Assembly: GCF_030913705.1 (NCBI RefSeq)
Contig: NZ_CP133190.1
Location: 2,681,501-2,745,500 of the forward strand
Reading direction: 5' to 3'
Source of the DNA: Anaerocolumna sp. MB42-C2
GTDB taxonomy: Bacteria; Bacillota; Clostridia; Lachnospirales; Lachnospiraceae
Length of the DNA stretch: 64,000 nucleotides
Shown here: piece by piece, positions 1 to 64,000 of the stretch
Layout of the letters: each line of letters starts with the position of its first letter
Numbering within the stretch: position 1 is the stretch's first letter
Translations under genes and position numbers: made by a program
Notes under the pieces: generated by a model
Seen by the model: the letters and a program-made list of their open reading frames with translations, nothing else
The model's database searches: none
Told to the model about the DNA's origin: nothing

Positions 1-459
1 TTTTGCTGTTCCTTCTGCAATGTGCAAAAGTCCTGCGGCTTCACTTATGGTCATATCTTGAAAATAGACACATAGCAAAACGTCTTTATATTTATCCGGC
101 AGTTTCATAACTTCCTGGCGGATCAGCCGATTTTCATCCTGTTGTTCTACCGCTGTAAAATCATCTTCTCCTGCCATGGTATTTTCCTGGAATTCCGTAA
201 AGGGTTTGACTCTTTGGTTCCATGCGCTTTTCAGATAATCTTTACAGGTATTGATAGTAATACGTATAATCCATGTCTTAATACTGCTGCCACCTTGAAA
301 GGTCTCAAGTTTTTGATTTACTTTAATAAAAACATCTTGGAAAATATCTTCTGCCAAATGACTATCCTTTACATACATATATGCTGTTCGGAGTACGTCG
401 TTTCCATATTCTCTCATCAATGTCTCAATGTCGTAAACCGATTCTTTGTCCTCGTACAT
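1..459 (-). CDS. ECF-type RNA polymerase sigma factor (C-terminus beyond window edge)
   Basis: Reading the minus strand from an ATG at 459 gives an open frame of 153 codons that runs off the left edge. The start follows a purine-rich GGGGGAAG ribosome site. The protein has the two parts of an extracytoplasmic-function sigma factor. Region 2 carries the A-E-D-I-F-Q-D-V-F motif and the later T-W-I-I-R-I-T-I-N-T-C segment. A linker follows, and then region 4 with M-K-L-P-D-K-Y-K-D-V-L and the start of the helix-turn-helix (T-I-S-E-A-A-G-L-L). Such proteins direct RNA polymerase to stress or envelope genes and are usually held by an anti-sigma factor, often the next gene, which would lie outside the window. 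An ECF-like promoter lies upstream at 629-654, which suggests autoregulation. Family assignment is firm; the subgroup is not. Confidence 0.88.
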   Translation of the reverse strand, partial: MYEDKESVYDIETLMREYGNDVLRTAYMYVKDSHLAEDIFQDVFIKVNQKLETFQGGSSIKTWIIRITINTCKDYLKSAWNQRVKPFTEFQENTMAGEDDFTAVEQQDENRLIRQEVMKLPDKYKDVLLCVYFQDMTISEAAGLLHIAEGTAK

Positions 460-537
460 TGATAACTTCCCCCTATATATTTACGCGGTAATATTTCGCT
501 CCATCTCCTATTCTGTATCGATACAATTTAGTGAGCT

Positions 538-572
538 GTCCGGTATCATGTAAGCAATAGTTTGAACCGGAC
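538..572 (-). other. hairpin in the leader of the sigma factor gene
   Basis: GTCCGGT at 538-544 pairs with ACCGGAC at 566-572. It lies between the putative ECF promoter and the sigma gene start. There is no U-tract, so it is not an obvious terminator. Its role is unknown. Confidence 0.35.
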
Positions 573-628
573 AATGTACTCGTTCCGTTTTAATGATAGC
601 CGCAGTATTATTATACTATCAACTATTA

Positions 629-654
629 GACGATGGGAATGAAATATTGGTTCC
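629..654 (-). promoter_or_regulatory. ECF-sigma-type promoter upstream of the sigma gene
   Basis: On the minus strand GGAAC (654-650) is followed after 17 bases by CGTC (632-629). This is the classic -35/-10 pattern for ECF sigma factors. It is oriented toward the sigma gene starting at 459, leaving a leader of about 165 bases. ECF genes commonly transcribe themselves from such sites. The match is by eye only. Confidence 0.5.
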
Positions 655-671
655 AATAATAAACTGTTAAT

Positions 672-2426
672 TTAAGCCAGATTTTGTTCTGTTCCCTGGG
701 TTAATTTATACAAACCTGCATAGATTCCGTTCTGTTCTAAAAGCTGGGCATGCGTTCCTCTCTCTTTAATCCCGTCTTCCGTCAGGACGATGATGTTTTT
801 AGCATTACGAATCGTTGAAAGTCTGTGGGCAATAACAAACGTAGTTCTGTTTTTTGCAAGTTTTTCCAAAGATTCCTGTACAACCTTTTCACTTTCATTA
901 TCAAGGGCAGAAGTCGCTTCATCAAAGATTAGTATGGGCGGATTTTTAAGAAATACTCTAGCGATACTAAGGCGCTGCTTCTGTCCGCCGGATAATTTGA
1001 CTCCGCGCTGCCCGATATATGTATTGTATCCATCCGGAAGCTCCATTATAAATTCGTGTGCATTGGCATTTTTGGCGGCTTCTATAATTTCTTCATCCGT
1101 AGCTTCCAGTTTACCATATCGGATATTGTCCAGTACCGAACCGGTAAAAAGATATACGTCCTGTTGAACAATTCCTATATTTTTTCTCAAAGAACGTAAT
1201 TTAATATTTTGAATATCCGTACCATCTAATAGAATCCTACCGGAGGTGGCTTCGTAAAACCTTGGAATAAGGCTGCAAATCGTTGTTTTACCTACACCGG
1301 AAGAACCGACTAAAGCCAAATAATCCCCTGCTTTCACTCTCAGGTTAATATTACGGAATACATCTGTTTTTGTATCATTATAACGAAATGATACGTCCTT
1401 AAATTCAATGTCTCCCTTAACCTCCTTAAGGGTAACGGCGTCTTTCTTATCAACAATATCCGGCTGGATCTCCATGATTTCCATAAACCGGTCAAACCCG
1501 GTGATCCCGTTTTGAAATTGTTCTGTAAAATTAATAAGTTTCCGAACAGGCTCAATGATATTATTGATATATAGTAAAAATGTCAGTAAATCACTTAGTG
1601 CTATAATATCATTTGCCATAAGGACTGCACCGCCTATGATTACTGCAACATTGATTAAACTGGTAAAAAAACCAAGACCGGAATGAAACGTTGCCATCTG
1701 CCAGTAGCTGTTACGCTTGCTCTCCACAAAACGTCGGTTTCCGTCATGGAATTTATCCATTTCTCTGTTTTCATTGGCGAAGGACTTAACGACTCGGATA
1801 CCGGATAAATTATCTTCGATCTGGGCATTAATTTCTGCTATCCGCTCCCTGTTTTTACGGAATGCCTGATTCATTTTATTTTTCATGTGATAGGCAAAGA
1901 TAAACATAATGGGAATAAAAGCAAAAACAATTAACGTGATGGGCAGATTTATATTAATTAATATAATAAAAGCACCCACAAATTTAATAATGGATATCAC
2001 GATATCTTCCGGACCATGGTGGCATAATTCCGTAATATCAAACAGATCATTGGTAATTCTGGACATTAACTGGCCGGTTTTCTGATTATCATAAAAATTA
2101 AAGGATAACTTCTGATAATGTTCAAATATATCATTACGCATATCATATTCCATTTTGGCGCCCATAACATGCCCCTGATATGCAATATAAAAATTACATA
2201 CCATTTCCAATAAGGCTAACCCAATCATAAGAAACGATAACTTAATGATGGTATGCATCACTGCATTGATTTCATAATTCACCAGCAGATCATTGGTTAC
2301 ATATCTGACTATTAACGGATATACCAGCGATATTCCCGCTGCTGTTAATGCAAAGAACATATCCGACAAAAACAAACCCATATATGGTTTATAATAGGAT
2401 AAAAATTTTTTAAATTTATTACTCAT
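672..2426 (-). CDS. ABC-type exporter, fused permease and ATPase (MdlB/MsbA-like)
   Basis: This 584-residue half-transporter has an N-terminal six-helix exporter membrane domain (about residues 1-310) and a C-terminal nucleotide-binding domain. The ATPase has a Walker A motif (G-S-S-G-V-G-K-T-T), the signature L-S-G-G-Q-K-Q-R-L-S, a Walker B motif (I-L-I-F-D-E-A-T-S-A-L-D) and the H-loop histidine (V-I-A-H-R-L-S-T). It would act as a homodimer in the cytoplasmic membrane, exporting lipids, peptides or drugs; the substrate cannot be read from sequence. The ATG follows CAGGGGGAAAAG. The gene stands alone between the pfkA terminator and the sigma gene leader. The usual length and all catalytic motifs are present. 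Confidence 0.9.
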   Translation of the reverse strand: MSNKFKKFLSYYKPYMGLFLSDMFFALTAAGISLVYPLIVRYVTNDLLVNYEINAVMHTIIKLSFLMIGLALLEMVCNFYIAYQGHVMGAKMEYDMRNDIFEHYQKLSFNFYDNQKTGQLMSRITNDLFDITELCHHGPEDIVISIIKFVGAFIILININLPITLIVFAFIPIMFIFAYHMKNKMNQAFRKNRERIAEINAQIEDNLSGIRVVKSFANENREMDKFHDGNRRFVESKRNSYWQMATFHSGLGFFTSLINVAVIIGGAVLMANDIIALSDLLTFLLYINNIIEPVRKLINFTEQFQNGITGFDRFMEIMEIQPDIVDKKDAVTLKEVKGDIEFKDVSFRYNDTKTDVFRNINLRVKAGDYLALVGSSGVGKTTICSLIPRFYEATSGRILLDGTDIQNIKLRSLRKNIGIVQQDVYLFTGSVLDNIRYGKLEATDEEIIEAAKNANAHEFIMELPDGYNTYIGQRGVKLSGGQKQRLSIARVFLKNPPILIFDEATSALDNESEKVVQESLEKLAKNRTTFVIAHRLSTIRNAKNIIVLTEDGIKERGTHAQLLEQNGIYAGLYKLTQGTEQNLA

Positions 2427-2460
2427 CTTTTCCCCCTGTTTATAGCAATTTTAATAATTT

Positions 2461-2524
2461 AAAATATAAAAAGCCTGACCGTTAGAATTACACTTAGGTT
2501 TTAAGTGGTTTTTAAGTCAGGCTT
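2461..2524 (-). terminator. rho-independent terminator after pfkA
   Basis: GTCAGGCTT at 2516-2524 and AAGCCTGAC at 2471-2479 form the outer stem. A second inner stem (CACTTA with TAAGTG) lies in the loop. On the minus strand the stem runs into CTTTTTATATTTT. It lies 28 bases after the pfkA stop and ends the dnaE-pfkA transcript. Confidence 0.8.
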
Positions 2525-2551
2525 TCGTTTATGAATCAATTGTATTATTAA

Positions 2552-3526
2552 TTATCTGGACAATGTTTTAGACATGTCATATAAATATTGATCAATATCT
2601 TTAGTCATGGCAAGAGCTTCTTTTACATCGTAATCTACATATTTACCGTCTCTGTAACCTACTACGCGGTTAGTAGCTCCTTTGCATAATAATTCAACAC
2701 CATAAGCACCCATAGCAGAAGCATGTACTCTATCGATGCAGGTAGGGCTTCCGCCTCTTTGGATATGACCGATAATAGTTGCTCTCGTTTCCATACCGGT
2801 AGCTGCCTCGATTCTCTTAGCCATATTATTAGAATCGCCGATACCCTCTGCATTAACGATAATGTAATGCTTCTTGCCGGATTTTCTTCTTTCAATGATC
2901 TTATCTATAATCTTTTGTTCATCATAATCATATCGTTCAGTAACTAAGATATCTTCCGCTCCGTTGGCAATACCGCACCATAAAGCGATATAACCGGCTT
3001 TTCTGCCCATAACTTCAATAATACTGCATCTTTCATGGGAAGTTGAAGTATCTCTTACCTTATCAATTGCTTCCATAGCCGTATTCACTGCCGTATCAAA
3101 CCCAATTGTATAATCGGTACATGCAATATCCAAATCGATGGTTCCAGGTATCCCTACTGTATTAATTCCTCTTACGGCAAGATCGGCTGCACCACGGAAA
3201 GAACCGTCACCGCCGATTACCACCAGACCGTCAATGCCATGCTTTCTACAGATTTCAGCAGCTTTATCCTGACCTTCTGTAGTCATAAATTCCTTACTTC
3301 TGGCAGTATAAAGAATTGTACCACCTCTTTGTATAATATCAGAAACGCTTTTTGCATCCATATCAACTATATCTTCTTCTAATAGACCGCTGTATCCTCG
3401 TCTGATACCTTTAACTTTTAATCCGTTTGCTAAAGCGGTTCTAACAACTGCTCTGATCGCTGCGTTCATACCCGGTGCATCACCACCGCTTGTTAATATA
3501 CCTATTGTTTTTACTTCATTTGCCAT
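2552..3526 (-). CDS. pfkA: ATP-dependent 6-phosphofructokinase
   Basis: Glycolytic phosphofructokinase of 324 residues, converting fructose 6-phosphate and ATP to fructose 1,6-bisphosphate. The N-terminal G-I-L-T-S-G-G-D-A-P-G-M-N loop and the G-G-D-G-S motif are present; the glycine in G-G-D-G is typical of the ATP-using (not PPi-using) type. The catalytic segment reads P-G-T-I-D-L-D-I, where the common form is P-G-T-I-D-N-D, so both aspartates stay and the Asn is Leu. I chose the inner ATG at 3526 because GGAGGTGG, the ribosome site, overlaps the five codons after the upstream ATG at 3541. The gene starts 37 bases after dnaE and is probably co-transcribed with it. Confidence 0.95.
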   Translation of the reverse strand: MANEVKTIGILTSGGDAPGMNAAIRAVVRTALANGLKVKGIRRGYSGLLEEDIVDMDAKSVSDIIQRGGTILYTARSKEFMTTEGQDKAAEICRKHGIDGLVVIGGDGSFRGAADLAVRGINTVGIPGTIDLDIACTDYTIGFDTAVNTAMEAIDKVRDTSTSHERCSIIEVMGRKAGYIALWCGIANGAEDILVTERYDYDEQKIIDKIIERRKSGKKHYIIVNAEGIGDSNNMAKRIEAATGMETRATIIGHIQRGGSPTCIDRVHASAMGAYGVELLCKGATNRVVGYRDGKYVDYDVKEALAMTKDIDQYLYDMSKTLSR

Positions 3527-3562
3527 TACGTCCACCTCCAAGAAAACTAAATTGCTTATATT

Positions 3563-6500
3563 TTAATCTATTTTTCTAGCTTTTTCAATACTATTTTCAA
3601 TTACTTTTATATTTGCTTCCGAATATATTTGTTTTAATTTATCAATCAGTTCTACTTCTGCCTTAATCCCCATACTTTTAGGCAGGTGTTTTATAGCTTT
3701 TTCACACTCCAGATAGATACATATACTATCCGTACCGTCATATTCGCTTAGTATGGTATATAACCTCTGTTCATCTTCTACAAATTTTTCTTTATTGGGA
3801 TACTTTATCCATATAACTTTTGGTATACTGTCAAAAGGTATCATAGACTGACAGATTAATTTAGCGTTTTTTTCTTCTTCAACTGCTATTTTTCCCCTTA
3901 CCAGTACTTTATTATCCTCCACAAGAAGCATTTTATATTTATCGTAGTCTTTCGGAAATATGATAATTTCAACTGCTCCCACCATATCTTCCAAGGTAAT
4001 GAAAGCCATCATGGAATTGGTTCTTGTGGTTTTAATCGTTTTCCCGGTTATAATACCTCCAACAGTTGCCATCTCTCCATCATTTACCTTTGTTTCATTC
4101 GTCTCTTCATCAATGGTAAAATCCATGGTAGTTGCCGTTATATTTTTCTTAAGTAAATCTGTGTAAGCTTCCAGTGGATGACCGCTGACATATATACCCA
4201 TAACCTCTTTCTCAAAGGAAAGTTTCTGCTCTACGGTATATTCTCCTACCTCCGGCAGATTGGTCTCATATTCCGTTTTCTCCTCTACCTCTGCAAAATC
4301 AAATAATGATATCTGACCGGTCAGATTCCGTTTCTTGGTTTGGGCCACATCATCAAGCACCTGAACATAGATCATCATTAATTGCTTTCTGGTACCTTGC
4401 AGGCTGTCAAAAGCACCGGATTTAATGAAGCTTTCCACCGTCCTTTTATTTACCTCTTTACCGGAAAGACGTTCCGCAAAATCTCTTAAGCTGGTAAACT
4501 TACCGTTACTTTCCCGTTCTTTTACTACTGCTTCAATCACAGGGCGTCCCAGACCTTTAATCGCGGATAATCCATAGCGGATTGCACCGTCCGATACGGA
4601 AAAAGTGCTGTCTCCTTCATTAATATCCGGAGGAAGTATTTTGATTCCCATCTGTCTGCAGGTAAAAATATATTCTGCCACTTTTCCTGGGTTGTCAATT
4701 ACGGAAGTCATTAAGGCAGCCATAAATTCAACCGGATAATAGCATTTTAAAAATGCTGTCTGATAAGCTACCACTGCATAAGCAGCCGCATGGGACTTAT
4801 TAAAAGCATATTTTGCAAAGTCTGTCATTTCATCGTATATATGGTTTGCGACCTCTTCCGATATCCCATTTTTAATACAGCCGGGAACCTTCTCTTCTTC
4901 GTTACCATATACGAAATTGTAACGTTCCTTTTCCATGACGGAGGCCTTCTTCTTGGACATGGCACGCCGCACTAGGTCACTTCTGCCATAACTGTATCCG
5001 GCCAGGTCACGAACGATCTGCATAACCTGCTCCTGATAAACGATACAGCCATAGGTCGGTGACAAAATGGGCTCCAGCTGCGGGCACTCATAGACAATAT
5101 TACCTGCCTGATGTTTACCTTTGATATATTTAGGGATAAAATCCATAGGTCCCGGACGATAGAGTGCATTTCCTGCGATAATGTCCTCCAAATTACTTGG
5201 TTTTAATTCTTTCAGGAAGTTTTTCATACCTGAACTTTCAAACTGGAAGATACCGTCTGTTTTAGCGGAGGCAAATAAAGCATATACATTTTTATCATTG
5301 TAATCGATCTTATCGATATCTATTTTATCTTCCTCATTACGTTTTTTATTAATCAAACGGACCGCATTCTGAATAACGGTTAAGGTTCTAAGTCCTAAAA
5401 AGTCCATCTTAAGAAGTCCCAGTTCTTCCAAGGTCGTCATAGTAAACTGGGTGGTGACGGAATCATCGGAAGCCCGGGAAAGGGGTACATATTCCATGAC
5501 GGGTGCCTTACTGATTACTACTCCGGCCGCATGCATGGAGGTATGCCTTGGCAATCCCTCCAAACGTTTGGACATATCAATTAAATATTTAATATCCTCA
5601 TCATTTTCATATAGTGCCCTTAAATCCGCATTCTGCTTTAAAGCCTTTTCTATGGTAATTCCAAGCTCTGTGGGGATCATCTTGGCAACGGTATCAACTC
5701 TGGCATATCCTAAGTCCAAAGCACGTCCCACATCGCGGATAACAGCTCTGGCAGCCATGGTACCGAAAGTTACAATCTGAACCACCCGGTCTTTGCCGTA
5801 TTTTTCAACAACATAATCAATTACTTCCTGTCTTCTCTCAAAACAGAAATCAATATCGATATCAGGCATAGTCAAACGTTCCGGATTCAAAAAACGCTCG
5901 AACAACAAGTTATATTTAATCGGATCAATATTGGTGATTCCCAGTGAGTAAGAGACAATACTTCCGGCAGCACTTCCTCTTCCCGGTCCAACCATAATTT
6001 CATGATCTCTGGCATATTTAATAAAATCACCAACGATTAAAAAATAATCTACAAATCCCATACTCCGGATGGTTTCGATTTCATAATCCAGACGGTCAAT
6101 CAATTCCTTAGAGGGATCCGGATATCTTTTATATAAACCCTCATAACATAATTTTTTTAAATAGTCCAATGCCGAAATGCCTGCCGGCACATCGAATTTG
6201 GGAAGTTTATATTCTCCGAACTCTATTTCCACATGACAGCGCTCTGCTATCTTATGTGTATTTTCCAAAGCTTCTATAGCATAGGGGAAGATTTTTAACA
6301 TCTCCTCCGGTGACTTTAAGAAATATTGTCCGCCCTCATAACGCATACGATTTTCATCTGTTACTTTCTTCTGAGTCTGGATACACAGCAGGATATCATG
6401 AGCAGCAGCATCACTTTCCAAAGTATAATGAACGTCGTTGGTGGCTACTAAAGAGATTCCGGTTTCTTTACTCATTCGCAGTAATCCCTGGTTTACGGTT

Positions 6501-7051
6501 TTTTGTTCCGGTATTCCATGATCCTGCAGTTCTAAAAAGAAATTATTCTCGCCGAATACTTCCCTAAGCGACAGAGCTGCTTTTTTTGCTTCCTCATAAA
6601 AACCCTTGCGGATATTACTGGCTATTTCACCGCCGAGGCAGGCACTTAAAGCAATAATACCCTCGCTGTACTCTTTCAAAACCTCATAATCAACTCTTGG
6701 TTTATAATAAAATCCCTCTAAAAAACCTTTGGATACAATCTTCATTAAGTTGGAATATCCTGTATTATTTTCGGCCAGCAAAACCAGATGATAATAGCGG
6801 TCGTCGGAGGAATTGGCTTCCCGGTCAAAACGTGATCCCGGCGCTACATAAACTTCGCACCCTATTACAGGTCGGATTCCCTCCGCCAGGCAGGCACGGT
6901 AGAAATCAATTACGCCATACATAACACCATGATCCGTAATTGCCATACTGTCCATACCTAATTCCTTAGCTCTGGCTACCATCTCTTTAATCTTGCCGGA
7001 ACCATCTAATAAACTGTATTCTGTATGTAAATGCAAATGTGTAAAATTCAT
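3563..7051 (-). CDS. dnaE: DNA polymerase III alpha subunit, DnaE type
   Basis: Replicative DNA polymerase of 1162 residues, a usual length for DnaE. It opens with a PHP domain (H-L-H-T-E-Y-S-L-L-D-G) followed by the C-family polymerase core. The catalytic P-D-I-D-I-D-F aspartates and the G-P-G-R-G-S-A-A-G-S motif are visible. Helix-hairpin-helix and beta-clamp-binding regions follow. A C-terminal OB-fold (A-T-V-G-G-I-I-T) is clear, and the protein lacks the intrinsic 3'-5' exonuclease insertion of PolC. Clostridia normally carry both PolC and DnaE, so this one is likely the lagging-strand or primer-extending polymerase. pfkA follows on the same transcript. The start ATG at 7051 follows AAAGGTAAGG. 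Confidence 0.97.
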   Translation of the reverse strand: MNFTHLHLHTEYSLLDGSGKIKEMVARAKELGMDSMAITDHGVMYGVIDFYRACLAEGIRPVIGCEVYVAPGSRFDREANSSDDRYYHLVLLAENNTGYSNLMKIVSKGFLEGFYYKPRVDYEVLKEYSEGIIALSACLGGEIASNIRKGFYEEAKKAALSLREVFGENNFFLELQDHGIPEQKTVNQGLLRMSKETGISLVATNDVHYTLESDAAAHDILLCIQTQKKVTDENRMRYEGGQYFLKSPEEMLKIFPYAIEALENTHKIAERCHVEIEFGEYKLPKFDVPAGISALDYLKKLCYEGLYKRYPDPSKELIDRLDYEIETIRSMGFVDYFLIVGDFIKYARDHEIMVGPGRGSAAGSIVSYSLGITNIDPIKYNLLFERFLNPERLTMPDIDIDFCFERRQEVIDYVVEKYGKDRVVQIVTFGTMAARAVIRDVGRALDLGYARVDTVAKMIPTELGITIEKALKQNADLRALYENDEDIKYLIDMSKRLEGLPRHTSMHAAGVVISKAPVMEYVPLSRASDDSVTTQFTMTTLEELGLLKMDFLGLRTLTVIQNAVRLINKKRNEEDKIDIDKIDYNDKNVYALFASAKTDGIFQFESSGMKNFLKELKPSNLEDIIAGNALYRPGPMDFIPKYIKGKHQAGNIVYECPQLEPILSPTYGCIVYQEQVMQIVRDLAGYSYGRSDLVRRAMSKKKASVMEKERYNFVYGNEEEKVPGCIKNGISEEVANHIYDEMTDFAKYAFNKSHAAAYAVVAYQTAFLKCYYPVEFMAALMTSVIDNPGKVAEYIFTCRQMGIKILPPDINEGDSTFSVSDGAIRYGLSAIKGLGRPVIEAVVKERESNGKFTSLRDFAERLSGKEVNKRTVESFIKSGAFDSLQGTRKQLMMIYVQVLDDVAQTKKRNLTGQISLFDFAEVEEKTEYETNLPEVGEYTVEQKLSFEKEVMGIYVSGHPLEAYTDLLKKNITATTMDFTIDEETNETKVNDGEMATVGGIITGKTIKTTRTNSMMAFITLEDMVGAVEIIIFPKDYDKYKMLLVEDNKVLVRGKIAVEEEKNAKLICQSMIPFDSIPKVIWIKYPNKEKFVEDEQRLYTILSEYDGTDSICIYLECEKAIKHLPKSMGIKAEVELIDKLKQIYSEANIKVIENSIEKARKID

Positions 7052-7073
7052 ATTAATCCTTACCTTTCTGGTA

Positions 7074-7102
7074 TATAAAACTATTATATTTATAGTTTTA
7101 TA
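7074..7102. repeat. 29-bp palindrome in the dnaE leader
   Basis: TATAAAACTAT (7074-7084) and ATAGTTTTATA (7092-7102) are perfect inverted arms around a 7-base centre, just upstream of the dnaE start. It could be an operator or part of a promoter. The rest of 7103-7388 is AT-rich with no gene visible. Confidence 0.4.
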
Positions 7103-7388
7103 GAAAGAGTTTTTAGGTATATACTCTCTTGTATTATATCATATATATGTAAAATTTCATAATAAAAAATCGGTAGGTTTGTTTCAGTTACAATGATCAT
7201 ATAAAATATATTTTGGTAATATTTTGATAAAGTACTATTGTAAGTTGGTGGACTTTACTATACAATAACTGCATACTTAGATATTTTACTATTTTTCTAC
7301 AATAAAGGTAAGACAGTTTTGATAAACTATTGATTTTATGGATTTAAATTTACTAATATTTTATTTATTACTTAGGAGGATGTATTAA

Positions 7389-8444
7389 ATGTACGATTAT
7401 TTTATATCTTTGGGCTGTTATTGCGGTATAGCCGCAAGTATGAGTGCTTTAGGATTGCGTTCACAAAGTGGGCCTTTTGATTGGTGTTCATCTGATTTTA
7501 ATGGAGTTATCGATTGTATCAAAAATGAATTTGTTGATATGTTGGATGTTACAAATTTACAAATTATTAGAGATAAACCGCGTCATTTTCTTGATACAAA
7601 ATATAATTTTTACTTTATGCATGAATTATCAGTATCGGAGACTTTAGAAGAGAAATATTCAGATATTTTATCAAAATATAAAAAAAGACAAATTACTTTT
7701 TTAGAAATGATTCATAAACCAACATGTTTTATTAGAGCTATAAGAAATGAAATAGAAATAGAATATATAAAAAATAATTCTGATACTATTATAAAAACTC
7801 TGCGAAAATATAATCAACGAAATAATATAATTTATATAGTAACTGAAAATCTTAAAGAACAGGCCTCTTTTCTGCATCCTTATATTATTAATAAATATAG
7901 CGGCGAGTCTAAAGAAGCTCTTATGGGTACATTTGAACAGCGTAATGATGATTTAAAAATATTTTGTTTAAATAATATAAATAAAACTACTCTTGTTAAT
8001 AATTTATATTTCGAAAAAGAAAAGCAGGAAAAACAATTGAACGCCTTTAAATTACGTTATTCATTAATTAATCAATTGTTAACAATTAAAAATAATAACA
8101 TCAGATTAAAGCTACCGGAAGATTATTATCAAAGTAATCAAAGAGAAATTATAATATATGGAGCTGGTAATATTGGAAAATCTATATATGAAGAAATCAA
8201 ATCATATACGAATATAAAATGCTTTATAGATCAATTCAATTCAGATGTTTATTATGATAATATACCTATTATTAGTTTGAAAGATTTAAAACAATTAAAT
8301 ATAATGTCCTCTAATTTTGTAATTATCATAACTCCAATTTGGGATATAGAAAATATAAAAAAAACTATAAAATGTTTTTTAGGCGATATGGAATATAAAA
8401 TAATATCCCTTCAAGATGTTTTAAATTTGTCAAACCAATTATAA
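7389..8444 (+). CDS. DUF1796-type putative cysteine peptidase with C-terminal Rossmann-like module
   Basis: 351 residues. The N-terminus (Y-D-Y-F-I-S-L-G-C-Y-C, then G-P-F-D-W) resembles the DUF1796 family of putative papain-like cysteine hydrolases, often linked to surface glycans. From about residue 255 the chain changes to a Rossmann-like module (I-I-I-Y-G-A-G-N-I-G-K-S, later F-I-D-Q-F and I-P-I-I-S-L) like those in the glycan operon at 50-61 kb. The gene is on the opposite strand to its neighbours and is clearly more AT-rich, with lysine, asparagine and isoleucine codons dominating. That suggests insertion between dnaE and the deacetylase gene. The ATG follows TTAGGAGGATG. Enzyme activity is inferred from family resemblance only. 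Confidence 0.65.
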   Translation: MYDYFISLGCYCGIAASMSALGLRSQSGPFDWCSSDFNGVIDCIKNEFVDMLDVTNLQIIRDKPRHFLDTKYNFYFMHELSVSETLEEKYSDILSKYKKRQITFLEMIHKPTCFIRAIRNEIEIEYIKNNSDTIIKTLRKYNQRNNIIYIVTENLKEQASFLHPYIINKYSGESKEALMGTFEQRNDDLKIFCLNNINKTTLVNNLYFEKEKQEKQLNAFKLRYSLINQLLTIKNNNIRLKLPEDYYQSNQREIIIYGAGNIGKSIYEEIKSYTNIKCFIDQFNSDVYYDNIPIISLKDLKQLNIMSSNFVIIITPIWDIENIKKTIKCFLGDMEYKIISLQDVLNLSNQL

Positions 8445-8463
8445 TTTAAATTGTTCTCATTCT

Positions 8464-8515
8464 AAAAAAGCAATTACATAATATACATTACTGCATATTA
8501 TGCAATTGCTTTTTT
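8464..8515. terminator. bidirectional terminator between convergent genes
   Basis: A long stem is formed by AAAAAAGCAATT-ACATAATAT and ATATTATGCAATTGCTTTTTT, with an A-run on one side and a T-run on the other. It serves the DUF1796-type gene and possibly the convergent deacetylase gene. Confidence 0.8.
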
Positions 8516-8551
8516 ATGTTATTTAATAGTTTATTTCATTTAAACCGTTAA

Positions 8552-10030
8552 TTATTTTAATTCCGGCCTGGAGGGATCCACGATCTTACTCAGATCAAAT
8601 AAGTCTTTTAATCTTTCCGGAAATTGCAGCATAGCCTGTCCATCCAGGGGTCGTCTGGTCATTCTGACATAATCATCATGGACCTGAATCCATGGATCTT
8701 TATATACACCGCAGAAATAATCAAATCCAAGTTTCTTAAGATATTTGAATTTATCACTGCTATAGTGACCCAAAGTAGTTTCTATATCAATTCCAAACGG
8801 GAAAATATAGATATCCGTCGGTCCGATCAGCTCGCCGACTTCTTTCATCCACCGGTCTGTATCCTTGACCGTAAAACTGTTGGTGGCTTTAAACATATCA
8901 CGGTGTCCATAGCTGTGGGATGCAAATTCCCAGCCCCATTCTTTCATCACTTCAGCTATTTTTTTAACTGTTTCCCTATCCTGTTTATAAGTCGGTGAGG
9001 TCGGATCATTGGTTCGATACCCCATACTTCCTTCATAACCGGTCAAGGCGATAATACCTTTTGCACCTTTATAGGAGAAATCCGGATGTTCGGCAATAAA
9101 ACTTTCCACTATGGGAACCATATCATAATCCCCTACGGAAACTGTACCATCATCCAATTTCATCTCCGTGGATGGTCTGCCGTTCTCATCAATAACGATT
9201 CGTGAGGCAAATCCATCATCGCTCATATATTCATAGTAGTTCACATCATCTTGTGAAAGTACAAATGGTTTTTTATCGGGAGGAAGCATAATATTACCGG
9301 GTTTAAATTTTGTTTTGCCGTCATCTCCTTTTCCCTTTTTTGCAACATCATGTATACTTACAAGTACATAACCATCATCATACATCTGCTGCATCATAGC
9401 TTTGAATTCCGATATGGTAGTCATGTAATAATTATATCCGTTCGCTTCATAGTCCCCATCAAATGCTTTTTTGGTATCTGCAATCAGACTGTGAAAGAAA
9501 ATATGATTAATCTGGTCTACTGAGTCATAGGCTCCCAATGGCTCCAAGGTTTGTTTTGTAGCTTCATAACCTGCAATCGCATTAGTTAATTTTTCATAAT
9601 CCTTATAATTAGCACCGAAACTTTTTATTAAATCGATGGCACCGTCATAGTCATAACCTAATGCCATTCTATCTGCTTTTGTTATTAAATCAGATATCTT
9701 TTTCTCCGCTGCTTTTTTCTCTTCCTCAATTCTCTGTGCTTCCTGCTGCTCCGGAGTCAGAGTAGGCTCTGCGGTATCTTTCGTATTATCTTTATTATTA
9801 TCACCGGTTGTATTTAGACTACTTCCCGGTTTACCAGACTTATTCCCGCTGTTCTTATGAAATCCCGGAAGAACCAGGTAAGCATAACCTGCAATAACAA
9901 TACATAAAACGATAGCTTCAATAATTAATAAATTCCGAAACTTTTTATTTTTAAACCTATTCGAATTATTTGTGTTCATAATAGAACCTGTGTTTTTCGG
10001 TTTTTGTTCAAATCCGCTTTTATCAGCCAT
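8552..10030 (-). CDS. membrane-anchored polysaccharide deacetylase-like protein
   Basis: 492 residues from the ATG at 10030; AGGAG lies 8 bases before this codon, so I prefer it to the ATG at 10036. A single membrane helix (about residues 32-54) follows a basic cytoplasmic tail. After it come a Ser/Thr/Asn-rich linker, an E/K-rich coiled-coil stretch and an extracellular domain. The domain carries S-Q-D-D, H-S-Y-G-H and P-F-G-I-D segments that resemble the NodB deacetylase motifs. A role in trimming cell-wall or surface glycan outside the membrane is likely. The motifs are not the textbook T-F-D-D-G form, so activity is uncertain. It sits downstream of the crh operon in the same direction, separated from it by a terminator. 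Confidence 0.75.
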   Translation of the reverse strand: MADKSGFEQKPKNTGSIMNTNNSNRFKNKKFRNLLIIEAIVLCIVIAGYAYLVLPGFHKNSGNKSGKPGSSLNTTGDNNKDNTKDTAEPTLTPEQQEAQRIEEEKKAAEKKISDLITKADRMALGYDYDGAIDLIKSFGANYKDYEKLTNAIAGYEATKQTLEPLGAYDSVDQINHIFFHSLIADTKKAFDGDYEANGYNYYMTTISEFKAMMQQMYDDGYVLVSIHDVAKKGKGDDGKTKFKPGNIMLPPDKKPFVLSQDDVNYYEYMSDDGFASRIVIDENGRPSTEMKLDDGTVSVGDYDMVPIVESFIAEHPDFSYKGAKGIIALTGYEGSMGYRTNDPTSPTYKQDRETVKKIAEVMKEWGWEFASHSYGHRDMFKATNSFTVKDTDRWMKEVGELIGPTDIYIFPFGIDIETTLGHYSSDKFKYLKKLGFDYFCGVYKDPWIQVHDDYVRMTRRPLDGQAMLQFPERLKDLFDLSKIVDPSRPELK

Positions 10031-10036
10031 CTTCAT

Positions 10037-10351
10037 TTCTCCTATTTTTACCTCTACACTTTTGTTCCTATTTTCAATAAATTTAATATGATTTATTTCT
10101 ATGTTATTATGTCAAATATTTTACAATTGTATCCTCATACTTATAATCCGTCAAATAATACATAAAAATAAAACTATAAATTCACAAAAAAATATCTTAC
10201 AAAAATCAATAATTAATATGTACCAACTTCTATATTATAGCATATCCAATTTTTTATTTGTTTAATATTTTATTAATTTATATTTCAAATAAATTGCGAT
10301 TTTAATTCTTTTTTATTAACTTGGAAGATTTAGAGGTCAAAATTTTCGGAT
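10037..10351. other. AT-rich intergenic region
   Basis: No gene is visible between the deacetylase start and the crh terminator. It presumably holds the promoter of the deacetylase gene. Several TATAAT-like stretches exist, but none has a convincing partner. Confidence 0.4.
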
Positions 10352-10392
10352 AAAAAAATCTGCCTCATATGTCATTCCATGCGGCAGATTTT
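10352..10392 (-). terminator. terminator after crh
   Basis: AAAATCTGCC (10355-10364) pairs with GGCAGATTTT (10383-10392). On the minus strand the stem ends in a T-run, a few bases after the crh stop. It ends the rapZ-whiA-crh transcript. Confidence 0.85.
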
Positions 10393-10397
10393 AAAAG

Positions 10398-10652
10398 TTA
10401 TTTACTACTTAGATATTTTTCTATATTTTCCATTGCTACTTCTTCATCCGGACCATCAGCAGATACTACTACTTCTTCTCCTGCGGCCAATCCCAAGCTC
10501 ATCATCCCCATAATGCTCTTGGCATTCACTTTCTTTTCATCACATTCTACGTAAATATTACTTTCATATTGACTTGCAACCTGAACCAGTAAAGCAACCG
10601 GCCTTGCTTCCAATCCTGTCGGGATTTTAATTAATATTTTCTTTGTTACCAT
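10398..10652 (-). CDS. crh: Crh-like HPr paralogue with Glu in place of the catalytic His15
   Basis: 84 residues with the complete HPr fold. Position 15, the histidine phosphorylated by enzyme I in HPr (G-L-H-A-R-P), is glutamate here (G-L-E-A-R-P). Ser46, the target of HPr kinase, is kept (N-A-K-S-I-M-G-M-M-S). Bacillus Crh also lacks the histidine, having Gln15, and acts only as a Ser46-P corepressor of CcpA. So this protein cannot carry phosphate for sugar transport but can signal. It overlaps the end of whiA by 26 bases and has its own AGGAGGAAG site. hprK is about 4 kb upstream in the same cluster. Calling it crh is by function and context; a conventional HPr should be elsewhere. Confidence 0.85.
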   Translation of the reverse strand: MVTKKILIKIPTGLEARPVALLVQVASQYESNIYVECDEKKVNAKSIMGMMSLGLAAGEEVVVSADGPDEEVAMENIEKYLSSK

Positions 10653-11613
10653 AATTTACTTCCTCCTTCTGTTCCCTTAAGTTATCAGCTAAAATACTTA
10701 GTTTGCGCAACCTATGGTTTACGCCGGACTTACCGATCGGCGGACTAAGCAGCGCTCCTAATTCTTTTAATGAGCTTTCCGGATATTCAATCCGCAGAGT
10801 TGCAATTTCATAAAGCCCCTCTGTTAATTCACTGAAACCTATTTGATCTTTAATATATAGGATATCATCTATCTGTTTCGTTGCTGCCATAACTGTTTTA
10901 TTAATATTTGCAGCTTCACAGTTTACCTGTCTGTTAATGGAATTTCTCATTTCTTTTAAAATCCGCACATTTTCCAGATTCATAAGGGCTACATGAGCTT
11001 CCATTATATTTAACAAATCTACGATTTGTGATCCTTCTTTTACATATACAACGAAGTATTTTTTACGGGTAACAATCTTTGCATCAATATCAAAGCTATT
11101 GATAATCTCTTGTATTTGTTTTGCCTTTGGTTCATTGGAGGCAACAATCTCAAAATGATATGTTTTTTCAGGATCACTCATAGACCCCGCAGCCAGAAAA
11201 GCGCCCCTTATAAAAGCTCTTTTACAGCAAACATTTTGAATTACCAAGTTATCCTTTATTGAAAGATTTTCACCTATTTCCTTATATTCATCTATTAATT
11301 TCGTTGCCTGTAGTATTTTTATTACAATATCATTATCCAATATTATTAAACTATACATAATACTGTTTTTCAAATTCGCATTTCGTCTAATTGAAATTTC
11401 TGTATTTATATTAAATGTTTTTTTGATTAAAGTAAAGTACTTTCTTGCAACGGTTATATTTTCCGTATGAATTTTTAAAATATACCGGTCATTCTCTGTA
11501 ATAATGATACGACCGCATAAGCTGATTAATGCTGATAGTTCTGCAATCTGACAATGTCTGGCTGGGTTGATCTGTTTTGATAATTCATCCTTAACATCTT
11601 TGGAAAATGACAT
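10627..11613 (-). CDS. whiA: DNA-binding protein WhiA
   Basis: 328 residues, the usual WhiA length. It has two LAGLIDADG-like N-terminal parts lacking nuclease residues and a C-terminal helix-turn-helix domain (S-L-K-E-L-G-A-L-L, then K-S-G-V-N-H-R-L-R-K-L). WhiA affects cell division and chromosome segregation in Firmicutes and is a sporulation regulator in actinomycetes. It lies 28 bases after rapZ and overlaps crh, as in the Bacillus yvcJ-yvcK-yvcL-crh order, but the YvcK gene is missing here. Confidence 0.95.
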   Translation of the reverse strand: MSFSKDVKDELSKQINPARHCQIAELSALISLCGRIIITENDRYILKIHTENITVARKYFTLIKKTFNINTEISIRRNANLKNSIMYSLIILDNDIVIKILQATKLIDEYKEIGENLSIKDNLVIQNVCCKRAFIRGAFLAAGSMSDPEKTYHFEIVASNEPKAKQIQEIINSFDIDAKIVTRKKYFVVYVKEGSQIVDLLNIMEAHVALMNLENVRILKEMRNSINRQVNCEAANINKTVMAATKQIDDILYIKDQIGFSELTEGLYEIATLRIEYPESSLKELGALLSPPIGKSGVNHRLRKLSILADNLREQKEEVNYGNKENIN

Positions 11614-11641
11614 CGTTATTCACCTCACTGGAAAATGTGGT

Positions 11642-12511
11642 TTATAACCTTTTTGCATCCTTTTCAATGTCTCTATGTTCCACTTTTAATCCGTATTCTA
11701 ATTTCTCAAGTCTTATCGTCAATTCATTGGCAAGGGTAACGGAACGGTGTTTGCCTCCGGTACAGCCAATACTGATAACCAGCTGATTTTTCCCCTCAAG
11801 AATGTAATTCGGTATTAAGAAAGTTATCATATCTTCCAATTTGTCCAAGAAAACTCCGGCCATATCAGAACTCATTACATAATCTCTCACCGGCTTATCA
11901 TTACCGGTCTTGGTTTTCAGTAACGGATCATAGAAAGGATTTGGTAAAAATCTTACATCAAAAACCAAATCCGAATCCATTGGTATTCCATATTTAAATC
12001 CAAAGGATAAGATGGTTATAAAAAAGTTATTATATTTTTCGTTTTTAATATAGATTTTATCAATCTCTGATTTTAATTCACGTATGAGCAACTGACTGGT
12101 ATCAATAATCACATCTGCTCTTTTTTTAATAAATTCCAATTTATCCCGTTCATCCTCAATGCCTTGCTCTACTCGGCCTGATCCGGATAATGGGTGGATT
12201 CTCCTGGTTTCTTTATACCGTTTGACCAGAACTTCCGTTTTCGCATCCAGGAATAAGATCTCATAATGACATCCATCCTTTTTCATTTGTTCCAATACTT
12301 CGTCTAATTCTTCCAATGCCTGTCCGCTTCGGATATCAACTCCTAATGCTACTTTATCAAATTTTTCAGTACCATTTATAGTGAGTTGGACAAACTTATA
12401 AATAAGTTGGATAGGAAGATTGTCAACACAGAAATATCCGGCATCCTCCAGCATTTTTAATGCTGAACTTTTACCTGCACCGGACATTCCTGTTACAATA
12501 ACCATCCTCAT
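11642..12511 (-). CDS. rapZ: RNase adapter / nucleotide-binding protein RapZ (YvcJ)
   Basis: 289 residues. The N-terminal P-loop reads G-M-S-G-A-G-K-S-S, followed by the family motif D-N-L-P. The C-terminal half has the conserved G-C-T-G-G-K-H-R-S-V segment. In enteric bacteria RapZ controls glucosamine-6-phosphate synthesis through small RNAs; in Firmicutes YvcJ is a GTPase/ATPase linked to competence and envelope metabolism. The order murB-rapZ-whiA-crh with gaps of 17 and 28 bases indicates one operon. Confidence 0.95.
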   Translation of the reverse strand: MRMVIVTGMSGAGKSSALKMLEDAGYFCVDNLPIQLIYKFVQLTINGTEKFDKVALGVDIRSGQALEELDEVLEQMKKDGCHYEILFLDAKTEVLVKRYKETRRIHPLSGSGRVEQGIEDERDKLEFIKKRADVIIDTSQLLIRELKSEIDKIYIKNEKYNNFFITILSFGFKYGIPMDSDLVFDVRFLPNPFYDPLLKTKTGNDKPVRDYVMSSDMAGVFLDKLEDMITFLIPNYILEGKNQLVISIGCTGGKHRSVTLANELTIRLEKLEYGLKVEHRDIEKDAKRL

Positions 12512-12528
12512 AACAACCTCTCAATCCG

Positions 12529-13446
12529 CTAGAATTCACCTAAAAGTTTCACTTCCGGTTCTAACACTACTCCAAATTTATTATTAACGATTTCTATTAC
12601 ATCAGAAATTAAAGTTTTAACCTCACCGGCTGTTGCTCCGCCTGTATTAATGACAAAACCGCAATGTTTCTCCGAAACCTGTGCATTACCAACCTGATAT
12701 CCTCTTAACCCGGAATCCATAATAAGCTTTCCGGCGTAGTATCCCTCCGGTCTTTTGAACGTACTCCCGGCACTGGGGTATTCAAGGGGTTGTTTCTCAC
12801 GCCTTCTTGCATTAAGTTCCTTTATTTTGCTTAAAATATCTTCTTTAATACCCGGTTTAAAGCCAAACAAAGCTTCAAGTACAATATAATGGTTTTCCTG
12901 GATAATGGTAGTGCGATACCCCATCTTCAGTTCTTCTTTATTAAGTCTTAGGATATTGCCGTCCTTATCTAATAGAACAGCTTCTAATATAGTTTGTTTC
13001 ATGTCGCCATCATAGGCACCGGCATTCATAGTTACCGCACCGCCGAGTGTTCCGGGAATCCCTGCCGCAAATTCAAAACCGGTCAGACTGTGCTCGGCAA
13101 TTTCATTTGCTAGTTTAGATAATAAAACGCCGGCTTCAGCCCTTACCGTATATTTCTCTTCATCAATAAAAACTTTACCGAAAGACTTCCCTAGCTTTAT
13201 TACGGTTCCCCGGTATCCCTTATCGCTGACTAAAAGGTTACTGCCATTACCCATAATATAATAAGGCATGTTTTCTGTCATACATAACTTTACCGCAGCC
13301 GCCACTTCCTGGGCACTTTCCGGTAAAACAAGAAACCGTGCAGGGCCGCCGATTAAAAAGGTAGTATGCCTGGCCAGAGGTTCTTCTATCATAATCTGTC
13401 TGTCGTCTAATATCATTCGTAATTTTTGATAAAATGCCTCATTCAT
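12529..13446 (-). CDS. murB: UDP-N-acetylenolpyruvoylglucosamine reductase
   Basis: 305 residues from ATG 13446, preceded by GGGAG; a weaker ATG lies four codons upstream at 13458. The protein reduces UDP-GlcNAc-enolpyruvate to UDP-MurNAc with NADPH and FAD in peptidoglycan synthesis. The FAD-binding G-N-G-S-N-L-L and the G-I-P-G-T-L-G-G segment are present. The catalytic S-A-G-S-T-F-K-R-P serine and a C-terminal glutamate (L-E-P-E-V-K-L) are also visible. The short form fits type IIb MurB of Gram-positives. Confidence 0.95.
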   Translation of the reverse strand: MNEAFYQKLRMILDDRQIMIEEPLARHTTFLIGGPARFLVLPESAQEVAAAVKLCMTENMPYYIMGNGSNLLVSDKGYRGTVIKLGKSFGKVFIDEEKYTVRAEAGVLLSKLANEIAEHSLTGFEFAAGIPGTLGGAVTMNAGAYDGDMKQTILEAVLLDKDGNILRLNKEELKMGYRTTIIQENHYIVLEALFGFKPGIKEDILSKIKELNARRREKQPLEYPSAGSTFKRPEGYYAGKLIMDSGLRGYQVGNAQVSEKHCGFVINTGGATAGEVKTLISDVIEIVNNKFGVVLEPEVKLLGEF

Positions 13447-13554
13447 ATCTACTCCCATTACACCGCTAATTTGCGGTACTGCCTTTAATTAATCCTTATT
13501 TCTTACTGCTATATGCTATTTAGTATATGCTTTTACTTCCGTTTTATATGTTAC

Positions 13555-14496
13555 TTATTTACCGATTATTAATTTGGCACTGCCGTAAATTCCGGCATCA
13601 TTTCCTAATTCGGCAAGCTTAAAATCTTTGTTTTTTAATGCAAATAAAACATTATTTTCATAAAAATTCTTAGTTATATCCGTTAATATGGTTCCGGCTT
13701 TCGATACCCCTCCGCCGATAACAAATGCCTGGGGATCCACAACATGGGCAATATGGGATAAAGCCAGCGCCAAATACCTGCATAATTCTTCTACCAGTTC
13801 ATTCGCCAGTTTATCTCCCTCTTTGGCATTATCAAAAATAGCTTTTGCGGATAGATGCTGTACCTCTCTGAGTTTAGAGGGTTCTTTGGATTTATCCAGG
13901 AGTCTTTTGGCTTCTTTCACAATACCGGTAGCAGATGCAAATTGTTCCAGACATCCCGGTCTTCCGCAATTACACTTATCCTCCTCAGCCGGATTAACCG
14001 TTAAATGGCCGATTTCACCGGCTGCCCCGTTACTTCCGGTTAAGATTTCACCGTTTAAAATAACGCCTCCGCCGACACCGGTACCTAAGGTTACCATAAT
14101 TAAATTTTTATAACCCCGGCCGCCGCCTTGCCACATTTCGCCTAATGCAGCTACATTGGCATCATTTCCGACTCTGGTTTTAAAACCGGTCAGCTTTTCT
14201 GTTTCTTTTGCAACATTAAAGACACCCCAGCCTAAATTAACACAATTAATTACGGTGCCATCCTCTGTTACCGGTCCGGGTACTCCGATTCCGATACCAA
14301 TAATATTTTCTCTTACAAGATTGTCATCAGCTATTTTTTTATTCACTGAAGCTGCAACATCTTCTAAGATATGGCTTCCGCTGTCTTCTCTTCTTGTGGG
14401 AATCTCCCATTTATCCAGCAGGTTGCCGTTTTCCGTAAATAACCCTAATTTAACTGAAGTCCCACCAATATCGATGCCAAAACATATTCTATCCAT
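13555..14496 (-). CDS. glk: ROK-family glucokinase
   Basis: 313 residues. The N-terminal phosphate-binding motif D-I-G-G-T-S-V-K is present, with the ROK zinc-binding C-N-C-G-R-P-G-C-L-E and the sugar-binding E-I-G-H. It phosphorylates glucose with ATP in the cytoplasm. Placement beside hprK and crh links glucose phosphorylation and catabolite control. The gene has short flanking gaps and reads in the same direction as its neighbours. Confidence 0.92.
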   Translation of the reverse strand: MDRICFGIDIGGTSVKLGLFTENGNLLDKWEIPTRREDSGSHILEDVAASVNKKIADDNLVRENIIGIGIGVPGPVTEDGTVINCVNLGWGVFNVAKETEKLTGFKTRVGNDANVAALGEMWQGGGRGYKNLIMVTLGTGVGGGVILNGEILTGSNGAAGEIGHLTVNPAEEDKCNCGRPGCLEQFASATGIVKEAKRLLDKSKEPSKLREVQHLSAKAIFDNAKEGDKLANELVEELCRYLALALSHIAHVVDPQAFVIGGGVSKAGTILTDITKNFYENNVLFALKNKDFKLAELGNDAGIYGSAKLIIGK

Positions 14497-14597
14497 TTTT
14501 CTTGTCCTCTTTTATCTTTTATTTGTAATGTGGCTTTTCAACTATTGCAGTTCTTATGAACAACGTATTTTTGAAACACATTTATATTTCTTATTAT

Positions 14598-15539
14598 TTA
14601 CTCTTCCTCTTGTTTTGCTTTTTTCATTAAATTATTGGTAACCCGGTTATATAATTCCTGTGCGGCATTATATCCCATCTTCTTCTGTCTGTAATTAACT
14701 GCGGCTGATTCACAGATAATAGCCAGATTTCGGCCCGGTCTTATGGGAATCGAGTGACAAACAACCTTATTGCCGAGGAATTCGGTATATTGCTCTTCTA
14801 AACCTAAGCGGTCATACTCCTGATCCTTATTCCATTCTTCCAGTTTAATAACCAAATCAATGGATTGGGTATTCTTAACGCTCTCAACACCAAACAGTGT
14901 TTTAACATCAATAATACCAATACCTCTAAGTTCGATAAAATGTCTGGTAATATCCGGTGCAGTTCCGATTAAGGTATCATCACTGACTTTTTTTATTTCA
15001 ACCACATCATCCGTTACCAAACGATGTCCTCTCTTAATTAACTCCAGGGCTGCTTCACTCTTACCGATTCCGCTTTCACCCATAATTAAGATACCCTCGC
15101 CATAAACATCAACTAAAACTCCATGTATTGATATTCTGGGAGCTAATTCCACATTGAGCCAGCGGATAACTTCTGCCATAAAGGAAGAGGTGGTTTTACC
15201 AGTCCGTAGTATGGGAACTCCCTTTTCCGTAGCCATCTGTATCAATTCCGGTGTTACTTCAATATTCCTGCAGAATACGATGCAGGGTACTTTGTAGTCC
15301 ATAAGCCTTGACATAATCCCATGCCCATGGTCCTTTTCCATCTTCTGCATATATGCATATTCCACATGTCCGATAACCTGTACACGTTCGGAATCAAAGT
15401 AGTCAAAAAACCCCGCCAGCTGCAGAGCCGGACGATTAACATCCGGCTGGCATAATTTAATATGCCTTATATCTATATCCGGTGTAACATTTTCAAGATT
15501 CATTTTTTCAATTAGTTTTGATAATTGTACCGTATACAT
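14598..15539 (-). CDS. hprK: HPr(Ser) kinase/phosphorylase
   Basis: 313 residues. It has the DRTGG-like N-terminal domain, a P-loop G-E-S-G-I-G-K-S-E and the HprK signature E-L-R-G-I-G-I-I-D-V. The enzyme phosphorylates Ser46 of HPr and Crh in response to fructose 1,6-bisphosphate and reverses this at high phosphate. Its substrate Crh is encoded in the same cluster, and pfkA, which makes the activator, is about 11 kb away on the same strand. Confidence 0.96.
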   Translation of the reverse strand: MYTVQLSKLIEKMNLENVTPDIDIRHIKLCQPDVNRPALQLAGFFDYFDSERVQVIGHVEYAYMQKMEKDHGHGIMSRLMDYKVPCIVFCRNIEVTPELIQMATEKGVPILRTGKTTSSFMAEVIRWLNVELAPRISIHGVLVDVYGEGILIMGESGIGKSEAALELIKRGHRLVTDDVVEIKKVSDDTLIGTAPDITRHFIELRGIGIIDVKTLFGVESVKNTQSIDLVIKLEEWNKDQEYDRLGLEEQYTEFLGNKVVCHSIPIRPGRNLAIICESAAVNYRQKKMGYNAAQELYNRVTNNLMKKAKQEEE

Positions 15540-15714
15540 AATTACGTCCTTTCTCCATCACACCAATTTTGTATATAAAAACACTCTTTCGGGTATTTAT
15601 TTCCAAAATATATTCTTAACCTAGACATATTCTAACACAGACCTTACTATGCTGTAAATAACTTTATCTTTTTAAAAATAAAACATGGATATTATGTTTT
15701 TACAGGTTTTACAC

Positions 15715-17583
15715 TTAACTGCTCTGGTGAAAAAAATCATAAACCTGCTTAGCAGACCTGCTATTCATTGTTTCGACTGCAGCCAGCTCGTCTATGGTGG
15801 CTGCTTTAATAGCTTCCAAGGACTGATAATGCTTCATAAGTGCTCTTCTTCTGGCTGTTCCGACTCCTTCAATATCATCCAGTATAGAATGAACCTGTGT
15901 CTTACCCCGAAGCTGCCTGTGATATTCAATTGCAAACCGGTGTGTTTCATCCTGAATCCTTGTTATAAGTTTAAACGCTTCACTGCTATGATCTAACGGT
16001 ATCTCTTCATTATTAAAAAGCAGTCCTCTTGTCCTGTGATTATCATCCTTAACCATACCACATACCGGTATATTCATCTTTAACTCGTTTAATACCTTTT
16101 CTGCAATATTTACCTGGCCTTTACCACCGTCCATCATAATCAGGTCCGGATACCGGTTAAAACTTCCGTATTCCGAACCCATATTCTTATCTTTTAATTC
16201 CTGCTCTTCTTTTAATCCATGGGTTAATCTCCTGGTAAGTACTTCCTGCATGGATGCATAATCATCCGGGCCTTTCACCCCTTTAATTTTAAATTTACGG
16301 TAATCATTCCGTTTGGGTTTGCCGTTTTCATATACCACCATGGAACCTACCGATTCAAAACCGCTGATATTGGAGATATCGAAAGCTTCGATACGGCAAA
16401 GTCCGGGAATATCTAACATTTCACCAATCTGGCTAAGGGCTCCCACTGTTTTGGCTTCTTCCCGTTTAATCTTTTCCGAGTCCTGCTGCAGAACCATGGA
16501 GGCATTTTTCCTTGCTAATTCAACAAGTCTTTCCTTTTCCCCTTTTACAGGTACTTTAATATATACTTTCTGTCCTCGCTTGGAGGTCAGCCATTCTTCA
16601 ATAATCTCCTGATCCTCTAAAGCTTCACTTAATATAAGTTCCCTGGGTATGAAAGGTGTACCAGCATAAAACTGCTTCACAAAACTTGTCATAACACTGC
16701 TTTTTGTCTCATGCTCCACACCGGTTAAGTAAAAATGATCCCTGCCGATTAATTTACCGTTCCGGATAAAAAATACCTGCACCACAGCTTCATCTCCTGC
16801 AGTAGCGCTGGCAAGTATATCCCTGTCCAGAGACTCGTCGCTGGTTATTTTCTGTTTTTCCGAAACCTGTTTCACACTATTTAATAAATCTCTGTACTCT
16901 GCTGCCGTTTCATATTCCATATTTATGGCTGCATCATTCATTTTCTGCTCCAACTGTTTTGTAATTACAGAAAAATTACCGTTAAGGAACTCCAGAACCT
17001 GATTTACGGATTCTCTGTAATCCTCCTGAGAGATATACCCCTGGCAGGGTGCCTTACATTGCTTTATATGATAATACAGGCATGGCCTTTCTTTGCCGAT
17101 ATCTTTTGGCAGGTTACGGTTACAACTCCTTGTAAAATAAAGCTTTCGAATTAACTCGATTGTATCTTTTACTGATTTTGCACTGGTATAAGGTCCGAAA
17201 TACTTTGCTTTATCTTTGCCCCTTTCCCTGGCAAATAATATCCTTGGGTATGCCTCCTGTACCGTTACCTTAATATAAGGATAATTTTTATCATCCTTAA
17301 GCATGGTATTGTATTTTGGCCGATGCTCTTTAATTAAATTACTTTCCAAAACCAAAGCTTCCAGTTCGGAATCCGTAATAATATATTCAAAATACTGTAT
17401 TCTGGCAACCATCTGCTGGATCTTAGGAGTCAAATTCCGGCTGTTCTGAAAATACTGTCTGACCCGGTTCTTTAAACTGATTGCCTTACCGACATATATT
17501 ATCGTATCAAACTTATCGTGCATAATATAAACCCCGGGTTTGGCAGGAAGTTTCTTTAATTCTTCTTCTATGTCAAAAAACAT
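15715..17583 (-). CDS. uvrC: excinuclease ABC subunit C
   Basis: 622 residues from ATG 17583, which follows AAAGGAGATGCC. An ATG at 17625 has no good ribosome site. The order is a GIY-YIG nuclease domain (P-G-V-Y-I-M, then I-Y-V-G-K), a cysteine cluster, a UVR helical region, the RNase-H-like C-terminal nuclease (D-G-G-K-G-Q) and a helix-hairpin-helix end (I-E-G-V-G-T-A-R-R). It makes both incisions in nucleotide excision repair. Confidence 0.96.
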
Positions 17584-17634
17584 GGCATCTCCTTTATAAT
17601 TATAATAAGTAATAAATTGCCTCATCTCCAGAAT

Positions 17635-17672
17635 GTGGGTTTACATTTCATATAATTGAAATATAAACCCAC
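17635..17672 (-). other. hairpin between ftsH and uvrC
   Basis: GTGGGTTTA (17635-17643) pairs with TAAACCCAC (17664-17672), with a second small stem inside. No U-run follows on either strand, so it is either a weak terminator or a processing site after ftsH. Confidence 0.45.
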
Positions 17673-17731
17673 ACCATCTGCTACCTATAAAGTTTCATAA
17701 TAACTACTTGTTTCCTCACTCAATATAAATG

Positions 17732-19669
17732 TTAAAGTATTGGCTGTGTCGGAATTTCAATTACCGGATTTTCACTCTCTGCCGGAATCTCTTCGGCAGG
17801 CAAACCTTTTACTTCATGGAAGATATCCATAAATTCTTTACCTGTAATTGTTTCTTTTTCTACAAGGAATGCTGCTATCTTATCCAATACTTCACGGTTA
17901 TCGGCTAATAAGGCTTCCGCTTTCTTATAGCATTCTTTTAAGATTGTCATAACTTCCTTATCAATCTCTGCTGCCGTTGCATCACCGCAGTTTAACACAG
18001 CTCTTCCGTCCAGATACCGGTTTTCTATGGATTCTAATCCCATCAAACCAAATCTATCTGACATACCGTATTGGGTTACCATAGCTCTTGCGAGCTGGGT
18101 AGCTTTCTCAATGTCATTGGAAGCACCGGTGGTTATAGAATTGAATATTAACTGCTCTGCAGCACGGCCGCCATATAGAGTTACGATTCTTGTCAGTAAT
18201 TCCTCTTTGCTCATAAGGTATTTCTCTTCTTCGGGAACCTGCATTACATATCCTAAGGAACCCATTGTTCTTGGTACGATAGTAATCTTTTGCACCGGTT
18301 CCGCTTTCTTCTCAAGTGCGGTTACTAACGCATGCCCTACTTCATGGTAAGCTACAATCTGCTTTTCTTCCTTATTAAGGATGCGGTCTTTTTTCTCTTT
18401 ACCGGCCACTACTACTTCTACCGATTCAAATAAATCCTCCTGGGTTACAACGGTTCTGCCTTTTTTAACGGCAAGAATTGCCGCTTCATTTATCATATTA
18501 GCCAGATCTGAACCTACCGCACCGGATGTAGCTAAACCGATTGCCTCCAAATCAACGGAATCATGCATTAATACATCTTTTGCATGAACTTTTAATATAT
18601 CGATACGTCCCTTTAAATCTGGTTTATCCACGATGACACGGCGGTCAAAACGTCCCGGACGAAGTAATGCTTTGTCTAATACCTCCGGACGGTTAGTTGC
18701 TGCAAGAATTACTAACCCTTTAGAAGTATCAAATCCATCCATCTCTGATAACAACTGATTTAAAGTCTGTTCTCTTTCATCATTGCCGCCGCCGTAATGA
18801 GAATCCCTGCTTTTACCGATGGCATCAACTTCGTCAATAAAGATAATACATGGTGCCATGGACTGTGCCTGCTTAAACAGATCCCTTACCCTGGAGGCAC
18901 CAACACCAACAAACATTTCAACAAAATCGGATCCGGATAAAGAAAAGAACGGTACATTGGCTTCACCGGCTACTGCTTTAGCAAGCAAGGTCTTACCGGT
19001 TCCGGGAGGTCCTACTAATAAAGCACCTTTTGGCAGTTTAGCACCAATCCTCGTATATTTGCCGGGATTATGAAGGAAATCCACAAGTTCCGTAAGGGAC
19101 TCTTTTGCTTCCTCCTGACCGGCTACATCCTTAAAAGTCACACCGGTTTGTTTTTCTACATAAACTTTTGCATTACTTTTTCCGACGCCGCCCATCATAC
19201 CGCCGCCGTTTTTCGATATCATCCTGAATAAGAACCACATTACCAGATAAATCAGCACAAATGGTAATATCCAAACTACTATAATGTCCATTAAAGTTGT
19301 TCTGGTATCAACTATCTCCGTATTTATGGTGACTTTGTTACCATTTTTATCTTTGGCCTTCAAGAGACGGTCTGCTAATTTTGTATCATTAATACCCCCT
19401 GTATAATAGGATATTTTATAAAGCTCATTCGGCTGTGTAAGCGGCTCTATCACTATTTTATCTGACTGTATACGAACAGATTTAACTTCCCCTTTATCTA
19501 ACATATCTATAAATTTATCATAGGAAATCTCAATGTTGCTTCCGGCTTTCAGCTGATTCGACATATAAGTAAATAATGCCAGTGTAACGATCGCAGCAAT
19601 TAAAATATAGAAAAAAGTCTTCTTATTATTCATTCCGCGTTTGTTATTATTTAATTTTTTATTATCCAT
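17732..19669 (-). CDS. ftsH: ATP-dependent zinc metalloprotease FtsH
   Basis: 645 residues. Two membrane helices (about 18-36 and 128-149) enclose a short extracytoplasmic domain. The AAA+ domain has Walker A G-P-P-G-T-G-K-T at 220-227 and Walker B F-I-D-E at 277-280. The arginine-finger region R-P-G-R-F-D-R-R follows. The zinc site H-E-V-G-H is at 442-446. FtsH degrades damaged membrane and regulatory proteins. It is the first gene of the minus-strand run that continues into uvrC. Confidence 0.97.
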
Positions 19670-20517
19670 ACCCTACCTCCTTCGTATTATTTTAATATTA
19701 ATGATAGGACTAAAATTAATCATATCTATTTGCAAGTCATGCTAACAGCTGATCACATATATTTAAACATAATGAAATATTGTCAAAGCGGATATTCAAA
19801 AATTCCGCTGCGCCACTTGCTTGATAACTTAAACCTGTCACGCAGGTATCCCAGTCGGATCATGAATTCCGACCGAATCAAGTAAATACAGGACCCACAA
19901 GCTTATGTAAAAAGCGAGAGTCTTACTTGTAAGTTAAAATTGGGGATAAATAAAGATTTTATAATGATACAATTCATTATAATGTTACTCTAATTATAAA
20001 TCAATACATATGTCATGAATTTTTTGTGTCGGAAATAAAAAAAATATTAATTTTTTTAAAATTATACTGGATTTATTTATAAGATGATAGTATAATAGCT
20101 TGTGATTGTTTAAAAATATACTTTTAAGATTAAGTTTAAAAATTTAGAGCGTTTTTATCTCCATCCTGATTTTGTGCCTCAAAACACATAAACAGGATTT
20201 AGAAATTTAAATGATAGTACGAAGATCAAACAGGCTTTATCCTTATCTAAAATGCCTTAAACCGGTGGTATTCGGATTTCCACCGATTGTATTAGGGCTT
20301 TTTTCATTATTTAACCTCACGAATGGAAGCAGTTGTGGGGCTAAAGACAGGCATCTAAGTGGATTGCGAATAACTGCTTTTACTGTTACCAGGCGGCAGT
20401 GAATTACGTATATCTGCTTTTTTATGGAGCAGAAGCACAGTTACTAATAAATATGCCGATAATGACGAATAATTATTTATATCTATTGGTAACGAATCTC
20501 TGTTGCATTACCTGTTA
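19670..20517. other. long intergenic region between divergent ftsH and pyrG
   Basis: About 850 bases with no supported gene. A more GC-rich patch (about 19800-19930) has short inverted segments, and 20161-20205 contains an imperfect hairpin (ATCCTG with CAGGAT). I see no tRNA, T-box or known riboswitch. A 63-codon frame at 20211-20402 has no convincing ribosome site or family. Confidence 0.4.
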
Positions 20518-20546
20518 TTGAAGATTTTAAATTCTTATATTATATT
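20518..20546 (+). promoter_or_regulatory. sigma-A-like promoter for pyrG
   Basis: TTGAAG (20518-20523), a 17-base spacer and TATATT (20541-20546) lie 100 bases before the pyrG start. The region is AT-rich, so chance matches are possible. Confidence 0.4.
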
Positions 20547-20645
20547 GAAACAATTAAGTAAATTATATTAATTAAAGAATCTATGCTGTACCCGCAAAAC
20601 TATTAACTATCAATATATATTATAATCAAAGGAGGAATCATAAGA

Positions 20646-22250
20646 ATGGGAGTTAAGTATGTATTTGTAACCGGAGGAGTAGTATCAGGCTTGGGAAAAG
20701 GTATCACCGCTGCCTCCTTGGGAAGATTGCTAAAAGAGCGAGGATACCATGTAACAATGCAAAAGTTTGATCCCTATATTAACATAGACCCCGGTACCAT
20801 GAATCCAATTCAACATGGTGAAGTTTTCGTAACGGATGACGGTGCTGAAACCGACCTTGATTTAGGTCATTATGAGCGTTTTATTGATGAAAGCTTAACA
20901 AAACAGTCCAATGTTACAACAGGTAAAATATATTGGTCCGTTTTATCCAAAGAAAGACGCGGAGATTTTGGCGGCGGAACCGTTCAGGTCATTCCTCATA
21001 TCACCAATGAAATCAAAAACCGTTTCTATCATAATGACGGATGTGAAGATACCCAGATTGCCATTATTGAAGTAGGCGGTACTGTGGGTGATATTGAAAG
21101 TCAGCCATTTCTTGAAGCAATTCGTCAATTCCAACATGATGTCGGACATGAAAATGCTATCCTTATCCATGTAACCTTAATCCCTTATTTAAAAGCTTCC
21201 GGGGAAATGAAAACAAAACCTACCCAGGCCAGTGTGAAAGAGCTTCAGGGAATGGGTATCCGCCCGGATATCATCGTATGCAGAACCGAACTCCCCTTAG
21301 AACCCGGTATCAAAGAAAAAATCGCACTATTCTGTAACGTTCCCAGTAATCATGTCATTCAAAATCTTGATGTTGAGACATTATACGAAGCACCACTTGC
21401 AATGGAAAAGGAACACCTGGCCAATATCGCCTGTGAGTGCCTGGCTCTTGAATGTCCTACTCCGGATCTCACTGCATGGGAGAAGATGGTAGAAGCATTA
21501 AAACATCCCGCAAAAGAAGTTACCGTTGCTTTGGTCGGTAAATATACACAGTTACACGATGCTTATATCAGCGTGGTGGAATCTTTAAAACATGGTGCTG
21601 TTGCCCACAATGCAGCAATTAATATTAAATGGATTCCTTCCGAAACTTTAACGGATGAAAATGCAGCCGGAATCCTCTCTGATGTCAGCGGAATCTTAGT
21701 TCCGGGAGGATTCGGCGACAGAGGTATCGAGGGTAAAATCTCAGCAATTAAATATGCCCGTGAAAATAATATTCCTTTCCTTGGCCTTTGTTTAGGAATG
21801 CAGTTAGCCATCGTTGAATTTTCCCGCAATGTAATTGGTTTTCAAGATGCCCATAGTGTGGAACTTGATCCAGGTACTACACATCCGGTTATCCATCTTA
21901 TGCCGGAACAGGACGGAATTGAAGACATCGGCGGAACCTTAAGGTTAGGTTCCTACCCTTGCGTTTTGGATGAAACTTCTAAAGCTTATACGTTATATGG
22001 TGAGAAAGTGATTCATGAAAGACATAGACACCGTTATGAAGTAAATAATTATTACCGTGAAGATTTTGTCCGGGGCGGCATTAAATTATCCGGTTTATCT
22101 CCTGACGGACGTATTGTGGAAATGATGGAATTAGCCGATCATCCATGGTTTGTGGCAACACAGGCCCATCCGGAATTTAAGTCCAGACCTAACAGACCTC
22201 ATCCGTTATTTAAAGGCTTTGTTGGTGCGGCGTTGGAATATCAGAAATAA
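20646..22250 (+). CDS. pyrG: CTP synthase
   Basis: 534 residues, full length. The N-terminal synthase domain has [10 protein letters not shown]. The C-terminal glutamine amidotransferase has the nucleophile cysteine in G-L-C-L-G-M-Q and the H-P-E-F motif. It converts UTP, ATP and glutamine to CTP. CTP is also needed by the cytidylyltransferase of the glycan operon at 61 kb. A strong AAAGGAGG precedes the ATG. Transcription ends at the hairpin at 22286-22329. Confidence 0.97.
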
Positions 22251-22285
22251 ATAATACTGCATCTATTTTTGTCAAGACTCCAGTC

Positions 22286-22329
22286 AAAAAACAGTAGAAA
22301 CATAAATGTTAAGTTTCTACTGTTTTTTT
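22286..22329. terminator. terminator after pyrG, bidirectional
   Basis: AAAAACAGTAGAAAC and GTTTCTACTGTTTTT form a long stem around ATAAATGTTAA. It serves pyrG and the convergent GH2 gene. A near copy lies at 30140-30179. Confidence 0.88.
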
Positions 22330-22368
22330 ATCCGCAATTATCACCTTTATTACCATCTGACAGTTACG

Positions 22369-24921
22369 TCAGGATACTATTATAATGGGAAAGCTGTCTC
22401 CTGTCAGACCTTCCGCCCGGACATATACGGTGCACTGTTTTGTCCCTGCAAGTACAGAACAGTTCTCTGCTGTGCTGCACCTGACCAGACCAGCTTCATC
22501 TGTTTCTCCTGATGACTGTATAATAGCCAGAGCCCGTCCATGGAATGCATGGATACGGTTTTTCTTCATACTCTCCATCTCCTCCGGATTGCCGTTATCC
22601 ACCGCTATCACACAAGCCGGACCGTCTACTGTGAAGATAAGTTCCGTATCTGCCTGCACACACAGATTACCCTGGCTGTCCAAAAGCTCTGCCTCTATTT
22701 GGGCAATATCCAGGCCGTCTCCCTTCATCTGTTGCCGGTAACAGGACAACCGTACTGCCGCAGGTGCTCCGGCTGTTCTCACCACATGACGGGCAGCCTC
22801 CTTATCGTCCACATATCCTACAAGCTTTATGCACCCAGGTTCATAGGGCACATCCCAGCTTAAAAATAAATCATTCGTATTGATTGGTATAGGGTTCTTA
22901 TCATAATGTCCGTACTTCTTAGTCATTCCATAAGCCGGATAAGTATAAGCCTTTCTGCCATAAGATTTTCCGTTCAGGAAAAGCTCTGCACTGTTACAGC
23001 TGGTATAGCCCAATACCTGCAAAATTGAACCTTCTTTTACATTGAGGTTCCAGTGGGGAAGCAGATGTACCATAGGTTCAGAGCGTTTCCAGATACTCTG
23101 ATAGAAATAGAAACTGTCCTTTTCAAACCCGCAGGTATCCAACACTCCTGCACAGGAGGAATGCAACGGCCAGTGGGCTTCTCCCAGATAATCGACCCCA
23201 GTCCACATGAAGTCTCCCGCCACATAATCATGGGTCATAGTAAAACGCAGCAGCCTGCCGATTTCCACCGGAGCACTGTAATATGGCCTCTTCCACCAGC
23301 CCGCCCTTTCCTGCAGGGTCATAAGATATTCTCCCCGGATTCCGCCGAGGCCGCTGTTTTCCGTACCGAGCACACATCTGTTCGGATAGGCGCGTTTGTC
23401 ATCATCATAGAGAGTTTCCTGCCTGGTACGCCATCTGTCCACATAATTGTAACCCACCACATCCAGCTCATTTAAGAACTCTTCTGTTGCCGCATGCGGC
23501 TCAGCGCAAACCTGATCGTTCGCCTGGGTCACAGCCCGCTCCGGGTCTAATTCTTTACAAATACTTTTTAAATGCCTTGCAGTCAGATAACCCTCCGGGA
23601 CTGTCTGTTCCGGCACCTCATTGCCAATGCTCCAGATAATGATGCTTGGATGATTCCTGTCACGCAGAAGCATGGTGCGTATGTCCTCCTCATGACAGCT
23701 ATCGAACCACTCTGAATAACCTCTACTTTCATGGGTATTGCTGCCCAGTTCCTTCCCCTTCAGGATACGCCATTCGTCAAAGGCCTCATCCATCACCATC
23801 AACCCCAGCCGGTCACACAAATCCAAAAGTGCAGGATCCGGCGGATTATGGGACATCCTAACGGCATTTGCACCCATTTTTTTCAGTTTCTCAAGTCTTC
23901 TCTCCCATATCTGCGGATGGACCGCCGCACCCATACAACCGCCGTCATGATGGATACATACACCGTTTAATTTCACCCTTACGCTATTTAGCAAAAATCC
24001 CTGTTTGCTGTCGAACCGGGCATTCTGAAACCCTGTCACGGTATGTACCTCATCCTGTAGTACTCCGTCAGCATAGACCCTGGTAATTACTTCATACAGT
24101 GCCGGATTATCCACATTCCACAACGTAGGAGAAGAAAGTTCAAGTTCCTGGTGAAAAGTATGTACCAGCCCGCTGCAGTTTTCTCCTGACCGTCTTCCGG
24201 CTTCCTGAATTTCGTTTATCTCCTCTTTTATCTGTTCCTGTATACAAAGTTTACCGTCCGGCCCATATATACTGGTTCCCACCGTAATTGACTTGACTGT
24301 ACCGGCACTGTTATCCCTCACAGGAGTGCTTTGTTCACACACCAGTGTTTCCACAGCAAGACGCACCTTTTCCTTAGTTACCTCGAGGTTATGTACCCAT
24401 ACACCGTAGGGAGCAACATGAAGATCTCTTACCCCGCATATCCATACATCCCTTGTAATTCCGGAACCGGAATACCACCGGGAGCTGGGCTGAGCAGAGT
24501 TATCTACCCTTACATCCACCACATTCTCACCGCCGTCCCGGTATAGCAACTCTGTGATATCCCATTCAAAAGGTGTATAGCCATAAACATGACGCCCCAG
24601 ATAATGTCCGTTTATCCAAACCTGAGTCAACATATACGCTCCGTCAAATTGCAGCACTACCCTGCCACCAATCAAAACGTCAGGGTTAACCTGAAAATAT
24701 TTTCTGTACCATCCTATTCCCGTCTCTGCATAACCGCCCGAGCCGCAGGAAGCTGCGTGTTCCTCAAAGGGATACTCAAGACTCCAGTCATGGGGCAGCT
24801 TCACCGGTCTGTAGGCGGCCGTGTCACTTTCCCCTGGTCTCCTGTCTTCTTCTCCGTGATAAAAGAACCAGTTCAGATTGAAATTTTCTCTCTGTCTTAC
24901 TTTCTTCGCTGTTAAATACAT
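22369..24921 (-). CDS. glycoside hydrolase family 2 (beta-galactosidase-like)
   Basis: 850 residues, no signal peptide, so probably cytoplasmic. A sugar-binding jelly-roll (about 20-170), two immunoglobulin-like parts and a TIM barrel are recognisable. The acid/base is Glu435 in W-S-I-G-N-E and the nucleophile Glu521 in L-G-T-E-N-S-G. C-terminal beta domains (DUF4982-like) extend the protein. Family members cleave beta-galactosides, beta-glucuronides or related links; the substrate cannot be decided. It is the last gene of the sugar operon: the transporter brings in an oligosaccharide and this enzyme cleaves it. The ATG lies 23 bases after the regulator gene. Confidence 0.88.
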   Translation of the reverse strand: MYLTAKKVRQRENFNLNWFFYHGEEDRRPGESDTAAYRPVKLPHDWSLEYPFEEHAASCGSGGYAETGIGWYRKYFQVNPDVLIGGRVVLQFDGAYMLTQVWINGHYLGRHVYGYTPFEWDITELLYRDGGENVVDVRVDNSAQPSSRWYSGSGITRDVWICGVRDLHVAPYGVWVHNLEVTKEKVRLAVETLVCEQSTPVRDNSAGTVKSITVGTSIYGPDGKLCIQEQIKEEINEIQEAGRRSGENCSGLVHTFHQELELSSPTLWNVDNPALYEVITRVYADGVLQDEVHTVTGFQNARFDSKQGFLLNSVRVKLNGVCIHHDGGCMGAAVHPQIWERRLEKLKKMGANAVRMSHNPPDPALLDLCDRLGLMVMDEAFDEWRILKGKELGSNTHESRGYSEWFDSCHEEDIRTMLLRDRNHPSIIIWSIGNEVPEQTVPEGYLTARHLKSICKELDPERAVTQANDQVCAEPHAATEEFLNELDVVGYNYVDRWRTRQETLYDDDKRAYPNRCVLGTENSGLGGIRGEYLMTLQERAGWWKRPYYSAPVEIGRLLRFTMTHDYVAGDFMWTGVDYLGEAHWPLHSSCAGVLDTCGFEKDSFYFYQSIWKRSEPMVHLLPHWNLNVKEGSILQVLGYTSCNSAELFLNGKSYGRKAYTYPAYGMTKKYGHYDKNPIPINTNDLFLSWDVPYEPGCIKLVGYVDDKEAARHVVRTAGAPAAVRLSCYRQQMKGDGLDIAQIEAELLDSQGNLCVQADTELIFTVDGPACVIAVDNGNPEEMESMKKNRIHAFHGRALAIIQSSGETDEAGLVRCSTAENCSVLAGTKQCTVYVRAEGLTGDSFPIIIVS

Positions 24922-24944
24922 TTTCCCTACCTCTCCTATCTTTC

Positions 24945-25940
24945 TTATACAGAATACATTTTCCCTATTGATTTACGCAACAGAATCTCATAACCCGGAT
25001 TAGTCTTGGCATTGTAAGCCTCTCCCTTAAGCCAGTTAATCAGCTGCTTGCTAACCATATTACCAACCTGTCTTCCAGAGACATTGATTGAAGTGACCGC
25101 AGGTGAGAAGCAGTCCAAATTCGTACTGTTATGCAGGGATGCAATGGAAATATCCCTGGGAATCCGGTACCCTTCTGCCTGCAGTCTTGACATAATTCTT
25201 GTACAGATTACATCATCTCCGCACATGATACACTCTATTTTTCTAGCAAACATATCACTGATGATACTATCTATCAGCTCCATATTTACAAAGTTTGGAT
25301 AAAACATCTGTTGTTCCCTGGGCAGTCCATGCTTATCAAAGGCATCATAACAGCCCTGACACCGACACCTATTTACATGATAGGCCGAGTCCCCCACCAC
25401 CGTTGCGAAACGGCGGTATCCCTGGCCAATCAACAGAGATACCAGGCTTTCCGAAGCCGCCCTGTTATCAATATCCACCTGAATCACTTCTTCATAATTA
25501 CAGGTGCCAGCCAGACCTGTGGGAAAATGATTCTCAACAAGATACTTTAAAAGCTTGTCATCCTCAATATTGCGCAACAGGATCAGTCCATCCACTTCAT
25601 TTTTCTCCACAAGTGCCTGAATACCGGATATATCACCTGGTGCACCAATTGTAATCAGTACACTATACTTGAGCATTGACGCCACTTCACTGACTCCCAG
25701 CAGGCATTCATAAAAGAAAGGAATACTTGTAGTATACGCATCCGTAGGAATTACTACTGCAATGTTTTTTGTTTTGGAATGCTCTGCTGCCTGTTTATTC
25801 CCCTGCCATTTCCCATGCTTTTGGGCGTAGGAGCGTATTTTTATCCTGGTAGTTTCCCCAATTCTTCCCTTTCCGGATAATGCCCGGGAAACAGTGCTCT
25901 TGGATACTCCCAGATTTTTTGCAATCTCATCGTATGTTAT
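24945..25940 (-). CDS. LacI-family transcriptional regulator, apparent ATA start
   Basis: The open frame covers 331 residues only if translation starts at ATA 25940. The next in-frame ATG is at 25685 and would remove the whole DNA-binding domain. Between 25940 and 25685 the frame encodes a standard LacI helix-turn-helix (T-Y-D-E-I-A-K-N-L-G-V-S, then S-T-V-S-R-A-L-S-G-K) and a hinge. The periplasmic-binding-like sugar domain follows. AGGAGG lies 7 bases before the ATA. It likely represses or activates the sugar operon in which it lies. Alternatives are a mutated start (pseudogene) or a CTG start ten codons later. Confidence 0.8.
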   Translation of the reverse strand: MTYDEIAKNLGVSKSTVSRALSGKGRIGETTRIKIRSYAQKHGKWQGNKQAAEHSKTKNIAVVIPTDAYTTSIPFFYECLLGVSEVASMLKYSVLITIGAPGDISGIQALVEKNEVDGLILLRNIEDDKLLKYLVENHFPTGLAGTCNYEEVIQVDIDNRAASESLVSLLIGQGYRRFATVVGDSAYHVNRCRCQGCYDAFDKHGLPREQQMFYPNFVNMELIDSIISDMFARKIECIMCGDDVICTRIMSRLQAEGYRIPRDISIASLHNSTNLDCFSPAVTSINVSGRQVGNMVSKQLINWLKGEAYNAKTNPGYEILLRKSIGKMYSV

Positions 25941-26113
25941 ATTTCTTCCTCCTCTTTAATAAAGATCCTGCCAGCTTTTCATTCTAACGCAACTCGGCCG
26001 CTTAAGCGACCGCAAATATTACCTGAAACAGGGAAATGTAAGGATTTCGTTTCACCGGCAGAATTCTTATATTTCGATAGAAAACTGCAGAGTAGTTTTC
26101 TTGTCCATAGAAG

Positions 26114-26134
26114 AGGGGCAGAATGCCTGCCCCT
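26114..26134 (-). other. hairpin between binding-protein and regulator genes
   Basis: AGGGGCAG and CTGCCCCT form a perfect 8-bp stem with a 5-base loop, 13 bases after the binding-protein stop. There is no T-run. It may stabilise the upstream mRNA or lower read-through, giving more binding protein than regulator. Confidence 0.5.
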
Positions 26135-26146
26135 ATAATCTGCCTG

Positions 26147-27808
26147 TTAACGGGTTGCCAACCAGACATCATACTGTTTATAAAATTCATCGTATATCTC
26201 CTGCAAACCGGAATCCTTGCATTTCTTTAGCATCTCATTTAATGAGGCGTCAACGTCATCCACCAGACCAAGTTCAAGCGAGGGAACATAATCCGTAAGG
26301 ACAGTCGTTACAGCAGCGACATTGGATTTAACTTTCGTATCATCAAATACAAAGGTGATGGTGGGGTTCATAACCACACGATCCTGCCATGAATCGGTGA
26401 TGGCTTTCTCACGCTCAGGTACACCTGCTTCAGTCAAATTACCGTTCTTGATTGCCCATGAAGCGGAGATTGCGGATGCCGCAAAATCAGTGGCCTTATC
26501 CAGCTCTGTATATTGGCCTTTAGCATCCATACTGTAATGCTCGCCTTCAACACCAAGAATAAGGAGTCTGTTCAAATAAGTATCGAATTTCATCATATCA
26601 AGAACCATAGCGGCACGCTCAGGATTTTTGGAACCTGCTGCGATTGCCATATCATTGTTGGAATATGCCTCTGCACCTACCAGATGGTCAGTGGTGAGAT
26701 CATACGCCATACATTTTACGCCAGCCGTCTTCTCTGCCTGCTCCATATAGGTGAATACGGAAGCATTCCATGCGATGGAAGCACCCTGCAAATTGCCGAA
26801 AGCATCATCATCTGTTACTGTGTTGGTCAGAGCACTGCGGCTCCAGCATCCTGCATCAGCCATTTCTTTCATATCCTTGGCGAAATTGCGGAAGCTGTCA
26901 TACTCATAAGCCAGCTTGATATCCTCCTTAGCCGGGATACCGCCATTATATTGATACATCATATCCAGATAGCTGCTGTCCAAAGCCAGGAAAGTGTCGG
27001 ACTGCTGACGGTATACATCCCACAGTTCATTATTATCGGTAGCTGCTGCCAGTGCATAGATACCACTGCTTGGGGTTTCTTTTTCAGCAATGGTGAGCAT
27101 GAACTTCTTGTAATCATCCCAAGTCTTAAGCTCAGACATTCCGTATTTCTCCATCAGATCCTGACGTACTGCTACAATCTTACCCATAGGCGTAGCAACA
27201 TTAGAGGGAACTGCAACTGTTTTTCCGGCAATATTGGTTTCACTCCAGCTCTCAGCTGCCTGATATTTTTTGGTTAGGGGCATATAGTTTGTGATAAAAT
27301 CATCTTTTAGTTCATAGAAAGAACCCTTTGCTGCTTCATTATACATATAACACCAGGGGGCTGTAAAAATCAGATCTACGTCCTCACCGCCTGCTAACAC
27401 CAGTGAATACATGGTCTGATAATCACTCCAGCTCATGAATGTTACTGCAAGCTGTGTGTTATAGGGTTTTAAATATTCATTGACCTTCAAAAGCACCTCG
27501 TCCCAAGCTTTAGGGGTATCGCCGATGAGATACATGTTAACGGTATAGTCCTTACTCAAATCAGTATTCGAATAGAAATCCGGTGATGCAGCAATAGTGC
27601 CTGCACTTACGGATTCCGGCAGGCCATCCAGAGAAACTGACGGCGTTTCCGATGCTGTTGCCTCACTCCCTGTTTTTGCAGACTCCGTGACTTTTGCAGT
27701 ACCGGAGCTGTTGTCCGTAGTAGTTGTTGAAGAGCGGCCGCATCCAGCAAGCATTGTAACCAACAGACATAGAATTAAAATGATTGATACTAGTTTGTTC
27801 TTTTTCAT
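26147..27808 (-). CDS. ABC sugar transporter, lipoprotein solute-binding protein
   Basis: 553 residues. A lipoprotein signal peptide ends in L-A-G-C, with Cys23 as the lipidated residue. A Ser/Thr-rich linker and a large extracellular solute-binding domain follow, with a C-terminal part like DUF3502. Length and context fit the LplA/YtcQ class that binds oligosaccharides and works with LplB/LplC-type permeases. No ATPase gene is nearby; such systems normally share an MsmX-type ATPase encoded elsewhere. The ATG follows a GGAGAGA site. Confidence 0.9.
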   Translation of the reverse strand: MKKNKLVSIILILCLLVTMLAGCGRSSTTTTDNSSGTAKVTESAKTGSEATASETPSVSLDGLPESVSAGTIAASPDFYSNTDLSKDYTVNMYLIGDTPKAWDEVLLKVNEYLKPYNTQLAVTFMSWSDYQTMYSLVLAGGEDVDLIFTAPWCYMYNEAAKGSFYELKDDFITNYMPLTKKYQAAESWSETNIAGKTVAVPSNVATPMGKIVAVRQDLMEKYGMSELKTWDDYKKFMLTIAEKETPSSGIYALAAATDNNELWDVYRQQSDTFLALDSSYLDMMYQYNGGIPAKEDIKLAYEYDSFRNFAKDMKEMADAGCWSRSALTNTVTDDDAFGNLQGASIAWNASVFTYMEQAEKTAGVKCMAYDLTTDHLVGAEAYSNNDMAIAAGSKNPERAAMVLDMMKFDTYLNRLLILGVEGEHYSMDAKGQYTELDKATDFAASAISASWAIKNGNLTEAGVPEREKAITDSWQDRVVMNPTITFVFDDTKVKSNVAAVTTVLTDYVPSLELGLVDDVDASLNEMLKKCKDSGLQEIYDEFYKQYDVWLATR

Positions 27809-27891
27809 TTATTCTCTCTCCTTCTTATTTATGTTCTGAAGCAATTATTGCTTCGGATACACTAACATTAACCTGACACCGAAGAGCTCTC

Positions 27892-28800
27892 TCACCCTTT
27901 GACTGAGCCAATCGTAAGCCCCTTGACAAAATAGCGCTGTACAAAAGGATACAGTAGTACGATAGGTCCGGTAGCAATGACCGTCATGGCCATCTTCATA
28001 CTCTCCAGGGGGACGGACGGAAGTGCGATACCCGACTTCTCCGCCACGAGTCTCATAGCTTCTGCACTTCCCAGTATTCTTTGCAGATAATACTGCAAGG
28101 TAAACATATTTTCATTTGTAATATACAGCATACAATTGTACCAGTCGTTCCAGTAGGCCAGTGCGGAGAACAGGCTTAAGGTTGCCAGCAGCGGCTTACT
28201 CAATGGCAGAATCAGACGGGTGAAGATCACAAAATCATTTGCTCCGTCCATCTTGGCTGATTCACTGATTGCATTGGGGATACCATTCATAAAAGACTTG
28301 GCGATTATCATATTCCATACGGAGAACATTAACGGCAGCAGAACTCCCAGGTAAGAATTCTTAAAATTCAGATAACGGACGCACATCATATACCAGGGCA
28401 CCAGTCCTCCATTAAACAATGTGGTGAAGAAAAAGAAAAATGAGAGCTTATTCCGCCAAGGGAAATCCTTACGTGACAGCACATACCCTGTCATAGATGC
28501 CACAAATACGGATAGTACTGTGCCAGCAGCGGTAACACCGATCGTAGTTCCATAAGCCTTTAATATCGAAAGCGGATTTTTCAGACACAGGAGATAGCTC
28601 TGTACACTGAATTCGGTAAGTATCAGAGGATATCCGTTACGAATCAGAGAAGATTCCGGTGTAAAGGATGCCACAATGATCAGATAAAAGGGAATTACAC
28701 AAATCAGGGCAAATAAACCAATCATTACATAACCTAACACATTTACTGCAAGGGTATCCTTACTCATACGCCTGCCATGATTTATCTTTCTATTTGACAT
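27892..28800 (-). CDS. carbohydrate ABC transporter permease (LplC/YtcP type)
   Basis: 302 residues with six predicted membrane helices. The cytoplasmic E-S-A-K-M-D-G-A-N-D loop (EAA-type) is where the ATPase docks. It lies 18 bases after the partner permease and before the binding-protein gene, so it is the second membrane subunit of the importer. Confidence 0.92.
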   Translation of the reverse strand: MSNRKINHGRRMSKDTLAVNVLGYVMIGLFALICVIPFYLIIVASFTPESSLIRNGYPLILTEFSVQSYLLCLKNPLSILKAYGTTIGVTAAGTVLSVFVASMTGYVLSRKDFPWRNKLSFFFFFTTLFNGGLVPWYMMCVRYLNFKNSYLGVLLPLMFSVWNMIIAKSFMNGIPNAISESAKMDGANDFVIFTRLILPLSKPLLATLSLFSALAYWNDWYNCMLYITNENMFTLQYYLQRILGSAEAMRLVAEKSGIALPSVPLESMKMAMTVIATGPIVLLYPFVQRYFVKGLTIGSVKG

Positions 28801-28818
28801 AACATTGCTCTCCTTCCA

Positions 28819-29763
28819 TTAATACAGGGAATAATCCGGGTTCATTTTCTTGACGAGCTTGTTGCAGATCGTAATTGTTACAAAACAGAGTACAGATTGA
28901 TACAAACCTGCGGCGGCTGATACGCCGATATCGCTGTTAGTAATCAACAACCGGAACACATAAGTATCTATGACATCCGTCACAGGCTGGAGCAGCGCAC
29001 TGCTCTTTACTGTCTGGTAGAACAGACCGAAGTCGCCTCTGAAAATATTGCCGATACCTAACAACACCAGTATCATCATGGTAGGTATCAGGGAAGGAAT
29101 TGTGATATATCTGATTTTCTGCCAAACGCTGGCTCCATCTATGGAAGATGCTTCAAACATCTCCTGGTCCAGTCCGGTTATGGCAGCCAGATATACAACG
29201 GACCCATATCCAGTCTGCTTCCATATCTTCAAGAAAATCAAGATGATAATCCATGCTCCGGGAGTATTATATAAATCGAAAGAATTCATTCCCAGCATAT
29301 TCAGAATGTGGTTGAATACACCCCTCTCATAATTGAATATATTATACATAATTGCGCCAGCTACAACCCAGCTGATGAAATATGGCAGGAACATAAAGGA
29401 TTGGGCTATTTTCTTGAATTGTCTGCCAAACAACTCATTTAGCAATATTGCGCTGCCCATCTCAAAAATTACACCCAATATAAGGAATGCAATATTGTAC
29501 AACAGTGTATTACGTGTTACCTGTCCCAACTTTCCCGCTACCAGCAGCGCCTTAAAATTATTAAGCCCTGTCCACGGAGACCCATAGATGCCGCCGGAAT
29601 ACTGATAATTCTTAAATGCCAGCACAATACCCGTCATAGGTATATATGAGAAAATAATCACATATAAAAGCGCCGGAGACAGCATAGCCAGCAACATCCA
29701 ATGTTTTCTTACGGTTTTAAAGAATGGCACCTTATACCGATTGTTATTTGTTACTTTCCTCAT
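28819..29763 (-). CDS. carbohydrate ABC transporter permease (LplB type)
   Basis: 314 residues with six predicted helices. The EAA-type loop appears as E-A-S-S-I-D-G-A-S. The N-terminal S-Y-I-P-M-T-G-I-V-L-A-F-K-N-Y segment is characteristic of LplB-like subunits. It is the first gene of the operon and is preceded by a strong promoter at 29926-29954. Confidence 0.92.
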   Translation of the reverse strand: MRKVTNNNRYKVPFFKTVRKHWMLLAMLSPALLYVIIFSYIPMTGIVLAFKNYQYSGGIYGSPWTGLNNFKALLVAGKLGQVTRNTLLYNIAFLILGVIFEMGSAILLNELFGRQFKKIAQSFMFLPYFISWVVAGAIMYNIFNYERGVFNHILNMLGMNSFDLYNTPGAWIIILIFLKIWKQTGYGSVVYLAAITGLDQEMFEASSIDGASVWQKIRYITIPSLIPTMMILVLLGIGNIFRGDFGLFYQTVKSSALLQPVTDVIDTYVFRLLITNSDIGVSAAAGLYQSVLCFVTITICNKLVKKMNPDYSLY

Positions 29764-29925
29764 TTTTTCTTCCTTTCTTTATATTTTTTGTGTAACTTCT
29801 CATCCTCCCTTTCTCACTTCGCTACCGCCGTCAAAGCGGTTTTTCGGAAAATGTGCATTTTTAACAGTTATTCTTATCTACAGCTGATCCTATAGTGCAT
29901 TTATTACCTAAATAGCTCTTTTTTT

Positions 29926-29954
29926 ATAATACTCTTATAACATTTTTAATTCAA
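29926..29954 (-). promoter_or_regulatory. sigma-A-like promoter of the sugar operon
   Basis: On the minus strand TTGAAT (29954-29949), a 17-base spacer and TATTAT (29931-29926) lie about 165 bases before the first permease gene. Near-consensus boxes with ideal spacing. Confidence 0.6.
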
Positions 29955-30017
29955 TTTGCATAATTCCAAATATATTTTATTCTGCATTGTATAATTCCGC
30001 CAAAATATTCCATATTT

Positions 30018-30071
30018 TTGAGCAACCTTGAGCAACAAATCTGCCCATGTTACTGCACTATATTGCGCAAC
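30018..30071. promoter_or_regulatory. operator-like repeats upstream of the sugar operon promoter
   Basis: TTGAGCAAC occurs at 30018-30026 and again at 30028-30036. A variant, TTGCGCAAC, at 30063-30071 contains the perfect palindrome TTGCGCAA. They lie 65-120 bases upstream of the -35 box. A LacI-family or other regulator could bind here; this is inference. Confidence 0.35.
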
Positions 30072-30139
30072 AAAAAAAACAGCAAAAAGCTGCTTTTAAC
30101 GACCACTAACTCAGATACAATTTCTTTCCATAAAAAGAA

Positions 30140-30179
30140 AATAGGAGAAACATAAAGGTTAAGTTTCTCCTGTTTTTTT
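30140..30179 (+). terminator. terminator-like hairpin without an upstream gene
   Basis: AGGAGAAAC pairs with GTTTCTCCT around ATAAAGGTTAA and is followed by seven T on the plus strand. No plus-strand gene precedes it. The loop and inner stem match the pyrG terminator at 22286-22329. The remaining sequence from 30180 to 30585 is AT-rich leader or promoter sequence of the flagellin gene with no other gene visible. Confidence 0.7.
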
Positions 30180-30585
30180 GTTATTATCTTTATTAACACT
30201 CTTCTATAATCATAATATAGGAATCCTTAGGGAAATATTACTTTATATATTTGCTAATATTTTCAGCTTTCTCCATTTTTATGGCACTTCTTTTACAAAG
30301 TAAAATGATACAAATTATCAAATAATCAAAGAAAAGCTGCAGCACTCATTTGAACTAATATGTACTAAATATTTTTGTATCACATCTTGAAATAACAGAT
30401 ATTACCTGTTAAAATAAATTTGTATTAGCTTGGGGACAAAGTCTCAATGCTCCCAACTCATTATACTAATCTTACAGATTACTTATAAATGCAGGTACTC
30501 CAAAGAAACGGGCTTTATTCTATTTTACTTATTATAAAAACTATAATTTTTATATAAATATCAAGTAATTACGGAGGGACAAACA

Positions 30586-32208
30586 TTGGTAATTACACAT
30601 AATATGCTAAGCCAGTATACCTATGGCCAATTGCAGAAAACTAATAACAAAAAAGCCGGTGTTATGGAAAAACTTTCATCAGGTTATCGTATCAACCGGT
30701 CTGCGGATGATGCCGCAGGTTTATCGATCCGCGAAAAAATGAGAGCACAAATCCGCGGATTGGATACCGCCGGGACAAACGTCCAAGACGGTATCTCTTT
30801 AGTTCAGATTGCCGATGGTGCGCTGTCTGAGTTGCAAAGCATTGTACAGAGACAGCGGGAACTTTGTGTACAGGCAGCAAACGGTACCTATACACAAGAA
30901 GACCGGGAATACATGCAGACAGAAATTGACATGTTAAATGAAGAGATAAATTCCATTGCCAATGACACGCATTTTAATCAGGTTCCTCTTCTTAATATTA
31001 CGGATTATCCAGGTGTTTCTTCCAGTATGACGGGTTCTGGAAATCTCCTGAAGCTAAATGTCTCAAGCGACGGTACATTTTCCTTTCGCACAGATAAAGG
31101 TTATCTGCCAAACGCTCTGGACGATAATAAAATATTAAATTTTGGTTCAGGTCAGACTTCCTACCCTCAGGTTAATATAGACGGAACATGTTATCTGCTG
31201 CGTTCCGGACAGTCAGGCGTTGCAGTGACAGCCCCTACTATTTATGATGCCGGAACCAATTCTTACAAAACAGAATATACGGTAAATGGAAACATAAAAG
31301 TAACCCAGTCTATTACCATTACCGATATGAATGATCTAAATGCATCGGACCCTGCAACCGATAATATGTATGAAATCAGGTACAAGGTGGAAAATACAGG
31401 TACGGATACCCATTCAATCGGTATCTTGTTCAATATGGATACTATGCTTGGGGATGATGACTTTGCACCTTTTCGTGTAAACGGATCGAATCTTACTAAT
31501 GAAAAAGTATATAATTCCGGTAATATACCAAGCGAATTCACTGTATATAACAACAAGTCCAATCCATATCTTAAAGCCTATGGTATACTGACCGGGGCCG
31601 GTGTTCTTAAAGATCCCGATCAGTTCGGAGTAGGTACCTGGCTTCAGGTAGATAAATGGAATTGGACGCCAGACGGCAGTATTGGTGACAGCGCTTATAG
31701 TTTATGGTGGAATCCGGTCGATGTAGCCGGAGGCGGTGATAGATCCGTCAATACTTTTTATGGAGTATCCAAACCAACTGCTGAAGAAATCAGCGAGGGG
31801 TTAAACTATATAGGACAGGGCCTCAATCTTCAAATCGGAGCTGATTCCGGACAACTTTTTCAAATTGTACGTAAAAGTGTTACCGCAGAGAGTATTGGTA
31901 CTTATGCGATCTATACGGATCCTGCAGAACGGGCTATGCAATCAATTACCAAAGCGGATTCGGCACTGAATATGTTATCCGGAGAACGAAGTAAATACGG
32001 AGCTTACCAGAATGTTTTAGAGCATATATCAAATAATGTGTTGAATTATTCCGAGAATCTAGCTGCGGCAGAATCTCGGATATCTGATGAAGATATGACG
32101 GACGGCATTATTGAAAACGCTAAGTTGTCAATTTTACAGCAGGCTTCCCAGGCAATGCTTGCCCAGGCGAACCAGATACCCCAAACCGTATTGGAACTAC
32201 TAAAATAA
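30586..32208 (+). CDS. flagellin with large central variable domain
   Basis: 540 residues, starting at TTG 30586 eight bases after GGAGGG. The conserved N-terminal D0/D1 coiled region (about 1-145; E-K-L-S-S-G-Y-R-I-N, S-A-D-D-A-A-G-L-S) and the C-terminal D1/D0 region (about 455-540; A-D-S-A-L-N-M-L, ending in L-A-Q-A-N-Q-I-P-Q-T-V-L-E-L-L) form the filament core. Between them about 300 residues of Gly/Thr/Asn/Tyr-rich, beta-looking sequence form a surface domain. No HExxH protease motif is seen. There are no other flagellar genes in the window, so it is an isolated flagellin gene. Glycosyltransferase genes occur nearby, but a link to flagellin glycosylation is only a possibility. Confidence 0.9.
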   Translation: MVITHNMLSQYTYGQLQKTNNKKAGVMEKLSSGYRINRSADDAAGLSIREKMRAQIRGLDTAGTNVQDGISLVQIADGALSELQSIVQRQRELCVQAANGTYTQEDREYMQTEIDMLNEEINSIANDTHFNQVPLLNITDYPGVSSSMTGSGNLLKLNVSSDGTFSFRTDKGYLPNALDDNKILNFGSGQTSYPQVNIDGTCYLLRSGQSGVAVTAPTIYDAGTNSYKTEYTVNGNIKVTQSITITDMNDLNASDPATDNMYEIRYKVENTGTDTHSIGILFNMDTMLGDDDFAPFRVNGSNLTNEKVYNSGNIPSEFTVYNNKSNPYLKAYGILTGAGVLKDPDQFGVGTWLQVDKWNWTPDGSIGDSAYSLWWNPVDVAGGGDRSVNTFYGVSKPTAEEISEGLNYIGQGLNLQIGADSGQLFQIVRKSVTAESIGTYAIYTDPAERAMQSITKADSALNMLSGERSKYGAYQNVLEHISNNVLNYSENLAAAESRISDEDMTDGIIENAKLSILQQASQAMLAQANQIPQTVLELLK

Positions 32209-32225
32209 GAGAATAAATAAATCAA

Positions 32226-32281
32226 ATAGCCATGAATTAACAATAAGCCGACTGGACTGGCTTACTTTAATTCATGGCTAT
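32226..32281. terminator. strong hairpin between convergent flagellin and LspA-like genes
   Basis: ATAGCCATGAATTAA (32226-32240) is perfectly complementary to TTAATTCATGGCTAT (32267-32281), with an inner AAGCC/GGCTT stem. Long stem, no clear T-run; probably a bidirectional terminator. Confidence 0.7.
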
Positions 32282-32337
32282 ATCCTTGTTTATTTATTGA
32301 TAATATCATTCATCGTAATCATTTTATTTGTCACTTT

Positions 32338-32784
32338 TTAGTCTTTTTTAAATATTGATAATAAGGTAATAAGTGCGGATCCAAGAAAGATACAGATATC
32401 CGAAATATTAAATATTATCTTTTTAAGGAACTTAAAACTAAAATAGTCAACTACATATCCTCTGATCAAACGGTCGTGTACGTTGCTTAATGCACCGCCT
32501 AATATAAGGGCTAATGCAAATTTCAAGACACGATTCCCTTTTTTAGGCAGAAGCATCGCAAAAAGGAATATAAGAACCCCCACCAGAGCAACGGTTATCT
32601 TCTTTACCAGCTCTGCCTTATCCTCCATAAAGTTTAGCATTGCCCCTTTATTATGATAGCGCTCCAAAATGATATTGCCATTTAATATTTCTTCTTTTTT
32701 ATACATTTCCTTATTTTCTTCAATATACTTCTTAACTATATATTCAGTTATGAAAATCAACACTGCAATAAGAATATAGATCAT
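32338..32784 (-). CDS. signal peptidase II (LspA)-like protein
   Basis: 148 residues with four predicted helices. The LspA pattern is recognisable: N-K-G-A-M-L-N-F near the middle, G-G-A-L-S-N-V-H-D-R-L, then V-V-D-Y-F with the first catalytic aspartate, and F-N-I-S-D-I with the second. LspA cleaves prolipoprotein signal peptides in the membrane. The sequence is divergent (H in N-V-H-D-R; N-terminus without the usual K-x-W motifs), so it may be a second, specialised copy rather than the housekeeping enzyme. It stands alone. Confidence 0.75.
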   Translation of the reverse strand: MIYILIAVLIFITEYIVKKYIEENKEMYKKEEILNGNIILERYHNKGAMLNFMEDKAELVKKITVALVGVLIFLFAMLLPKKGNRVLKFALALILGGALSNVHDRLIRGYVVDYFSFKFLKKIIFNISDICIFLGSALITLLSIFKKD

Positions 32785-32970
32785 TATACTCCTCCACCCG
32801 GTTTTGTTTTTTGTTTGAATTTTAAGTTAAAGACTTGATTGCTACATGGTAAAAATCGAATTATCTTAATTATTTATCATTATAATGAAAATTATCAGAT
32901 TTATCAATATGATTAATGTTAAATTTAAATAAAAGAATTCCCCATAAAAAACTAAAAAACTCTCCAACAG

Positions 32971-34059
32971 TTAAACCTGTTGCTTTTCATTCAACTTCAT
33001 TTCATATACAAATTGCAGTTTTCGATAATAATCCATCTCAATTAGATCCGTGGGTTTTACTTCTCCATCACTTTTTTCAAAATATGAAATTCCTGCAAAA
33101 GAAAGCATTTTATAGACAAACTGGGAACAGAACATAATATTGGGTTTGTGTGAATATTTTAATACTAACCCCATTAGATTATAGGCACTTCCGTCCCGGT
33201 TGATTTCCTTCACTTTCTCCAATATGCTTGTTTTCTGTTCCTTAGTACAGGGTAGTTTATATACAAGAATAGAGGCATCCTCTTTCTTATTGAAAAAATC
33301 AAGCATTTCGTAATTAAGCCCCGGTGGATATACCCGCTCCCCTCCATTATAGCTGATTATGGTCTTTAGTTCTGGATCAAAGGATAAGGATGCGTGATTA
33401 TATTGCTTTCTTGTAAATGTAGAGATAATTTCACTGGCCGGGCTCCCGGTGTTAGACAGAATAATATATATATGCCTGTCTTCAATCCATTTCCCTGCCT
33501 CTTCAAAGTATTCGCCCGTCAATACACCTTTGTTAATATATTGAAAAGAACTATGGCGGTGAAGGTCCTCTTTGATTTCTTTAAGATTCTCTGCTGAAAA
33601 TGCTTTGCCGGCTTTTGTTACCGTATCCATAACATTGATAATTTTATCCTTGCCAGCTCTCATATCAGCAAAACTTATATTTGATACCTCTTGAGCTGAC
33701 GGCAGATAAAAACTGGTATATTTATTAATCGTTACAAACCGTTCGACCAAAAACGGAAACCATATTACTGCAGCGGCAAAAAGTCTGCCGATAAACCTAT
33801 GTATATACGAATAACCCGGTTGAAATGTCACCAGGGATATAAAGGTTATTTGTAATGACATGATAACGATATATAATAGAATTAAGTACTTTTTCATCTT
33901 GCTTTCGGTCGGTACCATTATCGTACGTATCATCATCAACAGACAGGTGAATATATAAGCAAGAACTGTAAATACAAAACTACCGCCTATTATAATATTA
34001 ATGATTAAAAGGATAATGATAACCTTAAGAGTTATTGTATATCTTTTTAAATCTTTCAT
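32971..34059 (-). CDS. membrane-anchored YiiX/NlpC-P60-like cysteine hydrolase
   Basis: 362 residues. The first 120 residues have four hydrophobic helices. The C-terminal domain has Q-Y-N-H-A-S-L-S-F-D and later F-C-S-Q-F-V-Y-K-M-L. A histidine that precedes the cysteine is the arrangement of circularly permuted papain-like (YiiX/LRAT) enzymes. Such proteins hydrolyse amide or thioester bonds of lipids or peptidoglycan; the actual substrate is unknown. The hydrolase domain would face the cytoplasm or the outside depending on topology, which I cannot decide. RBS AGGAGAAAC precedes the ATG. Confidence 0.65.
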   Translation of the reverse strand: MKDLKRYTITLKVIIILLIINIIIGGSFVFTVLAYIFTCLLMMIRTIMVPTESKMKKYLILLYIVIMSLQITFISLVTFQPGYSYIHRFIGRLFAAAVIWFPFLVERFVTINKYTSFYLPSAQEVSNISFADMRAGKDKIINVMDTVTKAGKAFSAENLKEIKEDLHRHSSFQYINKGVLTGEYFEEAGKWIEDRHIYIILSNTGSPASEIISTFTRKQYNHASLSFDPELKTIISYNGGERVYPPGLNYEMLDFFNKKEDASILVYKLPCTKEQKTSILEKVKEINRDGSAYNLMGLVLKYSHKPNIMFCSQFVYKMLSFAGISYFEKSDGEVKPTDLIEMDYYRKLQFVYEMKLNEKQQV

Positions 34060-34537
34060 TTGTTTCTCCTAAATAATATTTGTATTGTATTTTATTTAGC
34101 CGTTTAGAGACTTATTTCGTATTATACCTCATTCATTATACAATACAATTCTTTGTAATAACAAGATAACCTCTCATATTATTTTAAATGTATTTTACTG
34201 TTTATGTTATCGTTTACTCCCCTGCAAAAAGCAGCAGTTCCGTGAACAAAAACAGACTTCGTAATGCAAACAAAACGCGGAGGCAGCGTTCCTACGCTGC
34301 AATTCTCCGGTTTTCTGTGACAATACACTCACCAAAAACACGTCGCGTTGTTGCCTGTGAACAGTAACTACTGTTTATATAGGTACCGCTTATACGATAT
34401 ATATAATAAAACGCCGTATGTGAGAGAATGTCTTCACAATCGGCGTAATTATTTTGATTTTAATAAAAATTCCATAAGTTACCCTTCATACATTACTAAA
34501 AACAATAAAAATATAGTGATTGATAAGTGAAAAAATC
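34060..34537. other. intergenic region with two hairpins
   Basis: GCAGCG/CGCTGC around 34274-34291 and ACGCCG/CGGCGT at 34411-34446 form stems. The second, with ATTATTTTGATTTT after it on the plus side, resembles a terminator for plus-strand transcription. No gene is visible. Confidence 0.4.
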
Positions 34538-35554
34538 TCAACTTGGCAGCCAGGCATCAGCAAGCTCTTTGTATGAAACTGTCTGTTCATTCATTTCTAA
34601 CTTGGCATAACATTCTGAAAGGCGCAACAGCGGATAATCACCGGAATAATGTATATTTAGGTCGCATTCTGTCTCATACGCAGCATTATAATACCAGATG
34701 ATTGCTTCTTTATAATCACCTTTTTCAAAAAAATATTCCCCTACTTCATAACAGATCTCAGCACTGGGTTTCCCTCCCGCCATGTTTTTTAAGGAGTATT
34801 TAAACATTTGAGAATCATTTTTTCTTAAACGTCCGCACTTAGTCAACACACAATGAATTACTTTTAAACTTTCATAAGGCAGATTCTCTTCTGCCTGTTC
34901 TTCAAAATAGGTCTCCGCTTCTAAAAAATCACTTTCCGTACCGGCTATAAATAATTCTCTAGCATACAGATTCAACAATTTTTCGGATATTTTTTCACCT
35001 CGTTTAATTACTGACTGAAAGGTCTTAAAATCCCTGCCGGCATGATTATCTTCGGGTAAATGTATTATAGTTATATCGCTATCATATATCACGGGTTGTA
35101 ATGCCACTGATTCGTGAATTGGATCAACCCATGTAAAATGTCTGATTCGTTTATAAAGTTTTGGTCTATACTCGGTGTCAAAATTATATGTAGTATTAAA
35201 AGCAAGCTGATTGGAATACAACATCTGTACGATCTCAATCTCCGGTAGTAAGGCCTTCTTTAAATCCAAAAATTTTTTTCTGTTATCCTCATCAATCACT
35301 TCATCCGCATCCGCCACGTAGATATAATCCATTGCTGCCTTTGAAAAAGAGTAATTTCTGGCTGCCGAAAAGTCATCCACCCATTTAAAATCATATATCT
35401 TTTCAGTGTATAATTTAGCTAGTTCTTTTGTACTATCATTTGATCCGGTATCAATAATAATAATTTCATCCACAATACCTTTTAGACTCTCCAGACATCT
35501 GGAAATTACTTTTTCTTCATTTTTTACAATCATACATGCACTAATTGTAATCAT
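34538..35554 (-). CDS. family 2 glycosyltransferase with C-terminal helical repeats
   Basis: 338 residues. The N-terminal GT2 fold starts I-S-A-C-M-I-V-K-N-E-E and contains D-T-G-S-N-D-S-T and the metal-binding D-A-D-E. After about residue 190 the chain becomes helical, TPR-like (Y-F-F-E-K-G-D-Y-K-E-A-I-I-W-Y). This layout is common for enzymes that glycosylate peptides or surface proteins, and it is also seen in polysaccharide loci. The acceptor is unknown. Isolated gene with weak ribosome site AGGAGACTT. Confidence 0.82.
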   Translation of the reverse strand: MITISACMIVKNEEKVISRCLESLKGIVDEIIIIDTGSNDSTKELAKLYTEKIYDFKWVDDFSAARNYSFSKAAMDYIYVADADEVIDEDNRKKFLDLKKALLPEIEIVQMLYSNQLAFNTTYNFDTEYRPKLYKRIRHFTWVDPIHESVALQPVIYDSDITIIHLPEDNHAGRDFKTFQSVIKRGEKISEKLLNLYARELFIAGTESDFLEAETYFEEQAEENLPYESLKVIHCVLTKCGRLRKNDSQMFKYSLKNMAGGKPSAEICYEVGEYFFEKGDYKEAIIWYYNAAYETECDLNIHYSGDYPLLRLSECYAKLEMNEQTVSYKELADAWLPS

Positions 35555-36164
35555 TTTACAAGTCTCCTTTGTAAAAAATAAATATAACGTTTTATTATAC
35601 TACAACCAAGAACGGTATACCATTGACATATTACCGTTTTTTCTGAAAATTATTTGTAGAATAATTCGACACTATAATTGCAATTTTTATAATTTTATGT
35701 CAAATTTTGTATGCATTATTGACATAATTTTGTGGTGAAAATTGTCGTTTTACCAATATTGTATAATAGATTATGTCGTGATATACTTAACGTATAGAAA
35801 ATTTCTATGAAATCTATTTTTTCTATATGGGTTGGATGTATGGCACTAAATTGACGAAAATGGATAACTGGTTCTTTCATAAACCAATTACGCTATTATC
35901 AAATTGCATTCAGTTCTCTGTACTTTCTACCAGGAGATTTTAGAGCTATGACTCTAAAATCTCCTATCTATTTGTAATTGCTTTTATTTGACTTCTTATT
36001 ACCTTTAAAAATGGTATAACCTCCTTATCAAATATTTCGGTAATAATTAATATTTCTAAACAATAAATGATCTAAAATTGGAACTATCATTAATAGTAAG
36101 CTACAAAATCCATAATAAATTGATAATTACCGGGTTTTTCCCGGTATTAGAAATCCTGCAAATT
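35555..36164. other. AT-rich non-coding stretch
   Basis: No supported gene. It contains one strong hairpin, listed separately, and probably the promoter of the GT2 gene at its left end. The right part grades into decayed sequence. Confidence 0.4.
35932..35965. terminator. perfect 14-bp hairpin
   Basis: AGGAGATTTTAGAG (35932-35945) and CTCTAAAATCTCCT (35952-35965) flank a 6-base loop. No neighbouring intact gene obviously uses it; it may terminate a lost gene. Confidence 0.5.
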
Positions 36165-36297
36165 TCATTTTAATCCACAAAGATTATCTTTAATAACAGT
36201 TTGCCATTCTTCAGATGCGACTATGACATATGAATCTATTACACCCGACTCTGCAATTGATTCCGGTATCACCCGAAAGGATAACTGCATAATTCAT
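36165..36297 (-). pseudogene. remnant of an IspD/TarI-like cytidylyltransferase
   Basis: The minus strand from ATG 36297 begins M-N-Y-A-V-I-L-S-G-D-T-G, the nucleotide-binding start of sugar-phosphate cytidylyltransferases. A frameshift and large internal loss follow. In another frame I read I-D-S-Y-V-I-V-A-S-E-E-W, the next conserved strand and helix, ending at a stop at 36165. It lies just after the epimerase remnant in the same direction, as in loci making CDP-activated pentulose or alditol. A complete relative is at 60760-61479. Confidence 0.6.
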
Positions 36298-36340
36298 TTT
36301 AAACCCCACTTTTTTTCTGTTCGCCTGAGCATCTTTGTCA

Positions 36341-36910
36341 ACTAAATGCATTGTTGCCTCACCTTTCTTAAAATATCAACATAAGGTTTATCTTTTCCAA
36401 AAAGTACTGTCGTTCCAAGCACAAAACCTTCCCCCCTTTGGAGCATATGTCTGTTATTTATCCAATCCACATGCTCCATTTATATAAACTTCTATATCAC
36501 GATATTCTCTTACTTCCAGGAACTTGTCTAGCTTCTGACCTATGTACGGAAATATGCCTGACCGGCATTCCAGGATTAACACTCATAACTAACACTCGCT
36601 TTTGCCAAAAAAAGAAGTCCATTTACAAACTCAAAAGAAATACCAGGATTTACTGCAATTCCTGGTATAATCCCAGCATTAATAATTGTCTGTAGAGTTG
36701 TTGATGATTAATATTTTTCTTCCGGATGCACATAAATAGCATCAACACCTGCACCAATAAATTCTTTTATATAGCTCATTTGACGCTTAATGCTGGTCTA
36801 TTAAAATACTTTACATTCAATACTCTCATATTTCTTTAATTCTAGTACCAACTGACACATCTTGATTGCTTCCGGCCTTGTTCAAAAACTAATAAAACTC
36901 TCATAATCAT
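36341..36910 (-). pseudogene. decayed ribulose-phosphate 3-epimerase-like gene
   Basis: Pieces of a TIM-barrel pentulose-phosphate 3-epimerase are readable in different frames on the minus strand. They include I-I-P-G-I-A-V-N-P-G-I-S and S-V-N-P-G-M-P, the C-terminal F-V-L-G-T-T-V-L-F-G-K-D, and a stop at 36341. Several frameshifts and stops break it, and the conserved order of the pieces is kept. With the cytidylyltransferase remnant it suggests a former module for a CDP-pentulose or CDP-ribitol precursor. Confidence 0.6.
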
Positions 36911-37300
36911 CTTATGCCTTAAGCGTTTTAATTGATATATATGAAATACTGAAATTACCCTTTAATTCCAATAATTCTGCATTTCAAAATCATATTCCCA
37001 TATGGTAAAATATTTACTTAATCATACGCCATAGATCCTGTTTCATATACAAACAGCCTGCTACTCCTATTTCTTTAACCGAATCTGCATTTCGTTCTTC
37101 TTTTGGAGCTATATTGGACAATTTATCTATTAACTGTTCACGCAATTCCAACCTAAGGCATTATAATAACCCTGTTGATAAATAACATAATATTCTTTTT
37201 CAACCTTCATTATATCAATCTGCATTAATTCCTGCAAGTTCGAAGTGTTTTTTTGTTTTTTCGTGCTCTTCTTTTCTAACCTCATAACCGTTAACACGAT

Positions 37301-37647
37301 CTATATATCATTCTCAAATTTAATAATTTTAGTATATAGAGAATCAGTATTTTCATTTTCATCTGGAATTTTACCTAAAGTATTAACGTTACGTGCCTCA
37401 ATATCCATTTCAAATAAACTGTTAAGATTCCCTGGTATAAACAAAATTCTCTTATTTTCGTAAGTACAATCATTTAAATATACAGTTTTGTTTTCTTTAT
37501 TAGGTGTTTCAAGCAGCACCTGTTTATTTTGCATTATTATAGGTTTTCCTTGTACTCCACATAAATACTCTAATGAACTATCATTTCCATAATACATATC
37601 TGTATATGTAAGTGCTCTATATAACAGTGCGTTACCATTACAGATAC
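37301..37647 (-). pseudogene. remnant of glycerophosphotransferase-like/propeller protein
   Basis: The minus strand reads L-T-Y-T-D-M-Y-Y-G-N-D-S-S-L and then Q-G-K-P-I-I-M-Q-N. This matches, in order, the M-S-D-A-Y-Y-G-D-A-S-S and T-G-K-P-I-I-Y-Q of the gene at 61720-63039. A short beginning of the propeller part follows and then stops. The stretch 36911-37300 downstream is also decayed; I see no recognisable protein there. Confidence 0.6.
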
Positions 37648-38099
37648 CAACTATGAAGCCGAAAATCCCTCGAAATCAAGAGGTTTCTCTGTAGTCTACT
37701 ATTTTTTAAGCCATAAACTTTCCCGATTATGTGAGTTACAAACAATCATTTTTTGCACTCGCTTTATAATTAATTTCCGTGTTCGAATAAATAGTTGACA
37801 AGTTCGGAATAAAAAGTTTCCCTGTTAAAAAATCTGAAAATTCAAATTTATTTGTTTACTATTCTGAAATTTCATGATACAATAAGATAGATTAATTATA
37901 ATTAAAACGCTTGACAAACTGCCGTTTGTGGTTAAAATATACGAATGGCACAGCCTTATATAACAGAAAGTTGGTAAGAGTATGGCGAAAGCGAAAAATA
38001 TGAAAGGGATACGGCTTTGAAAGCTTATTGAGTCCGTTCCGTTTTCGATATTTTCAGATTTGGGTTAGAGTGCCCATTTTGCGAATAAGAATTTGACTA
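37648..38099. other. non-coding stretch at the edge of the decayed region
   Basis: No gene is supported. Base composition changes near 37.9 kb from AT-rich to a more GC-rich style that continues into the genes to the right, suggesting a junction between DNA of different origin. Confidence 0.35.
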
Positions 38100-38340
38100 C
38101 GCTCATACTAGAATTACTCGGTGAGAAAATGTCGAACTCAATCGGTGCGATTACCAACGTTGTCTCGCAGGATTACAAGAAACTAACAGGCGCAAGAGAA
38201 ACATCGCTGACTTAAGGTGCTTAACCGAGAACGGCCATGTGGTTATTTTGGAGATGCAGTTTTGGCATGACGAGGCAATGGTCGAGCGACTCAGGATTTG
38301 CAAAGCTTATCAATCGCTATGACACCGTTGTAACCGACTC
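38100..38340 (+). pseudogene. possible decayed PD-(D/E)XK (Rpn-like) transposase/nuclease
   Basis: A short plus-strand frame around 38227-38320 reads E-N-G-H-V-V-I-L-E-M-Q-F-W-H-D-E. This resembles the E-x-Q active-site segment of Rpn-type PD-(D/E)XK nucleases. Frames before and after are broken. The call is tentative. Confidence 0.35.
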
Positions 38341-38769
38341 GGACTTTCTCAAGGCGTACGGAAGTTGGTACACAAGCACGATGCGCGAAGAAAGCAGAAT
38401 GGCAGGTGCTTATAATAACGGTTATGGGACTTCCACCGTCGAAAGATGTGATAATCGAAAAGCAAGCGGAGGAACTCGCCGAACTTCGCGCCTGCCCCGC
38501 AAAATACGAATCCCAACAATGACTCGCAAAATTGATGACGCAGGGTGTATTACTGCTCTACGTTACCAAATACAAAAAAATAGCAAAACAGCATCAAAAT
38601 GTGCTAACTTTGTGACTACTTTATAAATAACACAGAAAATATTGCTTTTCAACATTTAACGACAATATCGCAATAATAGGCAACTTCATTCCATATCCCA
38701 AACGTAGGGCTTAAACGTTCTGTGTATTTTGGAGTAAAACGAAATTTAAAGAAAAGAAAGTGACTATCA

Positions 38770-39921
38770 ATGAGAAAATTCCAACGAGAACAAATCCTCG
38801 AATTATTACAAACGCTCCGCGAGGCAAACCTTGAACTAAAAAAGCAGACTTCGCCGGAAGTGGCTAAGTCGCTCTTTGGCGATGTTAAAGAATTCACCAC
38901 ATCGGTTGTCGCGTTCATAGATACCAACGCCGGCGTGAGAACGCAAGCGGCGGAACTGTTGTTGACATATTCCAAGACGATTGCTTCCGCGCTTGTCGCA
39001 GATAATCCGAACGAATTTTTGTCACAACTGCAAAGACAACTCCCACCTATTGAAGCGGCAGTTAGGAAACTCAAAGTTGATAAGATTGAAATTGCATTCT
39101 TTCCATATAATCTTTCAATGTGGGACAGTCTTGAAAGTATCTATTTTGCCGCAAAATCCGACCCAAACTGCGATGTTTACTGCGTTCCCATTCCTTGGTT
39201 TGAGCGAGACAAAAATGGCAGAATTATCAATGCACATTTTGACGGCGACCAATATCCGAAAAATATTGAAATTTCTGACTGGCAAAAATATGATGTCGAG
39301 GCTCGTCATCCCGATGTGATTTTTATCCATAATCCATATGATGCAGGTAACTATGTCACCACAGTTCACCCGGATTTTTACAGCAAACGACTGCGGAATT
39401 TAACGGATTTGCTCGTATATGTACCATATTTTGTTACTGGCGAAACCATTCCCGAACACTTCGCAAGTTGTAACGCTTGCCTTTATGCACACAAAGTAAT
39501 CGTAGAGAACGAAAAAGTACTCAAAACATATATTTCTGCGTACAAGAAAGAAGTCGGTAATCATTTCGGCAAGCCCGAGGAAAAGTTCGTCTCACTCGGC
39601 TCACCGAAATATGATGCTATGGCGCATACTGCGGAGGAATATGAACTTTCGCAAGAATGGCATAACGTACTCTACAATGCGGACGGTAGCAAGAAAAAAG
39701 TAGTTTTTTACAACACGAGCATTTCCGCCGCTTTAACGGACTCCGAAACCTATCTAGACAAACTCCGCTCCGTCATCGAAACATTCAAGCACCTTGACGA
39801 TTCCGTCTTATGGTGGAGACCACACCCGCTTTTATCGGCGACATTCAAATCAATGCGACCTAAATTGTCGGTGGAGTATGAGCAGATTGTATCGGATTAC
39901 AAGCAGTATTGTCAGCAATAA
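38770..39921 (+). CDS. N-terminal part of a CDP-glycerol glycerophosphotransferase-like protein, truncated
   Basis: 383 residues. An N-terminal helical stretch (about 1-105) precedes a GT-B-like domain of the teichoic-acid glycerophosphotransferase kind. Visible segments are I-A-F-F-P-Y-N, F-I-H-N-P-Y-D, V-Y-V-P-Y-F, S-L-G-S-P-K-Y-D, V-V-F-Y-N-T-S and the phosphate-binding W-W-R-P-H-P-L. The chain stops soon after, where relatives go on with a D-D-S/T-P-D segment and an A-Y-Y-G-D-x-S-S motif. Exactly that continuation is found at 61720-63039 on the opposite strand. Probably inactive as it stands. Serine-recombinase debris begins at its 3' end. Confidence 0.7.
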   Translation: MRKFQREQILELLQTLREANLELKKQTSPEVAKSLFGDVKEFTTSVVAFIDTNAGVRTQAAELLLTYSKTIASALVADNPNEFLSQLQRQLPPIEAAVRKLKVDKIEIAFFPYNLSMWDSLESIYFAAKSDPNCDVYCVPIPWFERDKNGRIINAHFDGDQYPKNIEISDWQKYDVEARHPDVIFIHNPYDAGNYVTTVHPDFYSKRLRNLTDLLVYVPYFVTGETIPEHFASCNACLYAHKVIVENEKVLKTYISAYKKEVGNHFGKPEEKFVSLGSPKYDAMAHTAEEYELSQEWHNVLYNADGSKKKVVFYNTSISAALTDSETYLDKLRSVIETFKHLDDSVLWWRPHPLLSATFKSMRPKLSVEYEQIVSDYKQYCQQ

Positions 39922-40308
39922 ACTAAAGGCGCGTATCCTTTCAACCACGCACCTTGCTCTAATTACCGCCAGTTCAACACCCCCCACCATAACCTCGCTG
40001 CCGTCCTTGAACCTGAACACGAGCCGTCCGTCATCGTAAACTATGACGATGTCCATCGTAGCAATCCACAGCGTCATTTCGAACTGTGACAGTGGATTTT
40101 CGCAATTTTTGACCCACCACACAAACCTCGCGAGGCGTTCCCTTTGGGTTATTCTCTCACGCAATTCGCGATCAAGTGTGGCGAGTTTGCGTTGCCATTC
40201 GGAGAGTTTTTCGCTTACTTGCTGATATTTTTCTTTGTAGTCCGTCTGACATTGTGCCGTGCGAGCATTCATATAAATTATCTTTAAGTTAGTTTTCAAT
40301 TTTGACAT
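39850..40308 (-). pseudogene. C-terminal remnant of a large serine recombinase
   Basis: A 152-codon minus-strand frame has a coiled-coil part (Y-K-E-K-Y-Q-Q-V, then L-R-E-R-I-T-Q-R-E-R-L-A-R-F). The segment V-Y-D-D-G-R-L-V-F-R-F-K-D-G-S-E follows and is typical of the tail of large serine recombinases from conjugative elements. The catalytic N-terminal domain is absent; the 385 bases upstream hold only broken frames. The last part overlaps the truncated glycerophosphotransferase end and is out of family. Confidence 0.65.
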
Positions 40309-40693
40309 TCATTCTTTGAGCCTCGATTATGTCACTTTGAAACTTGCTGTCGCTGATCAAAAACTTGATTGTGCTTTCAAATCTGCTATCAGCGTCCCCC
40401 TGTTTTTAAGCAGTTTCGATAGATCAAGTAACATCCGATCGTTCCTTGATAGAACCACGTTCTTTCTTCCGTGTTGTTTTGGGCAGTAATGAATACTTAT
40501 CCTGCCGTCATATCATATCGATTAATAAAGTATGAAGTCTTTCATACTCTCTCAAATAATACAGAGACCTTGAATATCAACCGGCTTATGGTTTTGTACC
40601 CGCCGTCTGCCTGCATAATCGCATAATCCGCGTGTTTTCAGAGGCATCCGTTCAAATATATATATCCCTCATAATTGGTATCTCCTTATTCTG

Positions 40694-40840
40694 TTAATAT
40701 CCCGTAGTGTACGAGTTCCAAATGCTCCATGATGAACCTTCGTTCGCCTTAGCGTTTACAATCATCCACTTGGCGATTTTGTTATGCTTGTCGTCACGCA
40801 AAGAGATGACGGTGTTCTTTTGGACTTTCTTGACATCGCC
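40694..40840 (-). pseudogene. 3' part of a small ORF split by IS66
   Basis: The minus-strand frame G-D-V-K-K-V-Q-K-N-T-V-I-S-L-R-D-D continues to a stop at 40694. Removing the IS66 element and one copy of its 8-bp duplication joins it in frame to 47771-47850, giving a 72-residue protein. I do not recognise the family. It may belong to the same former mobile element as the recombinase remnant. Confidence 0.55.
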
Positions 40841-40956
40841 GTAACTGGTACATAACCTGTCCCTTTTTTCAAACCTCTTTTTATGACATGATTAAGCTAT
40901 AAATTTATGTGTTAGGTTGTACAACCTAATGCGACTTAATCAGGAGGTTTACACAC

Positions 40957-41364
40957 ATGAATGCTCAATCGTTGAAACACCAGCTTTCATTGCAAAAATG
41001 GACGGGAATCGTTAAGGCGCGTTCCCAGTCTGGACTTAAGGTGATTGATTTCTGCCGGCAAGAAGGAATCAGTAAAGATGCCTATTACTACTGGCTGAGC
41101 CAGATCCGCAAAACAGCAATCGAATCTATGCAGGCAGAGACAACAGATGTGGCTAAACTCGTTAAACTTGTGCCACCTGTTCCAACTACAGTTGGAGCAA
41201 TTTCGCCTGTTTGCAGTCAGACAAAGGATTTCCGAATCAGTTCCGAGTCTTCCTTTGTCCCACAGCTGACCATCCAGTTTGGAAGTGTAAATGTCTCTGT
41301 CAGTGAACATACTTCAAAAGAGCTGCTCTCCTCAGTCATGGAGGTAATCCTGCATGCTCAATGA
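40957..41364 (+). CDS. tnpA: IS66 accessory protein TnpA
   Basis: 135 residues with an N-terminal helix-turn-helix typical of IS66 ORF1 (F-C-R-Q-E-G-I-S-K-D-A-Y-Y-Y-W). It is likely a DNA-binding helper of transposition. TCAGGAGG precedes the ATG. Its end overlaps the tnpB start by 11 bases. Confidence 0.88.
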   Translation: MNAQSLKHQLSLQKWTGIVKARSQSGLKVIDFCRQEGISKDAYYYWLSQIRKTAIESMQAETTDVAKLVKLVPPVPTTVGAISPVCSQTKDFRISSESSFVPQLTIQFGSVNVSVSEHTSKELLSSVMEVILHAQ

Positions 41365-41541
41365 TGCATCCGGTTTTAAAAACATCTATATCGCACCCGG
41401 CTGCACAGACTTAAGACGTGGCATTGATGGGCTGGCTGCTATTATAAAGAACCAGTTTGATCTTAACCCTTATGAGATAGGAAACATCTATCTTTTCTGC
41501 GGTAAAAGAGCAGACCGAATGAAAGCGTTGGTTTACGAAGG
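41354..41541 (+). pseudogene. tnpB: IS66 tnpB, 5' part (interrupted)
   Basis: Begins M-L-N-D-A-S-G-F-K-N-I-Y-I-A and contains C-T-D-L-R-R-G-I-D-G-L, the TnpB (Orf2) signature. After V-Y-E-G the frame enters the recombinase element and stops at 41581. Joining 41541 to 45737 restores a 118-residue TnpB without frameshift, so the insertion is precise and potentially reversible. Confidence 0.9.
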
Positions 41542-41542
41542 G

Positions 41543-41575
41543 TTATCCGAAGATTTTTGTTATCCGCACACTTTT
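41543..41575 (+). repeat. left terminal inverted repeat of the RIT element
   Basis: 33 bases, perfectly complementary to 45673-45705. TTATCCG occurs twice inside it, 17 bases apart, suggesting paired recombinase binding sites. Confidence 0.93.
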
Positions 41576-41675
41576 TCATAAATCCGTTTACAATCACAGC
41601 TGTTAACGGACATGATAGAAAAATATGCGGATAAAAATATATGGTGTTATTATCTTCTAAAAGGAGGTAAATACC

Positions 41676-43031
41676 ATGAATCAATTTAAACAAAATGTTA
41701 CTGCTGTTTTATCCCGCTTACGAGAGGTAAATTACACGGATAGAAATGTCCGAATGCATGAACTCTTTTACAAAAAATTGGGAGCGTACCTTGTACAGAC
41801 AGGAACCCCCTATTCTTCAACATTGGGTGAGGTATATATCCAAAACCTGCTGGAATCTAAACGCAGACATTTATACTTTGAAAAAAGTGCTGTTGCAAAA
41901 CTAGATGATATATACAAGTTCGGTGAAATAAAAGGAATTGATTTGAGTATTACCAGCTTGGGGCGAACAGCTTCACTTACACCTCAGTGGTTGGAGCAGG
42001 TAGCTGAATATTTGAAGAAAGTTTCAGCAGAGTATTCCGATTCACAACTTTACAACATAAAGCGCAGAATCATTCGTTTTCTTAAATATATGTATCAGCG
42101 AAACAAGAATGAGCCCGGAAGCTTTTCCTATGATGATATCCTAGCGTTCCATGAAAGTCTTTCTTATATGAAAGATGTTTCTCGTACAGTCGAAGAATCC
42201 TCTGTTAAAGGTTTTCTTGAATACCTTGGGAAAATAGGAATGATACATTTTGGACTATCTCTATATCTGGGTTCATTAGAAGCTGGATGCCAAAATATCT
42301 ATGAGTTTCATCTGGAATTATGTATGACAGAGATAAAAACAGCTGGCACTGGTGAGAATAACCAAACTGTTTTTTCTGATATGTTACGTTGTGCTGCTAC
42401 TGATATAGTTGAGATGCATCGGAGCAAAGGCTACGCAGAAGGATACATCGATATCTTGTTACGCGCTTCAAATATACTTTACTTGTTCTTTGATATCAAT
42501 AGTTTCATTTTCAATCCGGAGGTAGCAAAAACATGGATTAAATCTGAAAATGTGCAGAAAAACTTAGGCAACAGTTCCAGCCAGTCAGTAAAGCGGATGA
42601 TAGACTTATTGGAAGTGTATTTTTCCGGTAGAACAGTTAACCTCAAGGTTTCTCATATAAGGGGACTATCCGGGTTTAATTCTCTTCCTGAATGGTGCAG
42701 AATTCCACTTGATGCGTTTGCAAATGAACGACGCAAGGAAAAACTTGATGAAGATACAGTTTATAACTATATCTATTCATGTACTCGCTTCTGTAATTAT
42801 CTTGTTTCAAATAAATTAGAGAGTTTTAGCAAAGTTAACGGTGATGTTATTACAGCATTTAATCTTTTTGATAAACATGATTCTAGAGAAGGTAAAAATA
42901 GTTGCAATCACAGAATTCGAAAGTTTTTGAAATTTCTTTTTAGAAAAGGGCTTGTTTCACAACCAATGCTTTACGCTGCTTTGGGTACGTCTGGCATGAT
43001 AGACGAAAAAAAATATCATCATTCTAAATGA
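41676..43031 (+). CDS. first RIT recombinase, N-terminal portion (frame breaks at an A8 run)
   Basis: 451 residues after AAAAGGAGGTAAATACC. It is a long helical, SAM-like DNA-binding region without the catalytic domain. The frame ends at 43031, shortly after a run of eight A at 43006-43013. Skipping one base there enters the frame of 43063-43608, which encodes the catalytic domain. The joined protein would be about 640 residues, similar in size to the larger Tn554 recombinase. The shift is either a disabling mutation or a slippage site. Confidence 0.75.
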   Translation: MNQFKQNVTAVLSRLREVNYTDRNVRMHELFYKKLGAYLVQTGTPYSSTLGEVYIQNLLESKRRHLYFEKSAVAKLDDIYKFGEIKGIDLSITSLGRTASLTPQWLEQVAEYLKKVSAEYSDSQLYNIKRRIIRFLKYMYQRNKNEPGSFSYDDILAFHESLSYMKDVSRTVEESSVKGFLEYLGKIGMIHFGLSLYLGSLEAGCQNIYEFHLELCMTEIKTAGTGENNQTVFSDMLRCAATDIVEMHRSKGYAEGYIDILLRASNILYLFFDINSFIFNPEVAKTWIKSENVQKNLGNSSSQSVKRMIDLLEVYFSGRTVNLKVSHIRGLSGFNSLPEWCRIPLDAFANERRKEKLDEDTVYNYIYSCTRFCNYLVSNKLESFSKVNGDVITAFNLFDKHDSREGKNSCNHRIRKFLKFLFRKGLVSQPMLYAALGTSGMIDEKKYHHSK

Positions 43032-43062
43032 TGAAGAAGTCGAATCCATCAGAGATTATGTT

Positions 43063-43608
43063 GTGAAAGCCAGTTCACCAATAGAGCTAAGAAACAGTGC
43101 AATGCTGCTTCTTGGTATTGAAATGGGAATGCGTGGTTGTGATATAGTTAAGCTTAAACTAAGAGATATCGATTGGAAAAATCAGACGGTACGATTTACT
43201 CAGGATAAGACAGATGTTGAAACAATCCTGCATATGCCTGCTGCTGTTGGCAATTCCATATATCGCTATATTAGGGATGTAAGACCAAAACAGACAGTAG
43301 ATAATCATGTTTTTCTTCGAATAGGGGCACCTTATTGCTCTTTGACTCGAAATGCCTGTTATTCAGCACTGAAAAGAGCTGTGCCTTACCGAAGTGTTAA
43401 AGGATCTGGATTTCACGTTACTCGAAAGACCTTTGCAACATCCAGGCTGAAAGAAGGTGTTGAACCAGACAGAATCATGGATGCAATGGGACAACGAAAT
43501 AGAAATAGCCTTACCCCGTATCTGTCACTTGATCCTGAAAGAATGCGGCTGTGTTCCCTAAGCCTTCAAAGTCTAGGCTTACTGTGGAGAGGCGGTGACT
43601 GGGTATGA
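43063..43608 (+). CDS. first RIT recombinase, catalytic portion
   Basis: 181 residues as listed from GTG 43063; the frame is open back to 43003, consistent with a frameshift fusion. It has the catalytic arginine (G-M-R-G-C-D), a candidate lysine (T-Q-D-K-T-D), H-V-T-R-K (the H-x-x-R) and the tyrosine in T-P-Y-L-S-L. The usual G-H before the tyrosine is G-Q (M-G-Q-R-N-R-N). The stop overlaps the next gene start by 4 bases. Confidence 0.75.
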   Translation: MKASSPIELRNSAMLLLGIEMGMRGCDIVKLKLRDIDWKNQTVRFTQDKTDVETILHMPAAVGNSIYRYIRDVRPKQTVDNHVFLRIGAPYCSLTRNACYSALKRAVPYRSVKGSGFHVTRKTFATSRLKEGVEPDRIMDAMGQRNRNSLTPYLSLDPERMRLCSLSLQSLGLLWRGGDWV

Positions 43609-44579
43609 TAAAAAAAATATATTCCAGCGAACTATCAGTTTATATAAATGGCCTGATTGATGAAAAAAGGGCTCTCGGATATAAATATAATACAGAAGCC
43701 TATGTTCTTGCCAGATTTGATAGATACTGGGTGGAACAGGGATATACATCCCCAGAAATCACAATAGACAGACTGGAAAAATGGCTGTCTCCATCAAAAA
43801 AAGAAAGTGTTTCTTCCGTGAGTCAGAGGGTATATACGGTAAAACAGTTGGCATTATATATGAATGCCCGAAATATATCGGCATATATCCCTTTAAATAA
43901 AGAAAAACGTCACAAACCTGTAATTCATATCTTAGATTCAGGTGAAATAAAGGAGCTTTTTTCTGTCATAGATCAGTATAGACCAGCACGACCAACCGCA
44001 GAGACGTTAAGAATGGTTGCAGAATATAAGGTCATTTTCCGCCTTATACTTACTACTGGCTTACGACGCACTGAAGCTACATCCATTAGACTAGAGGATG
44101 TTGATGTGGAGTCAGGAAAGATTGGAATCCTTGGTGCAAAAGGTGCAAAAGATCGTACAGTTTACCTTGCGGATGATATGAAAAAAATGCTTGCGGAATA
44201 TATCCAATCAATGGAGTCTATTATGGATGATTCTTTAGAATGGCTGTTTCCCGGTATAGATAAAAAGAATCATATTTCTTCTGGAGGCTTAGGTATAAAG
44301 TTTCATGATTTCTGGAAAAAAACAGGATGCAAGTCATCCAATGAAAAAAATCCAACGATACATTCCCTTCGGCATACCTATGTTGTGATGCGGATGAACG
44401 TCTGGATGGAACAAGGGATTGATTTCCGTATTATGATGCCATATCTTAGTAAAAGCTTGGGACACAAATCACCAAATGAGACGTATTATTACTATCATCA
44501 GGTAGCGGATGCGTTTCAGGTTATACAGAAGAAGGATACAATGGCATCAGCTGTAATACCGGAGGTGAGGGTCAGATGA
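43605..44579 (+). CDS. second RIT tyrosine recombinase
   Basis: 324 residues with a complete catalytic set: R in T-T-G-L-R-R-T-E-A, K in K-G-A-K-D-R-T, H-S-L-R-H, L-G-H-K-S-P and a tyrosine in the Y-Y-Y-Y-H-Q cluster. An N-terminal core-binding domain precedes it (about 1-110). It overlaps both neighbours by 4 bases (ATGA), so the three proteins are translationally coupled and probably act as a complex. Confidence 0.92.
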   Translation: MIKKIYSSELSVYINGLIDEKRALGYKYNTEAYVLARFDRYWVEQGYTSPEITIDRLEKWLSPSKKESVSSVSQRVYTVKQLALYMNARNISAYIPLNKEKRHKPVIHILDSGEIKELFSVIDQYRPARPTAETLRMVAEYKVIFRLILTTGLRRTEATSIRLEDVDVESGKIGILGAKGAKDRTVYLADDMKKMLAEYIQSMESIMDDSLEWLFPGIDKKNHISSGGLGIKFHDFWKKTGCKSSNEKNPTIHSLRHTYVVMRMNVWMEQGIDFRIMMPYLSKSLGHKSPNETYYYYHQVADAFQVIQKKDTMASAVIPEVRVR

Positions 44580-45610
44580 GAAAAAAAGATAGAATTCTGT
44601 TTTTTTCTCTTACCAGAGATTTTCTGGAAATTTATCTGCCTCAGGATACTCCTAGTGAGAAAACGATAAAAACATACAGAGATGCATTAACAGTATTCAG
44701 ACGATATATAAACGACGAAAAGGGATATTCTATTAAGAATTTCACATTTGCTCAATGTACATTCGACCTTGTATTGGATTACAGAAACTGGTTAGTTGAT
44801 ATAGAGAAAAAACAACGAAGCATCGTTAATAATCGAATCTCTGTCATAAAGGCTTACATTCGTTATGCTGCAGCCAAGGACATTACTTTACAACAGATAT
44901 ATCTGAACGTTTCTGATGTACCATTCTTGAGATTGCCAAAAAAGGTACAACCTATCATAGAAGATACGGAAATGCTGAAAGCACTTCTTGATTCACCTCC
45001 GAATACAAAGACAGGATGTCGGGATACAATGATACTGTCATTACTTTATGATACGATGATTAGAGCAGAGGAATTGCTACGACTTGATATTGGAGACCTT
45101 ATACTGAATTCTGTAACTCCATATCTAATGATTCACGGAAAAGGTAATAAAGAAAGAATTGCACCAATTTCTAGAGAGGTATTGCCATTAATTAATGCAT
45201 ACATGCAGGAATATCATGAGATTGATCAAACTGAAGTTCTAACACCATTTATTTATACTTTTCAGTATGGTGAAATGCATCGTATGTCTGAAAGAAACCT
45301 GGAGAGAATCGTAAAAAAATATGCAGATATCATACGGAAAACCTATCCTGAACTTCCAAAATCTATATCGCCTCATACTTTCCGCAGGACGCGTGGTACT
45401 GGACTTTACAGGGATGGCGTTGCAATAGAGGCTATTGCAACAATTATGGGACATGCAAGCATACAGACTACAAAAGACCATTACGCATTCCCATCACTTG
45501 AGCAAAAGCGGGATGCAATAGAAAAAGGAAGTGGTTTTGTTGTGCTTAAAGAAGAAAAGGAATGGCCTGATAACGAGGATGAGTTAGCCAAACTTTGTGG
45601 AATTAGATAA
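44576..45610 (+). CDS. third RIT tyrosine recombinase
   Basis: 344 residues: an N-terminal SAM-like domain (about 15-105) and the catalytic domain with M-I-R-A-E-E, H-G-K-G-N-K-E-R, H-T-F-R-R-T, M-G-H-A-S-I-Q-T-T and the tyrosine in D-H-Y-A-F. This is a complete, XerC/D-like active site. The stop lies just before the right inverted repeats. Confidence 0.93.
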   Translation: MRKKDRILFFSLTRDFLEIYLPQDTPSEKTIKTYRDALTVFRRYINDEKGYSIKNFTFAQCTFDLVLDYRNWLVDIEKKQRSIVNNRISVIKAYIRYAAAKDITLQQIYLNVSDVPFLRLPKKVQPIIEDTEMLKALLDSPPNTKTGCRDTMILSLLYDTMIRAEELLRLDIGDLILNSVTPYLMIHGKGNKERIAPISREVLPLINAYMQEYHEIDQTEVLTPFIYTFQYGEMHRMSERNLERIVKKYADIIRKTYPELPKSISPHTFRRTRGTGLYRDGVAIEAIATIMGHASIQTTKDHYAFPSLEQKRDAIEKGSGFVVLKEEKEWPDNEDELAKLCGIR

Positions 45611-45672
45611 AATTTTATCCGCATATTTTTCAAGAAGAAATGCTTTGAGAGAGATGCATAAACGAATTCATG

Positions 45673-45705
45673 AAAAGTGTGCGGATAACAAAAATCTTCG
45701 GATAA
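45673..45705 (-). repeat. right terminal inverted repeat of the RIT element
   Basis: 33 bases, perfect inverse of 41543-41575. Confidence 0.93.
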
Positions 45706-45706
45706 A

Positions 45707-45736
45707 CCTTCTTTTCTGAATATTCGGAAAAGAAGG
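45707..45736. repeat. 30-bp near-perfect palindrome at the right RIT junction
   Basis: CCTTCTTTTC (45707-45716) and GAAAAGAAGG (45727-45736) surround TGAATATTCG, itself containing the palindrome GAATATTC. The final GAAGG is the presumed core shared with the target, so this may be the strand-exchange region. Confidence 0.7.
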
Positions 45737-45905
45737 TGATGGTTTTGTCCTGGCATACAAGCGTCTTGCTGACGGTCGGTTCCTTTGGCCAAGGAATGAA
45801 GCAGAGGTACTTCATATCTCGGAACAACAGTACCGATGGCTGATGGATGGTCTGGCTATCGAACAGAAAAAGCGGATTCATACGGTAACACCTACTCTGA
45901 TCTAA
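45737..45905 (+). pseudogene. tnpB: IS66 tnpB, 3' part (interrupted)
   Basis: Continues TnpB with D-G-F-V-L-A-Y-K-R-L, then F-L-W-P-R-N and Q-Q-Y-R-W-L-M-D-G-L, to a TAA at 45905. See the 5' part for the reconstruction. Confidence 0.9.
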
Positions 45906-46031
45906 GAGTGGATTACATACAGTTTTATGGTACCCTGACAGCTGAATATGGGGACAAAAATATTGAAACAAAAGTGCTTCAAATACGTATAAACACTGGT
46001 AAAATCAACGTTTTTGTGGTACAATGAAGTC

Positions 46032-47711
46032 ATGGAAAATACGTTGATGAACAGGGAAAAACTGAATAACGTACCGCATGAATTTCTGGTTGAAATGTAT
46101 ATGCAGCTGCAAAGATCATTCGACATCATAAACGATCAGTTGGAAACTGTCCAAGGTCAGAATACAGAACTTATGAAGCAGTTGAAAAACCTTCAGGATA
46201 AAGTAGATATCCTTACCGAATATCGTTTTGGCCGCAAATCAGAAAAGAATCTTTCTGATCCAGGTCAGCTTACGCTCAATCTTGAAACCGGTGAAGTCTT
46301 CAATGAAGCAGAACAGTTAGCGGATGAACATCCTCTTTCTGAAGAGCCGGACATCGAAGAAGTGATCGTCCGTCGGAGGAAAAGCAAAGGTAAGCGTGCC
46401 GAGGACATCAAGGATGTCGAGCGCATCGTGGAACCTACCATTACCATTCCTGACGAGGAGCTTGCTGTCCTCTTCCCATCCGGTTACCGGATGCTTCCGG
46501 ATGAAGTATATACAGATCTTGAGTTTATTCCGGCTAAGTTTGTTGCTCATGAACATCATTATGCCGTATATGCAGGAAAAGGCGATAAGAGTCTTGTCGT
46601 ACGTGCATCCAGGGACTACAAAGCACTGCGGATCCTTGACAACAGTCTTCTGACCAGTTCCTTGATGGCAGGCATTATTGATGACAAGTATGTGAACCAT
46701 ATGCCTGCGAACCGGATCCATGAAGATTTTCTCCGAAAAGGAGTCGAGATATCCAGGCAACGGTTGGCTCACTGGTGTATCTACATTGCAGAACGATATC
46801 TCTCCCATATGTATGAGCGAATGAAGCAGGAGCTTCGGAAAGCCAGGCTTCTTCATAGTGATGAGACACCATTTGTGCTCCGTCACCATGAAAATGAGGA
46901 GCAGCGTAGCAAGGATTACATGTGGGTATACCATACCGATCAGAAGTATGGATCACCATCCATCTATGTTTATGATTATCCACTGAATGGTTCAAGAAAT
47001 GTTGATGCTATATCAAAATTTCTAGCTGGCTTTAACGGGATACTCGTCACGGATGGATATCAGGTATATCATTCCCTGGAGAAAAAGGATCCGGACCGCT
47101 TTACGGTGGCAGGCTGTTGGGTTCATGCAAGACGTAAGTTTGCCGAGTACCTGAAATCGAACAAAGCAAACGTCAGGGACACCATAGCATTGGAAGCAGT
47201 TCAAAGAATCTCATCCATATATGATGCAGATAAATCTGCAAAGGATAAGTCCGAGGAAGAACATTTACAACATCGAAAAGAGAAAGTAAAGCCTCTTGTA
47301 GATGCTTATTTTGCGTGGGTAAAAACCATTGCAACAAGCGGAAACATTGATAAAGGTAATGCCGTATACCGTGCATCATCCTATTCCATCAATCAGGAAA
47401 AGTTTCTTCGGGAGTTCTTAAACAATCCGATCATTCCACTTGATAACAACGATGCCGAGCGGAGTATCCGGAGCTTCTGTATCGGAAAACATAACTGGTA
47501 TGTCATTGATACTCCAAAGGGAGCGACCAGCAGTGCCATGCTTTACAGTATTGCTGAAACAGCAAAGGCAAACAATCTAAAGACCTTTGAATACCTGAAA
47601 TATCTTCTGGATCAACTGGTGTTTCATTCGAATGACAGATCCGATGATTACCTGGATGATCTTGTCCCGTGGTCAGATAAACTACCTGACAGCTGTAGGA
47701 AAACTAAATAA
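46032..47711 (+). CDS. tnpC: IS66 transposase TnpC
   Basis: 559 residues from ATG 46032; an upstream TTG at 46014 is less likely. The order is a leucine-zipper region (about 15-60), the conserved Y-R-F-G-R-K-S-E-K motif and the DDE transposase domain. Acidic residues are in L-H-S-D-E-T-P, L-V-T-D-G-Y and N-N-D-A-E-R-S-I-R. Complete and apparently functional, although the interrupted tnpB probably blocks autonomous movement. Confidence 0.92.
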   Translation: MENTLMNREKLNNVPHEFLVEMYMQLQRSFDIINDQLETVQGQNTELMKQLKNLQDKVDILTEYRFGRKSEKNLSDPGQLTLNLETGEVFNEAEQLADEHPLSEEPDIEEVIVRRRKSKGKRAEDIKDVERIVEPTITIPDEELAVLFPSGYRMLPDEVYTDLEFIPAKFVAHEHHYAVYAGKGDKSLVVRASRDYKALRILDNSLLTSSLMAGIIDDKYVNHMPANRIHEDFLRKGVEISRQRLAHWCIYIAERYLSHMYERMKQELRKARLLHSDETPFVLRHHENEEQRSKDYMWVYHTDQKYGSPSIYVYDYPLNGSRNVDAISKFLAGFNGILVTDGYQVYHSLEKKDPDRFTVAGCWVHARRKFAEYLKSNKANVRDTIALEAVQRISSIYDADKSAKDKSEEEHLQHRKEKVKPLVDAYFAWVKTIATSGNIDKGNAVYRASSYSINQEKFLREFLNNPIIPLDNNDAERSIRSFCIGKHNWYVIDTPKGATSSAMLYSIAETAKANNLKTFEYLKYLLDQLVFHSNDRSDDYLDDLVPWSDKLPDSCRKTK

Positions 47712-47718
47712 ATAACTC

Positions 47719-47742
47719 AGCCGCCGCTTGGCGGCTTTTTTT
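47719..47742 (+). terminator. terminator at the right end of IS66
   Basis: AGCCGCC/GGCGGCT stem with a 4-base loop, followed by a run of T, a few bases after the tnpC stop. Confidence 0.85.
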
Positions 47743-47770
47743 GGAATGGTACATATGGTGAACCAGTTAC

Positions 47771-47850
47771 ACATCGCCGAACTTCATCATACCATGCCGT
47801 GGTGCTTTCAGTGGAATAGCTATTGCGGTATATGTCGTTACTTGTAACAT
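47771..47850 (-). pseudogene. 5' part of a small ORF split by IS66
   Basis: ATG at 47850 starts M-L-Q-V-T-T-Y-T-A-I-A-I-P-L, 15 bases after the stop of the sugar epimerase gene. It continues in frame across the target duplication to 40694. Family not recognised. Confidence 0.55.
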
Positions 47851-47865
47851 TCCCCTTTGAATTGG

Positions 47866-48840
47866 TTAAATTTCTCCCCACTCGGAGAGCATTCGCTCAT
47901 AGCAATCAATCAGTCCGTATTTCGGTTTCCATCCGAGTTTGCTGATTTTATCTATGTCCAGTTTATAGCCTGTCTCCGGTGCATAGCCTAATTTTACGGT
48001 ATCGGGCGGTATGTCTATGATAATATTCACACCGTATTTGTCCGCCAAAAGTTCAGCCATATCTCGGATTGTCATACATGTTTCAGGGTTGGAAACATTA
48101 TAAGCTTGCCCGTTTTCACCTTTCAAAAGCAAGGTAAACAGTGCGGTAACCGTGTCGGCGATGTAGCAGTAATTGCCGCGAGACTTGCCTTCCGTGTGCA
48201 GAATTATGTCAGTTTTGTTTTGAACTGATTTTGCGAATTGTGCAAAAACTCTCGTGTCGGTTTTAGGTGTTCCAGCACCGAAAGTCTGTGCAAGCCTTGC
48301 AATTTTAACAGGTACTTTGAACTGATAATGATACAAATTGCATAGCAACTCGCCGAGGCGTTTACTTTCGGGGTAGCAACTTCTCGGATTAGATAAATCA
48401 ACAAACCCAAGCATATCCTCCGTAATCTCGCCATCAATTTGCCCGTAAACTTCCATTGACGACAAATTCACCACGCTTTTGCACCCGTAAATTCGGGCTA
48501 ATTCAAGCACGTTGCGAGTGCCGTCAATTGACGTTTTTATGACTTCAAGCGGTTTGCTTACCATATTCGCGGAACTCGTAATCGCCGCACAGTGAAAAAT
48601 ATAGTCGGCGTGTTCGGTGATTTGGAGCGGCTGACAAATATCGCCGTGCGTTTTTCTCGTGTGGGCGATGATGTTTATATTGAGGTTATATTTCTCGTTC
48701 AGCGCAGTTAAAGCACGGACTATAGCACTGCCGATAAGCCCGCCTGAACCGGTTATGAGGACGGTTGAGTTGGCGAGGGTCTGCCAAAGCAACGGTACGC
48801 CCGTGATGTGTTCGTTGTCTTGATGAAGATAGTTTATCAT
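47866..48840 (-). CDS. NAD-dependent sugar-nucleotide epimerase/dehydratase
   Basis: 324 residues of the extended short-chain dehydrogenase family. The NAD-binding G-S-G-G-L-I-G motif and the catalytic Y-P-E-S-K (YxxxK) with an upstream serine (N-L-S-S-M-E) are present. It probably acts on a UDP- or dTDP-sugar, perhaps downstream of the WecB-type epimerase whose gene it overlaps by 4 bases. Last intact gene of the glycan operon. Confidence 0.85.
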   Translation of the reverse strand: MINYLHQDNEHITGVPLLWQTLANSTVLITGSGGLIGSAIVRALTALNEKYNLNINIIAHTRKTHGDICQPLQITEHADYIFHCAAITSSANMVSKPLEVIKTSIDGTRNVLELARIYGCKSVVNLSSMEVYGQIDGEITEDMLGFVDLSNPRSCYPESKRLGELLCNLYHYQFKVPVKIARLAQTFGAGTPKTDTRVFAQFAKSVQNKTDIILHTEGKSRGNYCYIADTVTALFTLLLKGENGQAYNVSNPETCMTIRDMAELLADKYGVNIIIDIPPDTVKLGYAPETGYKLDIDKISKLGWKPKYGLIDCYERMLSEWGEI

Positions 48841-49934
48841 AATGAATTCTCCAATATATCAGCAATCCGCTTACTTGCGTAACCATCGCCAAATGGATTA
48901 GCCGCCTTACTCATTTTTGTATATTCCTCGCTGCTTTCAAGTAACAGGTTGAAATTTTCGTAAATAGCATTTTCATCCGTCCCCACTAATTTCAGCGTTC
49001 CCGCTTCAATTCCCTCAGGGCGTTCCGTGGTAGTTCGCATTACAAGCACCGGTTTTCCGAAGTGCGGAGCTTCCTCTTGAATACCTCCGCTGTCGGTTAA
49101 AATCAGGTGCGAACGAGCGATAAAGTTATGGAAATCAAAAACATCAAGCGGTTCAATAAGGTGCAACCTATCGGAATTCCCGAATACTTCGTTCGCCGTT
49201 TCACGCACTGCTGGATTTAGGTGAATGGGATAAATCGCCTTAATATCAGGATGTTCGTCAAGCACACATTTAATTGCCCTGAACATATTTTTCATAGGCT
49301 CACCGAGGTTCTCCCGTCTGTGTGCCGTTATCAAAATCAGTCTGCTGTCACTTGCCCATTCAAGTTGCTCGTGGACATAATCGGCTCTAACGGTGTAGCG
49401 GAGAGCATCTATTCCCGTGTTACCTGTCACAAAAATGCTGTCGGGATTTTTGCTTTCTTTGATTAAATTTACTCTTGCCATTTCGGTCGGGGCGAAACTG
49501 AACTTTGAAACAATATCAATCGCTTGACGATTAAACTCCTCGGGATATGGAGAAGTAATATCATACGTCCGAAGTCCCGCCTCAATGTGTCCAATGGGAA
49601 TTTGCAGATAAAAACAGGCAAGAGCAGAGGCAAACGCCGTCGTTGTGTCGCCGTGAACAAGAACCAGCGCGGGATTTATCGCTTTAAGCAACGACTTCAT
49701 TTTGTCAAGAACACTTGACGTAATATCAAACAGCGTTTGCGCCGGTTTCATTAGAGCAAGGTCAAAATCAGGTACAATGTTAAACACTTTCAGCACTTGG
49801 TCGAGCATTTCACGGTGCTGTCCCGTAACGCAAACGAGCGTTTCAAAATCGGGGCGGGATTTTAACTCCAACACAAGCGGACACATTTTGATTGCTTCGG
49901 GACGTGTGCCGAAGATTACTAACACTTTGGACAT
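48837..49934 (-). CDS. wecB: UDP-N-acetylglucosamine 2-epimerase, non-hydrolysing
   Basis: 365 residues, full family length. Recognisable parts are G-T-R-P-E-A-I-K-M, V-H-G-D-T-T-T, H-I-E-A-G-L-R, T-A-H-R-R-E-N-L-G-E and D-S-G-G-I-Q-E-E. It interconverts UDP-GlcNAc and UDP-ManNAc, supplying ManNAc or ManNAcA to cell-surface polymers. Upstream of and overlapping the epimerase/dehydratase gene. Confidence 0.95.
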   Translation of the reverse strand: MSKVLVIFGTRPEAIKMCPLVLELKSRPDFETLVCVTGQHREMLDQVLKVFNIVPDFDLALMKPAQTLFDITSSVLDKMKSLLKAINPALVLVHGDTTTAFASALACFYLQIPIGHIEAGLRTYDITSPYPEEFNRQAIDIVSKFSFAPTEMARVNLIKESKNPDSIFVTGNTGIDALRYTVRADYVHEQLEWASDSRLILITAHRRENLGEPMKNMFRAIKCVLDEHPDIKAIYPIHLNPAVRETANEVFGNSDRLHLIEPLDVFDFHNFIARSHLILTDSGGIQEEAPHFGKPVLVMRTTTERPEGIEAGTLKLVGTDENAIYENFNLLLESSEEYTKMSKAANPFGDGYASKRIADILENSL

Positions 49935-49940
49935 ATATAT

Positions 49941-51128
49941 TTACTCCAGTTCACAATATTTTTTATAGGTTACAGACTCTCTTAATTGCTTCCCAACGGG
50001 AATTTTGTCAAAATCATATTGTGCTTGACTTGCGCCGTTGCACCACGAACAGCCTTGCGGAACGACTACTCCGCTTAAATAATCTCGGAGCAACTGACGA
50101 TTGCAATGCATTTCAGAAAAATCCACACTGTTGGTAACATTAATTGGAATATGTCCTAGTTCTCTTTCGGCGGCAAGAAAACTACATATATAGAATTTTG
50201 AACCTTTCAGTTGGACACAAAAATGACATTCGGCACGCTTTTTCGCGCCATCCTCATGCTTTTCAGATATTGCGCGGATTCTGCTCCAATGCGGATGTTT
50301 TAATACTCTATGCTTAATACTGTTGCTTTTTAACAAATCAACCAATTCAACCAGTTTACACGAAGCATCACCATAATCAGATATATCTACTTCAACATCG
50401 GTTTCTTTCATCACTCTCACAACATCGCTTTTAGGAATTAACGTACCATTAGTAATCAGCACGGGGCGTCTGCCAAATTGCTCTTCGCGCACGCAATATA
50501 GAATTTTCGGTAAATCAGGGTGAATAAACGGCTCCCCTCCCCGTATCATCAGATAATCAACGTAGTCAATATATTTTTTTGCATTGCTTATTCCTTTTTT
50601 TATTATTTCAAAAGGGACATCCGTCTGACGGACGAAATAGTGCATTAACGCCGCACAACCATCGCATTTGAGCGTGCACCTGTCTGTTATCATTAAGTCA
50701 ATTGCATCAAAGCAGATTGCGTCCGCTCTTTTTGAAGTCTCTAAACCGGCTAAAAAACGGTTCGTATTAATTTCTCGTTGCCAAGAAAAATAAAACTCTT
50801 CCGGCTTAATTGCCATAAGCGACTCCAAGTCTATTCGTGTTGAGGCAATAATTTCGTCGTCCTTCGACATTAAATCCTCATATTTCGAAATTTCGGAAAA
50901 CCCCAAACGTTCACATTCCATCATTATTTCCAGTTGGTGAACTTTATGACATATATAAACCTTGGCATTTTCACTCGCCTCATAAGGTTCAATAAGTATC
51001 CCTTTATACTCTTTGCCTTGCAACATTACGCTTTTGTCAAAAAAACGAACGTTCTCGCCACTCGCTATAAGTTTTTCTGCCAAATACACGGCTTTTAACG
51101 TAAATGGAGCAATTATATTAATTTTCAT
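49941..51128 (-). CDS. radical SAM protein with N-terminal Rossmann-like module
   Basis: 395 residues. The radical SAM cluster is C-T-L-K-C-D-G-C (CxxxCxxC) near residue 153. Extra cysteines near the C-terminus (C-H-F-C; C-S-W-C) suggest a SPASM-like auxiliary cluster. The first 90 residues are different and resemble the Rossmann-like module in neighbouring proteins (F-F-D-K, K-G-I-L-I-E-P-Y-E, L-G-F-S-E-I). The start abuts the stop of the pyruvyl transferase gene (TAAATG). Possible role: a radical modification of a sugar or lipid-linked intermediate. No small peptide substrate gene is seen beside it. Confidence 0.82.
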   Translation of the reverse strand: MKINIIAPFTLKAVYLAEKLIASGENVRFFDKSVMLQGKEYKGILIEPYEASENAKVYICHKVHQLEIMMECERLGFSEISKYEDLMSKDDEIIASTRIDLESLMAIKPEEFYFSWQREINTNRFLAGLETSKRADAICFDAIDLMITDRCTLKCDGCAALMHYFVRQTDVPFEIIKKGISNAKKYIDYVDYLMIRGGEPFIHPDLPKILYCVREEQFGRRPVLITNGTLIPKSDVVRVMKETDVEVDISDYGDASCKLVELVDLLKSNSIKHRVLKHPHWSRIRAISEKHEDGAKKRAECHFCVQLKGSKFYICSFLAAERELGHIPINVTNSVDFSEMHCNRQLLRDYLSGVVVPQGCSWCNGASQAQYDFDKIPVGKQLRESVTYKKYCELE

Positions 51129-52148
51129 TTATGATTGTACCTCCAATTGATTTAGTAGCCAATTTTTAGAATCATTGATATGTTGTTGCAGTAAAAACGC
51201 CGGTTTGTCCCATTCAATATTATTGCGGAAATTAATAAAATTTGAATGGGTCACAAGACGCTCGTGTAATCCGATTTTATTTAGAAACGAATCTATTCTT
51301 TCTCCTGAATGTTTGTACATCACATTGAATTGCTTAGCAAAAATCGCAGAAAAAGAACATCCATGGAAGGACGAAACGAATACATATTCCGCATTCTTTA
51401 TAAGAGAGACAAAATCAAACGGCGAAATATTCTTTTTTATTATTCTTCCACAAGATTCGCGAAGATAGCTATTGCCGTGAAGATCGATTAAATACACCGG
51501 CAACAAACTGCCATTATTACGCATAAATGTATCAATAATATCATACATTGTCGAAGATGCAAACTGCTGATTGTACACAAATACATATGGCTTATCGAGT
51601 TGCAAACTTTGTGCACAGAGACTTGACCAAGTTTGAGTATCAAGCAATAAGGTTGGATCGCAAGTGTGATGTATCGGGTTGCTATAATATGGTTGCAAAA
51701 AATCTTTCAATAAACTTTCACGCACAGCAATAGCGTCAAAGTTCTGTAACAACGCGGGCAAATCTAATAAATCTTTTTGCCGATATGCTTTCATATTCGC
51801 ACTTGCGGAAAACGCAATATTCTTGCCACTTTCAAATACTTTTCCAAAATATGCTGTATCAAAGCCTTTAAATGTAGAAAAATCAAACGGATGCCATACC
51901 GTATCGCTTCCGTATATGATGATATCGTATTTATCATCGATGCCATATGGTTTAGGCATAATGTTTTCGCATATAAATTTTTCAAATACGGAATTTGTTG
52001 CAGGATATACACTTCTATGATAATCGGGAGCATAATCAATAACCGACACATCAAATCCTTTCTGTTGCAGAAACATTTTAAGTGCGTAACATTGAAGCAA
52101 AGCCCCGTAATTATGTGCAAAATGGAAAGTTACAATGCCAATTTTCAT
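51129..52148 (-). CDS. polysaccharide pyruvyl transferase family protein
   Basis: 339 residues. It starts I-G-I-V-T-F-H-F-A-H-N-Y-G-A-L-L-Q, the mark of the WcaK/CsaB family, and contains S-F-H-G-C-S-F in the C-terminal half. Members add ketal-linked pyruvate to surface sugars, using phosphoenolpyruvate. It overlaps the FrhB-like gene by 4 bases; these two families commonly travel together in polysaccharide loci. Confidence 0.9.
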   Translation of the reverse strand: MKIGIVTFHFAHNYGALLQCYALKMFLQQKGFDVSVIDYAPDYHRSVYPATNSVFEKFICENIMPKPYGIDDKYDIIIYGSDTVWHPFDFSTFKGFDTAYFGKVFESGKNIAFSASANMKAYRQKDLLDLPALLQNFDAIAVRESLLKDFLQPYYSNPIHHTCDPTLLLDTQTWSSLCAQSLQLDKPYVFVYNQQFASSTMYDIIDTFMRNNGSLLPVYLIDLHGNSYLRESCGRIIKKNISPFDFVSLIKNAEYVFVSSFHGCSFSAIFAKQFNVMYKHSGERIDSFLNKIGLHERLVTHSNFINFRNNIEWDKPAFLLQQHINDSKNWLLNQLEVQS

Positions 52149-53236
52149 TTTGAGATATACTCCTTTATGAGTTTCAAAACAGATTCCCCTTTGCCGAATC
52201 TGTCATTAAATTCGCTCCGATATACTGACGGAGTCGGTTGATTGGTAATCATTGGAAGGTTTTTGCCTAACCATTCATCAGACAAGGTTACTTTCTTTTG
52301 CGTACAAAATGGTTTGCAATGTTCAAACAAGTCTTCTCCTCTTTGTGTATGAACAATCATCAAACTTGTTCCCCCGTCGTCAAATAAATCATCATCAAAA
52401 TCTCGCACATTCCAGAAATCTGCAAGCGTGAAATCGCTTTTGTGCTTTTTCTCTCGAAATTTACACTGATAACAACATGAACGCGATATTAAATGGTAGG
52501 AACAAAATGCCATTACATAATTATCACTTCCAATGTTCGCATATTTATTTGCAAACTTAAATTCTTGTGCGAACATTGTCCAGGGCCTGGACTTTGTTCG
52601 CATATTTATTTTTTGTAATTTTGATCCATATTCTTTTTCCATTTCACGAACATAGTCCGCCCAATATAGCGGGGAAGTGATAGAGTTACACACAAAATCA
52701 ACAGTATAAAGGTTATCGTGAACCCCAGTGATTTGCAATAAACCGGCCACTTGGCAGGGGCAACCTGAATACAACACAAGTTTGCCTTGTCCAAGCAGAT
52801 TAATAATTTCAGTATATGCAGAAAGAGTATTGCTTTGGACATATTTTGATTGACGCAATTCCTTTAAATCCTCAGTTACCGCAACGCCGATGTGACGAAC
52901 TTCAAAATCAGCCGTAAACGCCGCACCGAAAACAACTCCATTTCTGCGAATAACCTCCTCTGCAATCAGGCTAAATGCTCCACCCGTGCTAGACTGTTTC
53001 CGCACTTCCCAGTTATTGTGAATAACACCATAAAATGCACTCGGTTCTTCTTGCATTGGATACTCGTTCTTTAATAATGGACATACGTTTTTGCAAATTT
53101 CGCAATTTACACATTTACTTTCATCTACAACAGGATATAAAAACGCCTTGCGGTACTCCATTGAAATAGCACCATATGGGCATTTTATTTTGCATACCCC
53201 ACAACCAGTACAAAGTTCGTCGCTAACTATTTTCAT
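52145..53236 (-). CDS. FrhB-like iron-sulfur protein (coenzyme F420 hydrogenase/dehydrogenase beta-subunit family)
   Basis: 363 residues. Two 4Fe-4S ferredoxin motifs open the protein (C-T-G-C-G-V-C-K-I-K-C-P and C-V-N-C-E-I-C-K-N-V-C-P). The FrhB N- and C-terminal domains follow (S-S-T-G-G-A-F; Y-S-G-C-P-C-Q; F-R-E-K-K-H-K-S-D-F-T). It is probably a flavin-dependent reductase acting on a glycan precursor; F420 itself is unlikely in this organism. Overlaps both neighbours by 4 bases. Confidence 0.9.
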   Translation of the reverse strand: MKIVSDELCTGCGVCKIKCPYGAISMEYRKAFLYPVVDESKCVNCEICKNVCPLLKNEYPMQEEPSAFYGVIHNNWEVRKQSSTGGAFSLIAEEVIRRNGVVFGAAFTADFEVRHIGVAVTEDLKELRQSKYVQSNTLSAYTEIINLLGQGKLVLYSGCPCQVAGLLQITGVHDNLYTVDFVCNSITSPLYWADYVREMEKEYGSKLQKINMRTKSRPWTMFAQEFKFANKYANIGSDNYVMAFCSYHLISRSCCYQCKFREKKHKSDFTLADFWNVRDFDDDLFDDGGTSLMIVHTQRGEDLFEHCKPFCTQKKVTLSDEWLGKNLPMITNQPTPSVYRSEFNDRFGKGESVLKLIKEYISK

Positions 53237-56200
53237 TTCATCACCTTTTGGTCAGAGAATTTTTCGCACAAGTACAAAACCCTTGTTGACTCAGAATTTT
53301 TCACTTGCAAAATTTTATATCTTTTGCAAAGTTCCGCCTCAAAATTATCCTTTGTGTACCAACCAAAGTCCGCATTTTTAAGCGCGAGTGAAACAACACT
53401 GTCTTCGCGTTCAATCCACTCAATAATAAGCCATTTTGTTGAAAACGACGCAAACTGTCCTATTATTTCTTTGAACGATAACTGTTGCGCAAACGCCAAA
53501 TGGTGCATAACGGCAAGGGCAAGAACCATATCGCTTTTCATTCTTTTTATTGCGCTGTCACGCCAAGGAACAATTGCGGTGTTTCCAATAGGCGTGTCGC
53601 GGTAATAATCAGGCGTTGGAGTAATAAGGTTGAGATACACCGGATAAATATTCTTAATCCCATTGGTAGCAACCGTCTTGAAGACAAAATCCACACAGGC
53701 GTGGTCTAAATCGGCGACAATATAACGCTCAACCTCGTTTTTGAGAGCAAAGCCATACCAGCCCATATTTCCCGCCAAATCTATAATAGTTTTAGGGCTG
53801 ACACTGCGAACCATTTCGATTACGGCGTTTTGCTTTTCTGAGAGTTTTTCACTTTCACCTGTGTCATATAATTCGTTTTGATAGCCATTCCAACCTGTTT
53901 GGAACATTTCGCCCAAATCTATGCTTTTAATATATTCACTTAGAACATCGCAACATTTTTGTATTTCCCCATCAACCGAATATTGATTACACTCGGAAAA
54001 CACTTTATTAAACAGAGCAACTTTCTCTGTGGATAAATACGCCGAAACATCCTTAAATGACAGTTTTTGTTCAGCATTGTTAAGATACAAATATGCCTTT
54101 TCACGCAAGTTCTCTGACATCATCAGCAAAATAACGAAGTGGTCGTTAATAAATTCTTGCAGATAAAACCAAGGCATTTTACCAATACGAACCGCATCAA
54201 AATCAAAGAACACAAATTTGCCGTTATTGAATGTCGCGTTAAATGCGTGACCGTCTAAGCAACAGAGCCCGTTTTTATCTAATTCCGCAAAAAAGTCGAG
54301 CATAAACAAAGTATAATCATAAAACATCTGCGGTGACCATTCTACGCAATATGTGACCATCGGCAAAAACTCATGTTTGAAACAAAGCGGATAGCCGTCT
54401 GCGATTTTTTTATCTGAAATTTCAGTCGGAACTAAATATTTATTAAACAATCCGCCAGACGCACAGTGTGAAAATACATCTTTGTATTCGTCAGACAAAT
54501 CATTTGCTATTAAGCGGTACACGCAGTTTTCGGTTCTATCGACAACAAGCCTATTTTTGGCAACGGTTTTCACCATTTCCATATTAGATGACAGATGTAA
54601 AACCCCTGATGTATCCCCGAAATTCGTATATCCGCCCAAGAATATCTTACTCCATTCAAAGAAATCAACTTCATAATCATAACCGTATTCCGCAAGTTGC
54701 TCTTTTATTTGCGGAAAAAATTTATATCCAACAGTAACGATTACTTTGCATTTGCTTTTATCGCCCGAACGCAATATTTCAGGGGAACTGATTGTAATTC
54801 CGCCTAAACTGCCGCCCCACAGTTTGCTGTTGTTATCAACAATGCCGTCAATTTTCATATCCGAACGCTCGGCGTAATACAGCGCGTTTCGGCAATCCGC
54901 ACCGGCTCCGAAAAATATAGTCTTTTTGCCGTTATCATTTTTCCCTCTTTTTGCGCCTTTCCATATTACAAACAAGTCATCACGCTCGTCATCGCTTTTT
55001 TGATGCAACTCGCTTGAAGAAACATCATCGCAGTATTCTTTTAATAATTCTTCTAAAACATTCCTGTCAGGCCATCTTTCCCAAGGCGGTGTATCAAGTC
55101 TGCCCCAACCGGACAACTGCTTATCAATGATAATTATTTTACCGCCAAACTTGCACACACGGGCAAGTTCCCTGATAGCCGCACGTAAATTCGGCGAATG
55201 TTCTATACATTCAACCGTGTAAATCACATCGAACAAGTCATTTCCAAACGGCAAAAACTCAATATCGCCGACAGTTGTATTAATCGTATCAGGAACATAA
55301 GAAAGCATTCCGCTTGAAATATCAACACCCTGCAAATCACATTCCGGATATTCCTCTTGAATACGTTTCAGTATCCTGCCTTTGCCGCAACCTACTTCTA
55401 ATACGCTGTCGCCGTCTTTAATTTCGCTGATAACCTTTGTAACTTCGGCATTATCTTTTTCGATTGTATCAGGCGCAACAAGCGAAAACTCATTGTCAAA
55501 ATGAGACTTTATCATCAATTTATAGGCGTCAAGATAAAACTTAACAGCCCAAGACAATTCGCGGTCGGGATAATATTCCGCTCCGTCACCAACACTACCT
55601 AAAAATCCTCCATTATTTTCCATAGCGGATTCTAAATATTTCATTATACGGTTTGCAGGTTCATACTTTTCGAGTTTGTAAAGGCAAATCGCAATTTGTG
55701 AACAGCCCGTTAAGCACACCCAATCCACACCCTCAAACGCCGGAATAGAACCGTCCTCTTTTTGAGAAGCGAGCAGTTTATCAATAATCTCTGTCACGGC
55801 ATCAGTATAGCCCATATCAATAAGTCCGTCAATTTGATATGCGAGGAAATGCGTTAATGTTTTAATCGAGCAAACATCCGGGGCGGACAAATAGGTTTTA
55901 ACCGCATTATGAACCTGCTCTATTTTGCCATTGTCATTTGTCAACTTCGCAAAATCAAGCATTGCGGGCAAGGCGAACAGCATTATTGTTTCTGGGATAA
56001 TTTTGTCGTCCTCGTAACTTTTCATGAAAATGCCGCCGTTACTTTCAAGGGCGTTGAAAAGATATTTTGCCGCCCTGCACTGTATGCCGTAGTATTTGTT
56101 GGTAACTTTATAAATGGCGTTAAGGCCGCGTAAGGCCTGCGCGGTGTCGAACAAATACGGGCGTTCTGACCCTGCGGCGTTAAAGGAGCCGTCATTATTG

Positions 56201-56751
56201 ATAATGGAATTCAAGAATTTAACCATATTTTCGGCTTGTTCTTTGAACCCATATTGGAGCATAGTCGGAATAATATATCCAGTCACTTCCGGATATTCAT
56301 ATTCACAACCACGATATACCGAAACGCCGCCGTTTGCCTGCTGATTCTCCAAAATCCAAGTTAAAGCTTTTTCAACGGAACTGGCGTTCGGGAACTTGAA
56401 CGGTGGTATTTTGTAATGTGATTTGAACAGAAAGTAAGACGCAAAATTGTTAAACCCAAGTTCACTAAGTTGTGATGAAACCTCGCTGAAAAAGTTACAA
56501 GAAATCAATATCAAATAAATATTCTTGTCAATTTCGCTCGGCGAAACAATTTTAATGCCACCGATAGTTTCGCCGTAACGATTGGGGTTATTGTCGGCAA
56601 TACAAGCTATTTCAATCCCGTTTTCAAGCAGAAACTTTACCGCTTCCTGACCAATTTGCCCTGCACCAAATAAGGCGATTCTCTTTCCGGCAGACTCGTT
56701 TTCGAGTTTGCTTATAAGCGACAGAATTTGTTTTTTTGGTAATAACGACAT
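53233..56751 (-). CDS. 1172-residue multidomain protein: Rossmann - toroid - methyltransferase - Rossmann - kinase-like - methyltransferase
   Basis: Order of parts: (1) Rossmann-like module 23-110 with L-F-G-A-G-Q-I-G and I-A-D-N-N-P; (2) helical repeats 121-415 with recurring G-G-V-S, N-D-G-S-F, N-G-G-I-F and E-D-G-S-I turns, like the alpha/alpha toroid of terpene cyclases or glycosidases; (3) class I methyltransferase 430-600 (L-E-V-G-C-G-K-G-R at 451-459); (4) second Rossmann-like module 608-700 (F-F-G-A-G, V-D-N-N); (5) kinase-like part 735-900 with L-D-G-H-A-F-N-A-T and F-D-F-D, resembling aminoglycoside/LPS kinases; (6) second methyltransferase 965-1165 (D-L-A-G-N-M-G, V-M-H-H-L). No signal peptide. 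It overlaps the FrhB-like gene by 4 bases and lies 2 bases after the double GT gene, so it is part of the glycan operon. Domain calls are from motifs; function unknown. Confidence 0.78.
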   Translation of the reverse strand: MSLLPKKQILSLISKLENESAGKRIALFGAGQIGQEAVKFLLENGIEIACIADNNPNRYGETIGGIKIVSPSEIDKNIYLILISCNFFSEVSSQLSELGFNNFASYFLFKSHYKIPPFKFPNASSVEKALTWILENQQANGGVSVYRGCEYEYPEVTGYIIPTMLQYGFKEQAENMVKFLNSIINNDGSFNAAGSERPYLFDTAQALRGLNAIYKVTNKYYGIQCRAAKYLFNALESNGGIFMKSYEDDKIIPETIMLFALPAMLDFAKLTNDNGKIEQVHNAVKTYLSAPDVCSIKTLTHFLAYQIDGLIDMGYTDAVTEIIDKLLASQKEDGSIPAFEGVDWVCLTGCSQIAICLYKLEKYEPANRIMKYLESAMENNGGFLGSVGDGAEYYPDRELSWAVKFYLDAYKLMIKSHFDNEFSLVAPDTIEKDNAEVTKVISEIKDGDSVLEVGCGKGRILKRIQEEYPECDLQGVDISSGMLSYVPDTINTTVGDIEFLPFGNDLFDVIYTVECIEHSPNLRAAIRELARVCKFGGKIIIIDKQLSGWGRLDTPPWERWPDRNVLEELLKEYCDDVSSSELHQKSDDERDDLFVIWKGAKRGKNDNGKKTIFFGAGADCRNALYYAERSDMKIDGIVDNNSKLWGGSLGGITISSPEILRSGDKSKCKVIVTVGYKFFPQIKEQLAEYGYDYEVDFFEWSKIFLGGYTNFGDTSGVLHLSSNMEMVKTVAKNRLVVDRTENCVYRLIANDLSDEYKDVFSHCASGGLFNKYLVPTEISDKKIADGYPLCFKHEFLPMVTYCVEWSPQMFYDYTLFMLDFFAELDKNGLCCLDGHAFNATFNNGKFVFFDFDAVRIGKMPWFYLQEFINDHFVILLMMSENLREKAYLYLNNAEQKLSFKDVSAYLSTEKVALFNKVFSECNQYSVDGEIQKCCDVLSEYIKSIDLGEMFQTGWNGYQNELYDTGESEKLSEKQNAVIEMVRSVSPKTIIDLAGNMGWYGFALKNEVERYIVADLDHACVDFVFKTVATNGIKNIYPVYLNLITPTPDYYRDTPIGNTAIVPWRDSAIKRMKSDMVLALAVMHHLAFAQQLSFKEIIGQFASFSTKWLIIEWIEREDSVVSLALKNADFGWYTKDNFEAELCKRYKILQVKNSESTRVLYLCEKFSDQKVMK

Positions 56752-56753
56752 TT

Positions 56754-58487
56754 TTATTCTCCTTTTATCCAGTTAAGCAGTTCCAAGTTAAGAAACCGCT
56801 CTGCGTTTTCATTATATCCGCGAGCCGACGACAGGCATTTTAGTGCATTTCCCTTGTCTTTTAAAACATAACAGGCACGAATATTTTTAAGATATGCCCT
56901 CATAGCAATTTGCGAAGTGTATTTGCTTGCGTTTTCTGCTAAATTTTTCAATGACAATTTCAATCTTATTCGCTGAATCTCTTTCTGTTTTGTCATTGTA
57001 AGCGATATTGTGGAACGACGGTATAGATAATTTGCCTCGTTTATTCTGCCGAAAATATAGCCTTTATTGTATGCCGTCAGCCAGAAAAGCCAGTCTTCCA
57101 CTAAAAACCAGTTTTTATCATACCCGCCAACATCTGCGTAGACATCCCTACGGAACATAAAGTACCCGCCAATTGCAGAAATTATAGGGATTTCCTCAGG
57201 GTCACCGATATAATCACCTGCGATTTTGTTACCGAAATCGTCAATATATATTTCATTTCCATAAACAACATCTGTTTCAGGATTTTGATTAAGGTATTTT
57301 ACTAACGTCTCAATGCCATTCGGCAAATATATATTGTCGTCACTTGTCCAAGTGAAAAATTCGCCTTTGGCAAGTTCAAAACCTGTGTTTAGTGCCTGGG
57401 GCAGATATTGGTTTTTGTCATGCTTTACACTACGAACACGGTCATCCTTGTTTATATACTCGGCGATTATGTTCGGTGTTTCATCCGTGCTGCAATCATC
57501 AACAATAATCAATTCCCAGTTTGCATATGTCTGCGAAATAACGCTGTCGAGGCTTTCACGCAAAAACAGTGAGCCATTATATACAGGAAGCACTATTGAA
57601 ACTAATGGCTGTGCCATAACCCACTCCTTAATTTGCGGTTTTAATAAGTCCAAAGCATTCTCATTTATTTGTTGCGCTTTTTCCAAACATTTCAGACCTG
57701 CCAAAATATCAGGGATACGATAAGCAAAACCAACACACTTCAAATACGAGCGAACAACAATTTCAGTCGAATAAATATGCTGATTATTTTCCAAATTTTC
57801 AAGCGACAATTCCATACATCGTCTTTGTATGTCAGTGGCTCTCGTTGAGGTTAGCGACTGCGAACTGTCACGGTATTTATAATTGCATTCATTAATTTTG
57901 TTAAAAATGAATCCGGTGTTATACGCTTTCAGCCAAAAATGCCAGTCCTCAACCAGAAACCAATCAGGCTCATATCCGCCGACTTCGAAATACACTTTCT
58001 TTCTAAAAAGAAAGTAACCGCCAACGCAAGACAATATCGGTATACACTCAGGTTCAAGAATTTGTGCAATGGCATCGGGCTTTACTATTTCATTATCGTT
58101 GCTGTCAATTATTTGCTCGTTCCCATAGACAACGTCTGTTTCAATATTTTGCCTAAGATAATTCACCAATGTTTCGATTCCGTTCGGCAGATAGATATTA
58201 TCGTCGCTCGTCCAAGTGAAAAGTTCACCTTTTGCAAGTTCAAAGCCTGTGTTTAGTGCCTGAGGCAAATATTTATTTTTGTCGTGCCTTACGCTACGAA
58301 TACGGCTATCCTTGTTTATATATTCAGCGATTATGGTTGGCGTTTCGTCCGTACTGCAATCATCAACAATTATAAGTTCCAGGTTTGCATATGTCTGTGC
58401 TATGACACTATCGATACTTTCACACAAGAACCGCGAACCGTTAAATACGGGAAGCACTATTGAAACAAATGGTAAAGAATCATCCAC
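56754..58487 (-). CDS. tandem double family 2 glycosyltransferase
   Basis: 577 residues made of two very similar halves (1-290 and 291-577). Each starts with V-S-I-V-L-P-V-(F/Y)-N-G-S and contains V-D-D-C-S-T-D-E-T-P, N-T-G-F-E-L-A-K-G-E, the T-S-D-D-N-I-Y metal-binding motif and the acceptor-side E-D-W motif. Each has a helical C-terminal tail ending near N-E-N-A. Both active sites look intact, so it may add two sugars or repeat one linkage. The near identity points to a recent internal duplication. It overlaps the next GT gene by 8 bases. Confidence 0.9.
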   Translation of the reverse strand: MDDSLPFVSIVLPVFNGSRFLCESIDSVIAQTYANLELIIVDDCSTDETPTIIAEYINKDSRIRSVRHDKNKYLPQALNTGFELAKGELFTWTSDDNIYLPNGIETLVNYLRQNIETDVVYGNEQIIDSNDNEIVKPDAIAQILEPECIPILSCVGGYFLFRKKVYFEVGGYEPDWFLVEDWHFWLKAYNTGFIFNKINECNYKYRDSSQSLTSTRATDIQRRCMELSLENLENNQHIYSTEIVVRSYLKCVGFAYRIPDILAGLKCLEKAQQINENALDLLKPQIKEWVMAQPLVSIVLPVYNGSLFLRESLDSVISQTYANWELIIVDDCSTDETPNIIAEYINKDDRVRSVKHDKNQYLPQALNTGFELAKGEFFTWTSDDNIYLPNGIETLVKYLNQNPETDVVYGNEIYIDDFGNKIAGDYIGDPEEIPIISAIGGYFMFRRDVYADVGGYDKNWFLVEDWLFWLTAYNKGYIFGRINEANYLYRRSTISLTMTKQKEIQRIRLKLSLKNLAENASKYTSQIAMRAYLKNIRACYVLKDKGNALKCLSSARGYNENAERFLNLELLNWIKGE

Positions 58488-59610
58488 AGTAAGTTCCTTC
58501 TTTCTTTTCTATGAAATATTCAATGATATTTTCTGCTATATCATAAGTAAGCCCGACAAAGTCATCACTCGAATCATTTTTCGGTATTTTTATAACGGGC
58601 TTTTCAAAAGTTTGAGTGCAATCAGAGTAGCAGATTATGAAGTCCGCTGTCTCTATATCGCTGACAATTTGCTCAACGAAAACGACTGCTTTGTCCGTTC
58701 CGCTTATTAACGCATTATCCCCGCTTGCATAGAACTTGCAAGCCCATAACTTTTCAAGGTTAGTATCAATCGTCAACAAATACTCCTTGATTTTCTCGAA
58801 TTCTGATTTCTCCACAATAAAATTATTAAATCTGCGGCACAGAAAGCGCATTTGCGATATAAACATTTTCTTGAATTCATCAATATAAGTTTCGAATACT
58901 CCAAGTTTTATCAGGTTTTGTTTAAGAGTTTGCAAAGCCTCAATTAAACAATTCCCGTCATAGTTCTCCGACAAACTGTTTTTTCTGTTTCTGTAATAAT
59001 TAACAAGTGGCTTTTTCACATAACTTACTGTTTTTGCATACGCTACAACAGCCGGGATTACCGCAACATCTTCAAAATAATTTAAGTTCGGAAACCGCAT
59101 ATTGTCAAACAAACTTTTACGATATACTTTGCCCCAACAAAATGTTCTGCAAACATTAAGCCTGCGAATAACATCGTCAAAACGAATTCTTGAAACAGAC
59201 AAGTCTCCAGTAACGGAATCGATATAATTTATATCACATACGGCAATGTCGGAACTATTTTCTTTCACCACATCGATCATATGTTCAATAAAAAAACTGT
59301 CAATTGAATCATCGGAATCCAAAAACGATATATATTCGCCCGTTGCTTGTTCTATTCCGAAATTTCTCGCCGCACTTACACTATTTATAGGCAAGTAAAA
59401 ATATTTGAACCGACTATTTTTTTCCCCAAATTCAGCGCATATCTTTCTGCTACCATCAGTTGAGCCGTTGTCTACGCACAGTACTTCTAAATCTTTGTAC
59501 GTTTGTCCTGCCACAGAAGACAGACACCGTACAAGAAACAGTTCCGAATTGTAAATCGGGATAATTATGCTTACCATTATTTTACTTGCACTTGTTGATA
59601 TTACCGACAT
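58480..59610 (-). CDS. family 2 glycosyltransferase (capsular/EpsJ-like)
   Basis: 376 residues. The GT2 core (V-S-I-I-I-P-I-Y-N-S; V-D-N-G-S-T-D-G-S; A-R-N-F-G-I; the F-L-D-S-D-D metal site) is followed by a helical C-terminal region of about 150 residues. It likely transfers one sugar onto a lipid-linked glycan. A later ATG at 59577 would also fit the family start. Confidence 0.9.
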   Translation of the reverse strand: MSVISTSASKIMVSIIIPIYNSELFLVRCLSSVAGQTYKDLEVLCVDNGSTDGSRKICAEFGEKNSRFKYFYLPINSVSAARNFGIEQATGEYISFLDSDDSIDSFFIEHMIDVVKENSSDIAVCDINYIDSVTGDLSVSRIRFDDVIRRLNVCRTFCWGKVYRKSLFDNMRFPNLNYFEDVAVIPAVVAYAKTVSYVKKPLVNYYRNRKNSLSENYDGNCLIEALQTLKQNLIKLGVFETYIDEFKKMFISQMRFLCRRFNNFIVEKSEFEKIKEYLLTIDTNLEKLWACKFYASGDNALISGTDKAVVFVEQIVSDIETADFIICYSDCTQTFEKPVIKIPKNDSSDDFVGLTYDIAENIIEYFIEKKEGTYCG

Positions 59611-59680
59611 TTTTATCCTGCTCTTTCATATTAAATTCCAAATATCTGCTCACCCGTCATTGCCTCGTAACACGACAAAA

Positions 59681-60742
59681 TCAATACGCATATAGCACCG
59701 TGTCCACATAAGCGTTGGTATGATGCCGCAAATAGAACTTATAATCCGGTCTAAATTTATGAATTAACATTGGCAATCTGTATAAATCGTCATCGCAATG
59801 GTAGACGGAAATCGCCAGTTTCGGTTTTGTTTCCGTGATAATACGTTCCGCACCAAGCAAAGCGTCATATTCTCCGCCTTCAATATCCATTTTTATAAGA
59901 GTCGGCGGGATTTTCATTGTGTCAAGTTTCATTATGTTTACTTTTGTCAAATTTTTATCACTGGCATTTTGAACTATTTTACTGCTCATAGTTCCACGCA
60001 TATCAAAACTTATCTCTCCATTCACATTTCCGACAGCCATGTTGAGTAATTGAATTTTGTCCATATCGCCGAAACAACGTTGCAACAAGGCGTAGTTCGT
60101 GTTGTCGGGTTCAAAGCCGTATACTGCTTTATATTTTCCGTTTGTTTCGAAGATAAAATCTACAATATTCCGCCCGTCATAAACTCCGCAATCCGCGAAA
60201 ACTTCATTTTCCGCAAGCGTAAGAATGTCGTTAAAATACATTGGTTCTTTGCTCGACAAATCGCTGAAATCCATATTAGCGGTTCTGTATTTTTCTATGA
60301 TATTTTTGTAAAGTTCTTTAGATTGGGGGTCAAATAACACTATACATTCTTCAATATCAAGTTCTTGCAAAACATTATATTTTCTCACCAAAAAATGCGT
60401 ATCTGTCAGAGCGGTTTCAGGAATAGGTTCATCAGCATTTTTATATTCGTTCGAGTAAATATCCGCAAATCCGAGCGACCGTAACTGCAAAGCTATTTCT
60501 CTATAAAATTCAGTATTAATAATTACCGTGATGTTATCGGCATTTTCGTCAAGCAATTTTGATGAATTGAATATTGGTTTACCGTAAAAACTCCTGCCTT
60601 GCAGCAAAGGATTATTGTCAAGAAAATATGCGATTTTATCTTTAAGCAGTTCTATTTCAATTCGGGAATATGTTCCGCAACCAAAGAAAACAAGTTGTTT
60701 CCCTTGCAAAATTTTGGTTACACAAGTTGCTAATACTGACAT
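59681..60742 (-). CDS. FkbM-family methyltransferase with N-terminal Rossmann-like module
   Basis: 353 residues. An N-terminal module (residues about 15-105: F-F-G-C-G-T-Y, F-L-D-N-N-P, R-S-L-G-F) resembles those of the large fusion protein. From about 175 it has an FkbM SAM-dependent methyltransferase (A-D-C-G-V-Y-D-G-R; G-F-E-P-D-N; L-I-K-M-D-I-E-G-G-E). FkbM enzymes O-methylate sugars. The gene lies 17 bases after the cytidylyltransferase gene. Confidence 0.88.
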   Translation of the reverse strand: MSVLATCVTKILQGKQLVFFGCGTYSRIEIELLKDKIAYFLDNNPLLQGRSFYGKPIFNSSKLLDENADNITVIINTEFYREIALQLRSLGFADIYSNEYKNADEPIPETALTDTHFLVRKYNVLQELDIEECIVLFDPQSKELYKNIIEKYRTANMDFSDLSSKEPMYFNDILTLAENEVFADCGVYDGRNIVDFIFETNGKYKAVYGFEPDNTNYALLQRCFGDMDKIQLLNMAVGNVNGEISFDMRGTMSSKIVQNASDKNLTKVNIMKLDTMKIPPTLIKMDIEGGEYDALLGAERIITETKPKLAISVYHCDDDLYRLPMLIHKFRPDYKFYLRHHTNAYVDTVLYAY

Positions 60743-60759
60743 TTCAAAACCTCTCTTTA

Positions 60760-61479
60760 TTATATCCCAAGTATCTGCTCATTCTCCATTGCCTCATATA
60801 AGGCGCGGAAGATGTAGAAATCTTGGGGTTTTGTGATTTTAATATTGTTGGTCGAGCTTTTAACGATGTTCATTTTTGTGCCATAATGACTGCACAGATT
60901 AGCAGAATCAATTGCACGAAATCCGTCAGATTTAGCCCGTTTATACAACTCATAAATCTCGCCGTAACGAAAACTTTGAGGTGCTTTCGCGGAATACATT
61001 TCCCAACGTGAGGGAACATCACCAACTGTTTTACCGTCAACGCTTCTGATAACACTCTCTACGACAGGTTCGCAAGTTATCGCGTTCCCGAATTCTTTTA
61101 CCTTGGCGATGTTCTCAGAAATCAATTCTGCGTTTATCAACGGACGGACTCCATCGTGAATAAGCACAATATCGTCAAATTTGTGCATTTCTTCCATTGC
61201 TTTCAACCCGTTGTAGATGGAATAATCTCCGCCCTCGGGATTGCCCGCAACTATCTTTGACACCTTGGTAATCTCGTAAAGCCTAAGAAACCGACGGAGT
61301 TCTTTAATCCAGTTTTCAAGACAAACAACAACAATCTCATCCACTTCGTTGTGAAATTCAAAGTGTTCAATCGTATAAATTAAAATCGGTTTGCCGTGCA
61401 GTTCAAGGAATTGCTTAGGCTTTTTCGCTGTGTTCATTCTTATGCCGGTTCCTCCGGCGAATATCAGTGCAGTGGTCAA
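60760..61479 (-). CDS. IspD/TarI-like cytidylyltransferase
   Basis: 239 residues, starting at TTG 61479 after GGAAGGTG. The N-terminal F-A-G-G-T-G-I-R-M, the K-K-P-K-Q-F motif, the I-H-D-G-V-R-P motif and the late D-S-A-N segment place it with IspD, TarI and Bcs1. Given the glycan setting it more likely makes CDP-ribitol or a CDP-activated pentulose/alditol phosphate than the isoprenoid precursor. No matching dehydrogenase (TarJ) is seen here. First clearly recognisable enzyme gene after the propeller protein in the operon. Confidence 0.85.
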   Translation of the reverse strand: MTTALIFAGGTGIRMNTAKKPKQFLELHGKPILIYTIEHFEFHNEVDEIVVVCLENWIKELRRFLRLYEITKVSKIVAGNPEGGDYSIYNGLKAMEEMHKFDDIVLIHDGVRPLINAELISENIAKVKEFGNAITCEPVVESVIRSVDGKTVGDVPSRWEMYSAKAPQSFRYGEIYELYKRAKSDGFRAIDSANLCSHYGTKMNIVKSSTNNIKITKPQDFYIFRALYEAMENEQILGI

Positions 61480-61480
61480 G

Positions 61481-61657
61481 TTATTTCACCTTCCTTTGAA
61501 TTTTTTTAGCGAATGTTTCTCTCTTGCAACCTCGGCCGTTAAGCACCACAATATCGCCTGCCCAAAAGCCGTTTGTGACATAGCCACTTACAACCGGCAC
61601 AATCGCATCCCCGTATCTCGGCGGGTCGCCAACTATGAAGTTGTCGCCCTCTTTCAT
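61481..61657 (-). CDS. small unrecognised ORF, possibly the tail of a lost gene
   Basis: 58 codons from ATG 61657 (start M-K-E-G-D-N-F-I-V-G-D-P-P); the frame is open about 19 codons further upstream. It contains the segment G-F-W-A-G-D-I-V-V-L-N-G-R. The stop is one base before the TTG start of the cytidylyltransferase gene, whose ribosome site lies inside this ORF, so the two are coupled. I do not recognise the family. Confidence 0.4.
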   Translation of the reverse strand: MKEGDNFIVGDPPRYGDAIVPVVSGYVTNGFWAGDIVVLNGRGCKRETFAKKIQRKVK

Positions 61658-61719
61658 CCCCTGCTCCGAAGGTATCTGATTTGCTCGTAAAAAAATCTGT
61701 TCATTTTGATATTCCTATT

Positions 61720-63039
61720 TCAGTTCCCTAAAACTTGTTTCTTTACAAAATCATATATTGCTTTGCCCGCTGTACCAGAGCTTATGTTGCGTTCAGAAAA
61801 AGTGTACGGCAAGTGGTCAACTAAATATGGAATGTCATATACAAAATCATATTGAAATCTCCCTGCTTCATAATCAGCGTATTCGCCGAAAGGCTTGTCT
61901 GTCGGTTGCTTTGAAAAACTATTTAGTAAATCTTCAGGATATTTAAGTTTGATAACTTCGTACTCGTTTTTTGCGACATCAACTTTGATTATTGCCGTCT
62001 TCCTGCGAGAAAACAGATAAACGAAAACACCGTCATCAGTCAAATAATAGCAACCGTCCGTGATGTTCGGGTCAAAAGTACTTTCTTCAGGTGGCAGATT
62101 TAGTGCGTCTATTTCAGAAGTTTGAGTATTCACGCGCAGGAACATATTTGACCGCAACGATTGAAATATGGCAAAACCGTTCAAATATATTGCCACATAC
62201 AGCTTTAGTGTTTCTGAACTCTTAAACCCTTTCGGAAAATTTAGGTATTTAGTTTTCGCTCCCGTAACTAAATCCCATTTAACTAAGCTTGTGTCCAAAC
62301 AACCGAGCCAGCAGTTTCTGCCGTCATAGCAAATGGACATATATTCGGATGCTTTATCAACAGTTCTTAAACTTTCTGTGTTGCAATCAAACTCAATAAC
62401 ACAATTAGGATTAAGTGTAACAAGCATAATTTTGTTTCCTGCGAGACAAGATGAACGTACATAAGTGCTGTTTGCCACGAAATTCGGAATGTTTATAAAT
62501 CTCAACTCATCTTTTTGCAAATCAAGCACACCTATTGCGGGATAGAAAAATGGTATAAGGTAAAGCTTGCCGTCAAGATAAGCCGACCTATTTAAATTCA
62601 CAGAATAATTTTCATTAATCCAATACTCTTTCTTTGAGGAGTTTTTTACATTATACCGTATTAAGTTTTTTGTTCTTGTCGGTATCAAAAATATTTCATC
62701 TTTAAGCAATGTACTTAACATCCTTGGATTGTTCGCAAGTACGTCACTGTCATCAGCAATCGCAATGGTCTCAACTTCTCCGCTTTTCAAATTAACTTTT
62801 GCAAGCAACGAGTTTGTTAAGAATGTGGTATACAACACATCGCCATCAATAACGCCGCTCAACAATGAAAGGGGATTTACAAAATCATGGTATTGGTATA
62901 TTATCGGCTTCCCCGTCTTCTGATACAGCGTCATAACGCTCGACGCGTCGCCATAATATGCATCGCTCATAGCGATTACCCTGTGTAAGTCTGGACTATC
63001 ATCGTAGATGAAATTTGACCGTTTTTTATTGTTTTCCAT
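61720..63039 (-). CDS. C-terminal part of glycerophosphotransferase-like protein fused to a beta-propeller-like domain
   Basis: 439 residues from ATG 63039, which follows TAGGAG; the frame stays open to a GTG at 63138. The first 60 residues (I-Y-D-D-S-P-D-L-H-R, M-S-D-A-Y-Y-G-D-A-S-S, T-G-K-P-I-I-Y-Q) match the end of teichoic-acid glycerophosphotransferases. The rest is a repeat-rich beta structure with recurring G-x-x-L-Y/V-x-x-P units (D-G-K-L-Y-L-I-P-F; A-G-N-K-I-M-L-V), like a propeller. The N-terminal catalytic part is missing, and a piece that fits is at 38770-39921 on the other strand. Confidence 0.7.
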   Translation of the reverse strand: MENNKKRSNFIYDDSPDLHRVIAMSDAYYGDASSVMTLYQKTGKPIIYQYHDFVNPLSLLSGVIDGDVLYTTFLTNSLLAKVNLKSGEVETIAIADDSDVLANNPRMLSTLLKDEIFLIPTRTKNLIRYNVKNSSKKEYWINENYSVNLNRSAYLDGKLYLIPFFYPAIGVLDLQKDELRFINIPNFVANSTYVRSSCLAGNKIMLVTLNPNCVIEFDCNTESLRTVDKASEYMSICYDGRNCWLGCLDTSLVKWDLVTGAKTKYLNFPKGFKSSETLKLYVAIYLNGFAIFQSLRSNMFLRVNTQTSEIDALNLPPEESTFDPNITDGCYYLTDDGVFVYLFSRRKTAIIKVDVAKNEYEVIKLKYPEDLLNSFSKQPTDKPFGEYADYEAGRFQYDFVYDIPYLVDHLPYTFSERNISSGTAGKAIYDFVKKQVLGN

Positions 63040-63308
63040 TTTTACTCCTACTGTTTCTTGAAAATTAGTTGTGTCGACGTAATAAGCATTTGACATTCCT
63101 ATTGCTACAACCGTACCATTGATATGGATAGAAAACACCCGATTTTCGTCGCTTTTTCCTATGAAAGCTTCCGTGTTTTGCGACCATTTGCAACCAAAGT
63201 TATCCTAATACGCAACCAAATGCGACCGCCGAATTGAATTATTTACTTATATTCATTACCCTCATTCAAGGAAATCCGATGTATTATCATAAATGCCAAA
63301 ATCTTCTT

Positions 63309-63582
63309 TTATATAATTCCTTTTTCTAATAGCTGCCGTCTCATTGTTTTGTAAGTACTTTCATTAAGCGGATGCGGCGCCACCAAAGCACCATATGCCA
63401 AGAAGATTGGCGAATGACCGTTGAGATTCACCCGCTGTATAGAGAATACGAATTTGAGAGTATAAACCTTCTTTTTTATGCTTAGCATATTTATTATAAT
63501 ATTTCTTCGCACGCTCCATATCTCCACATTCATAAATAAATCCAACACCTATAGTAGATAGATAATCGCTTACACCTTCCAT
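63309..63582 (-). pseudogene. frame-broken fragment with TPR-like helix pattern
   Basis: From 63582 one frame reads G-V-G-F-I-Y-E-C-G-D-M-E-R-A-K-K-Y-Y, like a TPR unit; it is continued, with a shift, in a second frame ending at 63309. No good ribosome site. Possibly a remnant of a larger regulator or glycosyltransferase. Confidence 0.35.
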
Positions 63583-63749
63583 CTTACATTCTTTTTAACT
63601 ATCGTTTTAATTTTTGTTCAATATACATAAAGCATATATTATATTTCGACATAAAGCAATAAAATATAAAGAGATAAATTTAATTTTTGCGAAATATATA
63701 TTACTCATCTACTGTCCTATCAGCACTTACAGTGTCTGGCAATGGGTGA

Positions 63750-64000
63750 TCAAAATTTAAAACAGATCATACGCTTAATCATTTTTAACCGACTATTAAT
63801 ACCTTCCAGTAACCCGTTGTTCAGAGAACTGGCAACCGCATTTTCTACTGCTTCAATATCTTTGTTGCGACCTGACACAAAAGATTTCAAATTTATTACG
63901 CTGCAGTTTTCAAAGTATTCTATAAACAGGATAAGCAATGACATGCGTTTCTTATTAAAATTTTCTGGGAATACTTTGGCTGCAGTATTAAAATTTGTGG
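63750..64000 (-). pseudogene. ISL3-family transposase, 3' end, truncated
   Basis: The minus-strand frame is open from the window edge to a stop at 63750. It shows A-V-E-N-A-V-A-S-S-L-N-N-G-L-L-E-G-I-N-S followed by R-L-K-M-I-K-R-M, the conserved end of ISL3 DDE transposases. Relatives continue with a Y-G-R-C-type tail, whereas this one switches to I-C-F-K-F and stops, so the 3' end appears lost. The rest lies outside the window. Confidence 0.75.

Follow-up and report, generated by a model that had tools for sequence, protein, structure and literature searches.

A putative glycan-tailoring protein of Anaerocolumna sp. MB42-C2 joins an alpha/alpha toroid-methyltransferase to a NoeA-type kinase-methyltransferase in a single chain

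Introduction

Kinase-methyltransferases of the NoeA type have been known since the nodulation genetics of the 1990s, and we know of no reaction that has been shown for them. About two thousand relatives of NoeA have been counted, and a structural model of the NoeA/Lani_1194 family has been published, in which an Arg replaces Lys72 of canonical kinases while equivalents of Asp166, Asn171 and Asp184 are present (PMC9758233). The same two activities are united in WbdD of Escherichia coli O9a, a kinase and methyltransferase within a glycan pathway that methylates a phosphate and features a coiled-coil ruler as well as a partner ABC exporter, and in ORF6 of Klebsiella pneumoniae O7, a methyltransferase-kinase within a large multi-domain protein that makes a terminal methyl phosphate using a kinase different from that of WbdD (PMC11231755). 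Phosphate and methyl groups are also found together in the glycan borne by the flagellin of Clostridioides difficile (PMC10714395).

Here, we analyzed a gene for a 1172-aa protein in a 64,000-nucleotide stretch of the Anaerocolumna sp. MB42-C2 genome (NZ_CP133190.1, positions 2,681,501 to 2,745,500; hereafter "the window"). Judged by its homologies, this protein unites two modules that occur elsewhere as separate proteins, a make-up that we did not find described in the open PMC literature, the only literature covered. A preliminary description of the window had named no known enzyme with such a combination of domains, which holds for the whole chain within what was searched but not for its halves, since both are known or recurrent modules.

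Results

One intact reading frame encodes six domains

The fusion gene (53233..56751, minus strand) starts with ATG and contains no internal stop over its 1172 codons for amino acids, and frame 1 of the plus strand of this interval is full of stops. It overlaps the next downstream gene by 4 bases and is separated from its upstream neighbor by 2 bases. Because homologues of each half align along most of that half, the frame is beyond chance. The preliminary description, which gave no strand, had listed six parts, and all of them were recovered in the claimed order: a PglD_N-like Rossmann domain with the motif LFGAGQIG (residues 27-34), an alpha/alpha toroid (116-425), a first methyltransferase (MT1) with LEVGCGKG (451-458), a second PglD_N-like domain (604-700), a kinase-like domain with CLDGHAFN (831-838) and FDFD (849-852), and a second methyltransferase (MT2) with DLAGNMG (991-997). 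That these are indeed two methyltransferases is supported by the Pfam match of MT1 to Methyltransf_11 (2e-17) and by the homology of MT2 to stand-alone kinase-methyltransferases.

The whole fusion is known from this one genome (1 of 150 sampled in the family, 1 of 15 in the genus) and is absent from all others in these two samples, so that the architecture search proposed in the preliminary description found no conservation. This singularity, together with an estimated contamination of 8.85% for the source genome, would fit an assembly or sequencing error that joined two separate genes. Such an error is nevertheless highly improbable, given that the genome is a single contig, the frame is unbroken across 1179 codons, the G+C content of the gene (0.40) is like that of the window (0.39), the second PglD_N-like domain forms a natural module start, and analogous fusions occur in other bacteria (see below). 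No phage match was obtained at E 1e-5. Searching the PDB with the single whole sequence returned, besides relatives of MT1, a de novo protein (0.065) and an aminolevulinate dehydratase (0.53), which we took as chance matches.

Module A combines a Rossmann domain, a toroid and MT1

The first module (residues 1-603) is predicted with a mean pLDDT of 92, and residues 1-601 match a stand-alone 602-aa protein encoded at another locus (L020; 58%). Its Rossmann domain (residues 6-115; 56407..56736, minus strand) exceeds the Pfam cut-offs for Methyltransf_14 (9e-7) and CoA_binding (2e-5) and is homologous to the second Rossmann domain of the chain (29.7%, 1e-13). MT1 is a class I methyltransferase of the Methyltransf_11 type (residues 430-603; 54943..55464, minus strand) that matches 6f5z_B in fold comparison (Z 22.1, rmsd 2.3, 189 residues aligned). 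No alignment was found between MT1 and MT2, and we therefore rejected the idea that one methyltransferase had been duplicated.

The toroid (residues 116-425; 55477..56406, minus strand) matches Pfam SQHop_cyclase_C below the cut-off of that model and resembles squalene-hopene and type II terpene cyclases in fold and QW-like repeats. The catalytic motif of these cyclases is DxDD, which is absent from residues 116-425. With this motif missing and the repeat similarity only partial, a role as terpene cyclase or prenyltransferase was rejected. The single annotated plasmid record that we found labels the toroid a "prenyltransferase/squalene oxidase repeat-containing protein". The closest solved fold is the methylmannose polysaccharide hydrolase MmpH (7qsj_B; Z 27.3, rmsd 3.0, 284 residues aligned), an enzyme serving a methylated-glycan pathway (PMC9883506), but identity to it is 12% and MmpH is a separate enzyme outside any methyltransferase chain. 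Among the toroid's other matches by fold are glycosidases, cellobiose 2-epimerases and GH88/GH105 enzymes. The Foldseek list for the model of residues 1-603 consists mostly of methyltransferases, with MmpH at ranks 2 and 9, and the VIA fold-comparison rows cover mainly residues 122-422, so that families absent there prove nothing.

The family to which the toroid belongs is large and unnamed, and it has polar residues that are invariant. At least 532 relatives were confirmed in one scan, and the best 80 of these were studied as named loci, with flanks of up to 8 kb around each match (both flanks of the toroid ORF exceeding 7 kb in 41 of the 80) and with neighboring genes taken from ORF calls (minimum length 100 or 130 aa) rather than from annotation. 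When 6 toroid proteins were tested against NCBIfam, none passed any cut-off. An alignment of 67 of the 80 loci and the window protein (A6; 13 loci omitted) showed E155, D202, H301, Y305, C346, Q352, Y393, W401 and K404 to be invariant in all 68 sequences, as are Y159, F201 and glycines; a smaller alignment (A4) comprised 39 of the 80 loci. E155 is among the first residues of the second toroid helix (154-166), directly after the helix A-B loop, which in MmpH-like (alpha/alpha)6 glycosidases holds the catalytic acid; the base of those enzymes is a Glu. Toroid and MT1 share a single chain in 39 of the 80 loci (440-residue criterion), and toroids are also joined to proteins of the GT2, GT4 and glycerophosphotransferase types.

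These data bear on whether the toroid merely holds its ligand or is itself an active sugar enzyme, i.e., a glycosidase, epimerase or transferase with which module A would trim or isomerize a glycan before methylation. We regard an active toroid as quite possible, though on balance doubtful. The nine invariant polar or aromatic residues with Y159, F201 and the glycines, the glycosidases, epimerases and GH88/GH105 enzymes among its fold matches, and the UDP-GlcNAc 2-epimerase gene that in 29 of the 80 loci is no more than 150 bases away from the toroid gene all point toward catalysis. Conversely, no residues of the toroid have been equated with a known catalytic pair, and its recurrent attachment to GT2, GT4 and glycerophosphotransferase-type proteins is the pattern expected of a binding module. 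An active toroid is in any case compatible with what we propose below for module B.

Module B is related to NoeA and Lani_1194

By homology, residues 604-1172 contain a kinase-methyltransferase of the NoeA/Lani_1194 type. The module opens with the second PglD_N-like domain (residues 604-700; 54652..54942, minus strand), which matches the NeuD/PglB model TIGR03570 at residues 611-691, far below the cut-off of that model. The kinase-like domain (residues ~735-945; 53917..54549, minus strand) and MT2, a NoeA/WbdD-like class I methyltransferase (residues ~950-1165; 53257..53904, minus strand), have approximate limits and are supported by homology to stand-alone kinase-methyltransferases of ~460 aa, in BLAST alignments of 435-484 columns. 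Identity to the NoeA/Lani_1194 family is 23-33% depending on the stretch (27.6% over 79% of the query for NoeA) and 22-27% to the members aligned. Among 397 other genomes of the phylum, 5 encode a stand-alone member of this family. Pfam yielded nothing of weight for residues 720-1172, the sole match being DUF1706 (E 0.05).

Like NoeA of Sinorhizobium meliloti and Lani_1194, module B has a kinase-like domain followed by a class I methyltransferase, with the same Arg, Asp, Asn and Asp and the same methyltransferase residues (N995, G997, D1014, D1016, D1074, H1083, H1084 and E1111 in MT2). It differs in forming the second half of an 1172-aa chain behind PglD_N-like, toroid, MT1 and PglD_N-like domains. 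NoeA/Lani_1194 genes often adjoin a gene for an alkaline-phosphatase-fold protein (PMC9758233), and no protein of this NoeB type (sulfatase/phosphatase fold) was detected among the ten operon proteins scanned.

R746, D833, N838 and D850 of the fusion correspond to the Arg-for-Lys72, Asp166, Asn171 and Asp184 equivalents of the family and are kept in all 10 aligned members. The kinase loop can also be aligned with APH-type kinases, with D833, N838 and D850 in register, though over the whole domain the profiles align weakly (global probability 5.6%), and the model of residues 604-1172 is poor (mean pLDDT 55, pTM 0.47). Domain identity is shown along the chain, least firmly for the kinase fold, and the earlier assignment as kinase-like is supported by an intact D/N/D set. 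A pseudokinase that merely positions substrate for MT2 would fit the atypical loop, the Arg at the usual place of Lys and the lack of an ion-pair Glu in the published account of the family (PMC9758233), but is distinctly unlikely in view of the four residues kept across all 10 members.

A WbdD-related methyltransferase in an unlikely chain terminator

When a profile of 10 NoeA-family sequences, including the C-terminal half of the fusion, was searched against 177,635 PDB sequences, the top four matches were all WbdD (E 1.3e-4 to 1.9e-4; next non-WbdD match 4.4e-4). This match is modest and confined to the methyltransferase; when the profile was built from 6 sequences, WbdD (0.015) came second to Trm5b (0.01). 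As a control, no WbdD was seen among the 60 matches listed, of 245 in the PDB, for the MT1 profile. The match of the MT2 family to WbdD favors a reaction of the kind "phosphorylate, then methylate the phosphate".

The preliminary description had likened the protein to WbdD as a terminating enzyme that sets chain length, and of this parallel the methyltransferase homology stands while the terminating role is not supported. In WbdD the methyltransferase comes first, whereas the fusion has its kinase-like domain before MT2; Wzt_C (PF14524) gave no match at E 0.01 in the source genome; and no long coiled-coil helix is seen in the model of residues 1-603, whose longest helix has 26 residues (the model of 604-1172 being poor). 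A full WbdD-type terminator was rejected on domain order and the missing Wzt_C. O7 ORF6, which we liken to the fusion by description and not by homology, likewise differs in domain order and in its coiled-coil, carbohydrate-binding and GT2 modules (PMC11231755).

A role of the fusion in fixing the length of a polysaccharide for an ABC exporter is therefore very unlikely, the more so with pseudaminic-acid and flagellar genes nearby. The WbdD-like MT2 does fit such a role, as do several loci elsewhere: In HGW-Firmicutes-14 (L013, with G335, and L056, by their equal length of 201,781 evidently one contig and counted once), a gene for a Wzt-size ABC-ATPase lies one gene from a toroid-adjacent kinase-methyltransferase. 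In L016 and L017 such a gene occurs within ~5 kb of NoeA homologues, and by motif one is present in 7 of the 80 toroid loci.

Toroids pair with a second kinase-methyltransferase family

With the NoeA profile, no homologue was found near any of the 80 toroid loci, and the pairing of toroid and NoeA-type module therefore rests on one genome. A different, APH-type kinase-methyltransferase accompanies the toroid protein in 4 of the 80 loci, in L074 (Chitinispirillales) and L048 (Desulfovibrio) by fusion and in L056 and L076 as an adjacent gene. Both fusions resemble the window protein in carrying a toroid(-methyltransferase) and a kinase-methyltransferase in one chain, but they use the other kinase family and reverse the module order, with the kinase-methyltransferase first. 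WbdD is the best among the matches listed for the methyltransferase of this APH-type family (3.6e-7; next methyltransferase 0.0034). Kinase and methyltransferase are thus found in one chain in two families, NoeA-type and APH-type.

The fusion gene lies in a probable flagellin-glycan island

All operon genes discussed here are on the minus strand. Upstream of the fusion gene lie genes for a protein with two tandem GT2 domains (56754..58487), of which a homologue is directly upstream of toroid-MT1 in L020 and L021, for a GT2 glycosyltransferase (58480..59610), for an FkbM-type methyltransferase (59681..60742) and for an IspD-like cytidylyltransferase (60760..61479; over the cut-off of NCBIfam D-ribitol-5-phosphate cytidylyltransferase). 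By eye, the start of the FkbM protein resembles a PglD_N-like domain; it gave a 31% match to a PglD_N-like region in L020 and none at E 0.01 to the two such domains of the fusion. Downstream follow genes for an Fe-S/F420 hydrogenase beta-type protein (52145..53236, the gene with the 4-base overlap), a polysaccharide pyruvyl transferase (51129..52148), a radical SAM protein (49941..51128) whose relative in L021 is the C-terminal portion of a sulfatase-fold/radical-SAM protein, a WecB-type UDP-GlcNAc 2-epimerase (48837..49934), homologues of which abut the toroid gene in many loci, and an SDR-type sugar-nucleotide epimerase/dehydratase (47866..48840). Near toroid genes, homologues of the other operon genes were counted in few of the 80 loci (radical SAM 2, SDR 2, pyruvyl transferase 1, FkbM 4, IspD 6, Fe-S 6).

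Further upstream, PseB, PseC, PseF, PseG and PseI score over their cut-offs, followed by flagellar genes, and 28 kb separate the fusion gene from the flagellin gene. In place of the generic surface-glycan operon of the preliminary description, the setting looks like a flagellin-glycan island. These pseudaminic-acid and flagellar genes make a flagellin glycan the more probable substrate in this genome, by a link of position only. Flagellin glycans are usually short. A crude motif scan of the 80 toroid loci found flagellin in none and Maf-type and NeuB-type motifs in one each, and the flagellar setting is therefore not general for the toroid family.

Discussion

The protein probably decorates a sugar chain with methyl groups and with a methylated phosphate. 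Our leading reading, held tentatively and at somewhat less than an even chance, is a single-chain, two-module glycan-tailoring enzyme whose chemistry includes methyl-phosphate formation and whose likeliest substrate is the flagellin glycan. In module A (residues 1-603), the toroid would grip the sugar chain or a sugar nucleotide and MT1 would methylate a sugar; in module B (604-1172), the kinase would phosphorylate a sugar hydroxyl and MT2 would methylate that newly made phosphate to a methyl-phosphate group, as WbdD does. The two PglD_N-like domains probably serve as docking sites, either between the modules or for neighboring enzymes. The enzyme would be cytoplasmic, and the flagellin glycan of this strain would be finished before or during its attachment.

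The kinase and MT2 might instead act at separate places and make no methylated phosphate, the kinase phosphorylating a sugar or small substituent while MT1 and MT2 methylate sugar hydroxyls or an amino substituent. The island does carry pseudaminic-acid and cytidylyltransferase genes, and phosphate and N-methyl of the C. difficile type A glycan have been assigned to separate enzymes (PMC10714395). We nonetheless consider separate sites rather unlikely, as WbdD, the nearest relative of the MT2 family by sequence, methylates a phosphate and two kinase-methyltransferase families keep the domains for both activities in one chain.

Beyond our leading reading of a methyl-phosphate-forming enzyme, one may speculate, with more doubt than confidence, that NoeA-type proteins are methyl-phosphate cappers, that the toroid is a new carbohydrate-active family presenting the glycan end, and that the fusion is a whole capping machine for the flagellin glycan. 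If so, NoeA and its relatives would gain a testable reaction, and another family would join the makers of methyl-phosphate caps. The fusion also draws attention to the large unnamed toroid family, which is joined to glycosyltransferases, phosphotransferases and kinase-methyltransferases and whose genes often adjoin those of UDP-GlcNAc 2-epimerases.

A rare fusion of two modules in a glycan operon

The gene at window 53233-56751 on the minus strand (2,734,733-2,738,251 of the genome, a single contig of 6.44 Mb) encodes 1172 residues in an uninterrupted frame with an ATG start. With a 4-base overlap with the downstream gene and a gap of 2 bases to its upstream neighbor, it is probably a member of an operon that extends from about 61.5 kb to 47.9 kb of the window. 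This operon contains GT2 genes as well as genes for an IspD-like cytidylyltransferase, an FkbM methyltransferase, a pyruvyl transferase, a radical SAM protein, and a WecB-type epimerase, the latter downstream of the fusion gene with three genes in between. The preliminary description had recognized six parts, and all of them were found in the order that it gave (PglD_N-like, toroid, methyltransferase MT1, PglD_N-like, kinase-like, methyltransferase MT2); its observation as a whole was right. Two modules, each with relatives of its own, are joined in this rare fusion protein: module A (residues 1-603, up to MT1) and module B (residues 604-1172). The kinase-methyltransferase half has already been published as a family; the new aspects seem to be the combination of modules, the recurrent link between toroid and kinase-methyltransferase, the WbdD-type signature of MT2, and the flagellar setting.

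Module A belongs to a widespread toroid family

Pfam searches of module A gave Methyltransf_14/CoA_binding signals at residues 6-97, a squalene-cyclase-type signal below cut-off for the toroid, and a clear Methyltransf_11 match for MT1 (residues 451-541). An alignment of three toroid sequences, used for a genome-wide scan, recovered at least 532 relatives, of which the best 80 were kept. The nearest among the matches listed, from an uncultured Oscillibacter (L020), is a stand-alone protein of 602 aa with 58% identity over residues 1-601 that stops at the point where the fusion chain continues. Toroid and MT1 share one chain (at least 440 matched residues) at 39 of these best 80 loci, and by our own count the first Rossmann-like domain is also present in 18 of the 39; other toroids are fused to GT2, GT4, or glycerophosphotransferase-type domains.

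The residue 1-603 model (AlphaFold2; mean pLDDT 92.0, pTM 0.89) places the toroid closest to the methylmannose polysaccharide hydrolase MmpH (7qsj_B; VIA-align Z 27.3, rmsd 3.0, 284 residues, 12% identity), followed by dextran dextrinase (Z 26.2), an alpha-amylase-like protein (25.7), and glycosidases (25.5), then drimenyl-diphosphate synthase (25.4), cellobiose 2-epimerase (24.6), and unsaturated glucuronyl hydrolase (24.5). Since these matches are all alpha/alpha toroids, the predicted fold of residues 116-425 is sure, while the function is not. An alignment of 68 toroids (that of the window and those of 67 of the 80 loci) showed E155, D202, H301, Y305, C346, Q352, Y393, W401, and K404 to be invariant, as are Y159, F201, and glycines. 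In the model, E155 is located at the beginning of the second toroid helix (154-166), right after the loop joining the first two helices; MmpH is described as carrying Asp47, a candidate catalytic acid together with Asp50, in the loop that connects its helices A and B (PMC9883506). No equivalent of the MmpH base Glu262 was placed in our toroid.

A homologue of the window's WecB-type gene occurs at 41 of the best 80 loci. By clustering, this type was found at 39 loci, within 60 bases of the toroid gene in 25 and within 150 bases in 27, and is the cluster most often abutting it; second is a loose cluster of 167 ORFs (24 loci) that by eye includes glycosyltransferases. A WecB-type UDP-GlcNAc 2-epimerase gene on the same strand and at most 150 bases away was seen at 29 of the 80 loci, a linkage absent from the preliminary description. 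The GT2 gene directly upstream of the fusion gene has homologues directly upstream of toroid-MT1 in L020 and in a further locus, L021; the product of window 56754-58487 is a tandem pair of similar GT2 domains in one chain. The same L021 cluster encodes a protein (L021:6396-8912) with sulfatase-fold and radical SAM domains, the latter related to window 49941-51128.

Module B and the likeness of MT2 to WbdD

Residues 720-1172 had no Pfam match of weight. Stand-alone ORFs of about 460 aa that match residues 701-1172 occur in 5 of 397 other genomes of the phylum, and further matching regions lie in 65 plasmid records, where some carry the annotation noeA of Sinorhizobium meliloti (27.6% over 79% of the query). 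The NoeA/Lani_1194 family is described in PMC9758233 as kinase-methyltransferases with about two thousand homologues, the methyltransferase being present in 94%; there, an Arg most likely replaces the usual Lys of the kinase, and the counterparts of D166, N171, and D184 are kept. The corresponding residues of the fusion protein (R746, D833, N838, and D850) are invariant in 10 aligned members. In profile comparison, the catalytic loop of the kinase-like domain aligns with APH-type kinases (local probability 64%, E 6.5e-5), but the whole domain does not (global probability 5.6%). As the structure model of residues 604-1172 was also poor (mean pLDDT 55, four-sequence input), support for the kinase fold comes from the catalytic loop, the conserved residues, and the model published for the family. 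NoeA homologues were also seen on viral-contig records (L100:2706-5533 and L104:4989-8535), in both cases with a large ORF behind it that, judged by eye, resembles the alkaline-phosphatase/sulfatase fold, as in the NoeA-NoeB pair.

When a profile of 10 NoeA-family sequences was compared with 177,635 PDB sequences, the top four matches were all WbdD, over its methyltransferase domain (E 1.3e-4 to 1.9e-4), followed by 1ve3 (4.4e-4), and the NoeA catalytic loop lined up with the WbdD kinase loop in a second, insignificant segment; with a six-sequence profile, WbdD reached only 0.015, second behind Trm5b (0.01). The profile of an APH-type kinase-methyltransferase family matched true kinases (4.5e-10) and the WbdD methyltransferase (3.6e-7), with the next methyltransferase at 0.0034 among the best 60 rows. 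Compared with one another, the methyltransferases of the two families align (probability 95%, E 3e-8), and an MT1 control profile matched generic methyltransferases, with WbdD absent from the best 60 of 245 matches. For the chemistry of the fusion protein we therefore infer, on moderate evidence from sequence profiles, that MT2 may methylate a phosphate placed by the joined kinase, as WbdD does. For Klebsiella pneumoniae O7, a methyl-phosphate cap made by another methyltransferase-kinase has been demonstrated biochemically (PMC11231755). Of the capping or terminating role proposed earlier by analogy to WbdD, the profile match favors phosphorylation followed by methylation of the phosphate, but not a chain terminator of the WbdD type, as the genome has no match to Wzt_C.

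Toroids are joined to two kinase families

The exact fusion was found in no other genome among 150 of the family and 15 of the genus, and residues 604-1172 occur in 1 of 391 genomes of the class, the window's own; an APH-type kinase-methyltransferase, however, accompanies the toroid at 4 of the 80 loci. The two share one chain in L074 (960 aa, Chitinispirillales) and L048 (1311 aa, Desulfovibrio) and are encoded 23 and 28 bases apart in L056 and L076, respectively. With the NoeA-type fusion of the window, the toroid is thus joined to kinase-methyltransferases from two kinase families, with the modules in two different orders. The NoeA profile had no match at E 1e-3 in the flanks of the 80 loci or of L013 and L014. 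Among 396 genomes of the phylum, the APH-type family occurs once, adjoining a toroid gene in G335, a genome known from the toroid search and hence not independent.

Pseudaminic-acid and flagellar genes lie upstream of the operon

Of the pseudaminic-acid proteins, the analysis covered PseB, PseC, PseF, PseG, and PseI; each is over its NCBIfam cut-off, and they are encoded further upstream, just outside the window, followed by flagellin, FliD, FliW, FlgL, and FlgK (L105:6037-14409 and L108:1650-11026; genome 2,751,437-2,775,926). FlgL and FlgK exceed their cut-offs; flagellin, FliD, and FliW are strong matches below theirs. A distance of 28 kb separates the flagellin gene and the fusion gene. 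These genes, together with the lack of a Wzt_C match in the genome, point to a flagellin-glycosylation island. Counts from a crude scan for motifs at the 80 toroid loci (flagellin 0, Maf-type 1, NeuB-type 1) argue against a flagellar setting as a general rule for the toroid family. Flagellin glycans with phosphate and methyl are known in Clostridioides difficile, whose type A glycan has both a phosphotransferase and a methyltransferase assigned to it (PMC10714395).

On the low side, the glycan operon is flanked by two phage-type integrase genes and an IS66 transposase (window 43605-47711), hinting at mobility of the island. A 472-aa ORF at window 61720-63138 is similar to part of a glycerophosphotransferase-like protein of 852 aa in L021; since the frames read contain many stops in the stretch upstream, it seems to be a truncated remnant.
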